This document shows positions 1 through 64,000 of a stretch of DNA of 64,000 nt, piece by piece. Each line of letters starts with the position of its first letter. The first letter of the stretch is position 1. The translations under genes were made by a program, and so were the position numbers. Below the pieces are notes generated by a model. The model had not been told where the DNA came from. It did no database searches and was given only the letters and a program-made list of their open reading frames with translations. Source of the DNA: Lactobacillus sp. ESL0684 (GTDB lineage Bacteria; Bacillota; Bacilli; Lactobacillales; Lactobacillaceae); contig NZ_CP113941.1 in NCBI RefSeq assembly GCF_029392675.1, positions 670,001 to 734,000 of the forward strand, given 5' to 3'.

Positions 1-1
1 T

Positions 2-316
2 GCACAGACTTATAAAATGAAATTTGGGCATCGTGGTTTTAATCATCCAGTAAGAGAAATTGCTACGAAGAATATTGGTTTTACTTCGCAAAATCATGGT
101 TATGCAGTACAAGCAGATTCAATTGATCCTAGTCGGCTGCGTGTGACACATGTTGAAGTTAATGATGGCACGATTGAAGGCTTGCAACATAAGCAATACC
201 CAGCTTTCTCCGTGCAGTTTCACCCAGATAGTACTCCGGGACCGCATGATGAAGTTGGACTGTTTGATTATTTTATGCAAATGATTGACCAAGAAAGGAA
301 TCAGACTAATGCCTAA
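2..316 (+). CDS. carA: carbamoyl-phosphate synthase small subunit, C-terminal part (5' truncated by window)
   Basis: This is the last ~104 residues of the glutaminase subunit that passes ammonia from glutamine to CarB for carbamoyl phosphate (pyrimidine and arginine synthesis). The open frame runs in from the window edge, so the internal ATG at 17 is not the start. The fragment shows [11 protein letters not shown] and SQNHGYAV, typical of the class I amidotransferase end of CarA, and the catalytic His motif [14 protein letters not shown]. The residue two after that His, usually Glu in the Cys-His-Glu triad, is Asp here, a conservative change. The stop overlaps the carB start by 8 nt, so the two subunits are translationally coupled. 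Identification is secure; the catalytic Cys lies outside the window. Confidence 0.95.
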
Positions 317-3300
317 AAGAACAGATATTCACAAAATTATGGTGATTGGCTCTGGACCAATTATTATTGGTCAAGCAGCCGAATTTGATTATTCGGGAAC
401 TCAAGCGTGCTTAGCATTGCGGGAAGAGGGGTATGAAGTTGTCTTAGTTAATTCTAATCCCGCAACCATTATGACAGATCGTGAGATTGCTGATAAAGTC
501 TATCTAGAACCATTGACGGTTGATGCCGTTTCGCGAATTATTCATCAAGAATATCCAGATGCTATTTTACCAACTTTAGGGGGACAAGTTGGACTTAATA
601 TGGCATTATCATTAGCTGAAACTGGTATTTTGGACGAATTAAATATTGAACTTTTAGGAACCAAACTAGCTTCGATTGAGCAAGCTGAAGACCGGGAAAA
701 ATTCAAGCAACTTTGCCAATCCTTGGGCGAACCAGTCCCTGCATCTAAAAGTGTCAAGACGGTTACTGATGCTTTAGATTTTGGTGAAGAAATTGGCTAT
801 CCGATTATTGTACGGCCAGCCTTTACCATGGGTGGTACCGGCGGCGGTATCTGCAATAATCGCGATGAACTGACGCAAATAGTTAAGAATGGATTAGAAC
901 TTTCACCAGTCACCGAATGTTTAATTGAACGTTCGATTGCAGGTTATAAAGAGATTGAATTTGAAGTGATGCGTGATAGTAGCGATAACGCCATGATTGT
1001 CTGTTGTATGGAAAACTTTGATCCAGTGGGGATTCATACAGGTGACTCAATTGTGTTTTCGCCATCACAAACCTTGTCGGATAAGGAATATCAGATGTTA
1101 CGTGATTGCTCATTGCGGCTAATCCGGGCTTTAAAAATCGAAGGTGGTTGCAATGTCCAACTAGCATTAGATCCTAATAGTTTTAATTATGATGTGATTG
1201 AAGTTAATCCGCGGGTATCACGTTCGTCAGCGTTAGCCTCAAAAGCTACGGGTTATCCAATTGCCAAAATGGCAGCTAAAATTGCCGTTGGTCTTACTTT
1301 AGATGAAATTAAAAATCCGGTTACTGGAACAACCTTTGCGGAGTTTGAACCAGCTCTAGATTACGTAGTCTGCAAAATTCCGCGCTGGCCGTTTGATAAG
1401 TTTACTCAGGCTGATCGGCAACTTAGTACGCAGATGAAGGCGACCGGAGAAGTCATGGCAATTGGTCGCAGCGCTGAAGAAGCCTTGCAAAAGGCGGTTC
1501 GTTCGCTTGAAATTGACGAAAAGGATTTATACTCGCCTACTGCTCATCAAGCAAGTGATGAAGCATTAACTAAAAAGTTAGTTAAGGTTGAAGACGATCG
1601 ACTATTTTATTTGGCAGAAGCGTTTCGCCGTGGCTATTCACTGGCTGAATTACATGAATTAACCAAAATTAATTTTTATTTTCTAGATATTGTGCAGCAT
1701 TTGGTTGAATTAGAACAAGAAATTGCTAGTCATCCACAGGATGTAGCTACTTTAACGACTGCCAAAAGGTATGGTTTTAGTGACCAGACGATTGCAAATT
1801 TATGGCACGAAAAGCCTGATCAAGTGCGGCAACTGCGCTATGATAATAAATTGTTGCCAGTTTATAAATTGGTGGATACCTGCGCGGCTGAATTTGCTTC
1901 ACAGACACCGTATTTTTATTCGACTTATGATTTTGAAAATGAAAGTCACCAATCAGACAAAAAATCAGTGCTTGTAGTTGGCTCTGGACCAATCAGAATT
2001 GGTCAAGGAGTTGAATTTGATTATGCTACGGTTCACTGTGTCAAAGCCTTGCAAAGCTTAGGCTATGAAGCAATTGTTATCAATTCTAACCCGGAAACAG
2101 TTTCAACGGATTTTTCGATTTCTGATAAATTATATTTTGAACCGTTAACGCTTGAAGATGTCTTGAATGTCTGCGATCTTGAACAACCGGTGGGAGTAAT
2201 TATTCAATTCGGTGGGCAAACTGCAATTAATTTAGCAGCTGGACTTGAGCAGCATGGTGTTAAAATTCTAGGTACTAGTTTGCAGGATCTTGACCGTGCC
2301 GAAGATCGAGAACTGTTTGACAATGCAGTTAAAGACTTAAACTTAAAGCAGCCCCAAGGTATTACTGCTACAACACATGCCCAAGTACTGCAGGCAGCAG
2401 AGCAATTAGGCTATCCAGTTTTGGTACGGCCGAGCTATGTTTTAGGTGGCAAGGCAATGGAAATTGTCTATAACCAGACAGAACTTGAGGACTATTTGAA
2501 TCAACATGCTGATATTGCTAGCAGCCATCCGATTTTGGTAGACGATTATCTTGATGGTCGTGAATGCGATGTGGATGCAATTTGTGACGGAGAGCGCGTT
2601 TTAATTCCGGGAATCATGGAACACATTGAGCACGCAGGAGTGCATTCGGGTGATTCGATGGCGGTTTACCCAGCGCAGACTTTTACTCCTGAAATTAAGC
2701 AAAAAATTGCACAGATAACTAAGCAGCTGGCCTTAAAACTTAATTGCCGCGGCATCATGAATTTGCAGCTAATTGAACGAGACGGTGAAATCTATATTAT
2801 CGAGGTTAATCCGCGAGCCAGTCGCACCGTACCATTTTTAAGTAAAATTACTGATATTGAAATGGCACAGGTGGCAACACGGGTAATTATGGGACAAAGT
2901 TTGGCACAGCAGGGTTATGCCGATGGGCTGGCTGCTGAACCAAAAATGATTAGTGTGAAAGCACCAGTCTTTTCCTTTAGCAAGTTAGCCGATGTGGATA
3001 GCTATCTAGGACCCGAGATGAAGTCAACAGGCGAAGTTATGGGGAGTGATATTAGTTTTCCAAAGGCTTTGTATAAGGCCTTTGCTGGTGCTAACATGGT
3101 GATTCCAGATAACGGTAATGTGCTGTTAACCATTGAGGATCGTGATAAGGAAGCGATTTTGCCAATTGCCCAAAAATTCGCGCAAATTGGGTATCGGTTG
3201 TTTGCGACAAAGGGAACGGCGGCTTTTCTAGAAAATAACGGCTTGCAGGTTAGTGTGGTAAATAAGTTGGGTGAAAATGACCAACACAACGTTGCGACAT

Positions 3301-3488
3301 CGTTAAAGAATGGGCAGTTTGATTTGGTAATTAATACCATGGGTCATGATGTCGCTAAAAATTCGGATGGCTTCATCATTCGTCAAGTGGCAATCCAGCA
3401 AAATGTACCACTAATTACTAGTTTGGATACGGCTCAAGCACTACTTACAGCACTGGAAAATCGCTCGTTTTCAACTACTAGTTTATAA
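309..3488 (+). CDS. carB: carbamoyl-phosphate synthase large subunit
   Basis: The 1059-residue synthetase makes carbamoyl phosphate from bicarbonate, ammonia and two ATP. It shows the duplicated layout: [20 protein letters not shown] near the N-terminus and [19 protein letters not shown] near residue 555, each opening a biotin-carboxylase-like plus ATP-grasp half. Each half has an EVNPR motif (about residues 297 and 835). The C-terminal ~130 residues form the MGS-like allosteric domain ([19 protein letters not shown]). The start is ATG 309, not the in-frame ATG 285, because AAGAAAGGA at about 291-299 sits 9 nt before it and the protein then begins MPKRTDIHK as in relatives. It overlaps carA by 8 nt. 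No other pyrimidine gene is visible downstream; a terminator follows. Confidence 0.97.
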
Positions 3489-3505
3489 ACTATCTTATAA
3501 AATTA

Positions 3506-3542
3506 AAAAAGCTCAGATGCATTTGGTACTTCTGAGCTTTTT
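3506..3542. terminator. bidirectional intrinsic terminator between carB and the glycosylase gene
   Basis: A 12-bp perfect stem (AAAAAGCTCAGA at 3506-3517 with its complement at 3531-3542) has A-runs and T-runs on both sides. It serves carB on the plus strand and the convergent minus-strand gene ending at 3547. Confidence 0.85.
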
Positions 3543-3546
3543 AGCT

Positions 3547-4161
3547 TTACGATTTTTCTTTTTGGATGGTTAAATAGTCAATTATATGTTCATCGATTAA
3601 GGCATGAAATTCTTGAAAGTCACTAGTTGTTAACTCTGTTAGCTGGGCTTCCATTTCTGTCTTTACTTGCAAATACTTTAATTTTTTACTGTCCCTGTTT
3701 TCAAAGAAACTAATCATCTTTTTAGAGTAAGCGTCTGCTATAAATACTGGTCTTTGGAAGATATAGAGTAAAATCACATCAGCAGTTTCGTTGCCAATTC
3801 CCTTAATTTTTAACAGCTCATTGCGTAAGTCACGAGTAGGAATAGTAGTTGAGACTACCTTAGAATTGACATTGAACCTATTAAAATATTGTAAGGCTGC
3901 ATGAATTGTTTCCGATTTAGCATGGTAAAATCCACTGGGAATAATCAATTCTTTGATTTCTGCGCTATCTAGCTTAGCTAAAAGCTGAGGTTCGAAATTG
4001 GTTGCTGATCGCAGATTTTGCAATGACTTTTCGGCATTTAGCCAGTTGGTATTTTGAACAAGAATAGCTCCAATTAATGTTTCCAGTACAGAATCTGAGG
4101 GCCACCAGTTTTGCGGACCATAGATGTTAAGCATGTCATGATAGACATCAAGATAATTCAT
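3547..4161 (-). CDS. endonuclease III-fold (HhH-GPD) DNA glycosylase, MagIII-like
   Basis: This 204-residue HhH-GPD protein probably excises damaged bases in base excision repair. The helix-hairpin-helix and catalytic region reads LLKIKGIGNETADVILLY followed by VFIADAYSKKM; the Asp in IADAY matches the catalytic Asp of the superfamily. In endonuclease III the HhH holds a catalytic Lys (GRKTA); here the aligned residue is Glu (GNETA), so beta-lyase activity is not expected. The protein contains no cysteine, so the C-terminal [4Fe-4S] cluster of Nth is absent. Both traits recall Helicobacter 3-methyladenine glycosylase MagIII (KGIGKESAD). The start has AAGGAA just upstream. It is a lone minus-strand gene between two terminators. 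The fold is certain; the substrate (alkylated purines) is inferred. Confidence 0.8.
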   Translation of the reverse strand: MNYLDVYHDMLNIYGPQNWWPSDSVLETLIGAILVQNTNWLNAEKSLQNLRSATNFEPQLLAKLDSAEIKELIIPSGFYHAKSETIHAALQYFNRFNVNSKVVSTTIPTRDLRNELLKIKGIGNETADVILLYIFQRPVFIADAYSKKMISFFENRDSKKLKYLQVKTEMEAQLTELTTSDFQEFHALIDEHIIDYLTIQKEKS

Positions 4162-4255
4162 AACGTTTCCTTAAAAAATTTATAAAATTAGTTTTATTTA
4201 AATGTAATCGATTTCCAGCCTTAACGTCAAGCTATTTTTGATAAAATGACTAACT

Positions 4256-4288
4256 AAAAAGCAGCTATGCACAAACTAGCTGCTTTTT
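4256..4288 (-). terminator. intrinsic terminator of pepX
   Basis: A 12-bp stem (AAAAAGCAGCTA at 4256-4267 with TAGCTGCTTTTT at 4277-4288) lies 13 nt beyond the pepX stop. Read on the minus strand it ends in a T-run. Confidence 0.85.
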
Positions 4289-4300
4289 GGGTGAATTAAT

Positions 4301-6694
4301 TTACTTTTGGCTAAATTTAATCTCTGTATTAGCCAAGTCGATAGTATAGTCTTCTGCTGCAAGTGGGCGTTTGGTCATGCCCTGATCCGTGGAATAGATG
4401 ATGAGGCAGAGCTTAGCGCCAACTGGCAGAGTGTAATAGGTTGGCTGCAGTTTAAAGCTTAAGTCGTAAAATTTTCCGGCTTCAATTGGAGTTGGCTTTT
4501 GCAGATCAGAATAATTTTGCAAATTGATATGTGCCTTAGTGATTAACTTAGCTGGGGTTGCTTTAGTCGGTACAAATTCTTGCAATGTATCGGTGCCAAA
4601 ACGGTAGGCTAGTTCTTGACCGCCAGACATCAAAGCCTTAGGTGTAGCAGTTAAACGTTGACGCTCACCAAGTTCTACCAAAGCAACCGAAAGCTGACCG
4701 GTTGTTTTGCTGGCAGAAACACGTAACTTAACTTCAGGCCTGCCGACAAGCGTAACGGGATGGATAAATTCATCACTAACAAAGCGTAAGCTAGCTTTAG
4801 CCCATTTTGGTTCACCCGCTATAAATTGATTTTGCCATTCTGATTCAGATATTTTGGCAGCTTTAAATTCGCTACCTCCTAGATCAGTGAAAGTTAGTTG
4901 CTGCTTGCCATTACCATCTTTTTGCAATGTTCCGTCATTAGTGGGGTAATAGGTTACAGGTTGACCAATTTCATCGCTCCAATCATTTTCAGCGTGCCAT
5001 TGATCAGCTTGCAGATTGTCTTGCACTAGCACGGTTGACCACTGCTCATCTGTATGATTATCAACTTCCAGCAATTCATGAACGAGCCAGAGATTCATTA
5101 AATCAGTAAAATCGATTGAAACCAAGTTATTCATATTATAATGCGGTCCTTGATGTAAGAAAAGATGATGCTCAATTGGTAATTGCTTGACCTTTTGCCA
5201 CACTTTGTAAACATTCTTTGGTTTGACATTCCAATCATTCAAACCATGGACACTAATCCAAGAACACTTGATTTGATCGGTGTGGTGACGGTAGTTGCGA
5301 GCTTCCCAAAAATCTGAATATTGTCCGGTTACTCGATCTTCTTTAGTCAAAAGCGTCTTTTGCATTTCATCATAGCGTGGCTTAATTTTAAGATAGTCGC
5401 CTGCATCCCAAAGGTTAGATTGGCAGGTTTCGGCTAACAAGTCTAGGTCTTCTCCTTGACAGGCTTCGGGAGCAATAACTAAGCCATGCTCACGATAGTA
5501 ATCATACCAAGAAGAGATTGCAGCTTCAGAAATAACGGTTTTCAGACCTGCAACGCCAGTAGTTGCGACAGCAATCTGCAAGGTTCCTAGGTATGAACGA
5601 CCAGTCATGCCAATGTTACCATTACACCAACTGGCTTTAGTTTCATATTTTTTAGTGCGGTCAGTATAGGCAATTCGGTCGCCATGAAGCCATTCGATAA
5701 TTTCTTTGGCACTTTCAGTTTCTTCAGGTGAACCGGTAATGCGTAGGCCATCACTGCCCTTAGTACCGATACCGCCAGCAAATACACTAGCAAAGCCACG
5801 TGCCAGCATGTATTCGTTTAACGGATAAGAAGATTTACCAGTAGCTTGCTCAGTAGTTGGATAATTTTCATCTCCCGTTGGTTTGGCAGCAATTTGATTA
5901 GCGGGTTCATATTGTGGATTAGTCCAGGTGGTGGCGTCGCTTAAATTTTCATCAACGTTATGATTACGCTGTTCATTGCTAATGATTCCGCCAAAATATG
6001 GGCTGGCCGTGTATAACGCAGGCACAGGCATCCTGTTACTTTCGACAGGACGGAAAATGGTGGTTTGTAGTAGGTCGGGTTGCCCGTCATGGTCGGTGTC
6101 GAGGTCACTTTCAACGTAGACCACTTCCCGAATAACTTTATTAGTATCAAAAATTGGCAGGCTTTTACCATTAAATAAGATAAATTTGTTTTTAGGCCAT
6201 GTTCCCAATTGCCGATAGAAGTAGCCTTTACCCGCCATGACATCAATTAATAACTGACCATTTTTGGTACGGGTATTTAATAAGCGGTAAAAAGCGCTGA
6301 TTAATTCAGATTGATTAGTGATGTGGCAAACAACGGGTAATGCTTGCTTATTCATAAAGCGTATTGGATCGGCTAAATCGTAGTCGTAATCAACATGGTA
6401 GCCTAATAGTTGCAAAGCAACATTGTAAAATTGCTTGAGACTGATACTTTCAGGATTACTGGTGATGAATTCGGCTAATGACTGCTTGGAACTAACGGCA
6501 AATTCTTGCAGTTTTGCTAATCGCGCAGAATCGGCGGTTGGGTTGACTTCAGCTAAGGTATTAGCTACTAATTCGGCTAATAATTGTCCAAAGGATAAAT
6601 TTTGGTAATTTTTAGGTAAAAAATTAATCGCTTGTAATTCTTGTAATTGGGTTTGGTAGTCAGTTTCGACATAGGCATATTGATTATACTTCAT
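4301..6694 (-). CDS. pepX: Xaa-Pro dipeptidyl-peptidase (family S15)
   Basis: PepX (797 residues, normal for the family) removes N-terminal X-Pro dipeptides in the cytoplasm, a key step in lactic acid bacteria using proline-rich peptides. The nucleophile is in GRSYLG (Ser367). Asp487 (GLNDWNV) and His518 (HQGPHYNM) complete a catalytic triad with spacing like that of lactococcal PepX. An N-terminal helical domain (about 1-170), the alpha/beta-hydrolase core and a C-terminal jelly-roll-like domain follow the S15 order. There is no signal peptide. A strong RBS (AAAAAAGGAG) lies 6 nt upstream of the ATG. It is monocistronic between terminators at 4256 and 6743. With the M24 peptidase at 52385 and the amidohydrolases at 8358-10863 it suggests active proline-peptide scavenging. 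Confidence 0.96.
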
Positions 6695-6742
6695 AATTCG
6701 CTCCTTTTTTATTTCCTATTGTACTAGTTATTTGAGCAAGAG

Positions 6743-6764
6743 AAAACGGGCCTTAGCCCGTTTT
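6743..6764 (-). terminator. intrinsic terminator of the YusI-like gene
   Basis: A 9-bp stem AAAACGGGC / GCCCGTTTT with a 4-nt loop lies 6 nt past the stop of the minus-strand gene at 6771 and just upstream of pepX. Confidence 0.8.
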
Positions 6765-6770
6765 AGTGTT

Positions 6771-7127
6771 TTATAGCCAAGTTTCTGTGTAAACTTGCTC
6801 GTTAAAGCCGCAGGTAAGTTTATTACTACCGACAACTAATGGTCGTTTGATAAGTTTACCATTTTTCGACATTAAATCAGCTGCTTCATCAATCGACATC
6901 TCGGCAATTTTATCTTTTAATTGCATTTTGCGATAATCCATGCCGTGGGTATTGAAGAAATATCGTAAACCGCGGTCCTGATATTGCTTCATCCAACTAA
7001 TTAACTCCTCTTTTTGAGGTGGCTGCTCGACTAAATCTTGAAATTCAAATTGGACACCGTGATCTTCTAGCCATTTTTGTGCGCTCCTGGAAGTAGAGCA
7101 ACGTTTGTAACCGTAAAATTTAATCAT
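6771..7127 (-). CDS. ArsC/Spx-family thioredoxin-fold protein (YusI-like)
   Basis: This 118-residue protein has the ArsC/Spx fold. It opens MIKFYGYKRCSTSRSAQKWL, and it continues with FFNTHGMDYR and LIKRPLVVG, the landmark motifs of the YusI/YffB-type 'arsenate reductase family'. Bacillus YusI has CGTC at the active site; here it is CSTS, so only Cys10 remains at that position (one other Cys lies near residue 107). It lacks the features needed to call it Spx itself (no RNAP-binding Gly-Arg region that I can identify). A role in thiol chemistry or stress response is plausible but unproven. An AGAAGG RBS precedes the ATG. It is monocistronic, divergent from the dehydrogenase at 7297. Confidence 0.8.
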   Translation of the reverse strand: MIKFYGYKRCSTSRSAQKWLEDHGVQFEFQDLVEQPPQKEELISWMKQYQDRGLRYFFNTHGMDYRKMQLKDKIAEMSIDEAADLMSKNGKLIKRPLVVGSNKLTCGFNEQVYTETWL

Positions 7128-7158
7128 TTTTCTGCCTTCTTTTTAAATTAATAGTTTA

Positions 7159-7187
7159 ATTATAACAAAACCTGTTAGCAGTCTAAA
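7159..7187 (-). promoter_or_regulatory. sigma-A-type promoter for the YusI-like gene
   Basis: On the minus strand, TTTAGA (7187-7182) and a perfect TATAAT (7164-7159) are separated by 17 bp, about 32 nt before the ATG. Confidence 0.5.
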
Positions 7188-7296
7188 ACTTTAACGCTGT
7201 TGGTTGGGCTGACTAGTAAATTTGCTTGGAAGTAAGCTATACTAAGGTAAAATGAGTGATTAACAAGCTAATCTTGAAATGTGAGGAAGAGTAAAC

Positions 7297-8259
7297 ATGA
7301 AAATTGTAAATTTGGATAGCTATGCGCTAAATCCTGGCGATTTAGATTGGTCAGAATTAGAAAAAATTGGTAATTGCACTTTTTATGATCGAACACCGGT
7401 AGACGATGATCAAGAAATCTTGCGTAGAATAGGCAACGCTGAGATTGTGTTAACTAATAAAACGCCACTTGATGAAGCGGTGATTACGGCAGCTCCGCGT
7501 CTAAACTATATTGGCGTAACTGCTACTGGTTATAACGTGATTGATCTTAATGCCGCTAAAAAGGCTGGAGTAACAGTAACCAATGTGCCAACTTATGGTA
7601 CTGAGGCAGTTGCTCAAGCAACTTTTGCTCTATTACTAGAAATAACCAATCAGGTAGGTTTGCATAATCAATTGGTGCATGATGGCAAGTGGTCCAGTAA
7701 TCCTGACTTTACCTTTTGGGCTAAACCATTGATGGAACTTCAAGGGAAAACTCTAGGCCTAATTGGTTTTGGGGCAATTGCTCAAAAGGTGGCTGAAATA
7801 GGTCACGCATTTGGGATGAAAGTAATCTTTTATAATCATCGACCAAAAACTGTGCCAGCAGCATGGGTGGAGCAGGTAAGTCTAGCGCAATTATATGCGC
7901 AATCCGATGTTATTAGTCTGCATGTACCACAAACTACGCAGACAACTAATCTGATTGATGCAGCTGCAATTAAACAAATGAAAGCGGATGTAATCATTAT
8001 TAATACTGCTCGTGGCGGATTAATTAATGAAGCCGATTTGGCGACAGCCCTAAATAATGGTCAAGTTGCAGCTGCAGCTGTTGATGTTGCTCAAACAGAA
8101 CCAATTCCTGCTGAAAGTCCGCTGCTTTCAGCCAAAAATTGTTATTTAACACCGCATATTGCTTGGGCACCACAGGAAACACGAGAACGTTTACTGGCGA
8201 TAGTCGTGGACAATTTAATTGCTTTTTTAAAGCATGAAAGATTAAACGTCATTGAGTAA
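7297..8259 (+). CDS. D-2-hydroxyacid dehydrogenase (glycerate dehydrogenase/hydroxypyruvate reductase-like)
   Basis: This 320-residue NAD(P)-dependent dehydrogenase of the D-isomer-specific family reduces 2-oxoacids to D-2-hydroxyacids. The nucleotide-binding domain has LGLIGFGAIAQ (about residue 152). The catalytic residues are visible: Arg239 in NTARGG, Glu268 in AQTEPIP, and His287 in TPHIAW. The sequence resembles glycerate dehydrogenase/hydroxypyruvate reductase more than D-lactate dehydrogenase, but the substrate cannot be fixed by reading. A strong GAGGAAG RBS lies 9 nt before the ATG. The gene stands alone; the next gene has its own promoter at 8296. Confidence 0.88.
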   Translation: MKIVNLDSYALNPGDLDWSELEKIGNCTFYDRTPVDDDQEILRRIGNAEIVLTNKTPLDEAVITAAPRLNYIGVTATGYNVIDLNAAKKAGVTVTNVPTYGTEAVAQATFALLLEITNQVGLHNQLVHDGKWSSNPDFTFWAKPLMELQGKTLGLIGFGAIAQKVAEIGHAFGMKVIFYNHRPKTVPAAWVEQVSLAQLYAQSDVISLHVPQTTQTTNLIDAAAIKQMKADVIIINTARGGLINEADLATALNNGQVAAAAVDVAQTEPIPAESPLLSAKNCYLTPHIAWAPQETRERLLAIVVDNLIAFLKHERLNVIE

Positions 8260-8295
8260 GCTTCGCGGTTACTAGTTCAGTATTTTGGATTGCTA

Positions 8296-8324
8296 TTGTT
8301 ATCATTGAAAAAACGGCATAAAAT
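8296..8324 (+). promoter_or_regulatory. promoter of first amidohydrolase gene
   Basis: TTGTTA (8296-8301), a 17-bp spacer and TAAAAT (8319-8324). Because the -10 ends at 8324, an upstream ATG at 8325 could not be transcribed usefully, which supports ATG 8358 as the real start. Confidence 0.5.
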
Positions 8325-8357
8325 GTGGTTATTAGATGTGGATTAAAGGAGCACGCG

Positions 8358-9545
8358 ATGAAAACCAAAACTATTTATCAGAATTGTAATTTATTTGATG
8401 GTGAAACGAATCAACTTAAGCAGAATGCTTGGTTAGAAGTCGATGATGAAACGGGTAAGATTACTGCGCTTGGTACGGGGAAGGCGCCGCAAGCGGATAA
8501 CTGGGTAGATCTTCAAGAGAAGTATGTAATGCCAGGTCTAATCAATTGTCACACTCACATGGTGATGGATCCAACTGATTCTCGGGGCGTGACCGATTTT
8601 AATGTGATTGAAACGACTGTTAATGCGGTAGATAACCTGCATACAATGCTAAAGTCTGGCGTTACCTACGTGCGTGAATGTGGCTCAACTTTTGACATTG
8701 ATTTAACGATTGCTAGGATGATTGCTGAAGGAAAAATTACTAAGGTACCAGAGGTACTGCCTTCGGGACGGCCATATTCAATGAGCGGTGGTCATGGAGA
8801 TATTCCCAACTTCGGTTATATTGTTGATTCTCCTGACGAAATGCGCAAGTCTGTGCGTCAAGGATTAGCACGTGGTGTCAAGGCTGTGAAAGTCATGGCT
8901 ACTGGTGGAATTATGACTGAAAAAGATTCGATGGATGATCCACAATTAAGTGTTGACGAGATTCGTGTGGCTGTCCAAGAGGCTCATCACAAGGGACTAA
9001 TTGTTGCAGCTCATGCAGAGGGAATTGCCGGAATTATGAATGCGCTAGAAGCAGGTGTTGATTCAATTGAACATGGCTACTATGTTAATGATGCAGCCAT
9101 AGATTTGATGCTGAAAAATGGCACTTATTTAACGCCGACAATTATTGCTGCTTGGGCTTTTCCTGAATATGCGCAAGATATTGCTCCTGCCTGGGAGATG
9201 AATAAGGCAAAAACAGCTTTGGCTGATCTGCAAGTAAACATTGCCCATGCTCATGAACGTGGTGTTAAAATTTCACTTGGTACTGATGCTGGTACAACTT
9301 TTAATGGCTTTGACAAGACACCAGTTGAGCTCCAGCTTTTAGTTGATACTGGTTTTAGTAACTTTGAAGCTCTGCAAACTAGTGTTAATGCTGCTAAATT
9401 AATGAAAATTTCTGATGAATATGGCACCTTAGCTACTGGCAAATATGCCGATTTCTTAGTCCTAGATAAAAATCCTTTAACCGATATTAAGGCAGTTGCC
9501 CAAACTAATAAGGCAGTCTATAAGAAGGGCAAAAGGGAGTATTAA
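8358..9545 (+). CDS. metal-dependent amidohydrolase, prolidase/imidazolonepropionase-like
   Basis: This 395-residue TIM-barrel amidohydrolase has a full set of metal ligands: His65 and His67 (NCHTHMV), Lys178 (VKVMATGG, probably carboxylated and bridging), His219 (AAHAEG), His239 (IEHGYY) and Asp310 (GTDAGT). An N-terminal and a C-terminal strand segment (NCNLFDGE; YADFLVLDKNPL) form the usual beta-sandwich. Members with this motif set include Xaa-Pro and Xaa-Arg/Lys dipeptidases, so a dipeptidase role is likely but the exact substrate is unknown. The start at 8358 is chosen for the AAAGGAG RBS at 8345-8351. There is no signal peptide, so it is cytoplasmic. A paralogue follows at 9667. Confidence 0.85.
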   Translation: MKTKTIYQNCNLFDGETNQLKQNAWLEVDDETGKITALGTGKAPQADNWVDLQEKYVMPGLINCHTHMVMDPTDSRGVTDFNVIETTVNAVDNLHTMLKSGVTYVRECGSTFDIDLTIARMIAEGKITKVPEVLPSGRPYSMSGGHGDIPNFGYIVDSPDEMRKSVRQGLARGVKAVKVMATGGIMTEKDSMDDPQLSVDEIRVAVQEAHHKGLIVAAHAEGIAGIMNALEAGVDSIEHGYYVNDAAIDLMLKNGTYLTPTIIAAWAFPEYAQDIAPAWEMNKAKTALADLQVNIAHAHERGVKISLGTDAGTTFNGFDKTPVELQLLVDTGFSNFEALQTSVNAAKLMKISDEYGTLATGKYADFLVLDKNPLTDIKAVAQTNKAVYKKGKREY

Positions 9546-9618
9546 TTTGAATTAAATATAGGAATACTGCAATCTTACAATATTCATAAATTCCACTATT
9601 TTTATCTTAAAAATAGGT

Positions 9619-9624
9619 TATAAT
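9619..9624 (+). promoter_or_regulatory. -10 element upstream of second amidohydrolase
   Basis: A perfect TATAAT lies 43 nt before the ATG at 9667. The -35 region is poor. The 121-nt gap after the first paralogue holds no clear terminator. Confidence 0.4.
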
Positions 9625-9666
9625 AAGACTAAAAAATTAATTTATGTAGAAAGATGGGTAATTTCA

Positions 9667-10863
9667 ATGGCAACTTTATATAAGAATTGCAACTTGTTTG
9701 ATGCAGTTAATGAAAAGATTCAGGGAAATGCTTGGCTGCTGGTCGATGACCAAGGTATAATTACTAAAACTGGTACAGGTAAGACACCACAAGCTGAAAA
9801 AGTGGTTGATTTGCAAGGACAATATGTCATGCCGGGGTTGATTAACGCTCATACACATATCATGCTTGACCCAACGCTTAAGGTACAAGCAGATTCGACT
9901 GAAACAGCGGCTACGGTACAAGCATTGCATAATTTACGTACGTTACTTAAATCGGGTGTCACGGCTATTCGCGACTGTGGTGCCGTATTTGATGTTGATA
10001 TTCAGTTAATGAAGTTAATGCAACAAGGACTCGTTGATGGTCCAGAAATCGTACCGTCGGGTAGACCAATGTCGATTGTGGGCGGTCATGGTGATTTCAC
10101 CGTTGGTCAAGATCATGATCAAAATTGGGGTCACTTAGTTAATTCCAAGGCAGAAATGCGGCAGGCTGTGCGTGAAGAGTTCAAGCATGGTGCAAAGAAT
10201 ATCAAGGTTATGGCTACTGGCGGAGTGATGTCACCAACTGACCGAGTAGATGATACGGAGCTAAGCTTGGAAGAATTGCAAACTGCTGTTAGTGAGGCAC
10301 ATTCCAAGCACATGACCGTAGCTTCTCATGCTCAAGGTAATCGCGGGATTGAATTGAGTCTACAGGCTGGAGTCGATTCGATTGAACATGGGATTTTTCT
10401 TGATGAAGCACAAGCTGATTTTATGGTTGAGCATAACGTTTGTTTAGTGCCAACGTTGAATGCTAGTCAATGTATCGCTGATGCTGGAGATTTAGTACCA
10501 GATTATATGCAAAAGAAAAACTCGCAAATTATCAAAACATTTTATAAGAATGTGGGTATGGCGATTAAAAAGGGTGTTAAAGTTGTTGTTGGTACTGATG
10601 CAGGTACTCCTTTAAGCATGTTTGATCGTAGTACGACTCGTGAGATGGATTTGCTAGTTAAAGCAGGTGCAACAACGCTGCAAGCGCTGCTGGGCGCGAC
10701 TCGCTACGCGGCTGAATTGTTACAGATTGCTGATCATTGTGGAAGCTTGACTGCAGGTAAGGAAGCTAACTTTTTAGTTTTGCAGAATAATCCATTGGCC
10801 GATGTTACCGCAGTAAATCAAGTAGATAAGCAGGTATATCAACGTGGTCAGTTAGTTAAATAG
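9667..10863 (+). CDS. metal-dependent amidohydrolase, second tandem paralogue
   Basis: This 398-residue paralogue of the preceding gene is clearly related throughout (both start YxNCNLFD and share MPGLINxHTH). Metal ligands are His62 and His64 (NAHTHIM), Lys180 (IKVMATGG), His221 (SHAQG), His241 (IEHGIF) and Asp311 (GTDAGTP). The binding loops differ from the first copy, for example around residues 240-275 and 313-325, so the two may act on different dipeptides or amides. The RBS is weak (AGAAAGATGGG region about 10-16 nt upstream). A terminator at 10884 closes the unit. The duplication looks old, since the copies differ at most positions outside the motifs. Confidence 0.85.
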   Translation: MATLYKNCNLFDAVNEKIQGNAWLLVDDQGIITKTGTGKTPQAEKVVDLQGQYVMPGLINAHTHIMLDPTLKVQADSTETAATVQALHNLRTLLKSGVTAIRDCGAVFDVDIQLMKLMQQGLVDGPEIVPSGRPMSIVGGHGDFTVGQDHDQNWGHLVNSKAEMRQAVREEFKHGAKNIKVMATGGVMSPTDRVDDTELSLEELQTAVSEAHSKHMTVASHAQGNRGIELSLQAGVDSIEHGIFLDEAQADFMVEHNVCLVPTLNASQCIADAGDLVPDYMQKKNSQIIKTFYKNVGMAIKKGVKVVVGTDAGTPLSMFDRSTTREMDLLVKAGATTLQALLGATRYAAELLQIADHCGSLTAGKEANFLVLQNNPLADVTAVNQVDKQVYQRGQLVK

Positions 10864-10883
10864 TTAACTTGTTAGTAATTTTG

Positions 10884-10915
10884 AAAATGCTTTTTCATTA
10901 GAGAAAGCATTTTTT
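10884..10915 (+). terminator. intrinsic terminator after second amidohydrolase
   Basis: The stem AAAATGCTTT / AAAGCATTTT is followed by further Ts, 20 nt beyond the stop. Confidence 0.75.
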
Positions 10916-11015
10916 ATTAACGTTATTAGTTACAGGTATAAATATTTCGGTTTACCAAATAAAAAAGTCAGCACCTTGAGGCACTGACTAAATAATGAAT
11001 CCATTGTTTTAGCAA

Positions 11016-12053
11016 TTATTCAAAATTTAAAGCAAAATCTTCAGCAGTAAAGAAATGTAGCTTGTAATTAAATAGGTAATTAGCCACCAAGCCTAAGGCA
11101 ATTGGCAAGATAAAGAACAGAATTATTACCAAACTGATATTAGCAAAATCACTAGGTCGATTAGCCAATGCTGCTAGTGGTCCAATTAAGCCAGAGAAGC
11201 CGAATCCCGCACTCATTGGCGTGCCTCCAATTTTAAAAATGGCACCTAAGCCACCTAAAATTCCAGCATTAATGGAAATTGGTAATAATAGTTTAGGATT
11301 GGTCATCAGATTGGCCATTTGCATTTTTGGTGAACCCAAGAAGTGGGCAATTGAGGTGCCAAAGGAATTCACCTGCCAGCCAAAAATCGCTAAAGCAAAG
11401 GATACGCCGACAATACCCAGGTTAGCTGATCCAGCGGCTATGCCTGAAAGGCTAATTGCTGTGGCAATTCCGACAGATGAAATTGGCGATACAATTAATA
11501 AACCGAATATAATACCCATGATGATTCCCATTAAAATTGGTTGTAGACCAATTAGGTGTTCAATACCGATTCCAATTAAAGTTGTTATTTTTCCTACTGG
11601 GATCAGGGTTAAGTGGCCAATTCCGCCAGCTACTACTAGGACGATTAAGGGCAATAATAAAATTGTGTAGGCTTTTAAACTTTTGCCTAGTAATAAAATC
11701 ACACCATAGCCAATCATAATAGTAATTGCTATATTAATGACGTCACCGCTACCGTTAACCGTAATATTGCCGTTCTTCATAGTAAAATTACCAGCGCCAG
11801 CGATTGCCGCCAAAGCAAGTGCTGAAGTCTGAATCGGTGATAGTTTAGCCGTCATGCCCACACAAACCGCGCTAATTGCTGGTAATAATCCTGATGCAAA
11901 TGCGGTTAATGCGAGGATAAATTGCAATTGCGGCCAAGTTGGTAATAATGCTTGGACTAGTTGATTAACTAATGCTCCTGGAATTAGTGCGACAACGATT
12001 CCGATGGATAGGCCATTTAAGGTATCTAAACCAATCTTTTTAAAAGTTTTCAT
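11016..12053 (-). CDS. orphan EIIC-like integral membrane transporter (PTS_EIIC_2 type)
   Basis: This 345-residue, very hydrophobic protein has about ten membrane segments and matches, from memory of the family, the stand-alone PTS_EIIC_2 (PF13303) type: Gly-rich segments such as GLSIGIVVALIPGALVNQL at the start and SINAGILGGLGAIFKIGGTP late. No EIIA, EIIB or HPr-like gene is nearby, so phosphotransferase coupling is doubtful. The start is taken at 12053, where TAAGGAG lies 7 nt upstream, rather than at the in-frame ATG at 12080, which falls at the base of the terminator hairpin. The gene sits directly behind a leader peptide and attenuator (12072-12284) whose Tyr/Phe codons hint at an aromatic amino acid signal. 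The substrate is unknown. Confidence 0.7.
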   Translation of the reverse strand: MKTFKKIGLDTLNGLSIGIVVALIPGALVNQLVQALLPTWPQLQFILALTAFASGLLPAISAVCVGMTAKLSPIQTSALALAAIAGAGNFTMKNGNITVNGSGDVINIAITIMIGYGVILLLGKSLKAYTILLLPLIVLVVAGGIGHLTLIPVGKITTLIGIGIEHLIGLQPILMGIIMGIIFGLLIVSPISSVGIATAISLSGIAAGSANLGIVGVSFALAIFGWQVNSFGTSIAHFLGSPKMQMANLMTNPKLLLPISINAGILGGLGAIFKIGGTPMSAGFGFSGLIGPLAALANRPSDFANISLVIILFFILPIALGLVANYLFNYKLHFFTAEDFALNFE

Positions 12054-12071
12054 CAAAATTCTCCTTAAAAT

Positions 12072-12107
12072 AAAAAACACGCAGCTGACGACAACTGCGT
12101 GTTTTTT
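12072..12107 (-). terminator. attenuator terminator (segments 3:4) before the EIIC-like gene
   Basis: A 13-bp perfect stem (plus-strand AAAAAACACGCAG at 12072-12084 with its complement at 12095-12107, 10-nt loop) ends, read on the minus strand, in a run of six Ts. It lies only 18 nt before the start codon of the EIIC-like gene and downstream of its leader, so it must be bypassed for expression. It cannot serve the convergent side because no plus-strand gene ends here. Confidence 0.85.
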
Positions 12108-12130
12108 AGAAAAGAGGAACTAATCAAAAA

Positions 12131-12205
12131 AGTTGAACACGCAGATTGTCTTGAATACTGACCTGTGTGTCTAACTCAATAGCAAATTTGGCACTCAGCT
12201 CAACT
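12131..12205 (-). promoter_or_regulatory. alternative RNA pairings of a leader-peptide attenuator
   Basis: All on the minus strand. Segment 2 (12150-12136, GACAATCTGCGTGTT) can pair with segment 3 (12103-12090, AACACGCAGTTGTC), giving 14 bp with one bulge; this removes the 5' arm of the terminator. Segment 2 can instead pair with segment 1 (12170-12161, ACACACAGGT; 9 of 10 positions). An outer stem joins the end of the leader ORF (12205-12198, AGTTGAGC) to 12138-12131 (GTTCAACT), directly followed by a T-run. The pairings are mutually exclusive, as in trp-type attenuators. A ribosome stalled on the Tyr/Phe codons would cover AGTTGAGC and free segment 2. No T-box consensus is present. Confidence 0.65.
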
Positions 12206-12266
12206 GTCTAAAGTAACCAAAATAATATTTAACTGAAGTGTAATTAACGTTTATACGTGTCGTCAT
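12195..12266 (-). CDS. putative Tyr/Phe-rich leader peptide (23 aa)
   Basis: The ORF starts at ATG 12266 and ends with TGA at 12195. The peptide has Tyr at 9, 14, 15 and 18 and Phe at 16 and 19: six aromatic residues in eleven positions, including the run YYFGYF. A GAGAGG ribosome-binding site lies 10 nt upstream; an in-frame ATG at 12284 is possible but lacks a site. It precedes overlapping alternative stems and a terminator in front of the EIIC-like gene, the arrangement of amino-acid-responsive leader peptides. It resembles no protein I know, which is expected for a leader whose role is its translation. Function is inferred from position and codons only. Confidence 0.6.
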   Translation of the reverse strand: MTTRINVNYTSVKYYFGYFRQLS

Positions 12267-12298
12267 AATTATAATACCTCTCATAATTGCTTAATAAA

Positions 12299-12327
12299 AT
12301 AATACTAGAATCTAGTTAAAAATGCAA
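12299..12327 (-). promoter_or_regulatory. promoter of the leader peptide / EIIC-like transcript
   Basis: On the minus strand TTGCAT (12327-12322), a 17-bp spacer and TATTAT (12304-12299). Transcription would begin near 12292, ahead of the leader RBS. It lies directly after the oppA stop, where I see no terminator, so read-through from oppA is also possible. Confidence 0.45.
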
Positions 12328-12335
12328 GCCTAAAT

Positions 12336-14108
12336 TTATTTACTATAACCAACCTTATACCATAGGGTGTGATTGTTGTTGCTGGAAGATGGTTTTAATG
12401 AATATCCTGTAACTTGATCGTTAATAGCGGTAATTTGATAGAAACTATCAATCGGAATATTGTATGCCTCTTTATTCATATAAGTTTGCCATTCATGCAA
12501 TTTTTTGACACGATATTGATGGTCGAAAGCCTTCTGTGAATCAATTTCTTTTAATAATTTATTGTTCTCAGGAGTTACGAAGCGCGAGTAATTTAGGATA
12601 GAACTCTCACTATAATAGGATTGCGGTGAAGGATCACTTGGCAAGCCCCAGCCTGCGGTAAACATATCAACTTTGGGATCGTCATTTTGTAATTTATCAT
12701 AGAAGGAATTAAATTCAATTAGGCGTCCATTAGTTAATTTAACGTTTAGACCAATTTTATGCCATTGTTGAATATAATTTTGAATAATTGGTTCACGTGT
12801 TGAGTCACCAGTCATTGCCGCAAAGTTAATAGTCAAAGGCTTACCATTAGGCTGAGTCCGCCATTTTCCTTTTTTCTTATAACCAGCTTTATCTAAAATA
12901 GCATTGGCTTTCTTCAGATTGTAAGAATAGCCTTTCTCATTTTTGTTGAAATAGTCGCCAAATGGTGCTGGAATTAAAGTCGGAATGGCGAACTTGATAC
13001 CATAAGTGTATCGCTTATCAACGGCATCTGTGTTCATTGCGTACCCAATTGCTTGGCGCAAGGCTTTATTATTCATCTTGGAATTCTTATCCATGACATT
13101 TTTGCCTTGTTTGGCATCCCATTTACCAACTTTAAATCCTAAATAATAGTAGGTAAGTGGAACTTGTGAAATAAAATTAACATTTTTGGTATTTTTAACT
13201 TGTTTCCATTGGGTTGGAATAACTGTGGCAACATCGAATTTGTGACTTTTAATTGCTTGAGAAGCAGAATTTGAGGCAACTACTTGGGTCACGATTTTAT
13301 CTAACTTCGGCTTACCACGCCAGTAATATTTGTTTGGTGTCCAAGTAATTGATTGTCCGCGAACCACTTTACTTGCTTGATAAGGACCAAAGAACATAGG
13401 CTTTTGTCTAATTTTATCGGATGACTTTAACTTGTTAAATGGAACGTCTTTTAAATAGTGATATGGCTCTGCGGCTTCCCAGAAATAACGATTACCACTG
13501 TTGTACATGCCAGGCTTCAACTCTTTGCAATGAATAACAATGGTTCTGCCGTTTTCTCCATCTGGCATTTCAATCCCAGAAATCGTTTCGGCCTTGCCTT
13601 CGTGATATTCTTTTACACCAATAATGTTTTCGATATTAGTATTGTAGCGTTCTGATTGCGTCTTTTTATTGGCAATGATTTCATAAGGATACTCCAAGTC
13701 CTTAGCAATTACTTGTTTGCCGTCTGACCACTTGACACCTTTCTTAACAGTAATAGTGATAGTACTGGCTTTTTGATCTAGCTTTAAGGTAGCTGGCCCT
13801 TTGTTAGTAATGCGGTAATGGTCATCAGTGTCAAACAAGGTTTCCTGACCAGGACTGGCGGCTTGCGAGTCGATATCACTAGTTGACAATTCATTAGAAA
13901 AGATTCCTGAAAATGGCGTATCAGTTTCTAGTGCAACTTTAAGTGTACCACCTTGTTTTGTCTTTTTGACTGGTGTTTCATGTGCAAATTTGCTGACGGA
14001 CTTTGATTGATTATCATTGTTGGTATTTTTGTTATTACTACATGCGGCGAGGGTTAATGCCGACAAGCTAATAGTACTAATTGCTAATAAAGCTTTATTT
14101 TTTCTCAT
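12336..14108 (-). CDS. oppA: oligopeptide ABC transporter substrate-binding lipoprotein
   Basis: This 590-residue extracellular solute-binding protein (family 5, SBP_bac_5) captures peptides for import. The N-terminus has a lipoprotein signal with lipobox LAAC (Cys23), then a Ser/Asn-rich tether. The mature part has the expected features: ITVKKGVKWSDGKQV near residue 122, and PNKYYWRGKPKLDKI near 260. The length is normal. No OppBCDF permease or ATPase gene is in the window, so it is an orphan binding protein that must use a transporter encoded elsewhere, a common situation in lactobacilli. AAAGGAG lies 6 nt upstream of the start. The specific ligand cannot be read from sequence. Confidence 0.92.
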   Translation of the reverse strand: MRKNKALLAISTISLSALTLAACSNNKNTNNDNQSKSVSKFAHETPVKKTKQGGTLKVALETDTPFSGIFSNELSTSDIDSQAASPGQETLFDTDDHYRITNKGPATLKLDQKASTITITVKKGVKWSDGKQVIAKDLEYPYEIIANKKTQSERYNTNIENIIGVKEYHEGKAETISGIEMPDGENGRTIVIHCKELKPGMYNSGNRYFWEAAEPYHYLKDVPFNKLKSSDKIRQKPMFFGPYQASKVVRGQSITWTPNKYYWRGKPKLDKIVTQVVASNSASQAIKSHKFDVATVIPTQWKQVKNTKNVNFISQVPLTYYYLGFKVGKWDAKQGKNVMDKNSKMNNKALRQAIGYAMNTDAVDKRYTYGIKFAIPTLIPAPFGDYFNKNEKGYSYNLKKANAILDKAGYKKKGKWRTQPNGKPLTINFAAMTGDSTREPIIQNYIQQWHKIGLNVKLTNGRLIEFNSFYDKLQNDDPKVDMFTAGWGLPSDPSPQSYYSESSILNYSRFVTPENNKLLKEIDSQKAFDHQYRVKKLHEWQTYMNKEAYNIPIDSFYQITAINDQVTGYSLKPSSSNNNHTLWYKVGYSK

Positions 14109-14150
14109 CAGAATGCTCCTTTTATAATGTTGATTAAAGTGATGATTAAA

Positions 14151-14178
14151 ATTTTAACAGACATTATGAAAAAAGCAA
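14151..14178 (-). promoter_or_regulatory. promoter of oppA
   Basis: On the minus strand TTGCTT (14178-14173), a 16-bp spacer and TAAAAT (14156-14151), 42 nt before the start codon. Confidence 0.4.
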
Positions 14179-14232
14179 ATAAAGATTAAAAAAATTGTAA
14201 TAATACAAATATTTAATTTTTAATAGATGTGG

Positions 14233-14238
14233 TATAAT
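14233..14238 (+). promoter_or_regulatory. extended -10 promoter of the serine hydrolase gene
   Basis: TGG precedes a perfect TATAAT, giving the TGnTATAAT extended -10 form with a weak -35. Transcription would start near 14245, after the upstream ATG at 14227, which supports ATG 14269 as the start. Confidence 0.55.
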
Positions 14239-14268
14239 CATAAGATGCATAAAGGGAGGACTTATTTA

Positions 14269-15630
14269 ATGAAAACCGCAGAAATTAATAATTATGCCGA
14301 GCAGGTAATGGCAGAATTTAAGTTGCCGAGTCTAGGAGTTGGAATTTATCATCATGGGGAGACCTTTAGCCACGTCTATGGTGACGGGCAAGAAGACACA
14401 TTATATCCGCTTGCTTCAATTTCCAAGACCTTTTTTGCTACTGCGATTTGCAAATTAGCGGAATCAGGTAAGATTGACTTAGATCAACCTTTAAAAAAAT
14501 ATTGGCCAGCACTAAAATTAGCTGATCCATACACTACTGATCACATTACTTGGCGCGACGCATTAAGCCATCAGAGTGGTTTGCCAGCACATGACTTAAT
14601 GCGGTTTACAAATTGTAATCAGCAAGATTTAACTTTAGCTCAAAAAGTGGCAGCAATAGGACACTTGGAGCCTAACCATGAGTTGCGCGTTGAAATGCAG
14701 TATAGTAATTTGATTTTCGCAGTTGCTACTTATGTAATGGAGCAAGTAATTAACGATAGCTATGGTTCCTATATTTGTAAGAATTTATTAGAACCATTAA
14801 ACTTACATGACACTTACATAAATCATCATGAATGTGATGCTACTAGAATTGCCAAGCCTTATCTGCTTGATCATGGCAAGTTGATGCAGGTACCATTTAT
14901 TGCTCCAGGTAAAGTTGGTGGGGCCAGCAGTATGCTTGCTAGCATTAGTGATTTACTGAAATGGGGACAGTTCCAATTAAAAACCGCGCAAACAGGTAAA
15001 GGCATTACCATGCAGCGTTATGAACCGCAATCGATTATGCAACCGGATCGCAGCTATGGCGGTGCTAACTTTGCTAATTACGGCTTAGGGATGATGATGG
15101 AAGATTATCGTGGTTACAAATACTTTTTCCACAGTGGTTCTTATATTGGCTATTGTTCTTTTCTAGGTTTTGTACCTGAACTTGATCTAGCTTTTGTCTT
15201 TACTATGAACATGGATTCAACTGATGCGATTTTTGCTTTGGCTTACCAAACTATTGACGCAGTAATTGGCCAGCAGGATAAAGATTGGATTAAAGAAGCT
15301 TCAGACTATATGAAGCAGCGTTCTCTAACTAAGCGAGCTAAGTTTGACAAGCATAGAGGCGCCAATCCTCAATCTGTTCCAGCAGATGCCGATTTGTTAG
15401 GTGATTATCAGAATGATGGCTATGGTATCGTGACCATTAGCAGCGAAAATGATCAGCTAATGGCGACGATTGGCAAATGGAAATTCCCAATTATCCAAAA
15501 TGAGCGGGGCGAGAAATTTGTCGAATTGGCAGTTGATGATGAACTTTTGGCAATCAACTTTACCAATCATGGTTTGGAACTGATGACTGAACCGGCGCTG
15601 AAGCATCCGACTGCTTTTGTGAAAGAATAA
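14269..15630 (+). CDS. serine hydrolase of the beta-lactamase/penicillin-binding class C fold
   Basis: This 453-residue protein has the class C beta-lactamase/DD-peptidase-like catalytic motifs: Ser50-Ile-Ser-Lys53 (nucleophile and base), Tyr145-Ser-Asn, and His288-Ser-Gly in place of the KTG triad. The last ~100 residues (from about 355) form a separate small domain seen in esterase or peptidase relatives. There is no signal peptide or lipobox, so a cytoplasmic esterase or D-aminopeptidase-type role is as likely as a wall enzyme. The start at 14269 is set by the strong AAAGGGAGGA site at 14251-14260. It is divergent from oppA and followed by strong hairpins. True beta-lactamase activity is not implied. 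Confidence 0.85.
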   Translation: MKTAEINNYAEQVMAEFKLPSLGVGIYHHGETFSHVYGDGQEDTLYPLASISKTFFATAICKLAESGKIDLDQPLKKYWPALKLADPYTTDHITWRDALSHQSGLPAHDLMRFTNCNQQDLTLAQKVAAIGHLEPNHELRVEMQYSNLIFAVATYVMEQVINDSYGSYICKNLLEPLNLHDTYINHHECDATRIAKPYLLDHGKLMQVPFIAPGKVGGASSMLASISDLLKWGQFQLKTAQTGKGITMQRYEPQSIMQPDRSYGGANFANYGLGMMMEDYRGYKYFFHSGSYIGYCSFLGFVPELDLAFVFTMNMDSTDAIFALAYQTIDAVIGQQDKDWIKEASDYMKQRSLTKRAKFDKHRGANPQSVPADADLLGDYQNDGYGIVTISSENDQLMATIGKWKFPIIQNERGEKFVELAVDDELLAINFTNHGLELMTEPALKHPTAFVKE

Positions 15631-15669
15631 AATAAGTCCAAGCAATGTATTTAATTGCTTGGACTTATT
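15631..15669 (+). terminator. terminator hairpin after the serine hydrolase
   Basis: A 15-bp perfect stem (15631-15645 with 15655-15669) begins right after the stop codon. The T-tract is short. Confidence 0.7.
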
Positions 15670-15683
15670 TGGGCTGTACACTT

Positions 15684-15732
15684 TATCCTGTTGATGAGTA
15701 CCTTGTGGTATCTTATTAACAGGATATTTTTT
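15684..15732 (+). terminator. second terminator hairpin with long T-run
   Basis: The stem TATCCTGTT (15684-15692) / AACAGGATA (15718-15726) encloses an inner stem around GTACC/GGTAT and is followed by seven Ts. It backs up the hairpin at 15631. Confidence 0.65.
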
Positions 15733-15735
15733 TGC

Positions 15736-15758
15736 AAAAAAAGAGGCCATAGCGCCTC
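15736..15758 (-). terminator. terminator of the two-repeat membrane protein gene
   Basis: Read on the minus strand, a GAGGC/GCCTC stem (15758-15743) is followed by seven Ts (15742-15736), 50 nt beyond the stop of the gene at 15809. Confidence 0.6.
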
Positions 15759-15808
15759 ACTTATAAGTTGCTATTTCAAATGAATTAATCAATTTTTTGT
15801 GTTTGTGA

Positions 15809-16564
15809 CTATTCAGCAGTTAATTTAATTTCCTGCAAATCTGTATTTAAAATTTCGCCTTTTACTAAATCCGCAGTAACTTTAGTTATTTGACCAGAGT
15901 CTTCATCTGCAGTAGTACCAAGTATTTCGTTAATGTCATCTTCTCCGTTATTAGATATTAAGTTACCACTACCTTGTAATGCAGTTATTTCATATCTACC
16001 TGGCTTAATGTCCTTGCCAACTTCCCAGTGTCCTGCTCCTAAAGTTGTTTGGAATTTCCGCTTGTTAGGTGTTGGAACAAATTTTGTAGATTGGATACTT
16101 TCAATTTTGATTTTTTCATCTTTAGTTAGATCAACAGTATACGAAGTAATTTGTTCCATATCATTATCGACTGTAGTTCCTAAAATTACATTAATTTCTT
16201 CGTCATTTGATTCGTTATCAGATGATAAATTACCACTCCCTGAAGCTGCCGTAATGGTATATCTACCTGGTTCAATATCTCTACCAACTGTATAAGTTCC
16301 AGCACCTAGAGTAACAAGTTTTGCAGTATTTTTCTCAACAACTGCTTTTTTAGGCTTAGAAAAAGTTGTTTTCTTTGATTGTTGAGTAGTTTTACTTGAT
16401 GAATTATCATTTGAGTTTGATGATTCATCATCTGAACCTGAAGACATACCGCCAATAATACAAAATACAACAACTACTATTAAAACCCAAACCCAAAAGC
16501 GCTTATACCAAGGCTTCTTTTGAACATAGGTAATCCCATCTTTATCTTTTATTTCTTTAGCCAT
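15809..16564 (-). CDS. membrane-anchored protein with two tandem small beta domains
   Basis: I do not recognise a characterised gene. The 251-residue protein has a short cytoplasmic N-terminus, a single membrane helix at about 24-40 (WVWVLIVVVVFCIIGG), a Ser/Asn/Asp-rich linker (41-80) and two homologous outside domains at about 83-155 and 172-243. Each domain starts LGAG, then VGxDIxPGRYxITA, xGSGNLxS and xILGTT, so an internal duplication is plain. The xVGxDIxPGxY pattern is common in uncharacterised Firmicutes surface proteins. Topology by positive charges (KKPWYKR before the helix) puts the repeats outside. A strong AAGGAG site precedes the ATG. It is monocistronic. Function unknown; a ligand- or wall-sensing role is only a guess. 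Confidence 0.75.
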   Translation of the reverse strand: MAKEIKDKDGITYVQKKPWYKRFWVWVLIVVVVFCIIGGMSSGSDDESSNSNDNSSSKTTQQSKKTTFSKPKKAVVEKNTAKLVTLGAGTYTVGRDIEPGRYTITAASGSGNLSSDNESNDEEINVILGTTVDNDMEQITSYTVDLTKDEKIKIESIQSTKFVPTPNKRKFQTTLGAGHWEVGKDIKPGRYEITALQGSGNLISNNGEDDINEILGTTADEDSGQITKVTADLVKGEILNTDLQEIKLTAE

Positions 16565-16903
16565 TATTATTTCTCCTTAAAACATAATTAATAGTCGACT
16601 ATATATTTATTTTAGCAAATATAAGTATTAATTAATACCTCCATTTGCTTAAATAACAAATGATTATGTTTCTGGTTTTATGTGGCAAGTGGCAAAATGT
16701 TATCGCTCTTTTGCTGCATAAATTTAGACTATTTTCAAATTCTGACAAAGATAAAATTAAATAAAAACCACACTGAATCTAATATGAACTCCAAAATTTA
16801 GATAAATTAATTTCAAAGTAAAGGCTAAAAGGTTATTACCCACAAAAAGTTGACATTCAGGTTAACTATATGCCGCTTGCTTTGGTACCATATTACTGAG
16901 GTG

Positions 16904-17055
16904 ATGTTATGTAAAGTCAAATACATTTCAGAATGATCATCTGGTGGTTAATCGTAAACCAGAAATAGACTTACATATCAAACCTGATTGGTTAATATGA
17001 TGGTGAATATGTGGATTTTATTGATACAGGCTCACATGCAGACTTATTTAAGTAA
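16904..17055 (+). pseudogene. decayed YafQ/RelE-family toxin gene
   Basis: Translated fragments in shifting frames match the plan of YafQ-type mRNA interferase toxins. A start (ATG 16904 after GAGGTGATGTT) gives a short MLCKVKYIS piece that stops at 16934. From 16932, in another frame, LVVNRKPEIDLHIKPDWLI corresponds to the conserved ...R.C.I.PDWLLIY segment. From 16996, after a further shift, YDGEYVDFIDTGSHADLFK and a stop match the YafQ end (...TGSHSDLF). The middle of the protein is deleted and there are at least two frame breaks, so no toxin can be made. No intact antitoxin gene is next to it. It lies in a 718-bp gene-free stretch near tRNA-Arg. Confidence 0.7.
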
Positions 17056-17156
17056 AGCAATTTTGCAAAAAGCTAGGTTGCTTTTTTGATTGGAAAGTAC
17101 ACCTACTACAAATACTGGTTTACCAGCAACAAAGAGCTTATGAACCTTTAAAACTC

Positions 17157-17210
17157 ATTTTATAACAAAAATACCACTCGAATTAACGAGTGGTATTTTT
17201 GTTATAAAAT
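17157..17210. terminator. 24-bp perfect inverted repeat, probable bidirectional terminator
   Basis: The arms at 17157-17180 and 17187-17210 are perfect complements with a 6-nt loop. The GC-richer core (ATACCACTCG) is flanked by A/T runs in both directions, so it would terminate transcription either way, including from the minus-strand tRNA gene at 17283. Confidence 0.75.
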
Positions 17211-17282
17211 AAGTTATTAGTCCAAATTCAGTCCAGTAATTTAAAGAAACCTTTTAATACCGAAGCTAAATTAGATACTTAA

Positions 17283-17356
17283 ATGATCCGGGTGAGATTC
17301 GAACCCACGACCCACGGTTTAGAAGACCGTTGCTCTATCCAGCTGAGCTACCAGAC
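17283..17356 (-). tRNA. tRNA-Arg (anticodon TCT)
   Basis: The minus strand folds into a full cloverleaf: acceptor GGTCTGG/CCGGATC, D-arm GCTC/GAGC, anticodon stem ACGGT/ACCGT with loop CTTCTAA (anticodon TCT), T-arm GTGGG-TTCGAAT-CTCAC and discriminator A. CCA is not encoded. It reads AGA/AGG arginine codons. Confidence 0.95.
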
Positions 17357-17619
17357 CATCGTATGTTTGTTTGTTCTTCACAGAACATTAACTATTATAG
17401 AGAAAAGTTCTGTTAAATGCAACCGTAAATTTCTAATTTGTTTTTTGACTTGCTCGTAAAATCACGTTTTGCAAATTTATTGTTAGTTCAGTTTGCTAAA
17501 TATTTTTTAAAATCGGCTAATTTATGTGCTAGCTCAACAAAGTCTAGTTTGATTAAAATTCGTAAAAGTTTCTCTTTAGTATTGGTAAAGGACTGATTAA
17601 TTTGTCTAAATATCTTTAC

Positions 17620-17649
17620 TTCATAAGTATTCTATTCATATGTTATGCT
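17620..17649 (+). promoter_or_regulatory. possible promoter of first giant surface protein gene
   Basis: The 373 nt between tRNA-Arg and the giant gene hold no ORF. TTCATA (17620-17625), an 18-bp spacer and TGTTATGCT (extended -10 type, 17644-17649) is the best match I see; it is weak. The RBS AGAAAGGAAA (17715-17724) is strong. Confidence 0.3.
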
Positions 17650-17729
17650 GTACCAGTATAAGTTTTTATGTATTGGTCTATTTATTTGTGTGTTGAATAG
17701 GCTAGTAATAATATAGAAAGGAAATTTTA

Positions 17730-20700
17730 ATGCTCGGAAAAAATAATTATAACGAACGTTTGAGAAAGATGGAGATGCAGGCTAAACAAGACCGCTTCTC
17801 AATTCGAAAACTTTCTATTGGGGCTGCTTCTGTTCTACTTGGTTTTAGTTTTCTTGGACTAAATGCCAATAAGGTAGAGGCTGATACAGTTAGTGCTGAT
17901 ACCACTAACACAATCAAGGCTCAAGACGAGCAATCTGCTGAAGCAAAACCAGCCAAGCAGGCTGCCAAAACAGATTTGTCCACTTATGAAGGTTTATCTG
18001 CATTTTTAAAGTCAGATGATCAAACTGGTGCTGCCAAGGATAAAGATACCAATCCTGCAGCAGCTAAGAATCCAGAAAAGCCGCTTTCTGATGGAGATGC
18101 TGACCAAAATCAGGATCATCATGATGCTACTAAACCAGACGATGAGGAGCAACCAGACGACGAGGACCCTGAAGGACCCAGTCAGACTGCTCAACAAAAG
18201 CCAGATGAAGCTTCTAAACCAGTAACTACTGATCCTGAAAATACTAATTCTTCAATCACTGATGATAGTCAAGCTGCAACTGATCAAAAACCAGCGGTTA
18301 TCGTTACTGACGATGCTCAAATTACACCGCAGGCTAGCGATGGTCATGTACCAGATCTATTTACTCCTTCTAATGGTAGTGGTAATTGTAAAGTTGACCG
18401 TAATAGTGTGATATCTAAGACTGAAGATAAAGAAGTTGATGTCTATGATTGGCAAGATCTAGTTGATGCCTTTTATAATAGCAAAATTAATACTATTAAT
18501 GTGGCAGCTGATATTCAAGCACCAACTAATATTAATAGTGCGACCAGGTTAATGATTCCAGCAAGAAAATTAGTTGTACGGGCTAAAGATTCCGATGAAA
18601 ATGATCCTAGTAGTGCCCGTCATATTATCGACTTTCAGATGTTTGAACCAGGAACTTATGATGGTAGCGCAACTGCTCTAGATATTACTTACCAAAACTT
18701 AGATATCTATAGTCGAACTTTTTATGGAATTATCAATACTAGCAAAGATAAGTATTCTAAAGTTAACATCAAAAATGTCAACTTTATTGGTTCACAAATG
18801 CTCTATGTTGGTCAGCATACTGAAGCTAGGTTTTCAGGCACCAATCATGCGGAAACTGTGTCAACTTATACTAATCCGCTAAATGAGAATGATACAACAT
18901 CTTATACGATGCAAGCTGATAATCAACAATTATTCCAATTTAGTGATCGAGGGGGACGATTAACTTTCGCCGCTGGATCTACTTTTACTGGAACCACTTA
19001 TATGGGTGATGTTATTGAAATGCAAGGTGGTGCATCAGGTACTGATACAATTAATATCAATGGTGAGAATGTTTCACTTGCTGCTGATAATGAAATTATC
19101 ATTGAAAAAGGTGCACAGGTAAAGCTTAATCCAGCAGGAGCTACTGATGTCCCTAGAAATGCTAATGGCGGAGAAAACAATGCTGTTCCAACAGGTATTG
19201 CGGTTATTAGTGGTCAAGGTAGTGTTTTAGTTCAAGATGGTGGTCACCTAGAGATTGATGTTGGTGGCTCTGAATATGATGGTGCTAACTTAAATAATCG
19301 TCGTGCTAAAGCAATTATCTTAAATGGTAGTGGTTCATCAATGACCCTTGCTGATAATGCTTCAGTAGTAGTTAATACCAACGGTAACATTAGTGATCGT
19401 AACCAAAACAGTAGTGGTGCGGGCGTTTTAATCTCTGTTGGTGGTAACTTATCTACTGGTGACAAGGCGAAATTTATTGTTAATGGTTCTAATATGGGAA
19501 CCTATAGTGGCACCTTAGTCAGCATCGGTGGTTCTGCTGATATTACTGGTACTGATTTTGAAATTAAATTGGATAATGCTAGTTCAGGTACTGGCAATTT
19601 AACTTTATTTAGTGCAGGTAAAAATACAGTAGTTAGTAACCCAGAGGACTTCCTATTAGATGCTGGTGCTAATGTTAGTGCTGCCTTAGTTCCAAGTGGT
19701 AGTTTTACCCTGAATTCAGTTCGACTGCGCCATCCCGATGGCAGTGTATCAGATCCATTTAGAATTTTTGGTTTTCATGGTATTGGCGGCGGTAAGCTAA
19801 AGGCTGATGAAGCTAATATTGAAGGGATGACGGTTGAGCAAGAACAGGACAATATTACTCGAATTAACAATCCCGATGGTGTGCGTCGTCTGGAATTCCT
19901 CGCTGCCAACATGGATGGTTTTGTGACTATTGATCCAATCGATCCAATCTCGCTTGCTGACATCGTAATTGATCAAGATGGTAACGAAATTATTACTGGT
20001 TACGCTAATCAAGCCGATGCCTTAATTTCGGTAGCCATGCCTAATCCTGCTGATGATGCTAAAATTAATAATCAAATCGACAGTCCTTATCATAAAGAGC
20101 AAGAAGCTGGCATCAAGTATGCTGCGCAATCAAGTACGACTGCTGAAGCTAGTGGAAATCATGCGGGTAAGTACAAGTTTACGATAACTATTCCAGCGGA
20201 ATTATTACCTAAGGATAATGGTACTACGCCGCAAATGGCTACTTTAAGTGCTAACAAGGACTTCGTTGAAGGTGATCCATCACTGCCTGAAGAAGAACGG
20301 CAAAATCCACAACAAGCTAAGCTGTTAACCCCTAGTGATATTGCAAGTGCTTTAGATCAACAAAAAGATAGTGCAGCCAAGGAAATTCAATCTACTGCAA
20401 GTAAAGCTAGAGAAACAATTAATGGTGTCTTTGGTGATGACACCGCGGCTGCTAAGCCATATCTTGACGAGATTGATAGCATTGTTAATGCTTCAACTAA
20501 CAAGGAAGCTGGAGCAGACGATCCTGATAGTGTCTATGTTCCAAACGATATGAGCGCGGTAACAAGCCGTAAAGATACTGCAATTAACAAGATTCAAGAT
20601 CAAGTTAAACAGGCTCGGAAAGCTAACCAAACTGCGACTATTAACGCTGCTAAGCAACAAGTCAAAGACTGGGCTGATAAGGGAAATGAACTATTAGGTT

Positions 20701-23700
20701 ATCAAGCAGGTGCTGCAGGCGATCCAGATATTGCTAAGGCACTTGATGATGCTAACCAAGCGATTGAAGCGGCTGCTAATGATGAAAACGGCGATCTTGA
20801 CCAGGCAATTACTAATGGTCAAAACGCAATTTTAGCTGCTTACAAGCAAGCTGCTAAGAAGCAGATTGATAATGACTTTACTAATAAGAATAACTTAGTC
20901 AATAATTCTTTAGCGTTATCTAAAGACCAAAAAACCAAGTATAGTCAAGAATTAGCTGATGCTAAGGATGCGGACGAAGCAACTATTGACGCAGTAGATA
21001 ATTTAAATCCAGATCAGACTAAACCTGCAGGTACATTACAATCAGTTTATGATCCAATTGAGGCTGTTTCAGATTTGCGTCGTTATAAGAATCAGCTCAA
21101 GCAAAAGTATCCGGATAACACAGAATTAAATCAGGCGTTAGAAACTACTTCTAAACAATGGGAAGACCAAATTGACGCTGATAAGCAAGATCCTGCTAAG
21201 TGGAACGATGATTTAGCTAAGGGTAAGGATGCCTTAAAGCAATTGGTTGCCAAGGAATTTGCTTCAGATTTGCAAACTGAACTTGATGCTGATAAGGACA
21301 AGTTAAGCGATTTAGCAGCCGATAATGAAGCTGTCAATCATGCTATTCAAGCAGCGCAGGATGCGATTGACGATATTGCTAATGCTAATGACGACGCTGA
21401 GGCTAATCAAAAGCATGATACGGCTCAAAAAGCACTGGACAAGTTGAATTCGATTATTGAACTACAAGCTGAAGCTAAAGCTCAAAAGCAACAATATGGT
21501 GAAACTTATCCAACTACTGGTGTATCTGGTAACGAGGCTGCGGCAAACAAACCAATTATTAATGATATTAATCAGGGTATTGATAATGCCTTAAATGCTG
21601 CTATTAACAACGTTACTGCTGCATCTGATGATGACTTAGCTAATGTAACTAACCAAGGTGTAGTTGACATTGATAAGGTTGGTGCGCAAAAACAATTAGC
21701 GCAGAAAGCCCAAGCTGTTGAACAGCAATTGAACGCCCTCAGTGGTCACGGTCTTAGTGCGACTGAAATTGATGAGCAAGTTCAAGCGGCCAAGGATTTA
21801 GTTGCTAATGAAGCTAATACTGGTTATAGTGATGCGATTACTGCTGCGACTAGCCAAGATGATGTTTCAGGCAATCTAACTGATGGTTTGAATGCTCTAG
21901 ATGACTTGCTCAATCAACAAAAATTGATTGCTAGTCAGAATGCTGCGATTACTGCCATTCAAAATGCACAAACAGAAGCTAATGCTACAATTGATGGAAC
22001 TAATCTGAGCGATGAAGCCAAGGCTGCTGCTAAGAAGCAGATTAAGACCATTGCTGATAACGCAGTAAGTAAGATTAATAAAGATCAGACACCTGCAGCA
22101 GTAACGACTGATAAGAATAAAGCGTTAGAAAATATTCAAAATGTCGTTAATAATATTAACGACGACAATACTGTATTAACGACTGCCCAAACAAGTGCAA
22201 TTTCTGATTTGCAAGCTGCAGCTAATCAGGCTAAGACTGACATTGATAATTTGCCAGCTGATCAACTAAGTGATAGCCAAAAGCAAGAATTTAAGCAAAA
22301 AGTTGATGATGACCTAGCTGATGCGATTGCTAATGTTAATAGTGCCGGTAATACTGATGATGTTGACGAAGCCAAGACCACTGGTAAGCAGAAGATTAAT
22401 GCTGATCGTGATGCAGCTCAATTAGCAGCTGACAAGGCTAAGGCACTCCAAGATCTCGAGACTACCAAGGATAACGATACCGCTGCAATCAATAATCTAT
22501 TAACTGACGGTAAGATTAATCAAGCAACAGCGGATAAAGCTAAGAACGATATTAAGGGTTATTATGATCATGCTGTAGCGGCAGTTAACAACGCCAAGGA
22601 TTCTGAAACAGTCACAGATGAGAAGAATAACGGTATTGACGCTATGAATGGTGTCGTTACTACGGCTACTAACGATGCCGACGGTGCCATCAGTGCCGCT
22701 AAGACTGAAGCAACTGATAAGTTAGATACGTTAGCTAACCAAATTAAGCAAAATATTAAAAATAATCCTAATCTTGGTAATGATGAAAAAGACGACTTTA
22801 TCGGTCAAGTTGACACTGCCCTGTCGACTGCTAAACAGAATATTGGTAAAGCAACTACGGTAGATGCTGTTAATAAGGCTGAAGGACGTGGCGAATCTGC
22901 TCTTAATGCTGTAGATGCTGCTGCCAAACTTCAAGGGACTAAGAATGATGCTCTGAAGGCTTTGCTTAATACTTATAATAAGGATAAGGGTCAAATTAAT
23001 GCGATGACTAACATTGATTCTGATAAGAAGAATCAAATGCTTACTGAGCTGAAGGGTGATTATGATACTGCAGTTGGCAAGGTCAAAGACCCTCAGACTA
23101 ATACCATCAATAAGGTACAAGCTGAAAAGCAGACTGGTATTACCAATATGGATGGTGTATTGACTAATGCTGGTAATTTAGATGGTGCGATTAGTGAAGC
23201 ACAAGAAAAGTTAGAACAAGTTGCTAAAGATGCTAAAGATCGAATCGACAAGTCAGATTTAGCTGATAAAGAAGCTGCTAAGAATGCGATTGATGAAGCC
23301 CTTAACTCCGCTAAAGCAGATGTTGCTTCTAAGGATAATGTAACTGACATCAATCAGGCAGAGCAAGATGGCGAACAAGCAATTCTTGCTGCTGAACAAG
23401 ACTCAACTCTCAAGGATGCTAAGGCAAAAGCTAAAGAAAAATTAGCACAATATGCTGAAACAGCTAAGGCTAAGATTCCAGCTAATTTGACTGAAGACCA
23501 GGCTAAGCAAGTTGAAACTGCGATTGATAATGCAGTCACTGACGCAAATCAGGCAATTGATGCTGCAACTTCAGAAACTGGCGTCAACAATCAAGAAGGT
23601 GCTGGCGAAGTGAATATTGACTCTGTTTTAGCTGATGCTAACTTACTAAGTGCTAAAGAAGAAGATAAACAGGACGTTCAAAACCACCTTGATCAAGCGG

Positions 23701-26700
23701 GCTTAACTGGTGATGCGTTAGAAGACGCTCAGCAAGTAGTTGAACAAGCTAAGCAAAATATTGATAATGCTACTTCAGTTGCTGCAGCCGATAAGCTGCG
23801 TGAAGATGCTATTAAAGCTATTGACAATATTAAGAAAAACCAAAATAATCAGGAATTAAATAATGCTAAAGATGCTGCGATTGCTGAACTTGATGCAGAA
23901 CTGGGTGATGCAAATAGTGGCGTTTTAGCTGGTATTGCTGCTTTAGCTAAGCCAGCTGGTAACTTGACTCCTGAAGAAGTAACTCAATATCAAAATCAAG
24001 CTCAAAAAGCTCATGATGATGCAGTTAATAAAGTTAACAGTGCAGCTAATGCTACTGAAGTTAATAAGAATAAGGAAACAGGCATTAGTAAGATCGATCA
24101 AGCCTTAACTGACGCTAAATTGCAAGATAAGAAGAATCAGGCTAAGGCAGACCTTAATACTTATGCTGAAACTGCTAAGACGGCGATTGATGGTAAGGAT
24201 CTTGACCAAAAGACTAAGGATAAGTTGAAGGGTCAAATTGATCAGGTTGTTGATGATATTAACAAAGATATTGATGCTGCAACTACTGGTTCTGCAATTA
24301 ATACAGCGGAAAATGACGGCAAGCAGAAGATTGATAATGTCGCTAGTTCTGCTGATAATGCTGAGTTAAGCAGCGCACGTGAAAATGCACTTACCAATCT
24401 GCATGATAAGGCTAATACAGTACAGACTAGTCTTGATAATGCGTTAAACGATGGTAGCTTAACTTCAAGTCAATATCAAGATTTAACTAATGATCTTAAT
24501 GATGCTGTTGCTAACGCAGAAGATGCCATCAATGCCGCTAATACAGTTACTGATATTAATCAAGAAGAACAAAACGGTGAAGATGCTATTGATGGCGTTT
24601 CAAGTGATGCCAATCTTGATAAAACCATGAATAAAGATTTAGCAGCGTTGCAAACTGCCGCTAATAACGCCAATGATAAGATTGATGAGTTAACTGGGTT
24701 TACTCCTGAACAGAAACAGGATATGAAGGATCAAGTTGAATCCGAACGTGCTAAGGCAGCCAAAAATGTGCGTGATCAGCGTAAAGCAAATTCTGCTAGT
24801 GGTATGAATCGTGCTAAGAATGATGGTATTACTGCGATTAACAATGTTACTAATGGTTTTGTTGATAAAAATACTGCCATTGAGAAGTTAAAGGATGAAG
24901 CACAAACTGCTAAGGATACTTTGCAAGCTGCGGCTACAAATCCAGAAGATCCTAATCATCCATTCTTAAATGATACTGAATTAGCTACTGCTAATACTGC
25001 GGTTGATACTGCACTTGATACTGCTATTTCTAATATCTTGGCAGCTGATCCAGCTGATATTGGCGAAAATGGTTCGGTCTTTAATGATGCCAAGGACCTA
25101 ATTAGCAACTCAACTTTACCAGCACAATTGCAAGCAGAGAAGAACAAGCAGATTGCAGCAATTAATAAGTATGCAGCTGAAAAGACTGATTCTCTTGCTG
25201 ACTTAACCGATTTAACTCCTGAACAAATAGCTGACTTGACTGCAGATCTTGAAACCGCTCGTAAGAAGACGGTTGATAAGATTAATGATGTAAGTTTGCC
25301 AGGTCAAGCTACTCCAGCAGATTTAGCTGACGCTAAGACGCAACTGACTAATATCGAAAAGGGTACTGTAACTGGTGAAACCATTGACTTTGGTGAAGCT
25401 GGAATTGACAAGATTGTTACTGCTGCAAATAATTCCGCTGCTTATAATCACAAGCAGGACAAAATTAAAGAGCTTGAAGACGCATATGAAAAGACGCAAG
25501 AGCGGATTAAGGATTCTGGCTTAACTCCTAATCAACAAAAAGACAAGCTTGAAGACGCAAAAACTGCTTTTAATGCTGCTAAGCAAAATATTATCGACGC
25601 AACCGGTGCTGATACTGCTGCAATTAGTGCGGCTGCAGACACTGCATTAACAAATGGTAAAACTGAACTTGATAAGATTGCTGGGTTAACTGAAGCAGAA
25701 GGTCAAAAGAGTGCTGCTCTTGATAAGTTAAAGGCTAAGCAAAATTCTGCAAAAGATATCATTAATCATTCGCAATTAACAGCTGAACAAAAGCAAGCAG
25801 CTCTTGCTGAAATTGATAAAGCTTATGAAATCGGTAAGACAAGTATTACTGACCTGTCTACTGTTGATAAAGAAGGTAATCAACTAGATTCTACGGCAAT
25901 CAAGGCAGCAATTATTGCGGCTGAAACAACTGGTGAACATTTAATTGATGAGGTTATTAATAAGGAGTCGGGTAATAAGAATTATCAATGGTTTAATAAC
26001 GAAATCGAAAATACAAAAGATTTGGCAGAAGATTTCGATAAGCTAACTGATAAGCAAAAAGCAGATAATCCCGAACTTGTTGCTGCTATTAATACTGCAA
26101 TTACTGATCTGAATAAAGCTACTGATATTGGCAGTGCTAGTGATGCATACAGCCGCGGCAAGACTGCTTTGAATAAGCTTAATGCGATTGAAGAGGTTAA
26201 GCAGGCAGCACAAAATGCTAAAGATATCATTAATAACACGCAATTAACAGCTGAACAAAAGCAAACTGCTATTTCTGAGATTGATGACTATCAAACTGCT
26301 GCAATTAATGCAATTAATGCTGTTAACCAACCAGCTGGGGACGTTGACGGAATTGCTAATAATATCAAGGATGCGGTTATCACTGGTGAGAACAATATTA
26401 ATAGTGTTCTCAGTCAAGTGACTGAGCAAGCTAGAAAAGAAGCTAAACAAGCTTTAACTGCTGCTTACAACAATGCTAAGCAAGAGTTGGGTAATGACAA
26501 GCATAGCAATCTTGATACCGCTTATAACAATGCTTTGGCTGCTTTAAATAGTGCCGATAAGGTTGAAAGTGTCAACCAAGCTAAAGATGATGGTATTAAG
26601 AACCTAGCAAACAGCGCACTTGATGATGCAGCAACTAATGCTAATACTACAATTGATCAAGCGTCTAACTTGTCAACTACCCAGAAAGATAAGCTAAAAG

Positions 26701-29700
26701 CAGATGTTGCAGCAGCTGTAGCTGCTGGTAATACTGCAATTGCAGCAGCTGGTAGTGATGCTGAGAAAGTTGATCAGGCACGTAAGGATGCTATTTCTGA
26801 GATTAATAAAATTACTACTAGTGCTAATGATCTTGATCAAGCAATAGATAAGGCTAAGCAAGCTCTTGAAGCTGCTCGTAATCAGGCTGGTGAAAAATTA
26901 GGTAGTGTAGTTGATGCATCTAAGCTAGATGATGATTTGGCAGATGCAGAGTCAAAACTTGATGGAATAACTAATTTAAATGAAATTGAGGAAATCAAGG
27001 ATTCTGGTATCAAGCAAATTGCCAATGACTCTGTACAAGCAGCTGCTGATTATGTAACTAATAACTTAGGTGATCTTTCGGAATCACAGTTAAGTCAAAT
27101 TAATGATGAAATTGCAACTGCTGTAGACGAAGGTAATAAGGCAATTGAAAGTGTTGGTAATAATGATATAGCTATTACTGCCGCTAGAGATAATGCGATT
27201 GATAAGATCTTAAGTATTAAGACAGATAGCGATCAATTGGCTACTGATGCAAATGATGCTAAAGCTGCAATCGATCAAGCCGCATCAGCAGCTAAAGCAG
27301 AAGTTGACAAGCTGGGCGAAGAATATACTCCAGAAGACAAGCAGAAGTTGAAGGAAGATATCGATCAAGCTGCGACTGGTGCTAAAGATAAGGTTGATAA
27401 TACAACTAAGCCAGAAGATGTCGACAAGGCCAAGACGGATGGTATCAATAGTATTAACAATACTTTGGCCAAAGATAAGGCTAAGCATGAATTGCAAAGT
27501 GCGTACAATGATGCAATAAGTAAGTTGCCAGCAGGTGCGGATCATTCAGCACTTGATACAGCTTTGCAAGAAGCGCTAACTAATGTTGATAATGCAACAG
27601 ATTCAGAAGGTATTGAAACAGCTAAGAATGATAGTATCAAGGAAATTGCCAAAGAAGCTGTTGCAGCAGTAGCCAATAATGCAATTGCTACAATTGATGG
27701 TCAAGCTAACTTGTCAGAAGCACAAAAAGATAATCTGAAGAATCAAGTTAATGCAGCCAAAGCTGAAGCAATCAAGGAAACTGAAGGAACCATTGATAAA
27801 GCCAACGGAACAGAAGCTGTGGGTAATGCGCGAGATGAAGCAATTAATGCGATCAACAATATTGGCACAAATGGAGCTGATTTGGGCGCAAGTGCAAGTG
27901 CTGCTAAAGACGAATTGCAAAGTGCATACAATGATGCGATAAGTGAGTTGCCAGAAGGAATGGATCATTCAGACTTAGATGATGCTTTGCAAGGTGCCTT
28001 AGCTAATATTGATAGTGCAACTAAGCCAGAAGTTATCGACAAAGCTAAGAATGATGGTATTAATAGTATTAACAATACTTTAGCCAAAGATAAGGCTAAG
28101 CATGAATTGCAAAGTGCCTATGAAGAAGCAATTATCGGCTTAGGTGATAATCCAAGTGATGAAGCTAAGAGACCACTTGATGATGATTTGAATAATGCTT
28201 TAGCTAATATTGATAGTGCAACAGATTCAGAAAGTATTGAAACAGCTAAGACCGATGGTATCAAGGAAATTGCCAAAGATGTAATCGATCAAGCCGCAAC
28301 TGCAGCTAAAGCAGAAGTTGACAAGCTGGGCGAAGAATATACTCCAGAAGACAAGCAGAAGTTGAAGGGAGATATTGATCAAGCTGCAGCTAAAGCCAAA
28401 GCAGAAATTGATAATGCTCCAAACCAGGATGCAGTTGATCAAGCTAAGAATGATGGTATTAATAATATCAACGATACTTTGGCCAAAGATAAGGCTAAGC
28501 ATGAATTAGAAACTGCGTATAATGATGCAGTAAGTAAGTTGCCAGCAGGAGCAGATCATTCAGACTTAGATGATGCTTTGCAAGGTGCCTTAGCTAATAT
28601 TGATGGTGCAACAGATTCAGAAGGTATTGAAGCAGCTAAGACTGAAGGTATCAAGGAAATTGCCAAGGAAGCTGTTAAAGCTGTAGCTAACGATGCAATT
28701 GCCGCAATTAATGGTCAAGCTAACTTGTCAGAAGCGCAAAAAGATGATCTAAAGAATCGAATTAATGCAGCTAAAGATGAAGCAATCAAGGAAACTGACG
28801 GAACCATTGATAAAGCTGACGGAACAGAAGCTGTTGGTAAAGCACGAGATGAAGCAATTGACAAGATTAATGGCATTGGCACAATCGGGTCTGACCTAAA
28901 CACTAATGTAAATAGTGCTAAGGAAGAATTGCAACATGCATACGATGATGCAGTAAATAATTTACCGACAGATGCAGATCAAGCAACTAAGGACAAATTA
29001 AAGCAAGACTTTGATAAAGCTAATGGTGCAATAGATCAAGCAACTTCTGAAGATAATATTGACAAGGCTAAGACCGACGGTATCAAGGAAATTGCCAAGG
29101 ATGTAATTTCTGTAGCCGCAGATCAAACCAAAGCAGAAATTGATCAGTTAGGTGATGAATATAGTCCAGATGACAAGCAGAAGTTGAAGGAAGATATCGA
29201 TCAAGCTGCAGATCAAGCCAAAGCAGAAGTTGACAAAGCTCCTAACAAGGATGCCGTTGAGCAAGCTAAGACAGATGGTATCAATAGTATTAACAATACT
29301 TTGGCCAAAGATAAGGCTAAGCATGAATTGCAAAGTGCGTACAATGATGCAATAAGTAAGTTGCCAGCAGGAGCAGATCAAGCAACTAAGGATAAATTAA
29401 AGCAAGACTTTGATAAAGCTAATGGTGCAATAGATCAAGCAACTTCTGAAGATAATATTGACAAGGCTAAGATCGACGGTATCAAGGAAATTGCCAAGGA
29501 TGTAATTTCTGTAGCCGCAGATCAAGCTAAAGCAGAAATTGATCAGTTAGGTGATGAATATAATCCAGATGACAAGCAAAAACTAAAGGAAGATATCGAT
29601 CAAGCTGCAGATCAAGCCAAAGCAGAAATTGATAAAGCTCCTAACAAGGATGCAGTTGATCAAGCTAAGAACGATGGTATCAATAGTATTAACAATACTT

Positions 29701-32456
29701 TGGCCAAAGATAAGGCTAAGCATGAATTGCAAAGTGCGTACAATGATGCAGTAAATAACTTGCCAGCAGGTGCGGATCATTTAAAGCTAGACACAACTTT
29801 GAACAATGCTTTAGCTAATATTGATAGTGCAACAGATTCAGAAGGTATTGAAACAGCTAAGAACAATGGTATTAAGCAAGTTGCCAAGGATGTTGTTGCA
29901 GCTGTAGCTAACAGTGCAATTGCTGCAATTGATGGTCAGACTAATTTGTCAGAAGCTCAAAAAAACGATCTAAAGAGTCAAATTAATGCAGCTAAAGATG
30001 AAGCAATCAAGGAAACAGAAGGAACCATAGATAAGGCTAAAGATACAGCTACTGTTGATAAAGCTAAAACTGATGCAATTGACAAGATCAACAGTATTGG
30101 CGCAAGTGGGACTGATTTGGATGCAAGTGTAAGTGCTGCTAAAGAAGAATTGCAAATTGCATACGAAGATGCAGTAAATAATTTACCGACAGGTGCAGAT
30201 CAAGCAACTAAGGACAAATTAAAGCAAGACTTTGATAAAGCCAAAGGTGATATCGATAAGGCAACTAAGCCAGAAGATGTCGACAAGGCTAAGAATGATG
30301 GTATTAAGCAGGTTGCCAAGGATGCCGTTGAGGCAGAAGCTAACAGTGCAATTGCCGCGATCGATAGTCAGACTAATTTGTCGCAAGCACAGAAGGATGA
30401 CTTAAAGGGTCAAATTAATGCAGCTAAAGCTGAAGCAATCAAGGAAACTGACGGAACCATTGATAAAGCTAACAGCAAGGATGAAGTTAATACAGCTAAG
30501 AATAATGCAATTAACAAGATCAAAGGCATAAGCACAAGTGGTAGTCAAATTAGTGATGCTAAAGATGCAATAGATCAAGCCGCAAATGCAGCTAAAGCAG
30601 AGGTTGATAAGCTAGGCGAAGAATATACTCCAGAAGACAAACAGAAGCTGAAGGCTGATATTGATATGGCTGCAACTAGTGCTAAAGGAAATGTTGACAA
30701 GGCTAAGAATAGTGACGAAGTAGATAAAGCTAAGATTGATGGCATCAATAGTATCAACGATACTTTGGCACTAGATAAGGCTAAGCATGAAGCGCAAAAA
30801 GAATTACAAAGTGCATACAACGATGCAATAGGTAAATTACCAGTAGGAGCAGATCATTCAGACCTAGATACAGCTTTGCAAGAAGCGCTAACTAATGTTG
30901 ATAATGCAACAGATTCAGAAGGTATTGAAACAGCTAAGAATGATAGTATCAAGGAAATTGCCAAAGAAGCTGTTGCAGCAGTAGCCAATAATGCAATTGC
31001 CGCAATTGATGGTCAGACTAATTTGTCAGAAGCTCAAAAAGATGACTTCAAGGGTCAAATTAATGCAGCTAAAGCTGAAGCAATCAAGGAAACTGAAGGA
31101 ACGATTGATCAGTCTAACGATGCAGTCGCTGTTGATAAAGCACGAGATGAAGCAATTGACAAGATTAATGGTATTAATGTAAGTGGAGCTAATTTAGCCA
31201 ATACTATAAGTACAGCTAAGGACGAATTGCAAAGTGCATACAACGATGCAATAGGTAAATTACCGGCAGGAGCAGATCATTCAGCTCTTGATACAGCATT
31301 TGAAACAGCCAAAAATAACCTTGATCAAACAACTAAGCCAGAAGATATAACTAGTCTTAAAGACCAAGGTATCAAGCAAGTTGCTAAAGATGCAGTTGCA
31401 GCCGCTGCTAACCATGCTAAAGAGCAAATCGATAAAATGACTGATTACTCCAAGGATCAGCAAAAACAGTTGAAAGACGAAATTGATAAAATTGTTGCAG
31501 CTGCTAACGATTCAATTGATAAAGCAACTAATGCTGAAGATGTCACTACAGCACGTGATTACGCTATTGAAGAGATTGGTAAGGTTGCTAATGATCAAGA
31601 TCGGATTAATGGAATCTTAGGTATTTATCCAACGCTTCCAGGAACTTCGGTTGCTCCAAATGAAAAACCTGAAGCAGCTAAAGAAGTTAAGTTGGTGCAC
31701 AATGCTTATCTGTACAACGAAGCTGGTCAGCGTGCAAATGAAGTTGTCCTTAACCATGGTTCAATCGTCAAGACTTACGGTACTAAGCTAATTGACGGTC
31801 GTGAATTTTACATCCTGCATGATGGTGATAATGTTTACTACTTGGCAACTGGCAATGTACTCAGCACCAAGCGGACATTGACCCATAATTCGTATGTATA
31901 CAATAAGTATGGCAAACGTGTTGGCAAGCAAGTTCTGCCAAAGGGTAGTGATATTGATACTTATGGTAGTGCAATTACTATTCGTGGTCAGAAATACTAC
32001 GTCATTGGAAATGGCCAATACGTCAAGGCTGCCAATCTCGTTGCAACTCTTCAACCCAGGGTAGAAGCTGAGGTAGCACCGATTAGTATTGCTCCAGAGG
32101 CGGAGCAAAAAGCAGTGATGCATAATGCTTATATATATAATAAGGAAGGCAAACGTGCTAACCAAGTTGTTATCAAGGCTGGTTCTAAGGTAACTATAGT
32201 TGGCTTGACTGAGATTAATGGTCGTGAGTTCTATCAATTAGCTGATGGCAATTATCTGGCCGCAGGTAATATTAAGGGACAAAAACGGACATTATCTCAT
32301 AATGCTTATGTTTATAGTCAATATGGTAATCGAATGGGTAAGCAGGTTCTTAAACGTCATAAGTCAATCACGACTTATGGTGATCCAATTTCCATTCATG
32401 GTAAGAAGTATTATATTATCGCTAATGGTAAGCATGTGAAAGCTGCTAACTTTTAA
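17730..32456 (+). CDS. giant YSIRK/SLAP surface protein with beta-helix head and helical repeat stalk (4908 aa)
   Basis: A probable adhesin or surface fibre of about 0.5 MDa. Parts in order: a YSIRK-type signal (FSIRKLSIGAASVLLG, residues 23-38; cleavage near 51); an acidic Asp/Pro/Thr-rich linker (about 55-215, containing a Cys in GSGNCKVD); a pectate-lyase-like beta-helix domain starting VYDWQDLVDAF (about 236-730) rich in Gly/Asn turns; a beta segment (about 740-865); then about 3750 residues of DUF1542/FIVAR-like alpha-helical repeats of roughly 65-80 residues (AKxxAxxxI...INxAxxxxxVxxAKxxGIxxI); and four SLAP modules (about 4653-4908, HNAYxYNxxGxR...FYxxxDGxxYYL). There is no LPXTG, so wall attachment should be non-covalent through SLAP. 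A paralogue follows directly. The late repeats are nearly identical at DNA level. The ligand is unknown. Confidence 0.9.
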   Translation: MLGKNNYNERLRKMEMQAKQDRFSIRKLSIGAASVLLGFSFLGLNANKVEADTVSADTTNTIKAQDEQSAEAKPAKQAAKTDLSTYEGLSAFLKSDDQTGAAKDKDTNPAAAKNPEKPLSDGDADQNQDHHDATKPDDEEQPDDEDPEGPSQTAQQKPDEASKPVTTDPENTNSSITDDSQAATDQKPAVIVTDDAQITPQASDGHVPDLFTPSNGSGNCKVDRNSVISKTEDKEVDVYDWQDLVDAFYNSKINTINVAADIQAPTNINSATRLMIPARKLVVRAKDSDENDPSSARHIIDFQMFEPGTYDGSATALDITYQNLDIYSRTFYGIINTSKDKYSKVNIKNVNFIGSQMLYVGQHTEARFSGTNHAETVSTYTNPLNENDTTSYTMQADNQQLFQFSDRGGRLTFAAGSTFTGTTYMGDVIEMQGGASGTDTININGENVSLAADNEIIIEKGAQVKLNPAGATDVPRNANGGENNAVPTGIAVISGQGSVLVQDGGHLEIDVGGSEYDGANLNNRRAKAIILNGSGSSMTLADNASVVVNTNGNISDRNQNSSGAGVLISVGGNLSTGDKAKFIVNGSNMGTYSGTLVSIGGSADITGTDFEIKLDNASSGTGNLTLFSAGKNTVVSNPEDFLLDAGANVSAALVPSGSFTLNSVRLRHPDGSVSDPFRIFGFHGIGGGKLKADEANIEGMTVEQEQDNITRINNPDGVRRLEFLAANMDGFVTIDPIDPISLADIVIDQDGNEIITGYANQADALISVAMPNPADDAKINNQIDSPYHKEQEAGIKYAAQSSTTAEASGNHAGKYKFTITIPAELLPKDNGTTPQMATLSANKDFVEGDPSLPEEERQNPQQAKLLTPSDIASALDQQKDSAAKEIQSTASKARETINGVFGDDTAAAKPYLDEIDSIVNASTNKEAGADDPDSVYVPNDMSAVTSRKDTAINKIQDQVKQARKANQTATINAAKQQVKDWADKGNELLGYQAGAAGDPDIAKALDDANQAIEAAANDENGDLDQAITNGQNAILAAYKQAAKKQIDNDFTNKNNLVNNSLALSKDQKTKYSQELADAKDADEATIDAVDNLNPDQTKPAGTLQSVYDPIEAVSDLRRYKNQLKQKYPDNTELNQALETTSKQWEDQIDADKQDPAKWNDDLAKGKDALKQLVAKEFASDLQTELDADKDKLSDLAADNEAVNHAIQAAQDAIDDIANANDDAEANQKHDTAQKALDKLNSIIELQAEAKAQKQQYGETYPTTGVSGNEAAANKPIINDINQGIDNALNAAINNVTAASDDDLANVTNQGVVDIDKVGAQKQLAQKAQAVEQQLNALSGHGLSATEIDEQVQAAKDLVANEANTGYSDAITAATSQDDVSGNLTDGLNALDDLLNQQKLIASQNAAITAIQNAQTEANATIDGTNLSDEAKAAAKKQIKTIADNAVSKINKDQTPAAVTTDKNKALENIQNVVNNINDDNTVLTTAQTSAISDLQAAANQAKTDIDNLPADQLSDSQKQEFKQKVDDDLADAIANVNSAGNTDDVDEAKTTGKQKINADRDAAQLAADKAKALQDLETTKDNDTAAINNLLTDGKINQATADKAKNDIKGYYDHAVAAVNNAKDSETVTDEKNNGIDAMNGVVTTATNDADGAISAAKTEATDKLDTLANQIKQNIKNNPNLGNDEKDDFIGQVDTALSTAKQNIGKATTVDAVNKAEGRGESALNAVDAAAKLQGTKNDALKALLNTYNKDKGQINAMTNIDSDKKNQMLTELKGDYDTAVGKVKDPQTNTINKVQAEKQTGITNMDGVLTNAGNLDGAISEAQEKLEQVAKDAKDRIDKSDLADKEAAKNAIDEALNSAKADVASKDNVTDINQAEQDGEQAILAAEQDSTLKDAKAKAKEKLAQYAETAKAKIPANLTEDQAKQVETAIDNAVTDANQAIDAATSETGVNNQEGAGEVNIDSVLADANLLSAKEEDKQDVQNHLDQAGLTGDALEDAQQVVEQAKQNIDNATSVAAADKLREDAIKAIDNIKKNQNNQELNNAKDAAIAELDAELGDANSGVLAGIAALAKPAGNLTPEEVTQYQNQAQKAHDDAVNKVNSAANATEVNKNKETGISKIDQALTDAKLQDKKNQAKADLNTYAETAKTAIDGKDLDQKTKDKLKGQIDQVVDDINKDIDAATTGSAINTAENDGKQKIDNVASSADNAELSSARENALTNLHDKANTVQTSLDNALNDGSLTSSQYQDLTNDLNDAVANAEDAINAANTVTDINQEEQNGEDAIDGVSSDANLDKTMNKDLAALQTAANNANDKIDELTGFTPEQKQDMKDQVESERAKAAKNVRDQRKANSASGMNRAKNDGITAINNVTNGFVDKNTAIEKLKDEAQTAKDTLQAAATNPEDPNHPFLNDTELATANTAVDTALDTAISNILAADPADIGENGSVFNDAKDLISNSTLPAQLQAEKNKQIAAINKYAAEKTDSLADLTDLTPEQIADLTADLETARKKTVDKINDVSLPGQATPADLADAKTQLTNIEKGTVTGETIDFGEAGIDKIVTAANNSAAYNHKQDKIKELEDAYEKTQERIKDSGLTPNQQKDKLEDAKTAFNAAKQNIIDATGADTAAISAAADTALTNGKTELDKIAGLTEAEGQKSAALDKLKAKQNSAKDIINHSQLTAEQKQAALAEIDKAYEIGKTSITDLSTVDKEGNQLDSTAIKAAIIAAETTGEHLIDEVINKESGNKNYQWFNNEIENTKDLAEDFDKLTDKQKADNPELVAAINTAITDLNKATDIGSASDAYSRGKTALNKLNAIEEVKQAAQNAKDIINNTQLTAEQKQTAISEIDDYQTAAINAINAVNQPAGDVDGIANNIKDAVITGENNINSVLSQVTEQARKEAKQALTAAYNNAKQELGNDKHSNLDTAYNNALAALNSADKVESVNQAKDDGIKNLANSALDDAATNANTTIDQASNLSTTQKDKLKADVAAAVAAGNTAIAAAGSDAEKVDQARKDAISEINKITTSANDLDQAIDKAKQALEAARNQAGEKLGSVVDASKLDDDLADAESKLDGITNLNEIEEIKDSGIKQIANDSVQAAADYVTNNLGDLSESQLSQINDEIATAVDEGNKAIESVGNNDIAITAARDNAIDKILSIKTDSDQLATDANDAKAAIDQAASAAKAEVDKLGEEYTPEDKQKLKEDIDQAATGAKDKVDNTTKPEDVDKAKTDGINSINNTLAKDKAKHELQSAYNDAISKLPAGADHSALDTALQEALTNVDNATDSEGIETAKNDSIKEIAKEAVAAVANNAIATIDGQANLSEAQKDNLKNQVNAAKAEAIKETEGTIDKANGTEAVGNARDEAINAINNIGTNGADLGASASAAKDELQSAYNDAISELPEGMDHSDLDDALQGALANIDSATKPEVIDKAKNDGINSINNTLAKDKAKHELQSAYEEAIIGLGDNPSDEAKRPLDDDLNNALANIDSATDSESIETAKTDGIKEIAKDVIDQAATAAKAEVDKLGEEYTPEDKQKLKGDIDQAAAKAKAEIDNAPNQDAVDQAKNDGINNINDTLAKDKAKHELETAYNDAVSKLPAGADHSDLDDALQGALANIDGATDSEGIEAAKTEGIKEIAKEAVKAVANDAIAAINGQANLSEAQKDDLKNRINAAKDEAIKETDGTIDKADGTEAVGKARDEAIDKINGIGTIGSDLNTNVNSAKEELQHAYDDAVNNLPTDADQATKDKLKQDFDKANGAIDQATSEDNIDKAKTDGIKEIAKDVISVAADQTKAEIDQLGDEYSPDDKQKLKEDIDQAADQAKAEVDKAPNKDAVEQAKTDGINSINNTLAKDKAKHELQSAYNDAISKLPAGADQATKDKLKQDFDKANGAIDQATSEDNIDKAKIDGIKEIAKDVISVAADQAKAEIDQLGDEYNPDDKQKLKEDIDQAADQAKAEIDKAPNKDAVDQAKNDGINSINNTLAKDKAKHELQSAYNDAVNNLPAGADHLKLDTTLNNALANIDSATDSEGIETAKNNGIKQVAKDVVAAVANSAIAAIDGQTNLSEAQKNDLKSQINAAKDEAIKETEGTIDKAKDTATVDKAKTDAIDKINSIGASGTDLDASVSAAKEELQIAYEDAVNNLPTGADQATKDKLKQDFDKAKGDIDKATKPEDVDKAKNDGIKQVAKDAVEAEANSAIAAIDSQTNLSQAQKDDLKGQINAAKAEAIKETDGTIDKANSKDEVNTAKNNAINKIKGISTSGSQISDAKDAIDQAANAAKAEVDKLGEEYTPEDKQKLKADIDMAATSAKGNVDKAKNSDEVDKAKIDGINSINDTLALDKAKHEAQKELQSAYNDAIGKLPVGADHSDLDTALQEALTNVDNATDSEGIETAKNDSIKEIAKEAVAAVANNAIAAIDGQTNLSEAQKDDFKGQINAAKAEAIKETEGTIDQSNDAVAVDKARDEAIDKINGINVSGANLANTISTAKDELQSAYNDAIGKLPAGADHSALDTAFETAKNNLDQTTKPEDITSLKDQGIKQVAKDAVAAAANHAKEQIDKMTDYSKDQQKQLKDEIDKIVAAANDSIDKATNAEDVTTARDYAIEEIGKVANDQDRINGILGIYPTLPGTSVAPNEKPEAAKEVKLVHNAYLYNEAGQRANEVVLNHGSIVKTYGTKLIDGREFYILHDGDNVYYLATGNVLSTKRTLTHNSYVYNKYGKRVGKQVLPKGSDIDTYGSAITIRGQKYYVIGNGQYVKAANLVATLQPRVEAEVAPISIAPEAEQKAVMHNAYIYNKEGKRANQVVIKAGSKVTIVGLTEINGREFYQLADGNYLAAGNIKGQKRTLSHNAYVYSQYGNRMGKQVLKRHKSITTYGDPISIHGKKYYIIANGKHVKAANF
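27555..27688 (+). repeat. distant direct repeat, copy A (partner 30867-31000)
   Basis: About 134 nt, from GATACAGCTTTGCAAGAAGC onward, recurs at 30867-31000 with no difference that I can see, 3312 nt (1104 codons) away and in frame. Confidence 0.8.
28974..29771 (+). repeat. tandem duplication with 399-nt (133-codon) period
   Basis: 28974-29372 is repeated as 29373-29771 with few substitutions. The unit spans two helical modules (DKLKQDFDKANGAIDQATSE and AKAEIDQLGDEY plus KHELQSAYNDA). It is in frame, so unequal recombination would change protein length by 133 residues. Confidence 0.85.
30867..31000 (+). repeat. distant direct repeat, copy B (partner 27555-27688)
   Basis: Second copy of the ~134-nt stretch described at 27555. 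Confidence 0.8.
31690..32453 (+). repeat. SLAP module array of first giant protein
   Basis: Four modules in an A-B-A'-B' order. Each opens HN(A/S)YxYN or HNAYVYSQYG and ends in YYxI...GxYxKAAN or a YLAxGN form. The same module type anchors S-layer proteins of the Lactobacillus acidophilus group to the wall. Confidence 0.85.
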
Positions 32457-32474
32457 GTAAGATTAATACTAGTG

Positions 32475-32508
32475 AAAAACGTTTCGTAGAGATACGAAGC
32501 GTTTTTTT
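32475..32508 (+). terminator. terminator of first giant gene
   Basis: An 11-bp stem (AACGTTTCGTA / TACGAAGCGTT, one G-U) with a 4-nt loop, followed by seven Ts, 19 nt past the stop. Confidence 0.85.
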
Positions 32509-32738
32509 ATATGGTCAAAGGGAGGAGTAATTGCAGGCAAAAAATTATTTTTCGGACGACCTTACTATGCTAAATTAGTTACCGCTTTTATTGCTGTCGA
32601 CTGTTATTGTTATTCTTTTGTGTTAACTGGTTGATACTCTAAATTGTAATTACTTGCTTCGTTATTTAATTTGCTTAAAAAATTGTATAAATATGTTGCT
32701 CGTTATCATTAAAGTAATTATGATATACACCGCATATA

Positions 32739-32767
32739 TTTACATAAAATGTGAACGTGGTTATAAT
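32739..32767 (+). promoter_or_regulatory. strong promoter of second giant gene
   Basis: TTTACA (32739-32744), a 17-bp spacer and a perfect TATAAT (32762-32767), 39 nt before the ATG. The 350-nt gap between the giants holds this promoter, the preceding terminator and no supported gene. Confidence 0.7.
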
Positions 32768-32806
32768 ATTTCTTTATAGATAAGAGTTTGTAAGGAAGGT
32801 TATTTT

Positions 32807-35800
32807 ATGCTAGGAAAAAACAATTTCGCTGAGCGACTGCGAAAAATGGAAATGCAAAATAAACAAGAACGCTTTTCCATTCGAAAGTTGACGATTGGTG
32901 CAGCATCAGTACTTCTTGGGTTTACGTTTTTAGGTGCTAACTCACAAAGTGTGAAGGCTGATACAGTTATTTCTACTCGTGATACTGAAAAAGCTTCGCA
33001 AACCAAAGATACCACTAGCGAGCTGGCTTCTTCTAGAGCTAAAGATAAACATGAGCAAGCAACTGAGCCAGACTTGTCAACTTATCAAGGTTTGAGCTTG
33101 TTTTTGAAAGAAACTCCGGAAGTGCCAGCTAAAGATGAGACTGATAAAGATACTGCTAAGCCTGCCAATACGACTTCTGCAGAGCCAGTGTCTAAGCCGA
33201 CTCCTCCAGTAGAATCAACAGATCAAGTTCCAGCTAATGATTCACATACTTCAGACCAAGATCAGCAAGTAGCTAATATCACAACTACTGATAAGGAACC
33301 TACTACTTCGACTACGCCTTTGCCTACTGAGGTGGCCAAGCCAGAATTAGTTGTGCCGCAAGCTACAACTGCTACAGAAGTTGCAGTGCAGAATTGGGAC
33401 GAATTAAAAGCTGCCCTAGCTAACGCTAATGTTAGCTTAATTAAGGTCACTAAGAATATTACAGCACCCAATAATTCCGCATCTGATCTCGCGGTTACAG
33501 TTAATGGCGAGCGCAACTTAACGATTGAATCTTACGATCCAAATGATCCTAAGGGTAAGTATATTATTGACTTTAGAGCTAATGATCCTAAGCCTGTTGC
33601 TAGTGGTGGTTTTACCAATGCTAACAGTCATATTACGCTAACTTATAGCAATATTTCACTCTATAGTTCGACCTATTATGGGGTAGCCAACACTACTAAT
33701 ATGGCTGCGGATTTGAATTTCAATAATATTGATTTTCATGGTACACAACTAGCTTATTTTTATACACCTGATATTGTGGTTCACTTTAGTGGTGAAAATC
33801 AGGCCGAGACAATTTCGGTGCCATATATTAGTCCTGTTAATAACGATAAAGTTACAGGTAGTTCTACTCATCAACAGTTGCTGGAATTTTCTAGTAGTAG
33901 TAATAATAAACAAGAATTATGGTTTGATCCAGATAGCACTTTTGAGGCAAGTACGATCGGTGGTAATGTAATTCAAATGAGTGGCGCCAATGCCAAGCTT
34001 AATATTGGTGAAAATGCTCATGTTACCCTTAACCCAGCTAAGAATGCAGTTAGTGGGATAACTGCTAATTGGGCAGAAACTACTAGCAAAGTTTATGGAA
34101 TCTATCTTGCGGGCGGTACGTTAGATGTTGGTAATGGCGCGACCCTAGACATTAATGTTGGTAATCCCGACTTTAACGGTACTCTTGATAATATGCAGGC
34201 TGCTGCTATTTCATTAAATAGTACTGATTCTAGTATTGATATTCATCATGGTGCTGCGATTAACATTACTACTAATGGTGATATCTCAAATAATTCTAAT
34301 GGTAATGCCAATACGCTGTTCTATGACAAAGGAAACCTGAATGTTCACTCTGGTGGTGCTTTAAATATCATTGGGACTAATATGCAAAAATACGCTGGCA
34401 CACTGGTACTGATTGCTGGCACTGCTAACTTAAATAATGGAACCTTCAAGGTGCAACTATTACCGTCTCAGCAAGCTCCAGCTGATGCTAGTCTAGGTGC
34501 AGGAACGGGAGCCCTTAACTTAATTGATGTTAAGGGCGGTACGTTAGTTGTTACCAATCCGCAAGAATTGCTCCTTGATGCTTCGGGCAATACCAATGCC
34601 AAAACCAGTGTCATTACTTCTAACCCGATTAAGCTGACTAACGTTAGACAACAAACCAAGAATTACCAATTTACTTTGCCAAATGGCCAAAAGTCACAAA
34701 CTACTATGCCCTTGCATGAATTTGATATTCATAATTCTGCTAATGGAATTATCGTTGACAATGTAGTCAGTCTTAGTCAAGCAGCTGAGGATGCGGTCCG
34801 CCAGTATGTAAATGATGTTTACAATGCTGCAGGTAGCCCTGAGCATAATTACGTGCATTTTGTGTCTGCCAACCCAAAAGGCTTCTTAGATATTGCTAAT
34901 GCAGCAGGTGAAGCCGGTAAAGTAGATATTGTTCTCAACGCTGATGGTTCGAGAACTGTTAGTGGACAAGTACTTAACTTCACGGCGCACAAGGATGATC
35001 CCACTGGAACTAACACCTTTATTACCGCGCAATTTGTCACAGAGGGTGAATTAAAGGAGCAATATATCGTTGATAACCAGCTTAAGTCACCATATCAAAG
35101 TGACAAAACTGATGACCAACCTGACGAGTTTGCTGCCCAAGTTAAAGATAATGGAACGTTTAGTTTTACTATTCCTGCTGACCAAACTATTAAATTACGC
35201 AAGGGTGATAAATTAAAGTTAACACCTAATGCGAACTTTGTTAGCTATAATCCGACTAGTTTGACTTTGCCAGCCGGTGATGCTCAAGCACGACCGTTAA
35301 TTACCGATCTAAGTGTTCAAACTTTAGGAGAAACTCAAGACGCCATAGCTGCTGACTTGAATGCCGCAGCTCAAGCTGCAATTAAGCGTATCAAAGATGC
35401 TAAATTGGGTTTATTGTCAAGTCAAACTGGTTATATTTCTAAAGTTAATAATGCTTTGGAAGCCGCAATTGCTAAACCAATCGATCCTAACTATGATCGG
35501 ACTAAGTCTATTTATGGAACTACTAGTATTGTGGCGGCTAATGAGCGTAAGCAAACCATTCTCGACCAGTTTGACCAAAGTGCAGCTAGTGCAGAACTGG
35601 ATGCTTTTGTGCAAAGTGCTGATGCTAACGCTAATTCTGCGTATAAGGCTAGTCTAAATAAAGGTAAAGCAGCGATTAATGCGGCTTCTGGTACGATTGC
35701 GATTAATGATGCTAGAGATAATGCAATGGCTAATGTGCTAGCTGATTATCAAAGTTGGGCAAATAATCAGATTGCTACTTCAGCAAGGCTGATTGAATCA

Positions 35801-38800
35801 CAAATTGCTCAGGCTAATTTAACTGATGACCTAAAAGCACGCTTGAATAATGCGGTTATTGCTGCCAATGGTCATGATAGTATTATGCAGGCCACAACAA
35901 TTGGCGATATAACTAATATTAAGAATCGAGTTACCGGCTCATTTAGTGATTTTACAACTAGAATTTGTGCACTTTCTGAGTTTCACAATGCCATTGCCGA
36001 TTTGCAAACAGCTTTCCCTGATAGTAGTGACAGCAAATTTTCACTCAATTTGACTAGTGTCATTAGTCAGGCAGATGAAACGATTTTTAACGAGACTGAA
36101 ACTAGTAATTTACAGGGTTCAACTGACCTTGAAAATGCTAATCCAAATAATCGCGAAGATGTTCTAGATATCAAAACAGGAATTGCACAAGTTAAGAACG
36201 CGATTGCTGATTATAAGAACAAGTTCAAGCAGGACTTGAATAATCAAATTACTAATGGTGATTTGCTGAATCTCATTGATCAGGCGGCTAATGGAGCAGG
36301 AATTGATCAGGCGCAAAAGGCTGCAATTAACGGTTTAAAGGATCAATTGCAAGTAGCGCTTGATATTGCAGCAACTCAAACTGCTGCTAATACAGATGTT
36401 GTTGGTCAGGCAACCATTGACAAGGCTAGCGATGAAGAAACTGTCAAGTCTGAATACAAAAAGGCCCAAGACATTATTACGGACGTAACCAGTCGCTTAA
36501 ATGCTATTAAGGCTTTACAAACTACTCGTGATAATCAAGTAGCTGCTAATCCGGATGAACAAGAATTAATTAATCAAGCATTGAATACTGCAGTAGCAAC
36601 ACTGATTACAAGTAATTTAACAGATTTAAATCAAGCACAAACTGCTGGTGTGGCGCAAATTAATAGTATTGCTAAACTTGATGCAGCTCAAGATGCGATT
36701 AAAGCGGCAGCAGCCAAGTTTGCAGACCAATATCCTGACTACAAGGATGAGTTTGAAAAAGCTAAGAAACAGGCACTTGCCGGACTAGCTGGACTGACTG
36801 ATGTAGCAACCATTAACCAGAAACAAAAAGCAGGTCTATTTCTAATTGATCAAACAGCTGCCAAAGCGGAGATTGAACAAGTAGCGGCAGCCCAAATCAC
36901 CCAATATCCAGCGCTGAAAGATCAAATTACTGCTGCTAAAGAAACTGCATTGGCAAATCTTGTTGCAGCTACAACAACTGCAGATAATTTGGAACAAGTA
37001 AAAACTGCTGGTTTAGTGACAATTGATCGGATTGGCGCTAAACAAGAATTAATTAATGCAGAAAAAGCTGTTGAAACTACCTTAAATGAACAAAAAGATT
37101 TATTGACGCCAGATTTATTTGCATCATTAATGGCGCAAGCCCAAGGCATTTTGACCAATAGCGCTCATACTGCTTATGGCGATAAACTTAGCGCAGCGAC
37201 TAATCAAGAAGAACTTGATAATAATTTACAAGCAGGTCTAACCGAGTTAGATCGTGTTAAGTCTGCCGGTATTCTTGCAGGTCAAAAACAAACTGTTTTA
37301 AACGATCTTAATAATGCTGAGCAAGATATTGAAAAGAATCTTAATGCGTTGACCGGATTAACTGCAACTGAAAAAGCAAATTATCTAGCACAACTACAAG
37401 CGATTGTTCAAGTTGAAGATTCTAATTCGGCCGCTTATAAGATTAAACAAGCAGCTACTCAGGAAGCATTGAATGCTGAGTATGATAGTGGTATCAGAGG
37501 ACTAAACAAAATATTTAGTGCTGCAACTTTAACATCACAAAAAGCTAATGCCACTGCTGCAATTAAGCAATATGCAAGCGAAACTAAGCAAAAAATTGCT
37601 GATCTGGATAATTTAACTGCTGATCAAATTACTGATTATCAGGCACAAGTTGATAGTTACTACAATAGTGGAATAGTACAAATTAATGCTGCAAGTAATT
37701 CAGATAAGGTTTCAGTTGCTCAAAGTACGGCAACTGACTATATGGATAAAGTGCTTAATTCTGCAGGAGTAAAGGATCAGGCAACTTTACAAACTGGTAA
37801 GGATACTGCAATTGGTAGATTGCAAGCAATCGTTGAAGGTGCAATTAATAAAATTAAAGCAATTTCTGATGAGCAATTAAGTAACAGCGATAAGCAAACT
37901 TATATTGATAAAATCAATACCGATTTTAACACTGCTAAAGATCGAATTAATAGTTCTGCCAGTCAAACTGCGATTGATAATGCTGAACAGGAGGGTAAAA
38001 CTGCCATCAATTCAGATTTAGCTGCTTCACAAATTGCGGCTGATCGAGCAAGCGCATTAGCTGAATTAGCCACTCATAAAGATACTGCATTAGCTGCAAT
38101 TAATCAGTTATTTACTGATGGTAAAATCAGTGCTGACGATAAGAAGATGTATCTAGCTAACATTAATGATTACTATGATACTGGTGTTTCCAACGTTAAT
38201 AAGGCCAATAATAGTGTAGATATTGCTCAACAGCAAAATTCTGCTACTAGTGCAATAGATAGTGTCGTTTCCGATCTGACTGGTAGTGTAAACGAAGAAT
38301 TGCGAACAGCTAAGGAAGCTGCACTCAAGGCTTTGAATGAGATTGCTAGGGATGCCAGCAAAGCTATAAATCGGGATGAGTACCTTAGTTTAACTGAAAA
38401 AGAACATTTTGATGACGACTTGCTTTCGAACGCTTTGCAAACTGCTAAGACTAACATTCAAAATTCTCAAACTGTCCAAGATGTTAAGAACAATCAGTTA
38501 GCGGGCGGAAATAAGTTGACGTCCATCAAGACAGCAGCTAATTTGCAATCAGCCAAAAATGCTGCTCTCAAAGAATTACTAGCTGAGGAAACTAATATTA
38601 CTAATGCAATTGATGCTCTAACTAGTATTAGTACTGATGTCAAGGCAACTCTTAAGCAGAAAGTAAGTACTGCTTATCATGATGCGGTGGATAAAGTAAA
38701 GGCTTCTGATCTAACAACAGTTGCGCAAGTAAATCTTGAAAAGGAAACTGGAATTTCAGCCATGGACAACGTGTTGACTGCTGCTCAAACTGTGTCTGAA

Positions 38801-41800
38801 GCGATTACTACCAATCAGGCAAAGCTTGACCAATATGCTCAAGGCGAAATTAATAGTATTTCAGAAGATAATCCAGATAAACGACAAATTATCGATGCCA
38901 TTAACGAAGCTTTAGAGACAGCTAAAAACAATTTAACTGCGCTTGGTGATAATCCTGAAACAACTACTACAGATGTGGTTAATGCTGAAAAGCAAGGTGA
39001 GCAAGCAATTGCTACAGCGGAGGCAAATGCTAATCAGACTGTGCTTAACAAATTAAGACAGCAATCTAAAGATCAATTTGATCGTGAATTTCAACAGGCT
39101 ATTGATGATCTAAATGCTGCTTATGCCGCTCTTACAGTGGATGAGCAACACCAACTCAGTAGTGACTATACAAGCACCCTAGACTACATGGATTCCGTCA
39201 AGTCAAAGATACATACTGAGTTCGATCAAGCTGATACGTATAACAAAATTATGTCTGCTCTTAGTGATGGAGAGGAATTAATTAATTCGGGGACTTTTGA
39301 TTTTTATATTAATTCAGCTAGAGTGCAGGCAAAAACGGCAATCCAAACAGCAGCTGATGAAGATAATGATATTCTTGGTAAGGATGATAAAAAGACTATC
39401 AAGCAACTTGTTGATGAAGCCCAAAATCAACTCGACCAAACGAATGATATTACTACTATCAACCAAATCCGTGATGATACGGTAAAGGCTATTAATCAAG
39501 TAAAAAATGATGCTAACAATAATAATTTGAAGCAAGCCAGGGCAGCAGCCATCAAAGAACTTGATCAGCTGGTAAAAGGCGATGGAGCTAACAACAAAGG
39601 TGTTCTTGCAGATATTGATGCTTTAGCTTATATAGCAAGTAATGATAAAGAAGATGCTAAAGCTGCCATTAATGGCTTCTATGAAAGTGGTATCTATCGA
39701 ATTAATACTAGTTCTACAGTAAGCTATATTAGCGCCGTTGTTGATTATAGTGAAAATGAGATTAATAGTATATATAGACAAATAACCTTGGCAAATAGTA
39801 AGATTATAGCTAATAATAAATTAGATGAACAAGCAAGTGATGCTATCGGTATAGTGATGCAAATCGCTGATGAAGAACTGTCAACAGCTGATAAATATAC
39901 AGTTGTAACTAACATTGGTAAGGCCCGAGATAAAGCTAAGACAGTTGTTAATAGCTCTCCATCTGAACGTCGTCTTAAAGTTAATCTGAAAAAAGGTCAA
40001 GATGAAATTCAGGCTTTGGTTGATGGTGCTAAAAATAGTGAATTACGTAACGCACAGGCAGCGGCTATTAATAAAATAAATAAAAAAGCTGAAACCATTA
40101 AAAATCGGATTAAGACAGGTTTGACAACAAGTACTTTGACGCAGCCACAATATGATGAAATGTACCAATTGATCGGTCAGGCTGTTGATACAGCAACCAG
40201 TTCAATTAACTTGGCTGATGATGTAACTAAAGTAAATTCAGCCGAAGTTGCTGGTGAATCTGCTTTAGGTGAAATTAGCAATCAAATAGATGTTGAAATA
40301 GCATATACTACAGCTCTTAATGCAATTCAGGCAGCTGCGGATGACTCTAATAATAAAATTAATCAAATTAGTGCTGATCATAGCATCATGGATGAGGCGG
40401 TTGCCCAGCACCTGCGAGATGAAGTTGAAAGCGAGCGCAAAAAGGCCAATAGTGCAATTAATACCGCTAAAACAAAGGGCGTGAGTGCGATTAATGTCGC
40501 TAAAGCTGATGGCATTGCTGCAATTAATGGGGTAATGGAGAATGTGAAAACTAAAACTGCTGCAATCGATAGTCTGCAAGCAGAGGCTGCTAAAATTAAT
40601 GATGATTTAACTAATCTGGTAGCTAATACGGCTGATTCAACTAAGCCATTATTAAATAGCAGTCAAGTTTCAACAGCACGTAAGGCAATTGATCAAGCTT
40701 TAAAGGATGGGATTTCCAAGATTTATGCAGCTCATGGTGCTAGTACAATTCAAGCTGCACAAAATGCAGGAATTGTCCTAATTGATGGTTCAATTTTGCC
40801 AAGTAAACTTATAATTGAGCAGAACAAGCAAATTGCTGCAATTAACGCTTATGCGGCTGGCGAGCACGGAACTGGTGCCTTGGCAAACTTGGATAATTTA
40901 ACAGCAGCTGAAAAAGCTGATTTAGCACAGCAAATTCAAGCAGCGGCACAAAAAGCGATTGATAAGATTAATGCGATAACTTTACCTGAACATCCCACAC
41001 AGGCTGATTTTAATACTGCCAAAATAGCAGTTCAAAATGCTGAAAAGGGAATTCCTGTTGCAACGGAAGCTGCTAATTTTGGTGAAGCTGGGATTGATAA
41101 GATAGTTGCTACCAGTAATTTGGACCAGCAAAAGCGTGATTATATTGGCAAGCTTAATGCTGCAGTTACTAAGCTTAAGTCCGTTATCGATTCGACTGAT
41201 TGGCTGTCTGATACAGAAAAAACGAGTTATTATAACAAAATTAATCTGGCAGCTGATCAGGCTATAGATAATATTACTAATGCCAAAACTGATGCTGAAA
41301 GTGAGCAAGCATATAGCGATGGAACAATTTGCTTTAATAATATTGTTTTTGAGGCTACTAATAATTCCTATCGTAATGGTGAAATCAATAATTTGAATGC
41401 ATTTAAGCAAAAGGCCTTTGCTATCATTGATCGTTCGCAGTTGACGGCTGAACAAAAGGCAGCTGCTAAGGATAAGATTAATGCAGTCTTTACTGCTGCC
41501 TCAGCTGATATGCAGGTACCATTTGTTGACGAAAATAATCAACCAGTTGATGCAAAAGAGTATCAAAAGCAAGTTCACGGTTTTGAACAAGCTGGGGAAG
41601 CCGCAATTAGTCAGGTATTAGCTAAAGATAACGCTGCAAATTATCCATGGCTTACAAACGAAATCGAAAATACTGCCGATTTAGAAATTAATTATCAGCA
41701 TTTAACAACTGATCAGAAGCAAAACTACCCTGATTTAGTTACTACGATTGAAACTAGTTTAACTGATTTGGCTAATGCTAAAGATATTGCACAAGCAATA

Positions 41801-44800
41801 ACCGCTTATGATCAAGGCTTAACAGCACTTAATAAGCTAAAAGCTAAGGAGCAAATTAAACAGGCAGCTGATCAGGCTAAAGACCAAATTAGCCAAAATA
41901 ACAATCTAAGTCTTGCTAATCAGCAACTTTCACAGAATAAAGTTGATAATGCAGTTAAAGCGGCTAATAATTCACTTGATCAAATATTGCCAAATGATAA
42001 TGATATAATTGGCAATCAGGAACGATTAAATGAAGTTATTACTACAGCTCAAAGCAATATTAATGCAGTTTTAACTCAAGCTGGCTTGGATGATGCCAAT
42101 GAACTGATTTCTGCGGGTAAAGAAGCTTACGCTGCACTTGCAGCGGCGTATAATTCTGCACAAATAAAATTGGGTAAGGATATTGATCAAAGTAAGTTAG
42201 ATACAACACTTCTTAATGTGGTAAATCAAATGTCTGGTTTGCAAACTGCTGGAGCGATACGAAACTATATCTTAACTGCTATTAAGGAAATTGATCAAGC
42301 TGCACTTGACGCAGCGGCTGATGCAGCCAATTTGCAAATTAATAGCTTAAAGCATGAAAATGGTCAAGATTTAACCACAAATGAAAAACAAGCTATCAAG
42401 AACCTAGTTGCTAAAGATTTAAAGGAAGGCAAAGCTAGAATTGATAATGCTGCAACTGCAGATGATGCTGAAACGCTTCGTGATGCTGCTATTGAGCAAA
42501 TTTTAAAAGATTATACTGATTCTGCTACTATTAATGAAGCGATAGCAAATGATCCAACAGTTATCCTTGACCAAGAAAAAGCTAAGGCTAAGGCAAATCT
42601 GGAAGTAATTTATCAGGCTGCTAAAGCAAAATTACAACTTGACTTTGGCAAAGACGTTGCATTAACTAGTCTTAACACGCAATATGCTGCAGCTACTGCT
42701 GGAATTATCGCTAAAGGTGAAACTGCTAACAGTATTGTTGCAGAAATTGCAGCTTTACAACTTACTGGAGAACGACTAATTGCTCAAGGTGCTGTGGCAG
42801 ATGCCCAAGTAGCTGCTGATCAATTGATTGAAGCTGGGAATTATACCACCATTGAACAACAAGCATTAAAGAACCAAGTTGCTGCATTAGCAAACGTTGA
42901 TTTCAATAAATTAACTGATTCAACGGCAATTACTACTAAACGTGATGCTACGATTGATCAGATTAGCAAAATAAGTAAAGATTCTGCTACTGCTAATAAT
43001 ATTTTGACTAATGATTTGGCAGTTCAAAAGGCTAAGACACTTAATGATTTAGAAATTGCTTATGTAACGGCTCAAGGACAGCTGCAAGCTTATTTAGGAT
43101 TTAATGTTCCTATTACTAATTTAAACCAGCAATATGACAAGGCCAAAGAAAATTTGAATAATGTTGACCAAGTTAGTGAACTGCATGAAGCTGAGCTTGC
43201 TGGAGAACGACTGATTGCGCAAGGTTCGATTACAGATGCAAAAATAGCTGCCAATGCAAAAATAGCTGCTAATAAGACATATTCTGAGGTACAAAAAGCG
43301 GCCTTAACAGCGGCAGTTCAGCAAGAGTATGATAAAGCTGACTTTTCAACTGGAAAATACTCTTCCTCAATTGAAAGAATGCGTGATAAGGTAATAGCCA
43401 ATATTAGTAGCATTTGTTCTGATAAAACTACTATTAATAACATTTTTGCTAATGATTCGGCGGTGCAGCAGGAAAAATTGGAACAGGCTAAAACAGTGGC
43501 TAACTCTGCTATTGACCAAGCAGTTACTACTGCCAATCAGGTTATTGATAACAATAAAAATTATACTGAAGCAGAAAAACAAGCGCTTAAAGATAAGGTT
43601 AAGCAAGCTGCTAATAATGGTAAGGATGAAATTGCTAAGCAGACGACTATTAAAGACACTGAAACTGTTCGAGATAAGACAATTACTCAAATCCAAAATG
43701 ATAGTAATGTTCAAGCTACAATCAATGCAATTTTTGATCAAGACCTTGGTGTTCAGCAGGAACGTCTTGACCAACAGATCAAGACTATTTATGACCAAGC
43801 AGTTGCTAAACTACAGGCTGAATTTGATGAATCTAGTACCCAATATGTTGATCAAGCCTATAACAAACATAAAATGGCGCAAGGCAATACTGTTGCTGAA
43901 CTTAAAGCTGATGCACTTAAAGCTGAGCGCGAAATTGCACAAGGTGCGATTGCGGATGCGGTAACTAATGCCGAGCAGCTAATTGGTCAATTGCAACATG
44001 AAACAGGTAGTTCATATACTGCAGCTGAACAAGCAGCATTGGTGGCTAAGGTTAAGCAAGATGCTGACATTAATTTTGCAAGCATGACCACTTCTGCAGC
44101 AATTACTACAGCTCGTGATGCAGCAATTAAGCAAATTCGCAAAGATTGTACGGATGTTAACACGATTAATGTAGCGTTGGGCACAAGTAATGATGTTCAA
44201 CTTAGTCAGGCCAAAACACAAGCAGAAAGCGATTTGCTAAATGCCTATGAAGCAGCTGTTAATAAGTTACAAGGCGAATTTGGTGATAATATTGCATTGA
44301 ATATGCTTGATGAAGCCTATACTCAAGCTAAGAAGAAGTTGGCTGATACTGCTGTAACTGATCAGGTAGCTTTAATTGCTGTAAAAGGTGAACAAGCTAT
44401 GGCTCAGGGAGCAATTGCTGATGCAGTGGTTGCGGCAAATGGAAAAATTACCAATAGCAAGCATAATGAAGCTGACAAAGAAGCATTAAAGAAGCAAGTG
44501 GCTAAGGATGCTGCAGCTGGAAAAGTTAATGTTACTACTGCCAATGACATTAAGAGTATTGGTAGGGCTCGTGATCGGGCAATCGAACAGATTAGTCGAG
44601 ATTGTTCAGATGCTGATGTAATTGATGAGATTATAAATGGCGATTTATCAGCTCAAAAGGCGAAGGCAAACAAGCAGATTAAGGATATTTATGACGCTGC
44701 AGTTGCCAAATTAAAAGCTGCCTTTGGTAATACTGTTGATATAACTAGAGTAGCTGCCGCTTATGAAAATCATAAGGAAGCCCAAGGTGAGACTGGTGAC

Positions 44801-47089
44801 GCACTTAAGGTAGATGTTTTAAAGGCTGAAAAAGAAATTGCACAAGCTGCGGTTAATGATGCTATAGCCAATGCTCAAACCAAAATTGGGTCAGGAAATT
44901 ATACTAAAGATCAACAAGCAGTATTAATGGCAAAAGTTAAGCAAGCTGCTCAAGTTAATTTTGATGGTTTAAACAGTTCTTCAGATGTGACTAGTGCACG
45001 TGATCAGGCAATTGATCAGATTAGTAAAGTTTGTTCAGACCAAACAACAATTACTGCAATTTTAAATGATGATGCAGCGGTTAAACTGGAACAGTCTAAG
45101 ACCAAAGCTAAAGATCATCTTGCAATTATTTATCAACAGGCGATTGATAAACTACAAGCAGTTTTTGGTAGTAAGATTAATTTGAGTAATATTAAAGATC
45201 AGTATAGTGTTGCTAAAAATGGCATTACTGAAGCTGACAATGAGAATCAAGTTAATCAAGCTGAACTCACTGGAGAACGGGTAATTGCCCGAGGTAGTAT
45301 TAAAGATGCGATCGTAGCTGCAGATAATGAAATTAGCTCATTAACTCATGCAGATGGAACAAATTTAACTAGTATCGAAAAACAGACATTACGTGATCAA
45401 GTTAGAAATAAGGATCAGGTTGACTTTGATACATTAATTACTTCAGATGCAATTACTGAAGCTCGTAATGATATAGTTACTGAGATTGGTAAATATAGTC
45501 TCGATCAAGCAACAATTGATAATATGTTAGCTGAAAATCTTAATGTTCAAAAAGAGCAGGCAAATCAGCAAATAATTGCTGCATATCAGAGTGCACTAGA
45601 AAAATTGCACGATAAGTTTGGTGTTCAAGCAAATACTGCTAGAGTTGATGCCGCTTTCAGAAATCACAAAGAAGCAAAAGGTCAGACCAATAAAGAACTT
45701 AAAAAAGATGTTTTAAAGGCTGAGCGTGAAGTTGCCCAAGGTGTGGTTAATGACGCTTTGGCCAATGCTCAAGCAAAAATTAATGCAGGAGGTTATACCA
45801 AAGAGCAACAAGCAGTACTAATGGCGGAGGTAAATAAAGCAGCTCAAGTCGATTTTGACAAGCTTGCGACTTCTGAAGATGTGACTAATGCACGTGATAA
45901 AGCAATTGATCAGATTAGTAAAGTTTGTTCAGATCAAACAACAATTGAAGCTGTACTTGGTGAGGACTTGGCCAAGCAATTGGCGCAAGCTAAAGACCAG
46001 GCTAAAACTGAAATTGCGAACGCAGCAACTACTGCAAAAGAGCAAATTGATAATAATCAAGCATACTCAGAAGAAGAAAAGGCAGTTCTAAAGGGTCAAG
46101 TTCAAACGGCTGTAAATATTGGTAATGAGTCAATTGATCAACAGACAATGCTGTCAGGAGTGCAGACTGAAAGTCAAAAGACAATTAGCAAGATTAAGCA
46201 AATTGTAGAAACCACACCTCGGCCAACGAACTCTGAAAATAATGGATCAGCACCTCTTAAGCCAGTTGCAAATGATGAATTGCATCAAGGCAATGATGTT
46301 ACCTTGATGCATAATGCTTATGTTTATAATGAAGATGGTATTCGTGCTAATAAGGTTGTTATTGGTGCCGGATCGATTGTAAAAACCTATGGTATTAAGC
46401 TAATTAATGGTCGTGAATACTATATTTTAACTAAGAAAGGTAGTGGAACTAAGCAATATTATCTTGATGCTGCTAATGTTAACGCTACTAACTTGAAGTT
46501 GAAGCACAATGCAAAGATTTATGATAAATATGGTAATCCGGTTAAGAATAGTGTGACTTTAAAAGCTGGCAAAACAATTGCTACTTATGGCAGCCCAGTT
46601 AAGATTCACGGTAAGCAATATTACATTATTGGCGACGGTCGCTATGTCAAGGCGGTTAACGTTAAGTCAGAGGTAGTGGATGAGAATGTTTCGCTAACAA
46701 TTCCTGCTGAGGAAAGTTCTTCAAATAAGTCGGTTCCTCATACGTTAATGCACAATACTTATCTGTATGATGAGCATGGCAAACGTGCTAATGGTATTGT
46801 ACTTAACGCTAATTCGGTAGTTGAAACCACTGTTAAAGAAATAATTGGTAGGCAAGAATATTATCGTTTAAGTAATGGCTTATATGTTGCTGCTGGTAAT
46901 ATTGATGCGGCTAGACTTAAATTGACACATAATGCTTATCTGTATAGTAAATATGGTAATCGACAAGGTAAACAAGTGCTTAATAAGCATCAAATAATTG
47001 CCACTTATGGCGATCCGATTACAATTAAACACCAGAAATATTATATTCTTGGTAATGGTAAGTATATTAAAGCAGCTAATTTTGAATAA
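32807..47089 (+). CDS. second giant YSIRK/SLAP surface protein (4760 aa)
   Basis: A paralogue of the preceding giant with the same plan: a YSIRK-type signal (FSIRKLTIGAASVLLG, residues 23-38; opening residues almost identical to the first), a Thr/Pro/Asp-rich linker (to about 185), a pectate-lyase-like beta-helix beginning VQNWDELKAALANA (about 190-625), a beta/Ig-like segment (about 680-830), about 3620 residues of helical repeats and four SLAP modules (about 4500-4760). There is no LPXTG. The repeats are more diverged than in the first giant. The last ~1100 residues follow a longer period of about 145-155 residues, and five of seven of those units carry a Cys in (I/K/D)CSDxxTI-like contexts. 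The RBS is AAGGAAGG. It has its own promoter and terminator. Likely an adhesin or wall fibre; ligand unknown. Confidence 0.9.
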   Translation: MLGKNNFAERLRKMEMQNKQERFSIRKLTIGAASVLLGFTFLGANSQSVKADTVISTRDTEKASQTKDTTSELASSRAKDKHEQATEPDLSTYQGLSLFLKETPEVPAKDETDKDTAKPANTTSAEPVSKPTPPVESTDQVPANDSHTSDQDQQVANITTTDKEPTTSTTPLPTEVAKPELVVPQATTATEVAVQNWDELKAALANANVSLIKVTKNITAPNNSASDLAVTVNGERNLTIESYDPNDPKGKYIIDFRANDPKPVASGGFTNANSHITLTYSNISLYSSTYYGVANTTNMAADLNFNNIDFHGTQLAYFYTPDIVVHFSGENQAETISVPYISPVNNDKVTGSSTHQQLLEFSSSSNNKQELWFDPDSTFEASTIGGNVIQMSGANAKLNIGENAHVTLNPAKNAVSGITANWAETTSKVYGIYLAGGTLDVGNGATLDINVGNPDFNGTLDNMQAAAISLNSTDSSIDIHHGAAINITTNGDISNNSNGNANTLFYDKGNLNVHSGGALNIIGTNMQKYAGTLVLIAGTANLNNGTFKVQLLPSQQAPADASLGAGTGALNLIDVKGGTLVVTNPQELLLDASGNTNAKTSVITSNPIKLTNVRQQTKNYQFTLPNGQKSQTTMPLHEFDIHNSANGIIVDNVVSLSQAAEDAVRQYVNDVYNAAGSPEHNYVHFVSANPKGFLDIANAAGEAGKVDIVLNADGSRTVSGQVLNFTAHKDDPTGTNTFITAQFVTEGELKEQYIVDNQLKSPYQSDKTDDQPDEFAAQVKDNGTFSFTIPADQTIKLRKGDKLKLTPNANFVSYNPTSLTLPAGDAQARPLITDLSVQTLGETQDAIAADLNAAAQAAIKRIKDAKLGLLSSQTGYISKVNNALEAAIAKPIDPNYDRTKSIYGTTSIVAANERKQTILDQFDQSAASAELDAFVQSADANANSAYKASLNKGKAAINAASGTIAINDARDNAMANVLADYQSWANNQIATSARLIESQIAQANLTDDLKARLNNAVIAANGHDSIMQATTIGDITNIKNRVTGSFSDFTTRICALSEFHNAIADLQTAFPDSSDSKFSLNLTSVISQADETIFNETETSNLQGSTDLENANPNNREDVLDIKTGIAQVKNAIADYKNKFKQDLNNQITNGDLLNLIDQAANGAGIDQAQKAAINGLKDQLQVALDIAATQTAANTDVVGQATIDKASDEETVKSEYKKAQDIITDVTSRLNAIKALQTTRDNQVAANPDEQELINQALNTAVATLITSNLTDLNQAQTAGVAQINSIAKLDAAQDAIKAAAAKFADQYPDYKDEFEKAKKQALAGLAGLTDVATINQKQKAGLFLIDQTAAKAEIEQVAAAQITQYPALKDQITAAKETALANLVAATTTADNLEQVKTAGLVTIDRIGAKQELINAEKAVETTLNEQKDLLTPDLFASLMAQAQGILTNSAHTAYGDKLSAATNQEELDNNLQAGLTELDRVKSAGILAGQKQTVLNDLNNAEQDIEKNLNALTGLTATEKANYLAQLQAIVQVEDSNSAAYKIKQAATQEALNAEYDSGIRGLNKIFSAATLTSQKANATAAIKQYASETKQKIADLDNLTADQITDYQAQVDSYYNSGIVQINAASNSDKVSVAQSTATDYMDKVLNSAGVKDQATLQTGKDTAIGRLQAIVEGAINKIKAISDEQLSNSDKQTYIDKINTDFNTAKDRINSSASQTAIDNAEQEGKTAINSDLAASQIAADRASALAELATHKDTALAAINQLFTDGKISADDKKMYLANINDYYDTGVSNVNKANNSVDIAQQQNSATSAIDSVVSDLTGSVNEELRTAKEAALKALNEIARDASKAINRDEYLSLTEKEHFDDDLLSNALQTAKTNIQNSQTVQDVKNNQLAGGNKLTSIKTAANLQSAKNAALKELLAEETNITNAIDALTSISTDVKATLKQKVSTAYHDAVDKVKASDLTTVAQVNLEKETGISAMDNVLTAAQTVSEAITTNQAKLDQYAQGEINSISEDNPDKRQIIDAINEALETAKNNLTALGDNPETTTTDVVNAEKQGEQAIATAEANANQTVLNKLRQQSKDQFDREFQQAIDDLNAAYAALTVDEQHQLSSDYTSTLDYMDSVKSKIHTEFDQADTYNKIMSALSDGEELINSGTFDFYINSARVQAKTAIQTAADEDNDILGKDDKKTIKQLVDEAQNQLDQTNDITTINQIRDDTVKAINQVKNDANNNNLKQARAAAIKELDQLVKGDGANNKGVLADIDALAYIASNDKEDAKAAINGFYESGIYRINTSSTVSYISAVVDYSENEINSIYRQITLANSKIIANNKLDEQASDAIGIVMQIADEELSTADKYTVVTNIGKARDKAKTVVNSSPSERRLKVNLKKGQDEIQALVDGAKNSELRNAQAAAINKINKKAETIKNRIKTGLTTSTLTQPQYDEMYQLIGQAVDTATSSINLADDVTKVNSAEVAGESALGEISNQIDVEIAYTTALNAIQAAADDSNNKINQISADHSIMDEAVAQHLRDEVESERKKANSAINTAKTKGVSAINVAKADGIAAINGVMENVKTKTAAIDSLQAEAAKINDDLTNLVANTADSTKPLLNSSQVSTARKAIDQALKDGISKIYAAHGASTIQAAQNAGIVLIDGSILPSKLIIEQNKQIAAINAYAAGEHGTGALANLDNLTAAEKADLAQQIQAAAQKAIDKINAITLPEHPTQADFNTAKIAVQNAEKGIPVATEAANFGEAGIDKIVATSNLDQQKRDYIGKLNAAVTKLKSVIDSTDWLSDTEKTSYYNKINLAADQAIDNITNAKTDAESEQAYSDGTICFNNIVFEATNNSYRNGEINNLNAFKQKAFAIIDRSQLTAEQKAAAKDKINAVFTAASADMQVPFVDENNQPVDAKEYQKQVHGFEQAGEAAISQVLAKDNAANYPWLTNEIENTADLEINYQHLTTDQKQNYPDLVTTIETSLTDLANAKDIAQAITAYDQGLTALNKLKAKEQIKQAADQAKDQISQNNNLSLANQQLSQNKVDNAVKAANNSLDQILPNDNDIIGNQERLNEVITTAQSNINAVLTQAGLDDANELISAGKEAYAALAAAYNSAQIKLGKDIDQSKLDTTLLNVVNQMSGLQTAGAIRNYILTAIKEIDQAALDAAADAANLQINSLKHENGQDLTTNEKQAIKNLVAKDLKEGKARIDNAATADDAETLRDAAIEQILKDYTDSATINEAIANDPTVILDQEKAKAKANLEVIYQAAKAKLQLDFGKDVALTSLNTQYAAATAGIIAKGETANSIVAEIAALQLTGERLIAQGAVADAQVAADQLIEAGNYTTIEQQALKNQVAALANVDFNKLTDSTAITTKRDATIDQISKISKDSATANNILTNDLAVQKAKTLNDLEIAYVTAQGQLQAYLGFNVPITNLNQQYDKAKENLNNVDQVSELHEAELAGERLIAQGSITDAKIAANAKIAANKTYSEVQKAALTAAVQQEYDKADFSTGKYSSSIERMRDKVIANISSICSDKTTINNIFANDSAVQQEKLEQAKTVANSAIDQAVTTANQVIDNNKNYTEAEKQALKDKVKQAANNGKDEIAKQTTIKDTETVRDKTITQIQNDSNVQATINAIFDQDLGVQQERLDQQIKTIYDQAVAKLQAEFDESSTQYVDQAYNKHKMAQGNTVAELKADALKAEREIAQGAIADAVTNAEQLIGQLQHETGSSYTAAEQAALVAKVKQDADINFASMTTSAAITTARDAAIKQIRKDCTDVNTINVALGTSNDVQLSQAKTQAESDLLNAYEAAVNKLQGEFGDNIALNMLDEAYTQAKKKLADTAVTDQVALIAVKGEQAMAQGAIADAVVAANGKITNSKHNEADKEALKKQVAKDAAAGKVNVTTANDIKSIGRARDRAIEQISRDCSDADVIDEIINGDLSAQKAKANKQIKDIYDAAVAKLKAAFGNTVDITRVAAAYENHKEAQGETGDALKVDVLKAEKEIAQAAVNDAIANAQTKIGSGNYTKDQQAVLMAKVKQAAQVNFDGLNSSSDVTSARDQAIDQISKVCSDQTTITAILNDDAAVKLEQSKTKAKDHLAIIYQQAIDKLQAVFGSKINLSNIKDQYSVAKNGITEADNENQVNQAELTGERVIARGSIKDAIVAADNEISSLTHADGTNLTSIEKQTLRDQVRNKDQVDFDTLITSDAITEARNDIVTEIGKYSLDQATIDNMLAENLNVQKEQANQQIIAAYQSALEKLHDKFGVQANTARVDAAFRNHKEAKGQTNKELKKDVLKAEREVAQGVVNDALANAQAKINAGGYTKEQQAVLMAEVNKAAQVDFDKLATSEDVTNARDKAIDQISKVCSDQTTIEAVLGEDLAKQLAQAKDQAKTEIANAATTAKEQIDNNQAYSEEEKAVLKGQVQTAVNIGNESIDQQTMLSGVQTESQKTISKIKQIVETTPRPTNSENNGSAPLKPVANDELHQGNDVTLMHNAYVYNEDGIRANKVVIGAGSIVKTYGIKLINGREYYILTKKGSGTKQYYLDAANVNATNLKLKHNAKIYDKYGNPVKNSVTLKAGKTIATYGSPVKIHGKQYYIIGDGRYVKAVNVKSEVVDENVSLTIPAEESSSNKSVPHTLMHNTYLYDEHGKRANGIVLNANSVVETTVKEIIGRQEYYRLSNGLYVAAGNIDAARLKLTHNAYLYSKYGNRQGKQVLNKHQIIATYGDPITIKHQKYYILGNGKYIKAANFE
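35330..46200 (+). repeat. coding array of helical repeats in second giant protein
   Basis: Diverged helical modules of about 70 codons to about 42100, then a longer module of about 430-470 nt. The longer module is marked by an INxIxxxDxxVQ-like segment at about 43432, 43720, 44163, 44618, 45048, 45517 and 45943, followed by an AYxxAxxKLQxxFG segment in most copies. Confidence 0.75.
46302..47086 (+). repeat. SLAP module array of second giant protein
   Basis: Four SLAP modules in A-B-A'-B' order (MHNAYVYNEDG, KHNAKIYDKYG, MHNTYLYDEHG, THNAYLYSKYG), matching the order in the first giant. Confidence 0.85.
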
Positions 47090-47112
47090 TTAGTCTGAGC
47101 TTCTATTCAAAC

Positions 47113-47147
47113 ACGTCCCTAGGTAAAAATATCTTGGGACGTTTTTT
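47113..47147 (+). terminator. terminator of second giant gene
   Basis: The stem ACGTCCC (47113-47119) / GGGACGT (47136-47142) is followed by a T-run, 23 nt past the stop. Confidence 0.8.
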
Positions 47148-47174
47148 GGGTTAAGCAATTTTTTCGGCTATAAT
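47146..47174 (+). promoter_or_regulatory. promoter of the DUF2325 gene
   Basis: A perfect TATAAT (47169-47174) with a weak TTGGGT 17 bp upstream. Confidence 0.4.
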
Positions 47175-47204
47175 GGTTATATTATGTAATTAAGGATGAA
47201 GAAA

Positions 47205-48527
47205 TTGAAAGAGACATTTGATTACCGCAATAATTTAAAACAAATTTTGCAAAAAACTACTGGTGATGAACGCAGTTTAACAAATAGTTTAGCTGCGATT
47301 AAGGCAGTTCTCGGTATGGTTGATTCGCAATCTACAGCTACTCAAAAGACTCAACCCACTCAAACTACAAACAAAGAGATTAAGCAATTGCTACTGGGAA
47401 TTAGTCAATTAATTAAGTCACCAGGAAGCAGTGCTGCTCAAAAGCAGTCACTATCAGCATTGCATCGCTTAACCTTTGATCAAGCGATAGCTAAGCAATA
47501 TGGTAGTGAATTATCACAGTTAGAAGTTGCTATTCAGCAATCAACTGTTACTAAAGAGGCAGTCAACCAGCAAGTTTTTGAACAAGCTATTAAACCAAAT
47601 AAGCCGAAGCGAGATTACCGCAAAGGCAAGCGTTATACAGTAATTCGTTTGGTTCTTGGTTGTGACTTAATTAATGATAATAATGAGATTGTTTATACTT
47701 TAACAGAAAAGCAAATTCATCAATTTAATTTGACTAGTGGGGATATTGTTGAAGCTCTATCAGAACCGGTTACAAGTCATTATGAAGCAAGTATTTTACG
47801 TGTAGTGGGACACCGCGAGCTGGCAACAACAGAATTTGACAAGATAGAAGAGTTCAAATATGCCGTAGTACAGGGTGGAACAGGTCACTTAGCGATAACT
47901 CATGACATTCATGGGAAAAAATTACGGATCCGTGGCAAGAGTATTGTCTTACCAATTGATGCTAGCCGTTATCAAACTGATGATACGCCAATTGTTGATG
48001 GTTCAATTGTTGATCTAGCTTGGTATTCTGGAGATGTTAATCTAAAAAAGAATCCTGCACAGGCTATTAAACTGCGCTGGATTTATCAACTTGACCAACC
48101 ACAAGTAAAACCAAAAACGAAAAAGAAAAAAATAAAACCGGCTAATTCTGAGTCGAAAATTACCAAATTAGCTCTAGATTTACATTATCAGCGTGTTGGA
48201 ATTGCGATTGGTGATAATCAGAATGAAGTAATGCTAGAAAGTATTGTTAGGCGTTATAACGGTATTCCAGTAGCAATTGATGCCTTTCAAGGAAAGAAGA
48301 AATTAATGGACAGGCAAATTCAGACACTAGACTTGGTGATTTTAGTTACTGCCTTTGCAGCACACGATAGCACGTGGAATATTCGTGAATTTGCTAGTAA
48401 GTACCATGTTGGGTTTGCAGTTAGTTCAAGCAAAGGCTACCAAGCCTTTGAGCGTGCGCTATATCGTGCAGCTAATGGGTTACCAGCTTATGAAGGTAAT
48501 CAAACGATTACCTATGAAACAGAATAG
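47205..48527 (+). CDS. DUF2325-domain protein
   Basis: The C-terminal ~110 residues (KITKLALDLHYQRVGIAIGD to YRAANGLPAYEG) match my memory of DUF2325, a Rossmann-like domain of unknown role. It is preceded by an OB-like middle part (KRYTVIRLVLGCDLIND to about residue 300) and a Gln/Thr-rich helical N-terminus. The start is set at TTG 47205 because AAGGA (47192-47196) is 8 nt before it; the ATG at 47196 overlaps that site and would add three residues. The protein is cytoplasmic with no signal. It converges on the DUF2785 gene with only 5 nt between stops and no terminator of its own. The function is unknown. Confidence 0.7.
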   Translation: MKETFDYRNNLKQILQKTTGDERSLTNSLAAIKAVLGMVDSQSTATQKTQPTQTTNKEIKQLLLGISQLIKSPGSSAAQKQSLSALHRLTFDQAIAKQYGSELSQLEVAIQQSTVTKEAVNQQVFEQAIKPNKPKRDYRKGKRYTVIRLVLGCDLINDNNEIVYTLTEKQIHQFNLTSGDIVEALSEPVTSHYEASILRVVGHRELATTEFDKIEEFKYAVVQGGTGHLAITHDIHGKKLRIRGKSIVLPIDASRYQTDDTPIVDGSIVDLAWYSGDVNLKKNPAQAIKLRWIYQLDQPQVKPKTKKKKIKPANSESKITKLALDLHYQRVGIAIGDNQNEVMLESIVRRYNGIPVAIDAFQGKKKLMDRQIQTLDLVILVTAFAAHDSTWNIREFASKYHVGFAVSSSKGYQAFERALYRAANGLPAYEGNQTITYETE

Positions 48528-48532
48528 GGAGC

Positions 48533-49369
48533 TTAGTTATTAGTTTCGTATCCCATTTTATTGAAATAATTATTAATCTTATTCTGTAAAAATTGCTGTA
48601 ACTTTAGCTCATCATCAAAGAAGAAGTACCAATTGCGTAGCAGCTGTTGCCAGATACTCAAACGATAAAAATCAACTGGTTCTGCGAGTGGGTTATTTTG
48701 CCACATTTGGTGGTCGAGGTAGGCAATCTTATTTTTCAGATCGGTTGTTGCAATTACGTGGTTTTTAACACCCAAGTAAAAGGCGTGCGCTATTCGTTCT
48801 GGTTCATCATCGACCAGGGGTTGGGTGATTTTAGTTAAGATAGTGGGAATTATTGACCAAATTTCAGCTGTTGAAGCAATGTTGCTACTTTTAAAAAGCG
48901 GATGAGCTAGACTGCTACCCAAAAAGTCACTACCGTGAGCTAGGCTATGTGCCCAGCCCTTACCCTTAACATAACCACGATAATCATTTTCGGTTTTAAG
49001 ATAAGTAATACTCCATGAGAATAGGGTATTACGCTGTTGTTCAGTTAAAATATGGTTGGATTTGTCCTTAGTCAGTAATAATTCGCCCAGCAGAGCCGCA
49101 AAGCTGCGCTCAAAAATTGCGTCACTTGCTGGTGAAGTGATTTTTGAAAATAATGGTTGCTCAGTAAAAAAATATTGGACAATCTTTTTAATTTGGTTAG
49201 GTGTGAAGGCATCTTCTGCCATTGCCCTAGCAAATAAAGTATAAATTAGGTCATCACGCAAATGCGAATCTGGGTTGCTAAGATTAGCTAACATAAAGTT
49301 TAATTGATTTTCTCTAATTTGAAATGATGCAGTCGGTGCCTGTAATAATTGTTCTAATTCATTAATCAT
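48533..49369 (-). CDS. DUF2785-family protein
   Basis: This 278-residue, all-helical protein carries the DUF2785 signature DYRGYVKGKGWAHSLAHGSDFL (about residues 130-150), where the His and Asp residues may bind a ligand or metal. The rest (HLRDDLIYTLFARAM early, LRNWYFF late) fits the same family. It has no signal peptide or membrane helix. It is a lone minus-strand gene, convergent with the DUF2325 gene. Function unknown. Confidence 0.75.
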   Translation of the reverse strand: MINELEQLLQAPTASFQIRENQLNFMLANLSNPDSHLRDDLIYTLFARAMAEDAFTPNQIKKIVQYFFTEQPLFSKITSPASDAIFERSFAALLGELLLTKDKSNHILTEQQRNTLFSWSITYLKTENDYRGYVKGKGWAHSLAHGSDFLGSSLAHPLFKSSNIASTAEIWSIIPTILTKITQPLVDDEPERIAHAFYLGVKNHVIATTDLKNKIAYLDHQMWQNNPLAEPVDFYRLSIWQQLLRNWYFFFDDELKLQQFLQNKINNYFNKMGYETNN

Positions 49370-49426
49370 AATTTTGTTCCTTTTGCTGATGATTGCTTAA
49401 AAAGCGGTTAATACTGTGATGGCTGT

Positions 49427-49456
49427 TTGAAGTCCAGGTTTATTTTTTGTTATACT
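49427..49456 (+). promoter_or_regulatory. promoter of first YitT-family gene
   Basis: TTGAAG (49427-49432), an 18-bp spacer and TGTTATACT, an extended -10 ending at 49456. Confidence 0.5.
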
Positions 49457-49499
49457 AATTTGCAAAACTGTTATCTTTTTAATGTGGAAGGAAGAGTGG

Positions 49500-50333
49500 A
49501 TGACAAAGCAAAAACGTGCGCATTCTTTAAAGTATTGGTTATTTTTTATTGGTGGTTTAGAAATAATTGCAGTTGCAATTAACTTATTTTATGCCCCGAT
49601 TAATATCGCGGCAGGAGGAGCTACAGGAGTTGCCATCTTAATTGACGCTGTCTGGGGTGTCAATCGTTCAATTACCGTCTTTATTTTTAATATAGTAATG
49701 ATTGTGTTGGCAGCGATTTTTTTAGGAAAGAAAACGTTAAAAAAAGTAGCACTTGGAAGTATTTTATTACCTATTTTAATGCAGATAACGCCAAGTATGC
49801 AAATCACTAAGAATGATTTGTTGGCAGTTATTTATGGTGGCGTTTTGATGGGAATCGGAATTTCGATGCTCTATCAGATTGATGCTTCTGCAGGTGGGAC
49901 TACGATTCCACCATTAATTTTCAAGAAATATTTTTATCTTGATTCCGCAATTGGGTTGATGCTAATTGATATGATTATTATTATATTAAATATCTTTGTT
50001 GATGGGATGGAGGCCTTTTTGTTGGCCGCTTTTTCTGAGGTGATCACGACCCTAACTATGCAATATAGCGAGACTGGTTTTGATAAAAAGTACCAGGTGC
50101 GGATCATGAGCAATGGTAATATTGCTGAAATTCAAGCCATGCTCCAAGATGATTATGAGGGACTGACTGTTTATAATGTAGTTGGCGGTTACAGTGAGCA
50201 AAAGAAGCAGCAATTATTGATTGTGGTTGATACTAATGAATATGGGGCGCTAATTGCGAAAATTCGTGATCTTGATCCAGATGCTTTTATTGTTACTGAA
50301 GATGTGGCTAAGGTTCATGGTGGTCGCTGGTAG
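49500..50333 (+). CDS. YitT-family membrane protein (copy 1)
   Basis: This 277-residue protein has five to six membrane segments in the first ~165 residues (two DUF161/YitT_membrane units) and a cytoplasmic DUF2179 domain at the end (KKYQVRIMSNGNIAEIQAML to TEDVAKVHGGRW). YitT proteins are widespread in Firmicutes; their transport role is not established. The conserved loop NIAAGGATGVAIL lies in the first unit. The start is ATG 49500, with AAGGAAGAG at 49488-49496, rather than ATG 49482. A near-identical gene follows at 50525. Confidence 0.85.
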   Translation: MTKQKRAHSLKYWLFFIGGLEIIAVAINLFYAPINIAAGGATGVAILIDAVWGVNRSITVFIFNIVMIVLAAIFLGKKTLKKVALGSILLPILMQITPSMQITKNDLLAVIYGGVLMGIGISMLYQIDASAGGTTIPPLIFKKYFYLDSAIGLMLIDMIIIILNIFVDGMEAFLLAAFSEVITTLTMQYSETGFDKKYQVRIMSNGNIAEIQAMLQDDYEGLTVYNVVGGYSEQKKQQLLIVVDTNEYGALIAKIRDLDPDAFIVTEDVAKVHGGRW

Positions 50334-50364
50334 AACCAATTAATAATTAAAATTTTGATTGGCT

Positions 50365-50405
50365 AGCTGTATCAATTTCTGAATAGAAATTGGTGTGGCT
50401 TTTTT
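50365..50405 (+). terminator. terminator between the two YitT genes
   Basis: A 16-bp stem containing several G-U pairs (50365-50380 with 50385-50400), a 4-nt loop and a T-run. Confidence 0.7.
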
Positions 50406-50459
50406 AATATTTTGTTTAAAGTAAACTTACGATTTTGGGAATTTAGTAAGGTTTTTTAT

Positions 50460-50488
50460 TTGCAAGCGTCTTGTAATTTATGTATAAT
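50460..50488 (+). promoter_or_regulatory. promoter of second YitT-family gene
   Basis: TTGCAA (50460-50465), a 17-bp spacer and a perfect TATAAT (50483-50488). Confidence 0.6.
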
Positions 50489-50524
50489 AATATCATTAAA
50501 TTTTAATATAGAAAGAATGATGAG

Positions 50525-51373
50525 ATGCAAAAGAATAAAAGAAAACATTCATTAAAGTATTGGATATACTTTATTACTGGATTAGAATTAATTGCAATAT
50601 CAATTAATTTCTTCTATGCGCCAATCAATATTGCAGCCGGTGATTCAACCGGAATTGCTATTTTAGTCGATGCCGTTTGGGGAGTGAATCGGTCGGTTAC
50701 AGTATTGATTGTCAATATCTTGATGTTGATTTTAGCGACAATTTTTTTAGGAAAAGAAACACTAAAAAAAGTTGCAATAGGTAGTTTATTATTACCCATT
50801 CTAATGGAGATAAATCCTAGTTTTAAACTAACTAATAATGATTTGCTGGCTGTAATCTATGGCGGAGTAATCATGGGAGTTGGAATTTCGTTACTGTATC
50901 GAATCGATTCCTCTAGTGGCGGTACCACGATTCCACCATTAATTTTAAAAAAATATTTCTATATTGATCCGGCAACGTCCTTACTAATCATTGATATGGT
51001 AATCATTGTTTTAAATATTTTTGTTGATGGAATGGAGGCATTCTTGCTTGCGACCCTGTCACAGATATTGACGACAATTACGATGCGGTATACTGAAACT
51101 GGTTTTGATAAGAAGTACCAGTTACAGATTATGAGTAATGAAAAAATTACGGAAATTCAAGAAATGCTACAAGAGGATTACGATGGTCTAACTGTTTATA
51201 ACGTGGTTGGCGGTTACAGCGAGCAGCATAAACAACAATTATTGATTGTAGTCGACACTAATGAGTATGGTGCCCTAATTGCCAAGATCCGGGATATTGA
51301 CGATGATGCCTTTATTGTGACTGAAGATGTGGCTAAGGTTCATGGTGGTCGCTGGTATGGTAAAAATCATTAA
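50525..51373 (+). CDS. YitT-family membrane protein (copy 2)
   Basis: This 282-residue tandem paralogue of the preceding gene is alike over its whole length (HSLKYW start, FYAPINIAAG, then GGYSEQ and EDVAKVHGGRWYG at the end). In the loop after NIAAG, the first copy has GATG and this one DSTG, a change in the most conserved part. A five-residue tail (YGKNH) follows the shared end. It has its own promoter and is separated from copy 1 by a terminator, so the copies can be expressed independently. The RBS is weak (AGAAAG, about 8 nt before the ATG). Transport role unknown. Confidence 0.85.
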   Translation: MQKNKRKHSLKYWIYFITGLELIAISINFFYAPINIAAGDSTGIAILVDAVWGVNRSVTVLIVNILMLILATIFLGKETLKKVAIGSLLLPILMEINPSFKLTNNDLLAVIYGGVIMGVGISLLYRIDSSSGGTTIPPLILKKYFYIDPATSLLIIDMVIIVLNIFVDGMEAFLLATLSQILTTITMRYTETGFDKKYQLQIMSNEKITEIQEMLQEDYDGLTVYNVVGGYSEQHKQQLLIVVDTNEYGALIAKIRDIDDDAFIVTEDVAKVHGGRWYGKNH

Positions 51374-51472
51374 TAAGTAATTTTTAATATGGAAGTGCTA
51401 AAATATATTATTTTAATAATAGGGTATAGCCATGAAATAAGTGAAAATATTTTCTTAAAAGCCTTATCTTAC

Positions 51473-51501
51473 TTGCTAAGTCACGGTCAAGGTAGTATAA
51501 T
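51473..51501 (+). promoter_or_regulatory. promoter of the rplU-rpmA operon
   Basis: TTGCTA (51473-51478), a 17-bp spacer and a perfect TATAAT (51496-51501). Confidence 0.65.
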
Positions 51502-51507
51502 CAAGTA

Positions 51508-51600
51508 GTTGTATTTGTGGAGACCTTCACATCTGCAACCGCACATTTCGGGGTTAGAAGTTTTTTGAAAAAAACACCCCGATTGGCGAGTCTAAGTATT
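51508..51600 (+). ncRNA. ribosomal protein L21 leader (5' UTR autoregulatory element)
   Basis: The ~110-nt untranslated leader before rplU contains a strong hairpin (CGGGGT around 51550 with ACCCCG around 51583) inside a longer foldable segment beginning GGAGACCTTCACATCTGCAA. Its position and look fit the L21 leader family known from Bacillus and Lactobacillus, where L21 is thought to control its own operon. I could not align it to the family model. Confidence 0.65.
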
Positions 51601-51616
51601 TTTTGGAGGTGCAGAA

Positions 51617-51931
51617 ATGTACGCAATTATTAAAACCGGTGGTAAGCAATACAAAGTTGCTGAAGGCGATAGTGTTTTTGTAGAAAAACTTGATGTTGAA
51701 GAAGGTAAAGAAATCACTTTTGATGAAGTTATTCTTACTTCTGATGGCAAAGACGTTAAAGTTGGTACACCATTAGTTAAGGGTGCCAAAGTAACTGCTA
51801 AAGTTGAAAAACAAGGCAAAGAAAAGAAAGTTGTAACTTTCAAGTATAAGCCAAAGAAGCACTCACATTCAAAATATGGTCACCGTCAACCTTACACTAA
51901 GGTTACAGTTGAAAAGATTGAATTAAGCTAG
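51617..51931 (+). CDS. rplU: 50S ribosomal protein L21
   Basis: A 104-residue 23S rRNA-binding protein of the large subunit. It shows the L21 opening [14 protein letters not shown] and the end [22 protein letters not shown]. The length is standard. GGAGGTG lies 5 nt before the ATG. It is followed after 13 nt by rpmA, without the prp (ysxB) gene that sits between them in many Firmicutes. Confidence 0.98.
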
Positions 51932-51944
51932 AGGTGAAATGAGA

Positions 51945-52238
51945 ATGAATATTTTAGGTCTTAAACTATTTGCCCACCATAAGGGTGGCGGTTCTACTGC
52001 CAATGGTCGTGATTCAGCTGGTCGTCGTTTAGGCGCCAAGGCTGCTGATGGTCAAACTATCCATGCAGGTACGATTATTTATCGTCAACGTGGTACTAAG
52101 ATTCACCCAGGCAAGAATGTTGGTCAGGGTGGAGATGACACTTTATTTGCTTTAGTAAATGGAGTTGTTAAGTTTGAACGAATGGATAAATACAGAAGAC
52201 AAGTTTCTGTTATTCCAGTTGAAGAAGAAGCTAAGTAA
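51945..52238 (+). CDS. rpmA: 50S ribosomal protein L27 with N-terminal extension
   Basis: A 97-residue L27, whose N-terminus reaches the peptidyl-transferase centre. It begins [24 protein letters not shown]. Firmicutes L27 carries such an extension, cut by the protease Prp after the LxxFA motif to expose the HHKGG end; the motif is intact here. The start is ATG 51945, with GAGGTG at 51931-51936, 8 nt away; the ATG at 51939 is too close. It is co-transcribed with rplU and ended by a terminator at 52256. The prp gene is not adjacent. Confidence 0.97.
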
Positions 52239-52255
52239 TTTAGTTTTTAAAAAAA

Positions 52256-52285
52256 GACGAAAAGCGCGTGCTTCTCGTTTTTTTT
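52256..52285 (+). terminator. terminator of rplU-rpmA
   Basis: The stem ACGAAAAGC / GCTTCTCGT (one mismatch) with a 4-nt loop and a run of eight Ts. Confidence 0.75.
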
Positions 52286-52384
52286 ATGTGGTTTTTAATT
52301 TCATAATATTTATTATTTAAAATTACTAGGACTGGGCTGCATTTAGCGGTAAAATAAAGTTATTACTTGATAAAGGAGCTTGAA

Positions 52385-53494
52385 ATGAACGAACAAGAAG
52401 AGCTATTAACACTGCTGAATCGTCGAATTTCTGCGGTAGTTGAGCTAATCAAACAAAAAGGTGCTGATGGTTTGCTGATTTTTAATCAAGCAAATTATCG
52501 GTATCTTACCAATTTTACTGGTGAAGAAGCTCAATTAATTTTGACTGCTAATGGCGATAGGATATTATTATCTGATTCTCGTTTTGCTGGTCAAATTAAG
52601 GCTCAAGCTCCGGGTGAATTAACGGTTATCATGAAGCAAGGCGACCAAGATGCAGAAATTAGTCGTGAACTCAAACAAGCAAATTTGCACAAGGTTTTAG
52701 TTGAAGGGGAATTTGTTTCTGCAACCGAATTTAGCAATTTACAAGCGTTAAATCCACAACTAGAATTAGAGCTGTGTCAGGAATTGGTTGAGCGTGTTCG
52801 CAATGTCAAAGACGAGCTAGAACTGGCTACTTTAAGACAAGCGGTTCAGATTTCAATGGATAGTTTCAATGGTATTTTATCAATGATTAAGCCAGGGGCA
52901 ATTGAACGTGAGATTGGTGCTAAATTAGATTACCTGTTCAAGGTTAATGGTGGCGATGGTCCTGGATTTGAAACAATTATTGCTTCGGGCGTGCGCTCTT
53001 CTTGGGCTCATGGTGTTGCTAGTGATAAAGAAATTGAATCGGGGGATCTGGTTGTAATTGATTTTGGGGCATTTTATCATGGCTATACTGCTGATATTAC
53101 ACGCACGGTGGCTGTTGGCCAAGTTGACCCTGAACTTGAACAGATTTATCAAATTGTTCATGAAGCACAGCGCCGCGGAATCACAGCCGCGGTAACAGGC
53201 AACCACGGTGCTGATGTTGACAAGGCTGCACGTGATTATATAAATGAACAAGGTTATGGCCAATATTTTGGTCACGGAATCGGTCATGGAATTGGATTGG
53301 AGATTCATGAGCTGTGTCAGCCTGCCTTGCCGTTTGGTAAGCAGGAACTGGTAAATAATATGGTTCATACTGTTGAGCCAGGGATTTATTTGCCTAATAA
53401 AGGTGGAGTTAGAATTGAAGATGATATTCTAGTCCATAATCAAACTCCAGAAACGTTATCGACCCTTCCTAAAGATGAGTTGATTTTCTTATAA
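52385..53494 (+). CDS. pepP: M24-family Xaa-Pro peptidase (aminopeptidase P/prolidase-like)
   Basis: This 369-residue metallopeptidase cleaves X-Pro bonds at peptide N-termini. It has a creatinase N-terminal domain (about 15-135) and a pita-bread catalytic domain with the five metal ligands visible: two Asp in VVIDFGAFYHGYTADITRT, His in GHGIGHGIGLEIHE, Glu in HTVEPGIYL and Glu in GVRIEDDI. The start is ATG 52385, supported by AAAGGAG at 52373-52379; the in-frame ATG 52367 would place that site inside the gene. The position just before efp matches Bacillus yqhT, so the exact split between aminopeptidase P and prolidase is uncertain. It is cytoplasmic and complements PepX in breaking down proline peptides. 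Confidence 0.9.
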   Translation: MNEQEELLTLLNRRISAVVELIKQKGADGLLIFNQANYRYLTNFTGEEAQLILTANGDRILLSDSRFAGQIKAQAPGELTVIMKQGDQDAEISRELKQANLHKVLVEGEFVSATEFSNLQALNPQLELELCQELVERVRNVKDELELATLRQAVQISMDSFNGILSMIKPGAIEREIGAKLDYLFKVNGGDGPGFETIIASGVRSSWAHGVASDKEIESGDLVVIDFGAFYHGYTADITRTVAVGQVDPELEQIYQIVHEAQRRGITAAVTGNHGADVDKAARDYINEQGYGQYFGHGIGHGIGLEIHELCQPALPFGKQELVNNMVHTVEPGIYLPNKGGVRIEDDILVHNQTPETLSTLPKDELIFL

Positions 53495-53561
53495 AATTAA
53501 ATATTATTGATAGTAAAATCACGCCTAAATTGGTAAAATATAAAGATGAGGTACTTATAAA

Positions 53562-54131
53562 ATGACGATGATTTCAGTTAACGAGTTTAAGAACGGTCTA
53601 ACCATTAAATATAATAATGATTTGTGGCGGATTGTTGAATTTCAACATGTTAAGCCAGGTAAGGGCAGTGCCTTTGTTCGTTCAAAGCTCAAGAGTTTGA
53701 ATACTGGTGCAGTTCAGGAATATACCTTTCGTTCGACTGCTAAGGTAGAAACTGCGGAAATTGAAACTAAGGGTATGCAATACTTGTACAATGATGGTGC
53801 TAGTTATGTTTTCATGGATACAACTACATATGATCAGCTTTCAATTCCTAATGAGCAAATTACTGATGAAGCTAAGTTTTTAAAAGAAAATATGGATGTT
53901 AGTGTAATTATGCATGAGGGTAAGACTCTTGGGGTTCAGTTACCTAATACTGTTGATTTAGCAGTTGCTAAGACTGAGCCCAATATTAAGGGTGATACAT
54001 CTTCAGGTGGCGGTAAACCAGCAACAATGGAAACCGGATTAGTGGTTAATGTGCCTTTCTTCATTAATGAAGGGGATGTCTTAACTATTAATACTGTTGA
54101 TGGTAGCTATGTATCTCGTGCAAATAAGTAA
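53562..54131 (+). CDS. efp: translation elongation factor P
   Basis: This 189-residue factor relieves ribosomes stalled on polyproline. It has the KOW-like domain 1 with PGKGSAF at the loop tip; the modifiable Lys is residue 34 from ATG 53562. The GAGG site (53548-53551) favours this start over the ATG at 53568, which would number the Lys 32 as in Bacillus. The second and third OB domains are complete ([15 protein letters not shown]). It is clustered with the M24 peptidase, yqhY and nusB. Confidence 0.97.
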
Positions 54132-54149
54132 TTTTTAGAGGTAAATAAA

Positions 54150-54608
54150 ATGGCAGATAGTTCAAAGATTGTCTTAGATGATAAAAATAACGGTGAAGAA
54201 ATCGAAATTGATCCTAGTGTGCTTGAAGTTATTATGGGAATAGCTGCCGAAAAAGTTGATGGGATTGCTAAGATGCAAGGCAGTGTTAAATCAGGGATTA
54301 ATCGTGTTTTAGGACGCGAAAGTCGTAGTAAGGGTGTAAATGTTACACTTGATGATGAGCATAACTTGATTGCCGATATTTATATTAGTATTGAGGCTGG
54401 TGGCTATGTTCCTAAAATTGCCATGGATTTACAAAATTCTCTGCAAGCACAGGTAAAACAAATGACAGATTTGACTTTTAAGGAAATCAACGTCCATGTT
54501 AATGGGTTAGTTTTCCCAGAAGACGAAGTCCAAGAAGAAAGTGGGACATCAAAGCTGTTTGCTGACATTGATGAAAAGAGTAAAAATGAATCAACACGAG
54601 AGTCGTAG
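54150..54608 (+). CDS. yqhY: Asp23/Gls24-family envelope stress protein, YqhY-like
   Basis: This 152-residue Asp23/Gls24 (DUF322) protein has IEIDPSVLEVIMGIAAEKVDGI near residue 20 and NVHVNGLVF near 112. The order efp-yqhY-nusB matches Bacillus, where YqhY has been linked to acetyl-CoA carboxylase control. The role here is inferred from that synteny. A GAGG site is 9 nt upstream of the ATG. Its last 23 nt overlap nusB in another frame, so the two are translationally coupled. Confidence 0.9.
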   Translation: MADSSKIVLDDKNNGEEIEIDPSVLEVIMGIAAEKVDGIAKMQGSVKSGINRVLGRESRSKGVNVTLDDEHNLIADIYISIEAGGYVPKIAMDLQNSLQAQVKQMTDLTFKEINVHVNGLVFPEDEVQEESGTSKLFADIDEKSKNESTRES

Positions 54609-54984
54609 AGTTGCAATGCAGGCGGTATATTTAGCTAACAATGAGCTAAATGATACTCCTGAGGATATTCAAGCTAAAACAGTTGCAACACTTGATTTGA
54701 AGGAGTTGCCTGCGTATTCAAAAACGATCATTGCTGGAGTAATTACCAAACGTGATGAATTAAAGGGTGAGATTGCTAGTCACTTGAAGAAGAATTGGCG
54801 GATTAATCGAGTTAATCAAATCACTCTGGCAATTTTAGAAGTTGCCTTATACGAGATTAAGTACAGTGATCAGATCGAGCCGCGAGCAGCAGTGAACGAG
54901 GCATTAAACTTATGTGATGAATTTGCTGATCCTAAAACGAAACCGTTTGTTAACGGAGTTTTGGCAAATTTTGTTGAAGAATAA
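54586..54984 (+). CDS. nusB: transcription antitermination factor NusB
   Basis: This 132-residue helical RNA-binding protein works with S10 in rRNA antitermination. It opens MNQHESRRVAMQAVYL and contains NRVNQITLAILEVALYEIKY and RAAVNEALNLCDEFADPKTKPFVNGVL, classic NusB. The start is ATG 54586 inside the end of yqhY. A hairpin at 54989 follows. Confidence 0.95.
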   Translation: MNQHESRRVAMQAVYLANNELNDTPEDIQAKTVATLDLKELPAYSKTIIAGVITKRDELKGEIASHLKKNWRINRVNQITLAILEVALYEIKYSDQIEPRAAVNEALNLCDEFADPKTKPFVNGVLANFVEE

Positions 54985-54988
54985 CTAA

Positions 54989-55017
54989 TAGTCGGCTAGT
55001 TAAAGCCGGCTATTTTT
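54989..55017 (+). terminator. terminator-like hairpin after nusB
   Basis: A 9-bp stem TAGTCGGCT / AGCCGGCTA (one G-U), a 6-nt loop and a T5 tract, 27 nt before folD. It may partly separate the nusB and folD units. Confidence 0.6.
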
Positions 55018-55043
55018 ATAGTATAGAAAAGGAAATAATTAAG

Positions 55044-55892
55044 TTGGGGCAAATCCTTGATGGTAAGGCGCTAGCTGATTTTAAAGCAGTTAAGCTGAAG
55101 CTAACAGTAAAAAAATTGCGAAAGCAAGGTACAAGGCCCTGCTTTTGTGTAATTAATATCGGTGAGGATCCGAGCAGTAAGATTTATTTAAAAACTAAAA
55201 AGAGACGAGCAGCTGAAATTGGCATTGGTCAAAAAGTTTATCAATTAAAGGCAGATGTTAGTCAGGTCGAGCTTTTAGCACTAATTGCTAAATTAAATAG
55301 GGATGACAAGGTACATGGTATCATGATGCAGTTGCCCGTTCCTGAGCAAATAAACTTAAATGAGGCATTAGAGCAAATTGATCCTGCTAAAGATGTTGAT
55401 TGCCTCACGCCAAGTAATGTTGGACGACTTTGGCGTGGAGATCATTTTGTTGAGCCAGCTACTGCACATGGGATTCTAGCGCTATTAGACCATTATCGAA
55501 TTAATTTGCGTGGTAAAAATGTGGTAATTATTGGTAGAAGCAGTATTGTCGGTAAGCCATTGGCGGCATTAATGCTTGAACGCGATGCAACCGTTTCAAT
55601 TTTACACTTGCAGACTAGTAACCTTTTTGAATATACTAAGAGGGCAGATATTATTGTTTCAGCAGCAGGACAAGCTAAGCTAGTCACTGCCGCTATGATT
55701 AAACCTGGTGCGGTGATCATTGACGTAGGGATTAATCGTCTTGGTAAACAGGTAGTTGGTGATGTTGATTTTGCTAGTGTTGCACCAAAGGCGAGTTACA
55801 TTACACCAGTTCCGGGAGGAATTGGCCCACTAACTGTCGAGTCTTTGATGGAGCAAGTCGTTAAATTAGCAAGGAGAAAAGATGGCCGATAA
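55044..55892 (+). CDS. folD: bifunctional methylenetetrahydrofolate dehydrogenase/cyclohydrolase
   Basis: FolD (282 residues) interconverts methylene-, methenyl- and formyl-tetrahydrofolate for purine synthesis. It shows SKIYLKTKKRRAAEIGI (catalytic Lys region), GIMMQLPVPEQIN, KDVDCLTPSNVGRLW, the NADP loop VIIGRSSIVGKPLA and the signature TPVPGGIGPLTVESLM. The start is TTG 55044, with AAAAGGA about 10 nt upstream; no ATG fits. It overlaps xseA by 11 nt. Confidence 0.96.
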   Translation: MGQILDGKALADFKAVKLKLTVKKLRKQGTRPCFCVINIGEDPSSKIYLKTKKRRAAEIGIGQKVYQLKADVSQVELLALIAKLNRDDKVHGIMMQLPVPEQINLNEALEQIDPAKDVDCLTPSNVGRLWRGDHFVEPATAHGILALLDHYRINLRGKNVVIIGRSSIVGKPLAALMLERDATVSILHLQTSNLFEYTKRADIIVSAAGQAKLVTAAMIKPGAVIIDVGINRLGKQVVGDVDFASVAPKASYITPVPGGIGPLTVESLMEQVVKLARRKDGR

Positions 55893-57249
55893 TAAGTATC
55901 TTAGTGTTACGGATTTAAATTATTATATAACGCAAAAATTTAAAAATGATCCATACTTACACAAGGTTTTTTTACAAGGTGAATTATCTAATTTTCGTTT
56001 TCGGCGTAATTCACACCAGTATTTTTCATTGAAAGATGAAAAAGCGAAAATTAATGTGGTAATGTTTCGTTCGCATTTTGATAAGGTAAATTTTAAACCT
56101 GAAGAGGGAATGCAAGTCTATCTAACTGGATATGTCAATGTCTATGGACCACAAGGTACGTATCAATTTTATGCGGAGTCAATGGAGCCTGCTGGTCTTG
56201 GTGCTTTATATGAACAGCTGCAGCAACTGCAAGCAAAGCTGGCTAAAGAAGGCTTATTTAATACAGAGCACAAGCGTCCATTGCCGCACTTTCCTGATCG
56301 TATTGCAGTGGTCACTAGTGCGTCGGGTGCGGTTATCCATGATATTTTGGTGACTGCCAATCGCCGCTTTCCACATGCTCAAGTAGATTTGTTTCCTGCG
56401 CAAGTTCAAGGAGACCGCGCGGCGGATTCATTAATTGCCGCAATGCAGCAGATTAAGCTAGCTAAGGACAAGTACGATGTTATGATCATTGGGCGTGGAG
56501 GTGGATCTTTAGAAGATCTTTGGCCATTTAATGAGGAAGCAGTGGTACGACAAGTTTATGCGATGCCAATGCCGGTTATCTCTTCAGTTGGTCACGAAAC
56601 AGATACAACCCTTTGCGATTTGGTTGCTGATGTGCGGGCCGCTACTCCAACTGCGGCGGCAGAATATGCTACCCCAAATTTGACTGACGAATTAACCAAT
56701 ATTCAGCAATTGCGTAGCAGCTTGCTTGCAAGCATGCAAAACCTGATTAAGTCACGCCGTGATGAGCTTAATCGAATTAATAGTTCAGTGATTATGCGTG
56801 AGCCAACTAGGTTGTATGATGAACAGGTGCAAACACTTGATCTGTTACAGACACGTTTGAAAAATAGCATGTTACATAAACTTGAACGTGATCGCCAAAA
56901 TTATCAGTTGCTGTATCAGCAATTACGGGCAGTTAATCCTGGACAAAGAATTGCGCAAATGCAGCAACAACAGAATTTTTACAGTCAAAAATTACTGACG
57001 AGTATGCAGGCGTTGCTACGTAATCAGCGTCATCAGTTAGCGCAAGTTAGCCAACAATTGGATGATTATAGTCCGCTTAAGACAATGGATCGCGGTTTTA
57101 TTTATGCCACTAATGTACAAAAAACTACCGTAACTTCAGTTACACAGGTTAATGTTGCTGATAAACTTCAGTTACATTTTAAAGATGGTCAGGCAACAGC
57201 AGTTATTAACACAATCAGGAGAAATAAACATGACGACAAAGAAGAATAA
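55882..57249 (+). CDS. xseA: exodeoxyribonuclease VII large subunit
   Basis: The 455-residue large subunit of ExoVII, which digests single-stranded DNA to short oligomers. It has an N-terminal OB-fold (YLSVTDLNYYITQKF, LSNFRFRRNSHQYFSLKD), a catalytic domain (RIAVVTSASGAVIHDI, DVMIIGRGGGSLEDLWPFN, ISSVGHETDTTLCD, ADVRAATPTAAAE) and a long coiled-coil C-terminal part. The length is standard. It overlaps folD upstream (11 nt) and xseB downstream (20 nt). Confidence 0.97.
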   Translation: MADNKYLSVTDLNYYITQKFKNDPYLHKVFLQGELSNFRFRRNSHQYFSLKDEKAKINVVMFRSHFDKVNFKPEEGMQVYLTGYVNVYGPQGTYQFYAESMEPAGLGALYEQLQQLQAKLAKEGLFNTEHKRPLPHFPDRIAVVTSASGAVIHDILVTANRRFPHAQVDLFPAQVQGDRAADSLIAAMQQIKLAKDKYDVMIIGRGGGSLEDLWPFNEEAVVRQVYAMPMPVISSVGHETDTTLCDLVADVRAATPTAAAEYATPNLTDELTNIQQLRSSLLASMQNLIKSRRDELNRINSSVIMREPTRLYDEQVQTLDLLQTRLKNSMLHKLERDRQNYQLLYQQLRAVNPGQRIAQMQQQQNFYSQKLLTSMQALLRNQRHQLAQVSQQLDDYSPLKTMDRGFIYATNVQKTTVTSVTQVNVADKLQLHFKDGQATAVINTIRRNKHDDKEE

Positions 57250-57472
57250 TTTCGAAACAGAATTAAATGATTTACAAAAAATTGTTACTAATTTGGAGAA
57301 TGGTAACGTTCCACTTGAAGATGCGTTAGCAGAGTTTCAAACAGGAGTCAAACTTAGTCGTGATTTGAACCAAAAATTGACTGATGCGGAAAAAACGGTG
57401 GCAAAATTGATTGATCAAGATGGTTCGGAGCATCAATTGGATCCTAATAATGCGGCATCGCCAGAGGAATAA
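57230..57472 (+). CDS. xseB: exodeoxyribonuclease VII small subunit
   Basis: The 80-residue helical hairpin partner of XseA has the family motif NFETELNDLQKIVTNLENGN and LEDALAEFQTGVKL. The start is ATG 57230 with AGGAG at 57217-57221. It begins inside the end of xseA, consistent with coupled synthesis of the complex. Confidence 0.95.
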   Translation: MTTKKNNFETELNDLQKIVTNLENGNVPLEDALAEFQTGVKLSRDLNQKLTDAEKTVAKLIDQDGSEHQLDPNNAASPEE

Positions 57473-57474
57473 TC

Positions 57475-58341
57475 ATGAAGTTTAAAGAATTTAGAAAAAA
57501 ATGGACCCCAGTAATTGATGACTACTTAAATGAACATTTGGCGTTAAATATCGATGATGCTAAGGTTAGTCTGATTATGACTTATTCAGTCATGGCAGGT
57601 GGTAAAAGGTTAAGACCACTTTTATTTTTGGCAACTTTAAACACGCTAAATCATGAAATTGGTGAACGTGAAATTGAAATTGCTAGTGGTATTGAGCTAA
57701 TCCATACTTATTCACTAATTCATGATGATTTGCCAGCGATGGATAATGATGACTATCGTCGAGGACGCTTAACTAGCCATAAAAAATGGGGTGAAGCGGA
57801 AGCGATCTTAGCTGGGGATGCGCTGCTTACAATGGGGATTGAATGGATTGCTGAGGGGAGTAATTCAATCGATCTTATCAAAATTATTACTAAAGAAGTA
57901 GGGCCTAATGGCATGGTTGGTGGTCAATATTTGGATATTGATTCAACTAATAATGCTGAGGTGGCAGATGATTTAGCTTTTGCTAATCGGATGGAGTGGC
58001 TTAAAACCGGGTGCTTAATCAGAGCATGTGTTGCTATGGGTGCTGAATATGCTAAGGCAGATGTAGCAAGTAAGGATAAATTAATTGCGTTTGCTGAATG
58101 TTTTGGTCGGTCGTATCAAATTTATGATGATTTAGTTGATGTAGTGCAGACTAGCACTGAGGCAGGTAAAGCGACCCATAAGGATGAAGCTGAAGGCAAG
58201 AATAATACCTTGACTATCCTTGGCGTTGAAAAAAGTCGTCAGGAATTAACCGAATTGATTGATCGAGCTAAGATGAATTTGCAAGGTTTATCAAGTGAGA
58301 TTTTAGCGGGCTTCCTTGGCTTATATCAGAAGGTGCTATAA
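57475..58341 (+). CDS. ispA: farnesyl/geranyl diphosphate synthase (polyprenyl synthase)
   Basis: This 288-residue trans-prenyltransferase condenses IPP with allylic diphosphates for undecaprenyl carrier synthesis. The first Asp-rich motif is HDDLPAMDNDD and the second YDDLVD; GGKRLRP and MVGGQYLDI are also present. It follows xseB by 2 nt and is followed directly by tlyA. Bacillus has dxs between ispA and tlyA; its absence fits the mevalonate route expected in lactobacilli. Confidence 0.94.
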   Translation: MKFKEFRKKWTPVIDDYLNEHLALNIDDAKVSLIMTYSVMAGGKRLRPLLFLATLNTLNHEIGEREIEIASGIELIHTYSLIHDDLPAMDNDDYRRGRLTSHKKWGEAEAILAGDALLTMGIEWIAEGSNSIDLIKIITKEVGPNGMVGGQYLDIDSTNNAEVADDLAFANRMEWLKTGCLIRACVAMGAEYAKADVASKDKLIAFAECFGRSYQIYDDLVDVVQTSTEAGKATHKDEAEGKNNTLTILGVEKSRQELTELIDRAKMNLQGLSSEILAGFLGLYQKVL

Positions 58342-59154
58342 ATGGGCAAAGAACGGGCAGATGTACTGCTTACTAAAAAAGGGTTATTTCATTCACGTAC
58401 GCAAGCACAACGTGCGATTATGGCCGGACTAGTTTGCGATCATAATCACCAACGAATTGATAAAAGTGGCACCAGTTTCCCAGCAGAGGAACAGTTTTAT
58501 ATCAAGGACGATGGAAAAAAATATGTTTCGCGTGGTGGTTTTAAGCTTGAGAAAGCCTTAAAATCATTTCAAATTAATTTGCAAGATAAAACTTGTTTAG
58601 ATATTGGTGCTTCTACTGGTGGCTTTACCGATGTTGCTTTGCAAAATGGTGCAAAGTTAGTCTATGCTCTTGATGTTGGTTACAATCAACTTGCTTGGCA
58701 ATTACGTGACGACAACCGGGTTGTAGTGATGGAAAAGCAAAACTTTCGATTTAGCAAGCCAACTGATTTTACTCAAGGATTGCCAGACTTTGCGATGACA
58801 GATGTTTCTTTTATTTCATTGGATTTGATTATGCCGCCAATGTATGAAATTTTACAAGATAACTGTGATGCTGTTTGCTTAATAAAGCCGCAATTTGAAG
58901 CCGGACCAGAAAACGTTGGTAAGCATGGCATTGTCCATGATCATGATGTTCACTGCCAAGTTATCGAACATACGATTAATCAGGCGTTAGCCATTGGTTT
59001 TAACGTGTTAGCTGTTGATTATTCACCAATTAAAGGTGGCAAAGGTAATATTGAGTTTTTAATTCATTTACAAAAAAGGCTATACCATGGCGGACAGAAT
59101 CTTTGGCAAGATACATCGCAAGCATTAGTAGCTCGAGCAATAAGTGAACTTTAG
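58342..59154 (+). CDS. tlyA: TlyA-family rRNA 2'-O-methyltransferase
   Basis: This 270-residue protein has an S4 RNA-binding domain (RADVLLTKKGLFHSRTQAQRA, residues 4-60) and an FtsJ-like Rossmann methyltransferase (TCLDIGASTGGFTDVAL around residue 90, the SAM site). A K-D-K-E set typical of 2'-O-methyltransferases is visible: GGFKLEKAL, TDVSFISLDL, LIKPQFEAG and NIEFLIHL. It is often annotated as haemolysin A for historical reasons; rRNA methylation is the likelier role. It starts right after the ispA stop. argR, which lies between tlyA and recN in Bacillus, is absent. Confidence 0.92.
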   Translation: MGKERADVLLTKKGLFHSRTQAQRAIMAGLVCDHNHQRIDKSGTSFPAEEQFYIKDDGKKYVSRGGFKLEKALKSFQINLQDKTCLDIGASTGGFTDVALQNGAKLVYALDVGYNQLAWQLRDDNRVVVMEKQNFRFSKPTDFTQGLPDFAMTDVSFISLDLIMPPMYEILQDNCDAVCLIKPQFEAGPENVGKHGIVHDHDVHCQVIEHTINQALAIGFNVLAVDYSPIKGGKGNIEFLIHLQKRLYHGGQNLWQDTSQALVARAISEL

Positions 59155-59164
59155 AGGTTAAAAA

Positions 59165-60850
59165 ATGTTAGTTGAACTGGACATCAAGAATTTTGCAATC
59201 ATTAAATCATTGAAGGTTCGCTTTCAAGAAAATATGACGGTACTAATTGGTGAAACTGGTGCCGGAAAGTCTATCATCATTGATGCTGTTTCATTATTAA
59301 TGGGTGGACGTGGCCAAAAAGAAATGGTGCGCAGCGGCGAAAAGAAGGCTGTTGTTAGCGGCTTGTTTGAAATTAGTAATGGTTCTAAGCGAATTGGCGA
59401 GCTTTGCGAAAAATATGGGTTACCCGATTCGGATGGTCAACTGGTCATTAGTCGTGAATTAGCTGTTAAAGGCCGCAATGTTGTGCGAATTAATGGTCAA
59501 TTGACAACAATTAATGTCTTACGCGAATTGGGTCAATATTTGGTTGATATTCATGGTCAAAACGATCAACAAATTCTAATGGATCAGGATCGGCAAATTG
59601 ATTTAGTTGATAATTATGCACCTGCAGACTTTAAAAGTAAGCTTGAACAATATCAGACTGATTTTGCTGCTTGGCAAGAAAGCAAGTCTAAACTGAGTCA
59701 TTTGCGTAAAGATGCACAGGAGTTAGCTCAAAAGCAAGATATTTTGCAATTTCAAAATGATGAGCTAACTGCAGCTGCTTTAAGTGATGATAATGAAGAT
59801 GAGCAGCTTGAAGAAGAATACAACGAGCTAAATAATTATCAAAAGATCGTTGATACGGCTAATTATTTGTTGCAGCTATATGACGATGATGAGCATGGAA
59901 TTGAAACTTTAATCGGGGATGCACAAATAGCCGCCGGAGAACTAGCTACTTATGGTAGTAAGTTTAAAGAAATTGCTAAGACAATTGATGATGGTGTTTA
60001 TGCGCTAACTGATGCTCGCAGTGAATTATCGAATATTCTTGATGAAATGGATTTTGATGAAGAAAGATATCAGTATGTTGCTAATCGGTTAGATACTCTT
60101 AATTCGCTAAAGAAAAAATATGGTCCAACTTTAGCAGATGTTTTTAAATTTTATGAGCAAGTCCAACAAGAACTGAGTCAGTTTGCAACTGGTGGCCTAG
60201 ATGAAGAAGAACTACAAAAACAAGTTACTGCTCTTGAGCAACGTTTGACTAAAGAAGCTAATGAGTTACATCAAATTCGAGAAAAAGTGGCACGGTCACT
60301 TGAAGAAAAGATCAAGCATGAGCTAGCTGACTTATATATGTCTAAAGCACGGTTTGAGATAGAGATTACTAAGGCTGATAGTTTTACCAATAAAGGAACT
60401 GATAATATTGTTTTCTTAATTGCTCCAAATCCGGGTGAAGAATTAATGCCACTAGTTAAAATTGTTTCTGGTGGTGAACAATCAAGACTGATCCTGGCTT
60501 TGAAGGCAATTTTTAGTCAGGTAGAACCAGTTGGCACCATGATTTTTGACGAGATTGATACTGGTGTCTCGGGTCGAGTATCAGCTGCGATTGGCCAAAA
60601 ACTGCATTCAATTGGTGAACATAAGCAAGTAATTGCGATCACTCACTCACCTCAAGTGGCTGCAGCAGGAGATCAAAAATATTTGGTAGCTAAGCAGGTC
60701 AAAGATGGTGCAACTTACACCCAAATTGGTCCGCTAACACAGGAAGAAACGATTACCGCTATTGCTGAAATGATGGCTGGTAGTGATGTAACTGAGGCAG
60801 CTAAGCAGAATGCGGCTGATTTAATGAGGAGTTTTAAGCAGAAAAAGTGA
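59165..60850 (+). CDS. recN: DNA repair protein RecN
   Basis: This 561-residue SMC-like ATPase organises broken DNA ends before recombination. Walker A is GETGAGKS (residues 30-37). The coiled-coil arms (about 155-380) surround a short hinge. The ABC signature VSGGEQSRLILALK and Walker B MIFDEIDTGVSG lie near residues 437 and 459, followed by AITHSPQVAAAGD. The GAGG site is 7 nt upstream of the ATG. Its stop overlaps the GNAT gene start (GTGA). Confidence 0.97.
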   Translation: MLVELDIKNFAIIKSLKVRFQENMTVLIGETGAGKSIIIDAVSLLMGGRGQKEMVRSGEKKAVVSGLFEISNGSKRIGELCEKYGLPDSDGQLVISRELAVKGRNVVRINGQLTTINVLRELGQYLVDIHGQNDQQILMDQDRQIDLVDNYAPADFKSKLEQYQTDFAAWQESKSKLSHLRKDAQELAQKQDILQFQNDELTAAALSDDNEDEQLEEEYNELNNYQKIVDTANYLLQLYDDDEHGIETLIGDAQIAAGELATYGSKFKEIAKTIDDGVYALTDARSELSNILDEMDFDEERYQYVANRLDTLNSLKKKYGPTLADVFKFYEQVQQELSQFATGGLDEEELQKQVTALEQRLTKEANELHQIREKVARSLEEKIKHELADLYMSKARFEIEITKADSFTNKGTDNIVFLIAPNPGEELMPLVKIVSGGEQSRLILALKAIFSQVEPVGTMIFDEIDTGVSGRVSAAIGQKLHSIGEHKQVIAITHSPQVAAAGDQKYLVAKQVKDGATYTQIGPLTQEETITAIAEMMAGSDVTEAAKQNAADLMRSFKQKK

Positions 60851-61725
60851 AATTAGTTAATAAAGTGACGTTAAGTGAGTGTGAACAAGCAGCAGCTGGC
60901 CAATTAATTAAGCAAATTCATGAAGCTGACCAGACCTATTCAGATCCCTATCTAAGTAACCAATATAATTATTTTCCGGATATGCCAACTTTTGTTTTAG
61001 CTTATGAAGCTGACCAGTTAGTTGGCTTGGTTATGATTTATGCAGATGAAGAACCTGACAGTGAGGTAGATTTGCATGTAGAAGTTGCTCCTGAGTTTCG
61101 CAAACAAGGTATTGCGAAGCGACTGCTTGAACAGACTTATCAGATTCTGGCTAAATATAGCTATTCTGATTATAACTTTGTATCAGAAATGAGTTTTCTA
61201 CAAAAAAATCCAGCCTTTTTGACGAAAAATGCTTTAGAAATCGTTGATAGGGAATATCATATGAGAACTTTAAAGCCTACTAAAATTGCTATATCGGATA
61301 AATTAGTTGATAGTCTTGCGGTTAAAACAATGTCTGAATCGGATGTTGAGCAAGTAGCACTGATGCATTCTGCAGCATTTAATGAAAGTTTTTCTACTTC
61401 TATGCAATATATCAGGCAAAGTTTGGCGGACGAAAGTTGTCTGAGTTTCAATTTGATTTATCAAAAAGAAATTGTTGGTTATTGCTGCGTTGATTTAGGT
61501 GATTATGCGTATTTCTTTGGTTTATGTGTTGCACCAGTATACTGTGGACAAGGATTTGCAACGTTTATGATTAAGCAAGCAATGAGTCTATTACAAGTAA
61601 AAGGTGTCCAAGAGTTTGTTTTGGATGTTGATAGGGATAACTTACCAGCAATTCGAGCTTATCAAAATGCTGGCTTTGAAATCAAAACTGAAGTGGTCTA
61701 TTTGAAAGAGTTAAAGCATGAATAA
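60847..61725 (+). CDS. GNAT-family N-acetyltransferase with two GNAT domains
   Basis: This 292-residue protein has two GNAT folds. The first (about 1-145) has the acetyl-CoA loop RKQGIAKRLL after VDLHVEVAPEF. The second (about 150-292) has CGQGFATFMI after FFGLCVAPVY and ends LDVDRDNLPAIRAYQNAGFEI, a canonical motif B. The start is GTG 60847, overlapping the recN stop by 4 nt. The substrate is unknown. It is the penultimate gene of the folD-recN run. Confidence 0.8.
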   Translation: MKLVNKVTLSECEQAAAGQLIKQIHEADQTYSDPYLSNQYNYFPDMPTFVLAYEADQLVGLVMIYADEEPDSEVDLHVEVAPEFRKQGIAKRLLEQTYQILAKYSYSDYNFVSEMSFLQKNPAFLTKNALEIVDREYHMRTLKPTKIAISDKLVDSLAVKTMSESDVEQVALMHSAAFNESFSTSMQYIRQSLADESCLSFNLIYQKEIVGYCCVDLGDYAYFFGLCVAPVYCGQGFATFMIKQAMSLLQVKGVQEFVLDVDRDNLPAIRAYQNAGFEIKTEVVYLKELKHE

Positions 61726-62161
61726 AGAACTTAATAAATATTGGCACGATTTTTGTCAGCAGCGTGGAATTGATTCAAATAAATTGGATGAGGCGTATGC
61801 ATTTGGCGACAATGTTGAAATGGCAAATCAATTAGCTGATTTGGTCAATCGTGGTATTAAAACAGCCACGACCAGTATCTATGATGAGCGAGAACCAGTT
61901 GCTCCAGTTGGTCAGTACTCTATTATTCTAGATGGGTCCGGGCAGCCAGTCTGCGTGATACAAAATAAGGTTGTCGAAGTGATGCCTTTTAAGCAAGTTT
62001 CTCAAGAGCATGCCTATCATGAAGGTGAAGGCAATCGTGATTATGAAACTTGGTGTAAAGAACACTGGAATTTCTTTACTAAAGAGTGTCAGGCAGAGGG
62101 CTTTGGCGACTTTACGGAAGATACTAAAGTAGTTTGTGAAGTTTTTACAAAAATTGAATAA
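61718..62161 (+). CDS. ASCH-domain protein
   Basis: This 147-residue protein is an ASCH-domain (PUA-like) protein, with FGDNVEMANQLADLVNRGIKTATTSIY at the start of the fold (the GxKTAT motif) and PVCVIQNKVVEVMPFKQV and FGDFTEDTKVVCEVF later. ASCH proteins bind RNA or have amidohydrolase activity on modified nucleosides; which applies is not known. It overlaps the GNAT gene by 8 nt and is followed by a strong terminator. Confidence 0.85.
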   Translation: MNKELNKYWHDFCQQRGIDSNKLDEAYAFGDNVEMANQLADLVNRGIKTATTSIYDEREPVAPVGQYSIILDGSGQPVCVIQNKVVEVMPFKQVSQEHAYHEGEGNRDYETWCKEHWNFFTKECQAEGFGDFTEDTKVVCEVFTKIE

Positions 62162-62171
62162 CAAAAATAGC

Positions 62172-62206
62172 AAAAAGCACTTAGTCAACGTGACTAAGTG
62201 CTTTTT
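62172..62206. terminator. bidirectional terminator after the ASCH gene
   Basis: A 16-bp perfect stem (AAAAAGCACTTAGTCA / complement) with a 3-nt loop and A/T runs on both sides, between the ASCH gene and the convergent SLAP gene at 62236. Confidence 0.9.
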
Positions 62207-62235
62207 TGTGATGCAAAATAATTTCTATACGACAA

Positions 62236-63579
62236 CTAATCAAAGTCACTTGCTCTGACATATTGGTTAGCAGCGATCCAGTAGTACTTTTTACCGTTAA
62301 TAGTTACAGGTTTGCCATAGCTTCTAACGCGAGTACCTTTACTAATTTTGGCTTTATTTAATTTACGACCTGATTTATTGTAGTAAGCTGCGTTACAGTT
62401 ACTCTTGCGGCTAATGCCGTCAATGTCTTCTGCCTTAAGATACATCTTTTCGTCACCGTCGTCGGCAGTTTCGTAGAATTCCTGGCCATTGATAGTGGTT
62501 TTGCCAGTAACAGCGACAGGTTGTCCGCCTTCAACATACATGCCAGAGACTAATTGACCTTGAGCGTCATAAACGTCCGTGTCGCGGCTAGGGATGACTT
62601 TATCAGCACCGGCTGGTATTTCAATGTCAAAAGTGTCGTCATCATCATTTTGTGCAGGTTTACTGGTACTGTCAGTCTTGGCACTGCTCAGTTTAACCAA
62701 TTTAGGACTTTGCGCCTTAACCTTAACTGCTGATAGGCTATTATCCTTGAAATCTTCGTTAACCTTTAATCCAGTTCCCTTGCCTAAAGTAAAGTTGACA
62801 ACGTATTTTGTATGGGTGAATTGTGGCAGAGTGTCTGGATCGAGATTATTGCTGGCAGTAATTTCGATGTCAGAGTTGTTACCAGCCTTAACTTGTGGGC
62901 TCTTATAGTCATCAGTTTTGTCAAAAATGCGGGCAACACCGTCTACATCAAGATTTAATGATGCATCATCACCAATAGTTAAGCGATTGTTGAAGAAGTA
63001 ATCATGGCCACTGCCACCGGTTGGCTTGTCGTTGACTGTTACGTGGGCATTATCAGCGACTTTGAGTGCACTTCTAAATGGCACACCGGATGCTTGATAA
63101 CTGACGCTAGTCGTGCCAGAAAGACTCACAGGTGATGAAAAAGCCAGATCCTCAGCTTTAGTATTTACTAGATTAATCTGCTTAAAAAAGCCCATTGATA
63201 GGTCATCAGTTTTGGAACCAACAATTGTTAAATTCTTCAAAGTGATTGTCGCAGTACTATCATCGCCAAGTAGGTAGTGTTCGTTAAGGTTGATTGAATT
63301 GCCACTACCATTAATTTCTTTATTCCCGTTAACAGTAATCCAAGTCGGGTTTTCTTCTTGCGGTCCACTGATTGAACTAGTTAAAGTAATTTTGCCGACA
63401 GATTTGTTACTCAAAGCTGTTGCCAGTTCTTGCCAGTTGCTGACACTAACTTGGCTTACAGATGCAGCTTGAACTGTTTGAGGCTGCTGCACATTTTGGT
63501 GATATCCGATTGCAATAACTGATAATGCTGCGCCACAGATTACTTTAACCATTCCATTTTTTAAACTTGCTCTTTTCAT
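62236..63579 (-). CDS. small SLAP surface protein with pectate-lyase-like domain (447 aa)
   Basis: A secreted, wall-bound protein. A Sec signal peptide (KNGMVKVICGAALSVIAIG, cleaved near AAS at residue 39) is followed by a beta-helix domain starting VSNWQELATALSNKSVG (about 43-300), a Ser/Asp linker and two SLAP modules (about 335-447, ending YYWIAANQYVRASDFD). It is a miniature of the two giants without the repeat stalk, and its signal lacks the YSIRK motif. The start is ATG 63579, with AAAGGA 9 nt upstream; the in-frame TTG at 63597 is rejected. A 12-nt palindrome and a TetR gene lie upstream in divergent orientation. Ligand unknown. Confidence 0.88.
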   Translation of the reverse strand: MKRASLKNGMVKVICGAALSVIAIGYHQNVQQPQTVQAASVSQVSVSNWQELATALSNKSVGKITLTSSISGPQEENPTWITVNGNKEINGSGNSINLNEHYLLGDDSTATITLKNLTIVGSKTDDLSMGFFKQINLVNTKAEDLAFSSPVSLSGTTSVSYQASGVPFRSALKVADNAHVTVNDKPTGGSGHDYFFNNRLTIGDDASLNLDVDGVARIFDKTDDYKSPQVKAGNNSDIEITASNNLDPDTLPQFTHTKYVVNFTLGKGTGLKVNEDFKDNSLSAVKVKAQSPKLVKLSSAKTDSTSKPAQNDDDDTFDIEIPAGADKVIPSRDTDVYDAQGQLVSGMYVEGGQPVAVTGKTTINGQEFYETADDGDEKMYLKAEDIDGISRKSNCNAAYYNKSGRKLNKAKISKGTRVRSYGKPVTINGKKYYWIAANQYVRASDFD

Positions 63580-63929
63580 TTTTATCGATCCTTTCAAGTG
63601 ATTTTTTGTTTTTCAAATTTGATAAAAGCAAGTTTACGTCTCGAAGGTGCATAAAGTAAAATATTTAGCTTTTATTTTGACACTTTATATTAAAGATATT
63701 CTTGGACATTATTACGAAGTGATCACTTGCATAATTACTTAAAAATGCTTATATTAAAGCAAAGCTTAGTACAAAAAGTATTTAAATTTATAATTAATAA
63801 TCATTAATAAATAAAATAAATATGCTATAATCATATTCATGCATAGGCTTATTTCTAACAAGTAGATAAAGTTAGTGTTATCATAAGTAATAGATAAGTG
63901 CTAAAGTAAAATGTTATAGAGGGACTCAA
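63580..63929. promoter_or_regulatory. divergent intergenic region between SLAP gene and tetR
   Basis: These 350 nt hold no gene. A 12-nt perfect palindrome AAGTGATCACTT lies at 63717-63728. An extended -10 (TGCTATAAT, TATAAT at 63826-63831) points towards the TetR gene. No convincing promoter for the SLAP gene was found. Confidence 0.5.
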
Positions 63930-64000
63930 ATGACTAGAAAGAGAAATTTAGAGCAAAGAAGACAAATATTAGAAGTTGCCTACAGACTGTTCAAGGTTTA
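63930..64000 (+). CDS. TetR-family regulator, N-terminal start only (3' truncated by window)
   Basis: The first 23 residues (MTRKRNLEQRRQILEVAYRLFKV) have the typical opening of a TetR/AcrR DNA-binding domain, in which RxxILxAAxxLF begins helix 1. GAGGGA lies 6 nt before the ATG. Divergent from the SLAP gene, it could regulate itself or that gene. The rest lies beyond the window. Confidence 0.75.
   Translation, partial: MTRKRNLEQRRQILEVAYRLFKV

Follow-up and report, generated by a model that had tools for sequence, protein, structure and literature searches.

A putative his-like attenuator with aromatic leader codons precedes a PTS_EIIC_2 transporter gene in Lactobacillus

Results

A leader with alternative hairpins lies upstream of a PTS_EIIC_2 gene

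The minus strand of the window (the whole stretch of 64,000 nucleotides of Lactobacillus sp. ESL0684 DNA analysed here) carries a gene encoding a PTS_EIIC_2 membrane protein, preceded by a short open reading frame (ORF) and a series of segments able to form alternative hairpins (Table 1). An earlier note made from the sequence alone had described a promoter, a 23-codon ORF with a YYFGYF run, a terminator, an antiterminator and an anti-antiterminator; all were found in the same places on the minus strand. Its 14-bp antiterminator with one bulge and its terminator 18 nt from the transporter start were confirmed on the sequence: the D:E helix pairs GACAA-(bulged U)-CUGCGUGUU with AACACGCAGUUGUC, and the terminator ends at 12072, 18 nt ahead of the transporter ATG at 12053. 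Formation of A:B in the window requires the bulging of one extra U. A simple consensus scan returned neither the window promoter, whose -35 box matches 3 of 6 positions (scan threshold, 4), nor the window terminator. Comparison with shuffled sequences indicated that the 229-nt leader has a low folding energy (z -2.5; 2/200 shuffles as low), as do its last 139 nt (z -4.1; 0/200 as low).

The stretch TTAAGTACTTTCTTCTC between segments D and E (12130-12108) is kept in relatives. In the minimum-energy fold of the window leader it pairs with the Shine-Dalgarno (SD) sequence GAGAGG of the leader ORF, a predicted pairing that might shut off leader translation late. No second copy of the leader DNA was found in the window genome, the other matches being its own palindromic terminator and short ones at chance level. 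Elsewhere, the window contains a repetitive, surface-protein-like ORF of 4908 aa (17730-32456) and a ribosomal protein L21 leader (Rfam RF00559; 51527-51603).

Table 1 Features of the leader and its neighbours in the window.
Feature	Position	Strand	Remarks
Upstream neighbour, OppA-type oligopeptide-binding lipoprotein	12336..14108	-	Outside the unit
Promoter	12299..12327	-	-35 TTGCAT 12327-12322, 17-nt spacer, -10 TATTAT 12304-12299; read from the sequence
Leader ORF, MTTRINVNYTSVKYYFGYFRQLS and stop, 23 codons	12195..12266	-	SD GAGAGG at 12282-12277
Regulatory codons TAT TAT TTT GGT TAC TTT (Tyr Tyr Phe Gly Tyr Phe)	12210..12227	-	
Segment A, within the aromatic codons	12211..12218	-	Partner: 3' half of B (A:B)
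Segment B: ORF end, stop TGA (12197-12195), GTGCC	12190..12203	-	Partner: A or C
Segment C (segment 1 of the earlier note)	12158..12171	-	Partner: B or D
Segment D (segment 2 of the earlier note)	12132..12150	-	Partner: C (anti-antiterminator) or E (antiterminator)
Segment E (segment 3 of the earlier note), 5' arm of the terminator	12090..12107	-	
Segment F and U run; E:F is the intrinsic terminator	12072..12087	-	
Regulated gene, 345-aa PTS_EIIC_2 (PF13303) membrane protein	11016..12053	-	SD AAGGAG 12066-12061; Pfam 1.2e-87

The leader ORF and its pairings are conserved in Lactobacillus

A protein search of 75 Lactobacillus genomes gave a match in 40, and 22 of these, including the window, hold a close orthologue of the transporter (at least 73% identity); named close equivalents include L. 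melliventris, laiwuensis, kimbladii, kullabergensis, helsingborgensis and huangpiensis. The position of the leader before the transporter is not a matter of chance: an aromatic-run leader ORF precedes the gene in 22/22 close orthologues, promoter-like hexamers (TTGNNN-N16-18-TANNNT) precede that ORF in 22/22, with a 17-nt spacer in 21, and the pairings carry compensatory changes. The core codons read TAT TAT TTY NGG TAY TTY, with changes that are mainly synonymous or at the third position except at codon 4. An aromatic codon is kept at codons 1, 2, 3, 5 and 6 in 21, 22, 21, 22 and 22 of the 22 rows, respectively, and at codon 4 in 14; this codon encodes Trp in 14 rows and Arg in 7. The window has Gly at this codon, at which Trp is found in most close relatives.

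Read from the alignment of these 22 leaders, the predicted pairings are a six-segment, his-like chain (A:B, B:C, C:D, D:E and E:F), all possible in the 22 leaders, with B:C mostly lost in one (L036). In the terminating set (A:B, C:D and E:F), 98.0% of 590 cells were paired and 11 pairs showed changes on both sides; none of 500 shuffles was as high on any measure and slid controls reached at most 57% paired. In the antiterminating set (B:C and D:E), 92.6% of 503 cells were paired, with both-side changes in 6 pairs and slid controls at or below 48%; shuffles reached the observed percentage in 15/500 cases, the pair count in 8/500, the covariation score in 5/500 and the number of pair types in 211/500. 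The terminator E:F had 99.2% of cells paired and both-side changes in 9/12 pairs, the antiterminator D:E 97.0% and 5/12, and C:D 95.9% of cells paired. A:B had 98.5% of cells paired over 6 pairs, one of them with both-side changes. B:C had 87.9% of cells paired and one pair with both-side changes; one of its columns pairs in only 9/22 rows, and the helix is reduced to 3/11 in L036 and 7/11 in L022. Judged on set-wise pairing, both-side changes and shuffle outcomes, E:F and D:E are well supported; by the same alignment C:D and A:B are moderately supported and B:C least. D:E and E:F are mutually exclusive, as segment E is common to both and both covary.

The three pairings of the earlier note were therefore kept, with covariation, in the 22 Lactobacillus leaders, and its short ORF and aromatic codons recurred in close and distant relatives. 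The pairing of AGTTGAGC, at the end of the leader ORF, with sequence beside segment 2 fared differently: it is complete in the window (8/8) and reaches 1 to 6 of 8 pairs in the other 21 rows. This helix was rejected as the general coupling, being complete in the window only and not conserved among the 22 rows. The trp-type logic proposed earlier holds insofar as pairings and ORF are conserved; the coupling of the ribosome to segment 2 would run through the two further pairings A:B and B:C instead of the AGTTGAGC helix.

A shuffle test on single leaders (47 leaders; significance at p 0.05) showed a significant pairing of A with the following region in 29/47 and of B with the rest in 7/47. In the window neither was significant, 33/200 shuffles being as low for A and 67/200 for B. 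A:B was absent in L144, L147, L086, L090 and L068. In remote leaders, B:C could be read by eye with other letters (GTGATCTGTG against CACAGATCAC in L134, CAGATCTAA against TTAGATCTG in L077), both unscored readings.

For eight remoter homologues of the genus (L039-L046), the 330 nt ahead of the transporter gene contained no leader of this kind. In L039, L042 and L046 the transporter directly follows an aminotransferase gene, and no leader was found ahead of that aminotransferase in the one genome read (L153). The second PTS_EIIC_2 copy of the window genome (L161) had no visible leader, and none with an SD and 4/6 aromatic codons was found at this genome's three aminotransferase paralogues or at the two nearest of its five D-2-hydroxyacid dehydrogenase matches. 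A gene for a lipoprotein of about 590 aa immediately precedes each of the two PTS_EIIC_2 copies of the window genome (window 12336-14108; L161 3077-4846); the lipoprotein of the window is of OppA type, and the one at L161 looks similar by eye.

In other genera the leader precedes an aminotransferase operon

A family search of 397 genomes found a homologue at E 1e-50 in 122, covering 22/40 genera. An aromatic-run ORF (5/6 aromatic, with SD) stood directly before the transporter in 14/86 upstream regions, a further region (L056, at a contig end) being left out of the count; elsewhere an aminotransferase precedes the transporter and the leader stands ahead of the aminotransferase. Among 36 six-kilobase loci, 17 had a strict leader; it precedes the aminotransferase in 14, from 10 genera, and stands immediately ahead of the transporter in the other 3. 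The operon behind the leader in these 10 further genera thus reads class-I aminotransferase, D-2-hydroxyacid dehydrogenase (in between in 9 of the 14 aminotransferase-first loci, lacking in 5) and PTS_EIIC_2, with leaders such as RYYFWFF and FYYFWFF. Earlier, the transporter had been called an orphan; this description fits some lineages, and elsewhere the leader is common to the transporter, an aminotransferase and, in many cases, a D-2-hydroxyacid dehydrogenase. ATG-started aromatic-run ORFs (SD, 5/6 aromatic) lay within 450 nt before the unit in 15/36 loci and slightly farther away, at 468 and 478 nt, in two others, against a background of one per 450,612 strand-bases in the rest of the 36 loci with the two leaders just beyond 450 nt set aside. 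The remaining 19/36 loci had no strict aromatic leader; 15 of these were read by eye, revealing a looser leader in 5 (L151, L157, L163, L168 and L169) and a doubtful one in L139. In L151, L168 and L169, which belong to one genus, the leader has no SD (MTEKQSQMHSYYYWFTR in L151; shortly before oriented positions 3717, 3710 and 3680) and may start near the promoter, possibly as a leaderless leader ORF.

The 40 distinct leader peptides contained Phe in 40, Tyr in 38 and Trp in 27. Because Trp codons occur in most relatives, the sensor looks aromatic in general, on sequence grounds, and not restricted to Tyr and Phe. A DNA pattern for YYFWFF-type runs matched in 95/397 genomes; 30 of the pattern loci were opened, and in 8 the run belongs to a short ORF that has an ATG and an SD and that, in all 8, stands before the same kind of aminotransferase. 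Outside Lactobacillaceae, 25 loci were opened and one (L205, MSNSLKLKQANFYYFWFFTIDL) had the leader, before an aminotransferase-transporter pair.

Searched over the 75 genomes, a covariance model built from the 22 Lactobacillus leaders scored its own 22 source loci above 115 bits, as expected for a training set, and every other site at 45 bits or less. Among sources not used for training, the leader was recovered in 16/38, including L205, with E values between 1.3e-6 and 0.003, at the place and on the strand of the aromatic ORF; two pairs among these 16 look like one genome twice. L134 and L138 came next, at E 0.01. The model missed L068, L077, L147, L158 and L163, matched L144 and L165 on the antisense strand only, and was run on a source (L047) that does not reach its leader; it gave no match at E <=1 on any of 9 leaderless control loci. 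A T-box or another known RNA was rejected, as no Rfam family, T-box included, was found at the leaders; the T-box covariance model had no match in the window or in 80 relative loci. A fluoride riboswitch was seen near the transporter locus of one relative (L062, 2885-2957).

Folding with a masked ribosome

To mimic the state before F is made, transcripts were cut after E and folded with the ribosome masked, and the probability that E is sequestered was computed for the 45/47 leaders with a detected terminator. These are equilibrium figures, and attenuators work by order of synthesis. Mean sequestration of E was 0.65 with the ribosome stalled mid-run, 0.45 at the stop codon and 0.38 without a ribosome; the stalled state exceeded the stop state by 0.3 in 13 leaders and the opposite was found in one (L022). 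For the 23 leaders outside the window lineage, the values were 0.72 stalled versus 0.48 at the stop, with 19 up and 2 down (Wilcoxon p 2e-4, uncorrected for relatedness). The window leader showed no stall/stop difference: E was sequestered at 0.89 stalled, 0.87 at the stop and 0.78 without a ribosome, and D was held by C at 0.66 and 0.68. Across the 22 Lactobacillus leaders, stalling reduced mean C:D merely from 0.74 to 0.67. Equilibrium folding thus appears to favour stall-dependent antitermination across relatives and not for the window sequence.

The transporter and the operon enzymes

No other domain was found in the PTS_EIIC_2 protein of the window, and EIIA or EIIB was neither fused nor adjacent at this locus, which is flanked by genes for an oligopeptide-binding protein and an amidohydrolase. 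The AlphaFold2 model of the transporter (mean pLDDT 87.6) resembles EIIC of glucose- or trehalose-type PTS; the four best Foldseek matches were PTS EIIC (TM 0.54-0.60 by query length), one of them with E <0.001. Comparison of its sequence with solved structures turned up nothing beyond weak hits to an unrelated subunit of a photosystem. The first operon gene encodes a class I/II aminotransferase (PF00155), with NF005588 as the best NCBIfam match at 542 bits, below the cut-off of 576; the source model of NF005588, PRK07309, is presumably an aromatic aminotransferase. The other enzyme is a D-2-hydroxyacid dehydrogenase (PF02826/PF00389), its nearest solved chains being D-lactate and D-2-hydroxyisocaproate dehydrogenases. 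Both operon enzymes would act on aromatic compounds.

A transporter tree was built by a short search from 75 rows, with five genomes in twice, the labels of six rows taken from a longer locus of the same genome, and two long paralogues as the root. All 40 leader-scored rows fell within one 53-row clade (SH-aLRT 94), and 11 rows beside dihydrolipoamide dehydrogenase alone fell outside it. Since all leader rows lie in one clade, the leader may go back to a single origin ahead of an aminotransferase gene, followed by several losses; the window lineage may likewise have kept the leader and transporter only. A PTS_EIIC_2 homologue directly follows a dihydrolipoamide dehydrogenase gene in 17/25 loci of other Lactobacillales families (L200, L201, L204, L206, L208-L210, L212-L219, L221 and L222) and in Lactobacillus L167, where a complete E1-E1-E2-E3 2-oxo-acid dehydrogenase set precedes the transporter (141-6029). 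This context suggests a 2-oxo-acid carrier.

Discussion

We consider it highly probable that the region is a ribosome-mediated transcription attenuator sensing the charging of Tyr, Phe and possibly Trp tRNA through a six-segment, his-like chain; the stalling signal and the direction of the response are what we infer. As in ribosome-mediated attenuators, a leader ORF that can be translated, complete with start codon, SD and stop codon, lies close to the hairpins, and it holds a run of codons for the amino acids of the presumed pathway (aromatic runs in the 40 distinct peptides; linked aminotransferase and dehydrogenase). A ribosome covers about 10 nt beyond the A-site codon, so that a ribosome in the YYF run would hide A and leave B, and one at the TGA would hide B and leave C. 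In the proposed mechanism, transcription would start at the leader's own promoter and a ribosome would load on the leader ORF. When Tyr- and Phe-tRNA (in most relatives also Trp-tRNA) are charged, the ribosome would reach the stop codon and cover B; C:D would then pair, leaving E free for F, and transcription would terminate before the transporter gene. When aromatic tRNAs are scarce, the ribosome would stall in the YYFxYF run and cover A, releasing B for B:C and then allowing D:E, so that no terminator forms and the transporter is made. Without a ribosome, A:B would form and lock B, making termination the default.

The enteric his attenuator comprises segments A to F, with A:B, C:D and E:F terminating, B:C and D:E antiterminating, and the regulatory codons in the leader ORF. 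The leader described here shares the six successive segments, the two pairing sets and the location of the regulatory codons; it differs in having aromatic instead of His codons, in its occurrence in Lactobacillales, in the genes that follow and in the stop codon inside B. The enteric pheA, pheST and trp leaders, which act on biosynthesis or synthetase genes, use aromatic codons and the same attenuation principle, but each reads one amino acid and none controls a transporter. Among Firmicutes, Rli60 of Listeria is a ribosome-mediated attenuator of ilv-leu that answers branched-chain amino acid supply (PMC5864092); it has a leader peptide, starvation codons and competing 2:3 and 3:4 hairpins as here, whereas its codons are branched-chain, its operon is biosynthetic and four segments are described. 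In bacilli, hisZ and a hisS paralogue are likewise preceded by a regular Firmicute leader peptide where a T-box would be usual, but that leader uses histidine and its genes are of tRNA-synthetase type (PMC2965389). The candidate uORFC-13-1 before aroF in Acholeplasma resembles the present leader in placing Phe codon(s) ahead of a terminator and of a gene of the aromatic pathway; it differs in organism and in preceding a biosynthetic enzyme, and the accessible excerpt mentions no Tyr/Trp run (PMC8632094). A look-up of PfoR and EIIC in a 2008 T-box survey gave no occurrence of either (PMC2494555). In agreement with the earlier note, which knew of no such leader, searches of open-licence papers on PTS_EIIC_2/PF13303, PfoR, aromatic leaders in lactobacilli and pyruvate carriers returned no description of the leader or of the substrate. 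Ribosome-mediated attenuation is classical and Firmicute cases are known; an aromatic leader in lactobacilli was not found described.

The hairpin could be a plain terminator of the upstream oppA gene, with the short ORF arising by chance. Only 8 nt separate the oppA stop codon from the -35 box and no other terminator was seen in between, but the joint conservation of leader ORF, promoter and pairings with the transporter, the occurrence of such a leader before an aminotransferase in relatives and the compensatory changes in the antiterminator make this extremely improbable. We give equally little credence to a functional small hydrophobic protein next to an independent terminator: the peptide is conserved, yet between genera it is mainly the aromatic run that is kept, and in 29/47 leaders the codons of this run show complementarity to the sequence beyond the stop.

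Other readings keep the attenuator and change its signal. Leaders of the ermC and tnaC types sense an inhibitor or arrest by their own sequence, and a stalled ribosome would act on the same RNA whatever the cause. An arrest peptide or inhibitor sensor is nevertheless very unlikely here; there is no fixed arrest sequence, as YYFGYF, YYFWFF, FYFYFTW, YYYFYFF, NFWFWFF and VFFWFW share only their aromatic character, and the linked genes encode an aminotransferase and a hydroxyacid dehydrogenase, not resistance. That a real attenuator answers general translation speed or a single aromatic residue instead of all three is unlikely to a lesser degree: the window has no Trp, and of the 40 distinct peptides 13 lack Trp and 2 lack Tyr, while against this the codon mixture is kept across genera and Phe is present in 40/40.

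With an attenuator of aromatic tRNA charging as the preferred reading for bee-gut lactobacilli and many related bacteria, the aromatic-rich leader hints at what the orphan transporter carries. Uptake is likelier than export, since a gene that is read through when a residue is scarce would fit a role in supplying it. The substrate would be an aromatic amino acid or, more boldly, an aryl-2-oxo or 2-hydroxy acid; the latter is favoured by the family's other context beside the E3 gene of 2-oxo-acid dehydrogenase. A tentative and somewhat doubtful proposal is that the aromatic-leader PTS_EIIC_2 clade is a PTS-independent, EIIC-fold carrier importing aryl-pyruvates and aryl-lactates (phenylpyruvate, phenyllactate, indolelactate and others), which together with the aminotransferase and the D-2-hydroxyacid dehydrogenase would form a starvation-induced salvage route to Phe, Tyr and Trp. 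If so, operons usually read as makers of phenyllactate or indolelactate would be anabolic under scarcity and governed by one multivalent aromatic sensor, and pyruvate or some other short 2-oxo acid would be the cargo of the related transporters found in 2-oxo-acid dehydrogenase operons.

PTS_EIIC_2, for which no substrate was found in print, gains a testable assignment to aromatic metabolism. T-boxes usually do this regulatory job in the group; in a range of its members, a single leader sensitive to Tyr, Phe and often Trp would do it by classical ribosome-mediated attenuation. The aminotransferase / D-2-hydroxyacid dehydrogenase operon would come under aromatic-starvation control; enzymes of this type underlie aryl-lactate formation in lactobacilli. 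Bee-gut Firm5 lactobacilli with an aromatic aminotransferase are reported to convert Trp to indole compounds that affect bee memory, and for this reason the control of aromatic supply in Firm5 would be of interest (PMC9018956).
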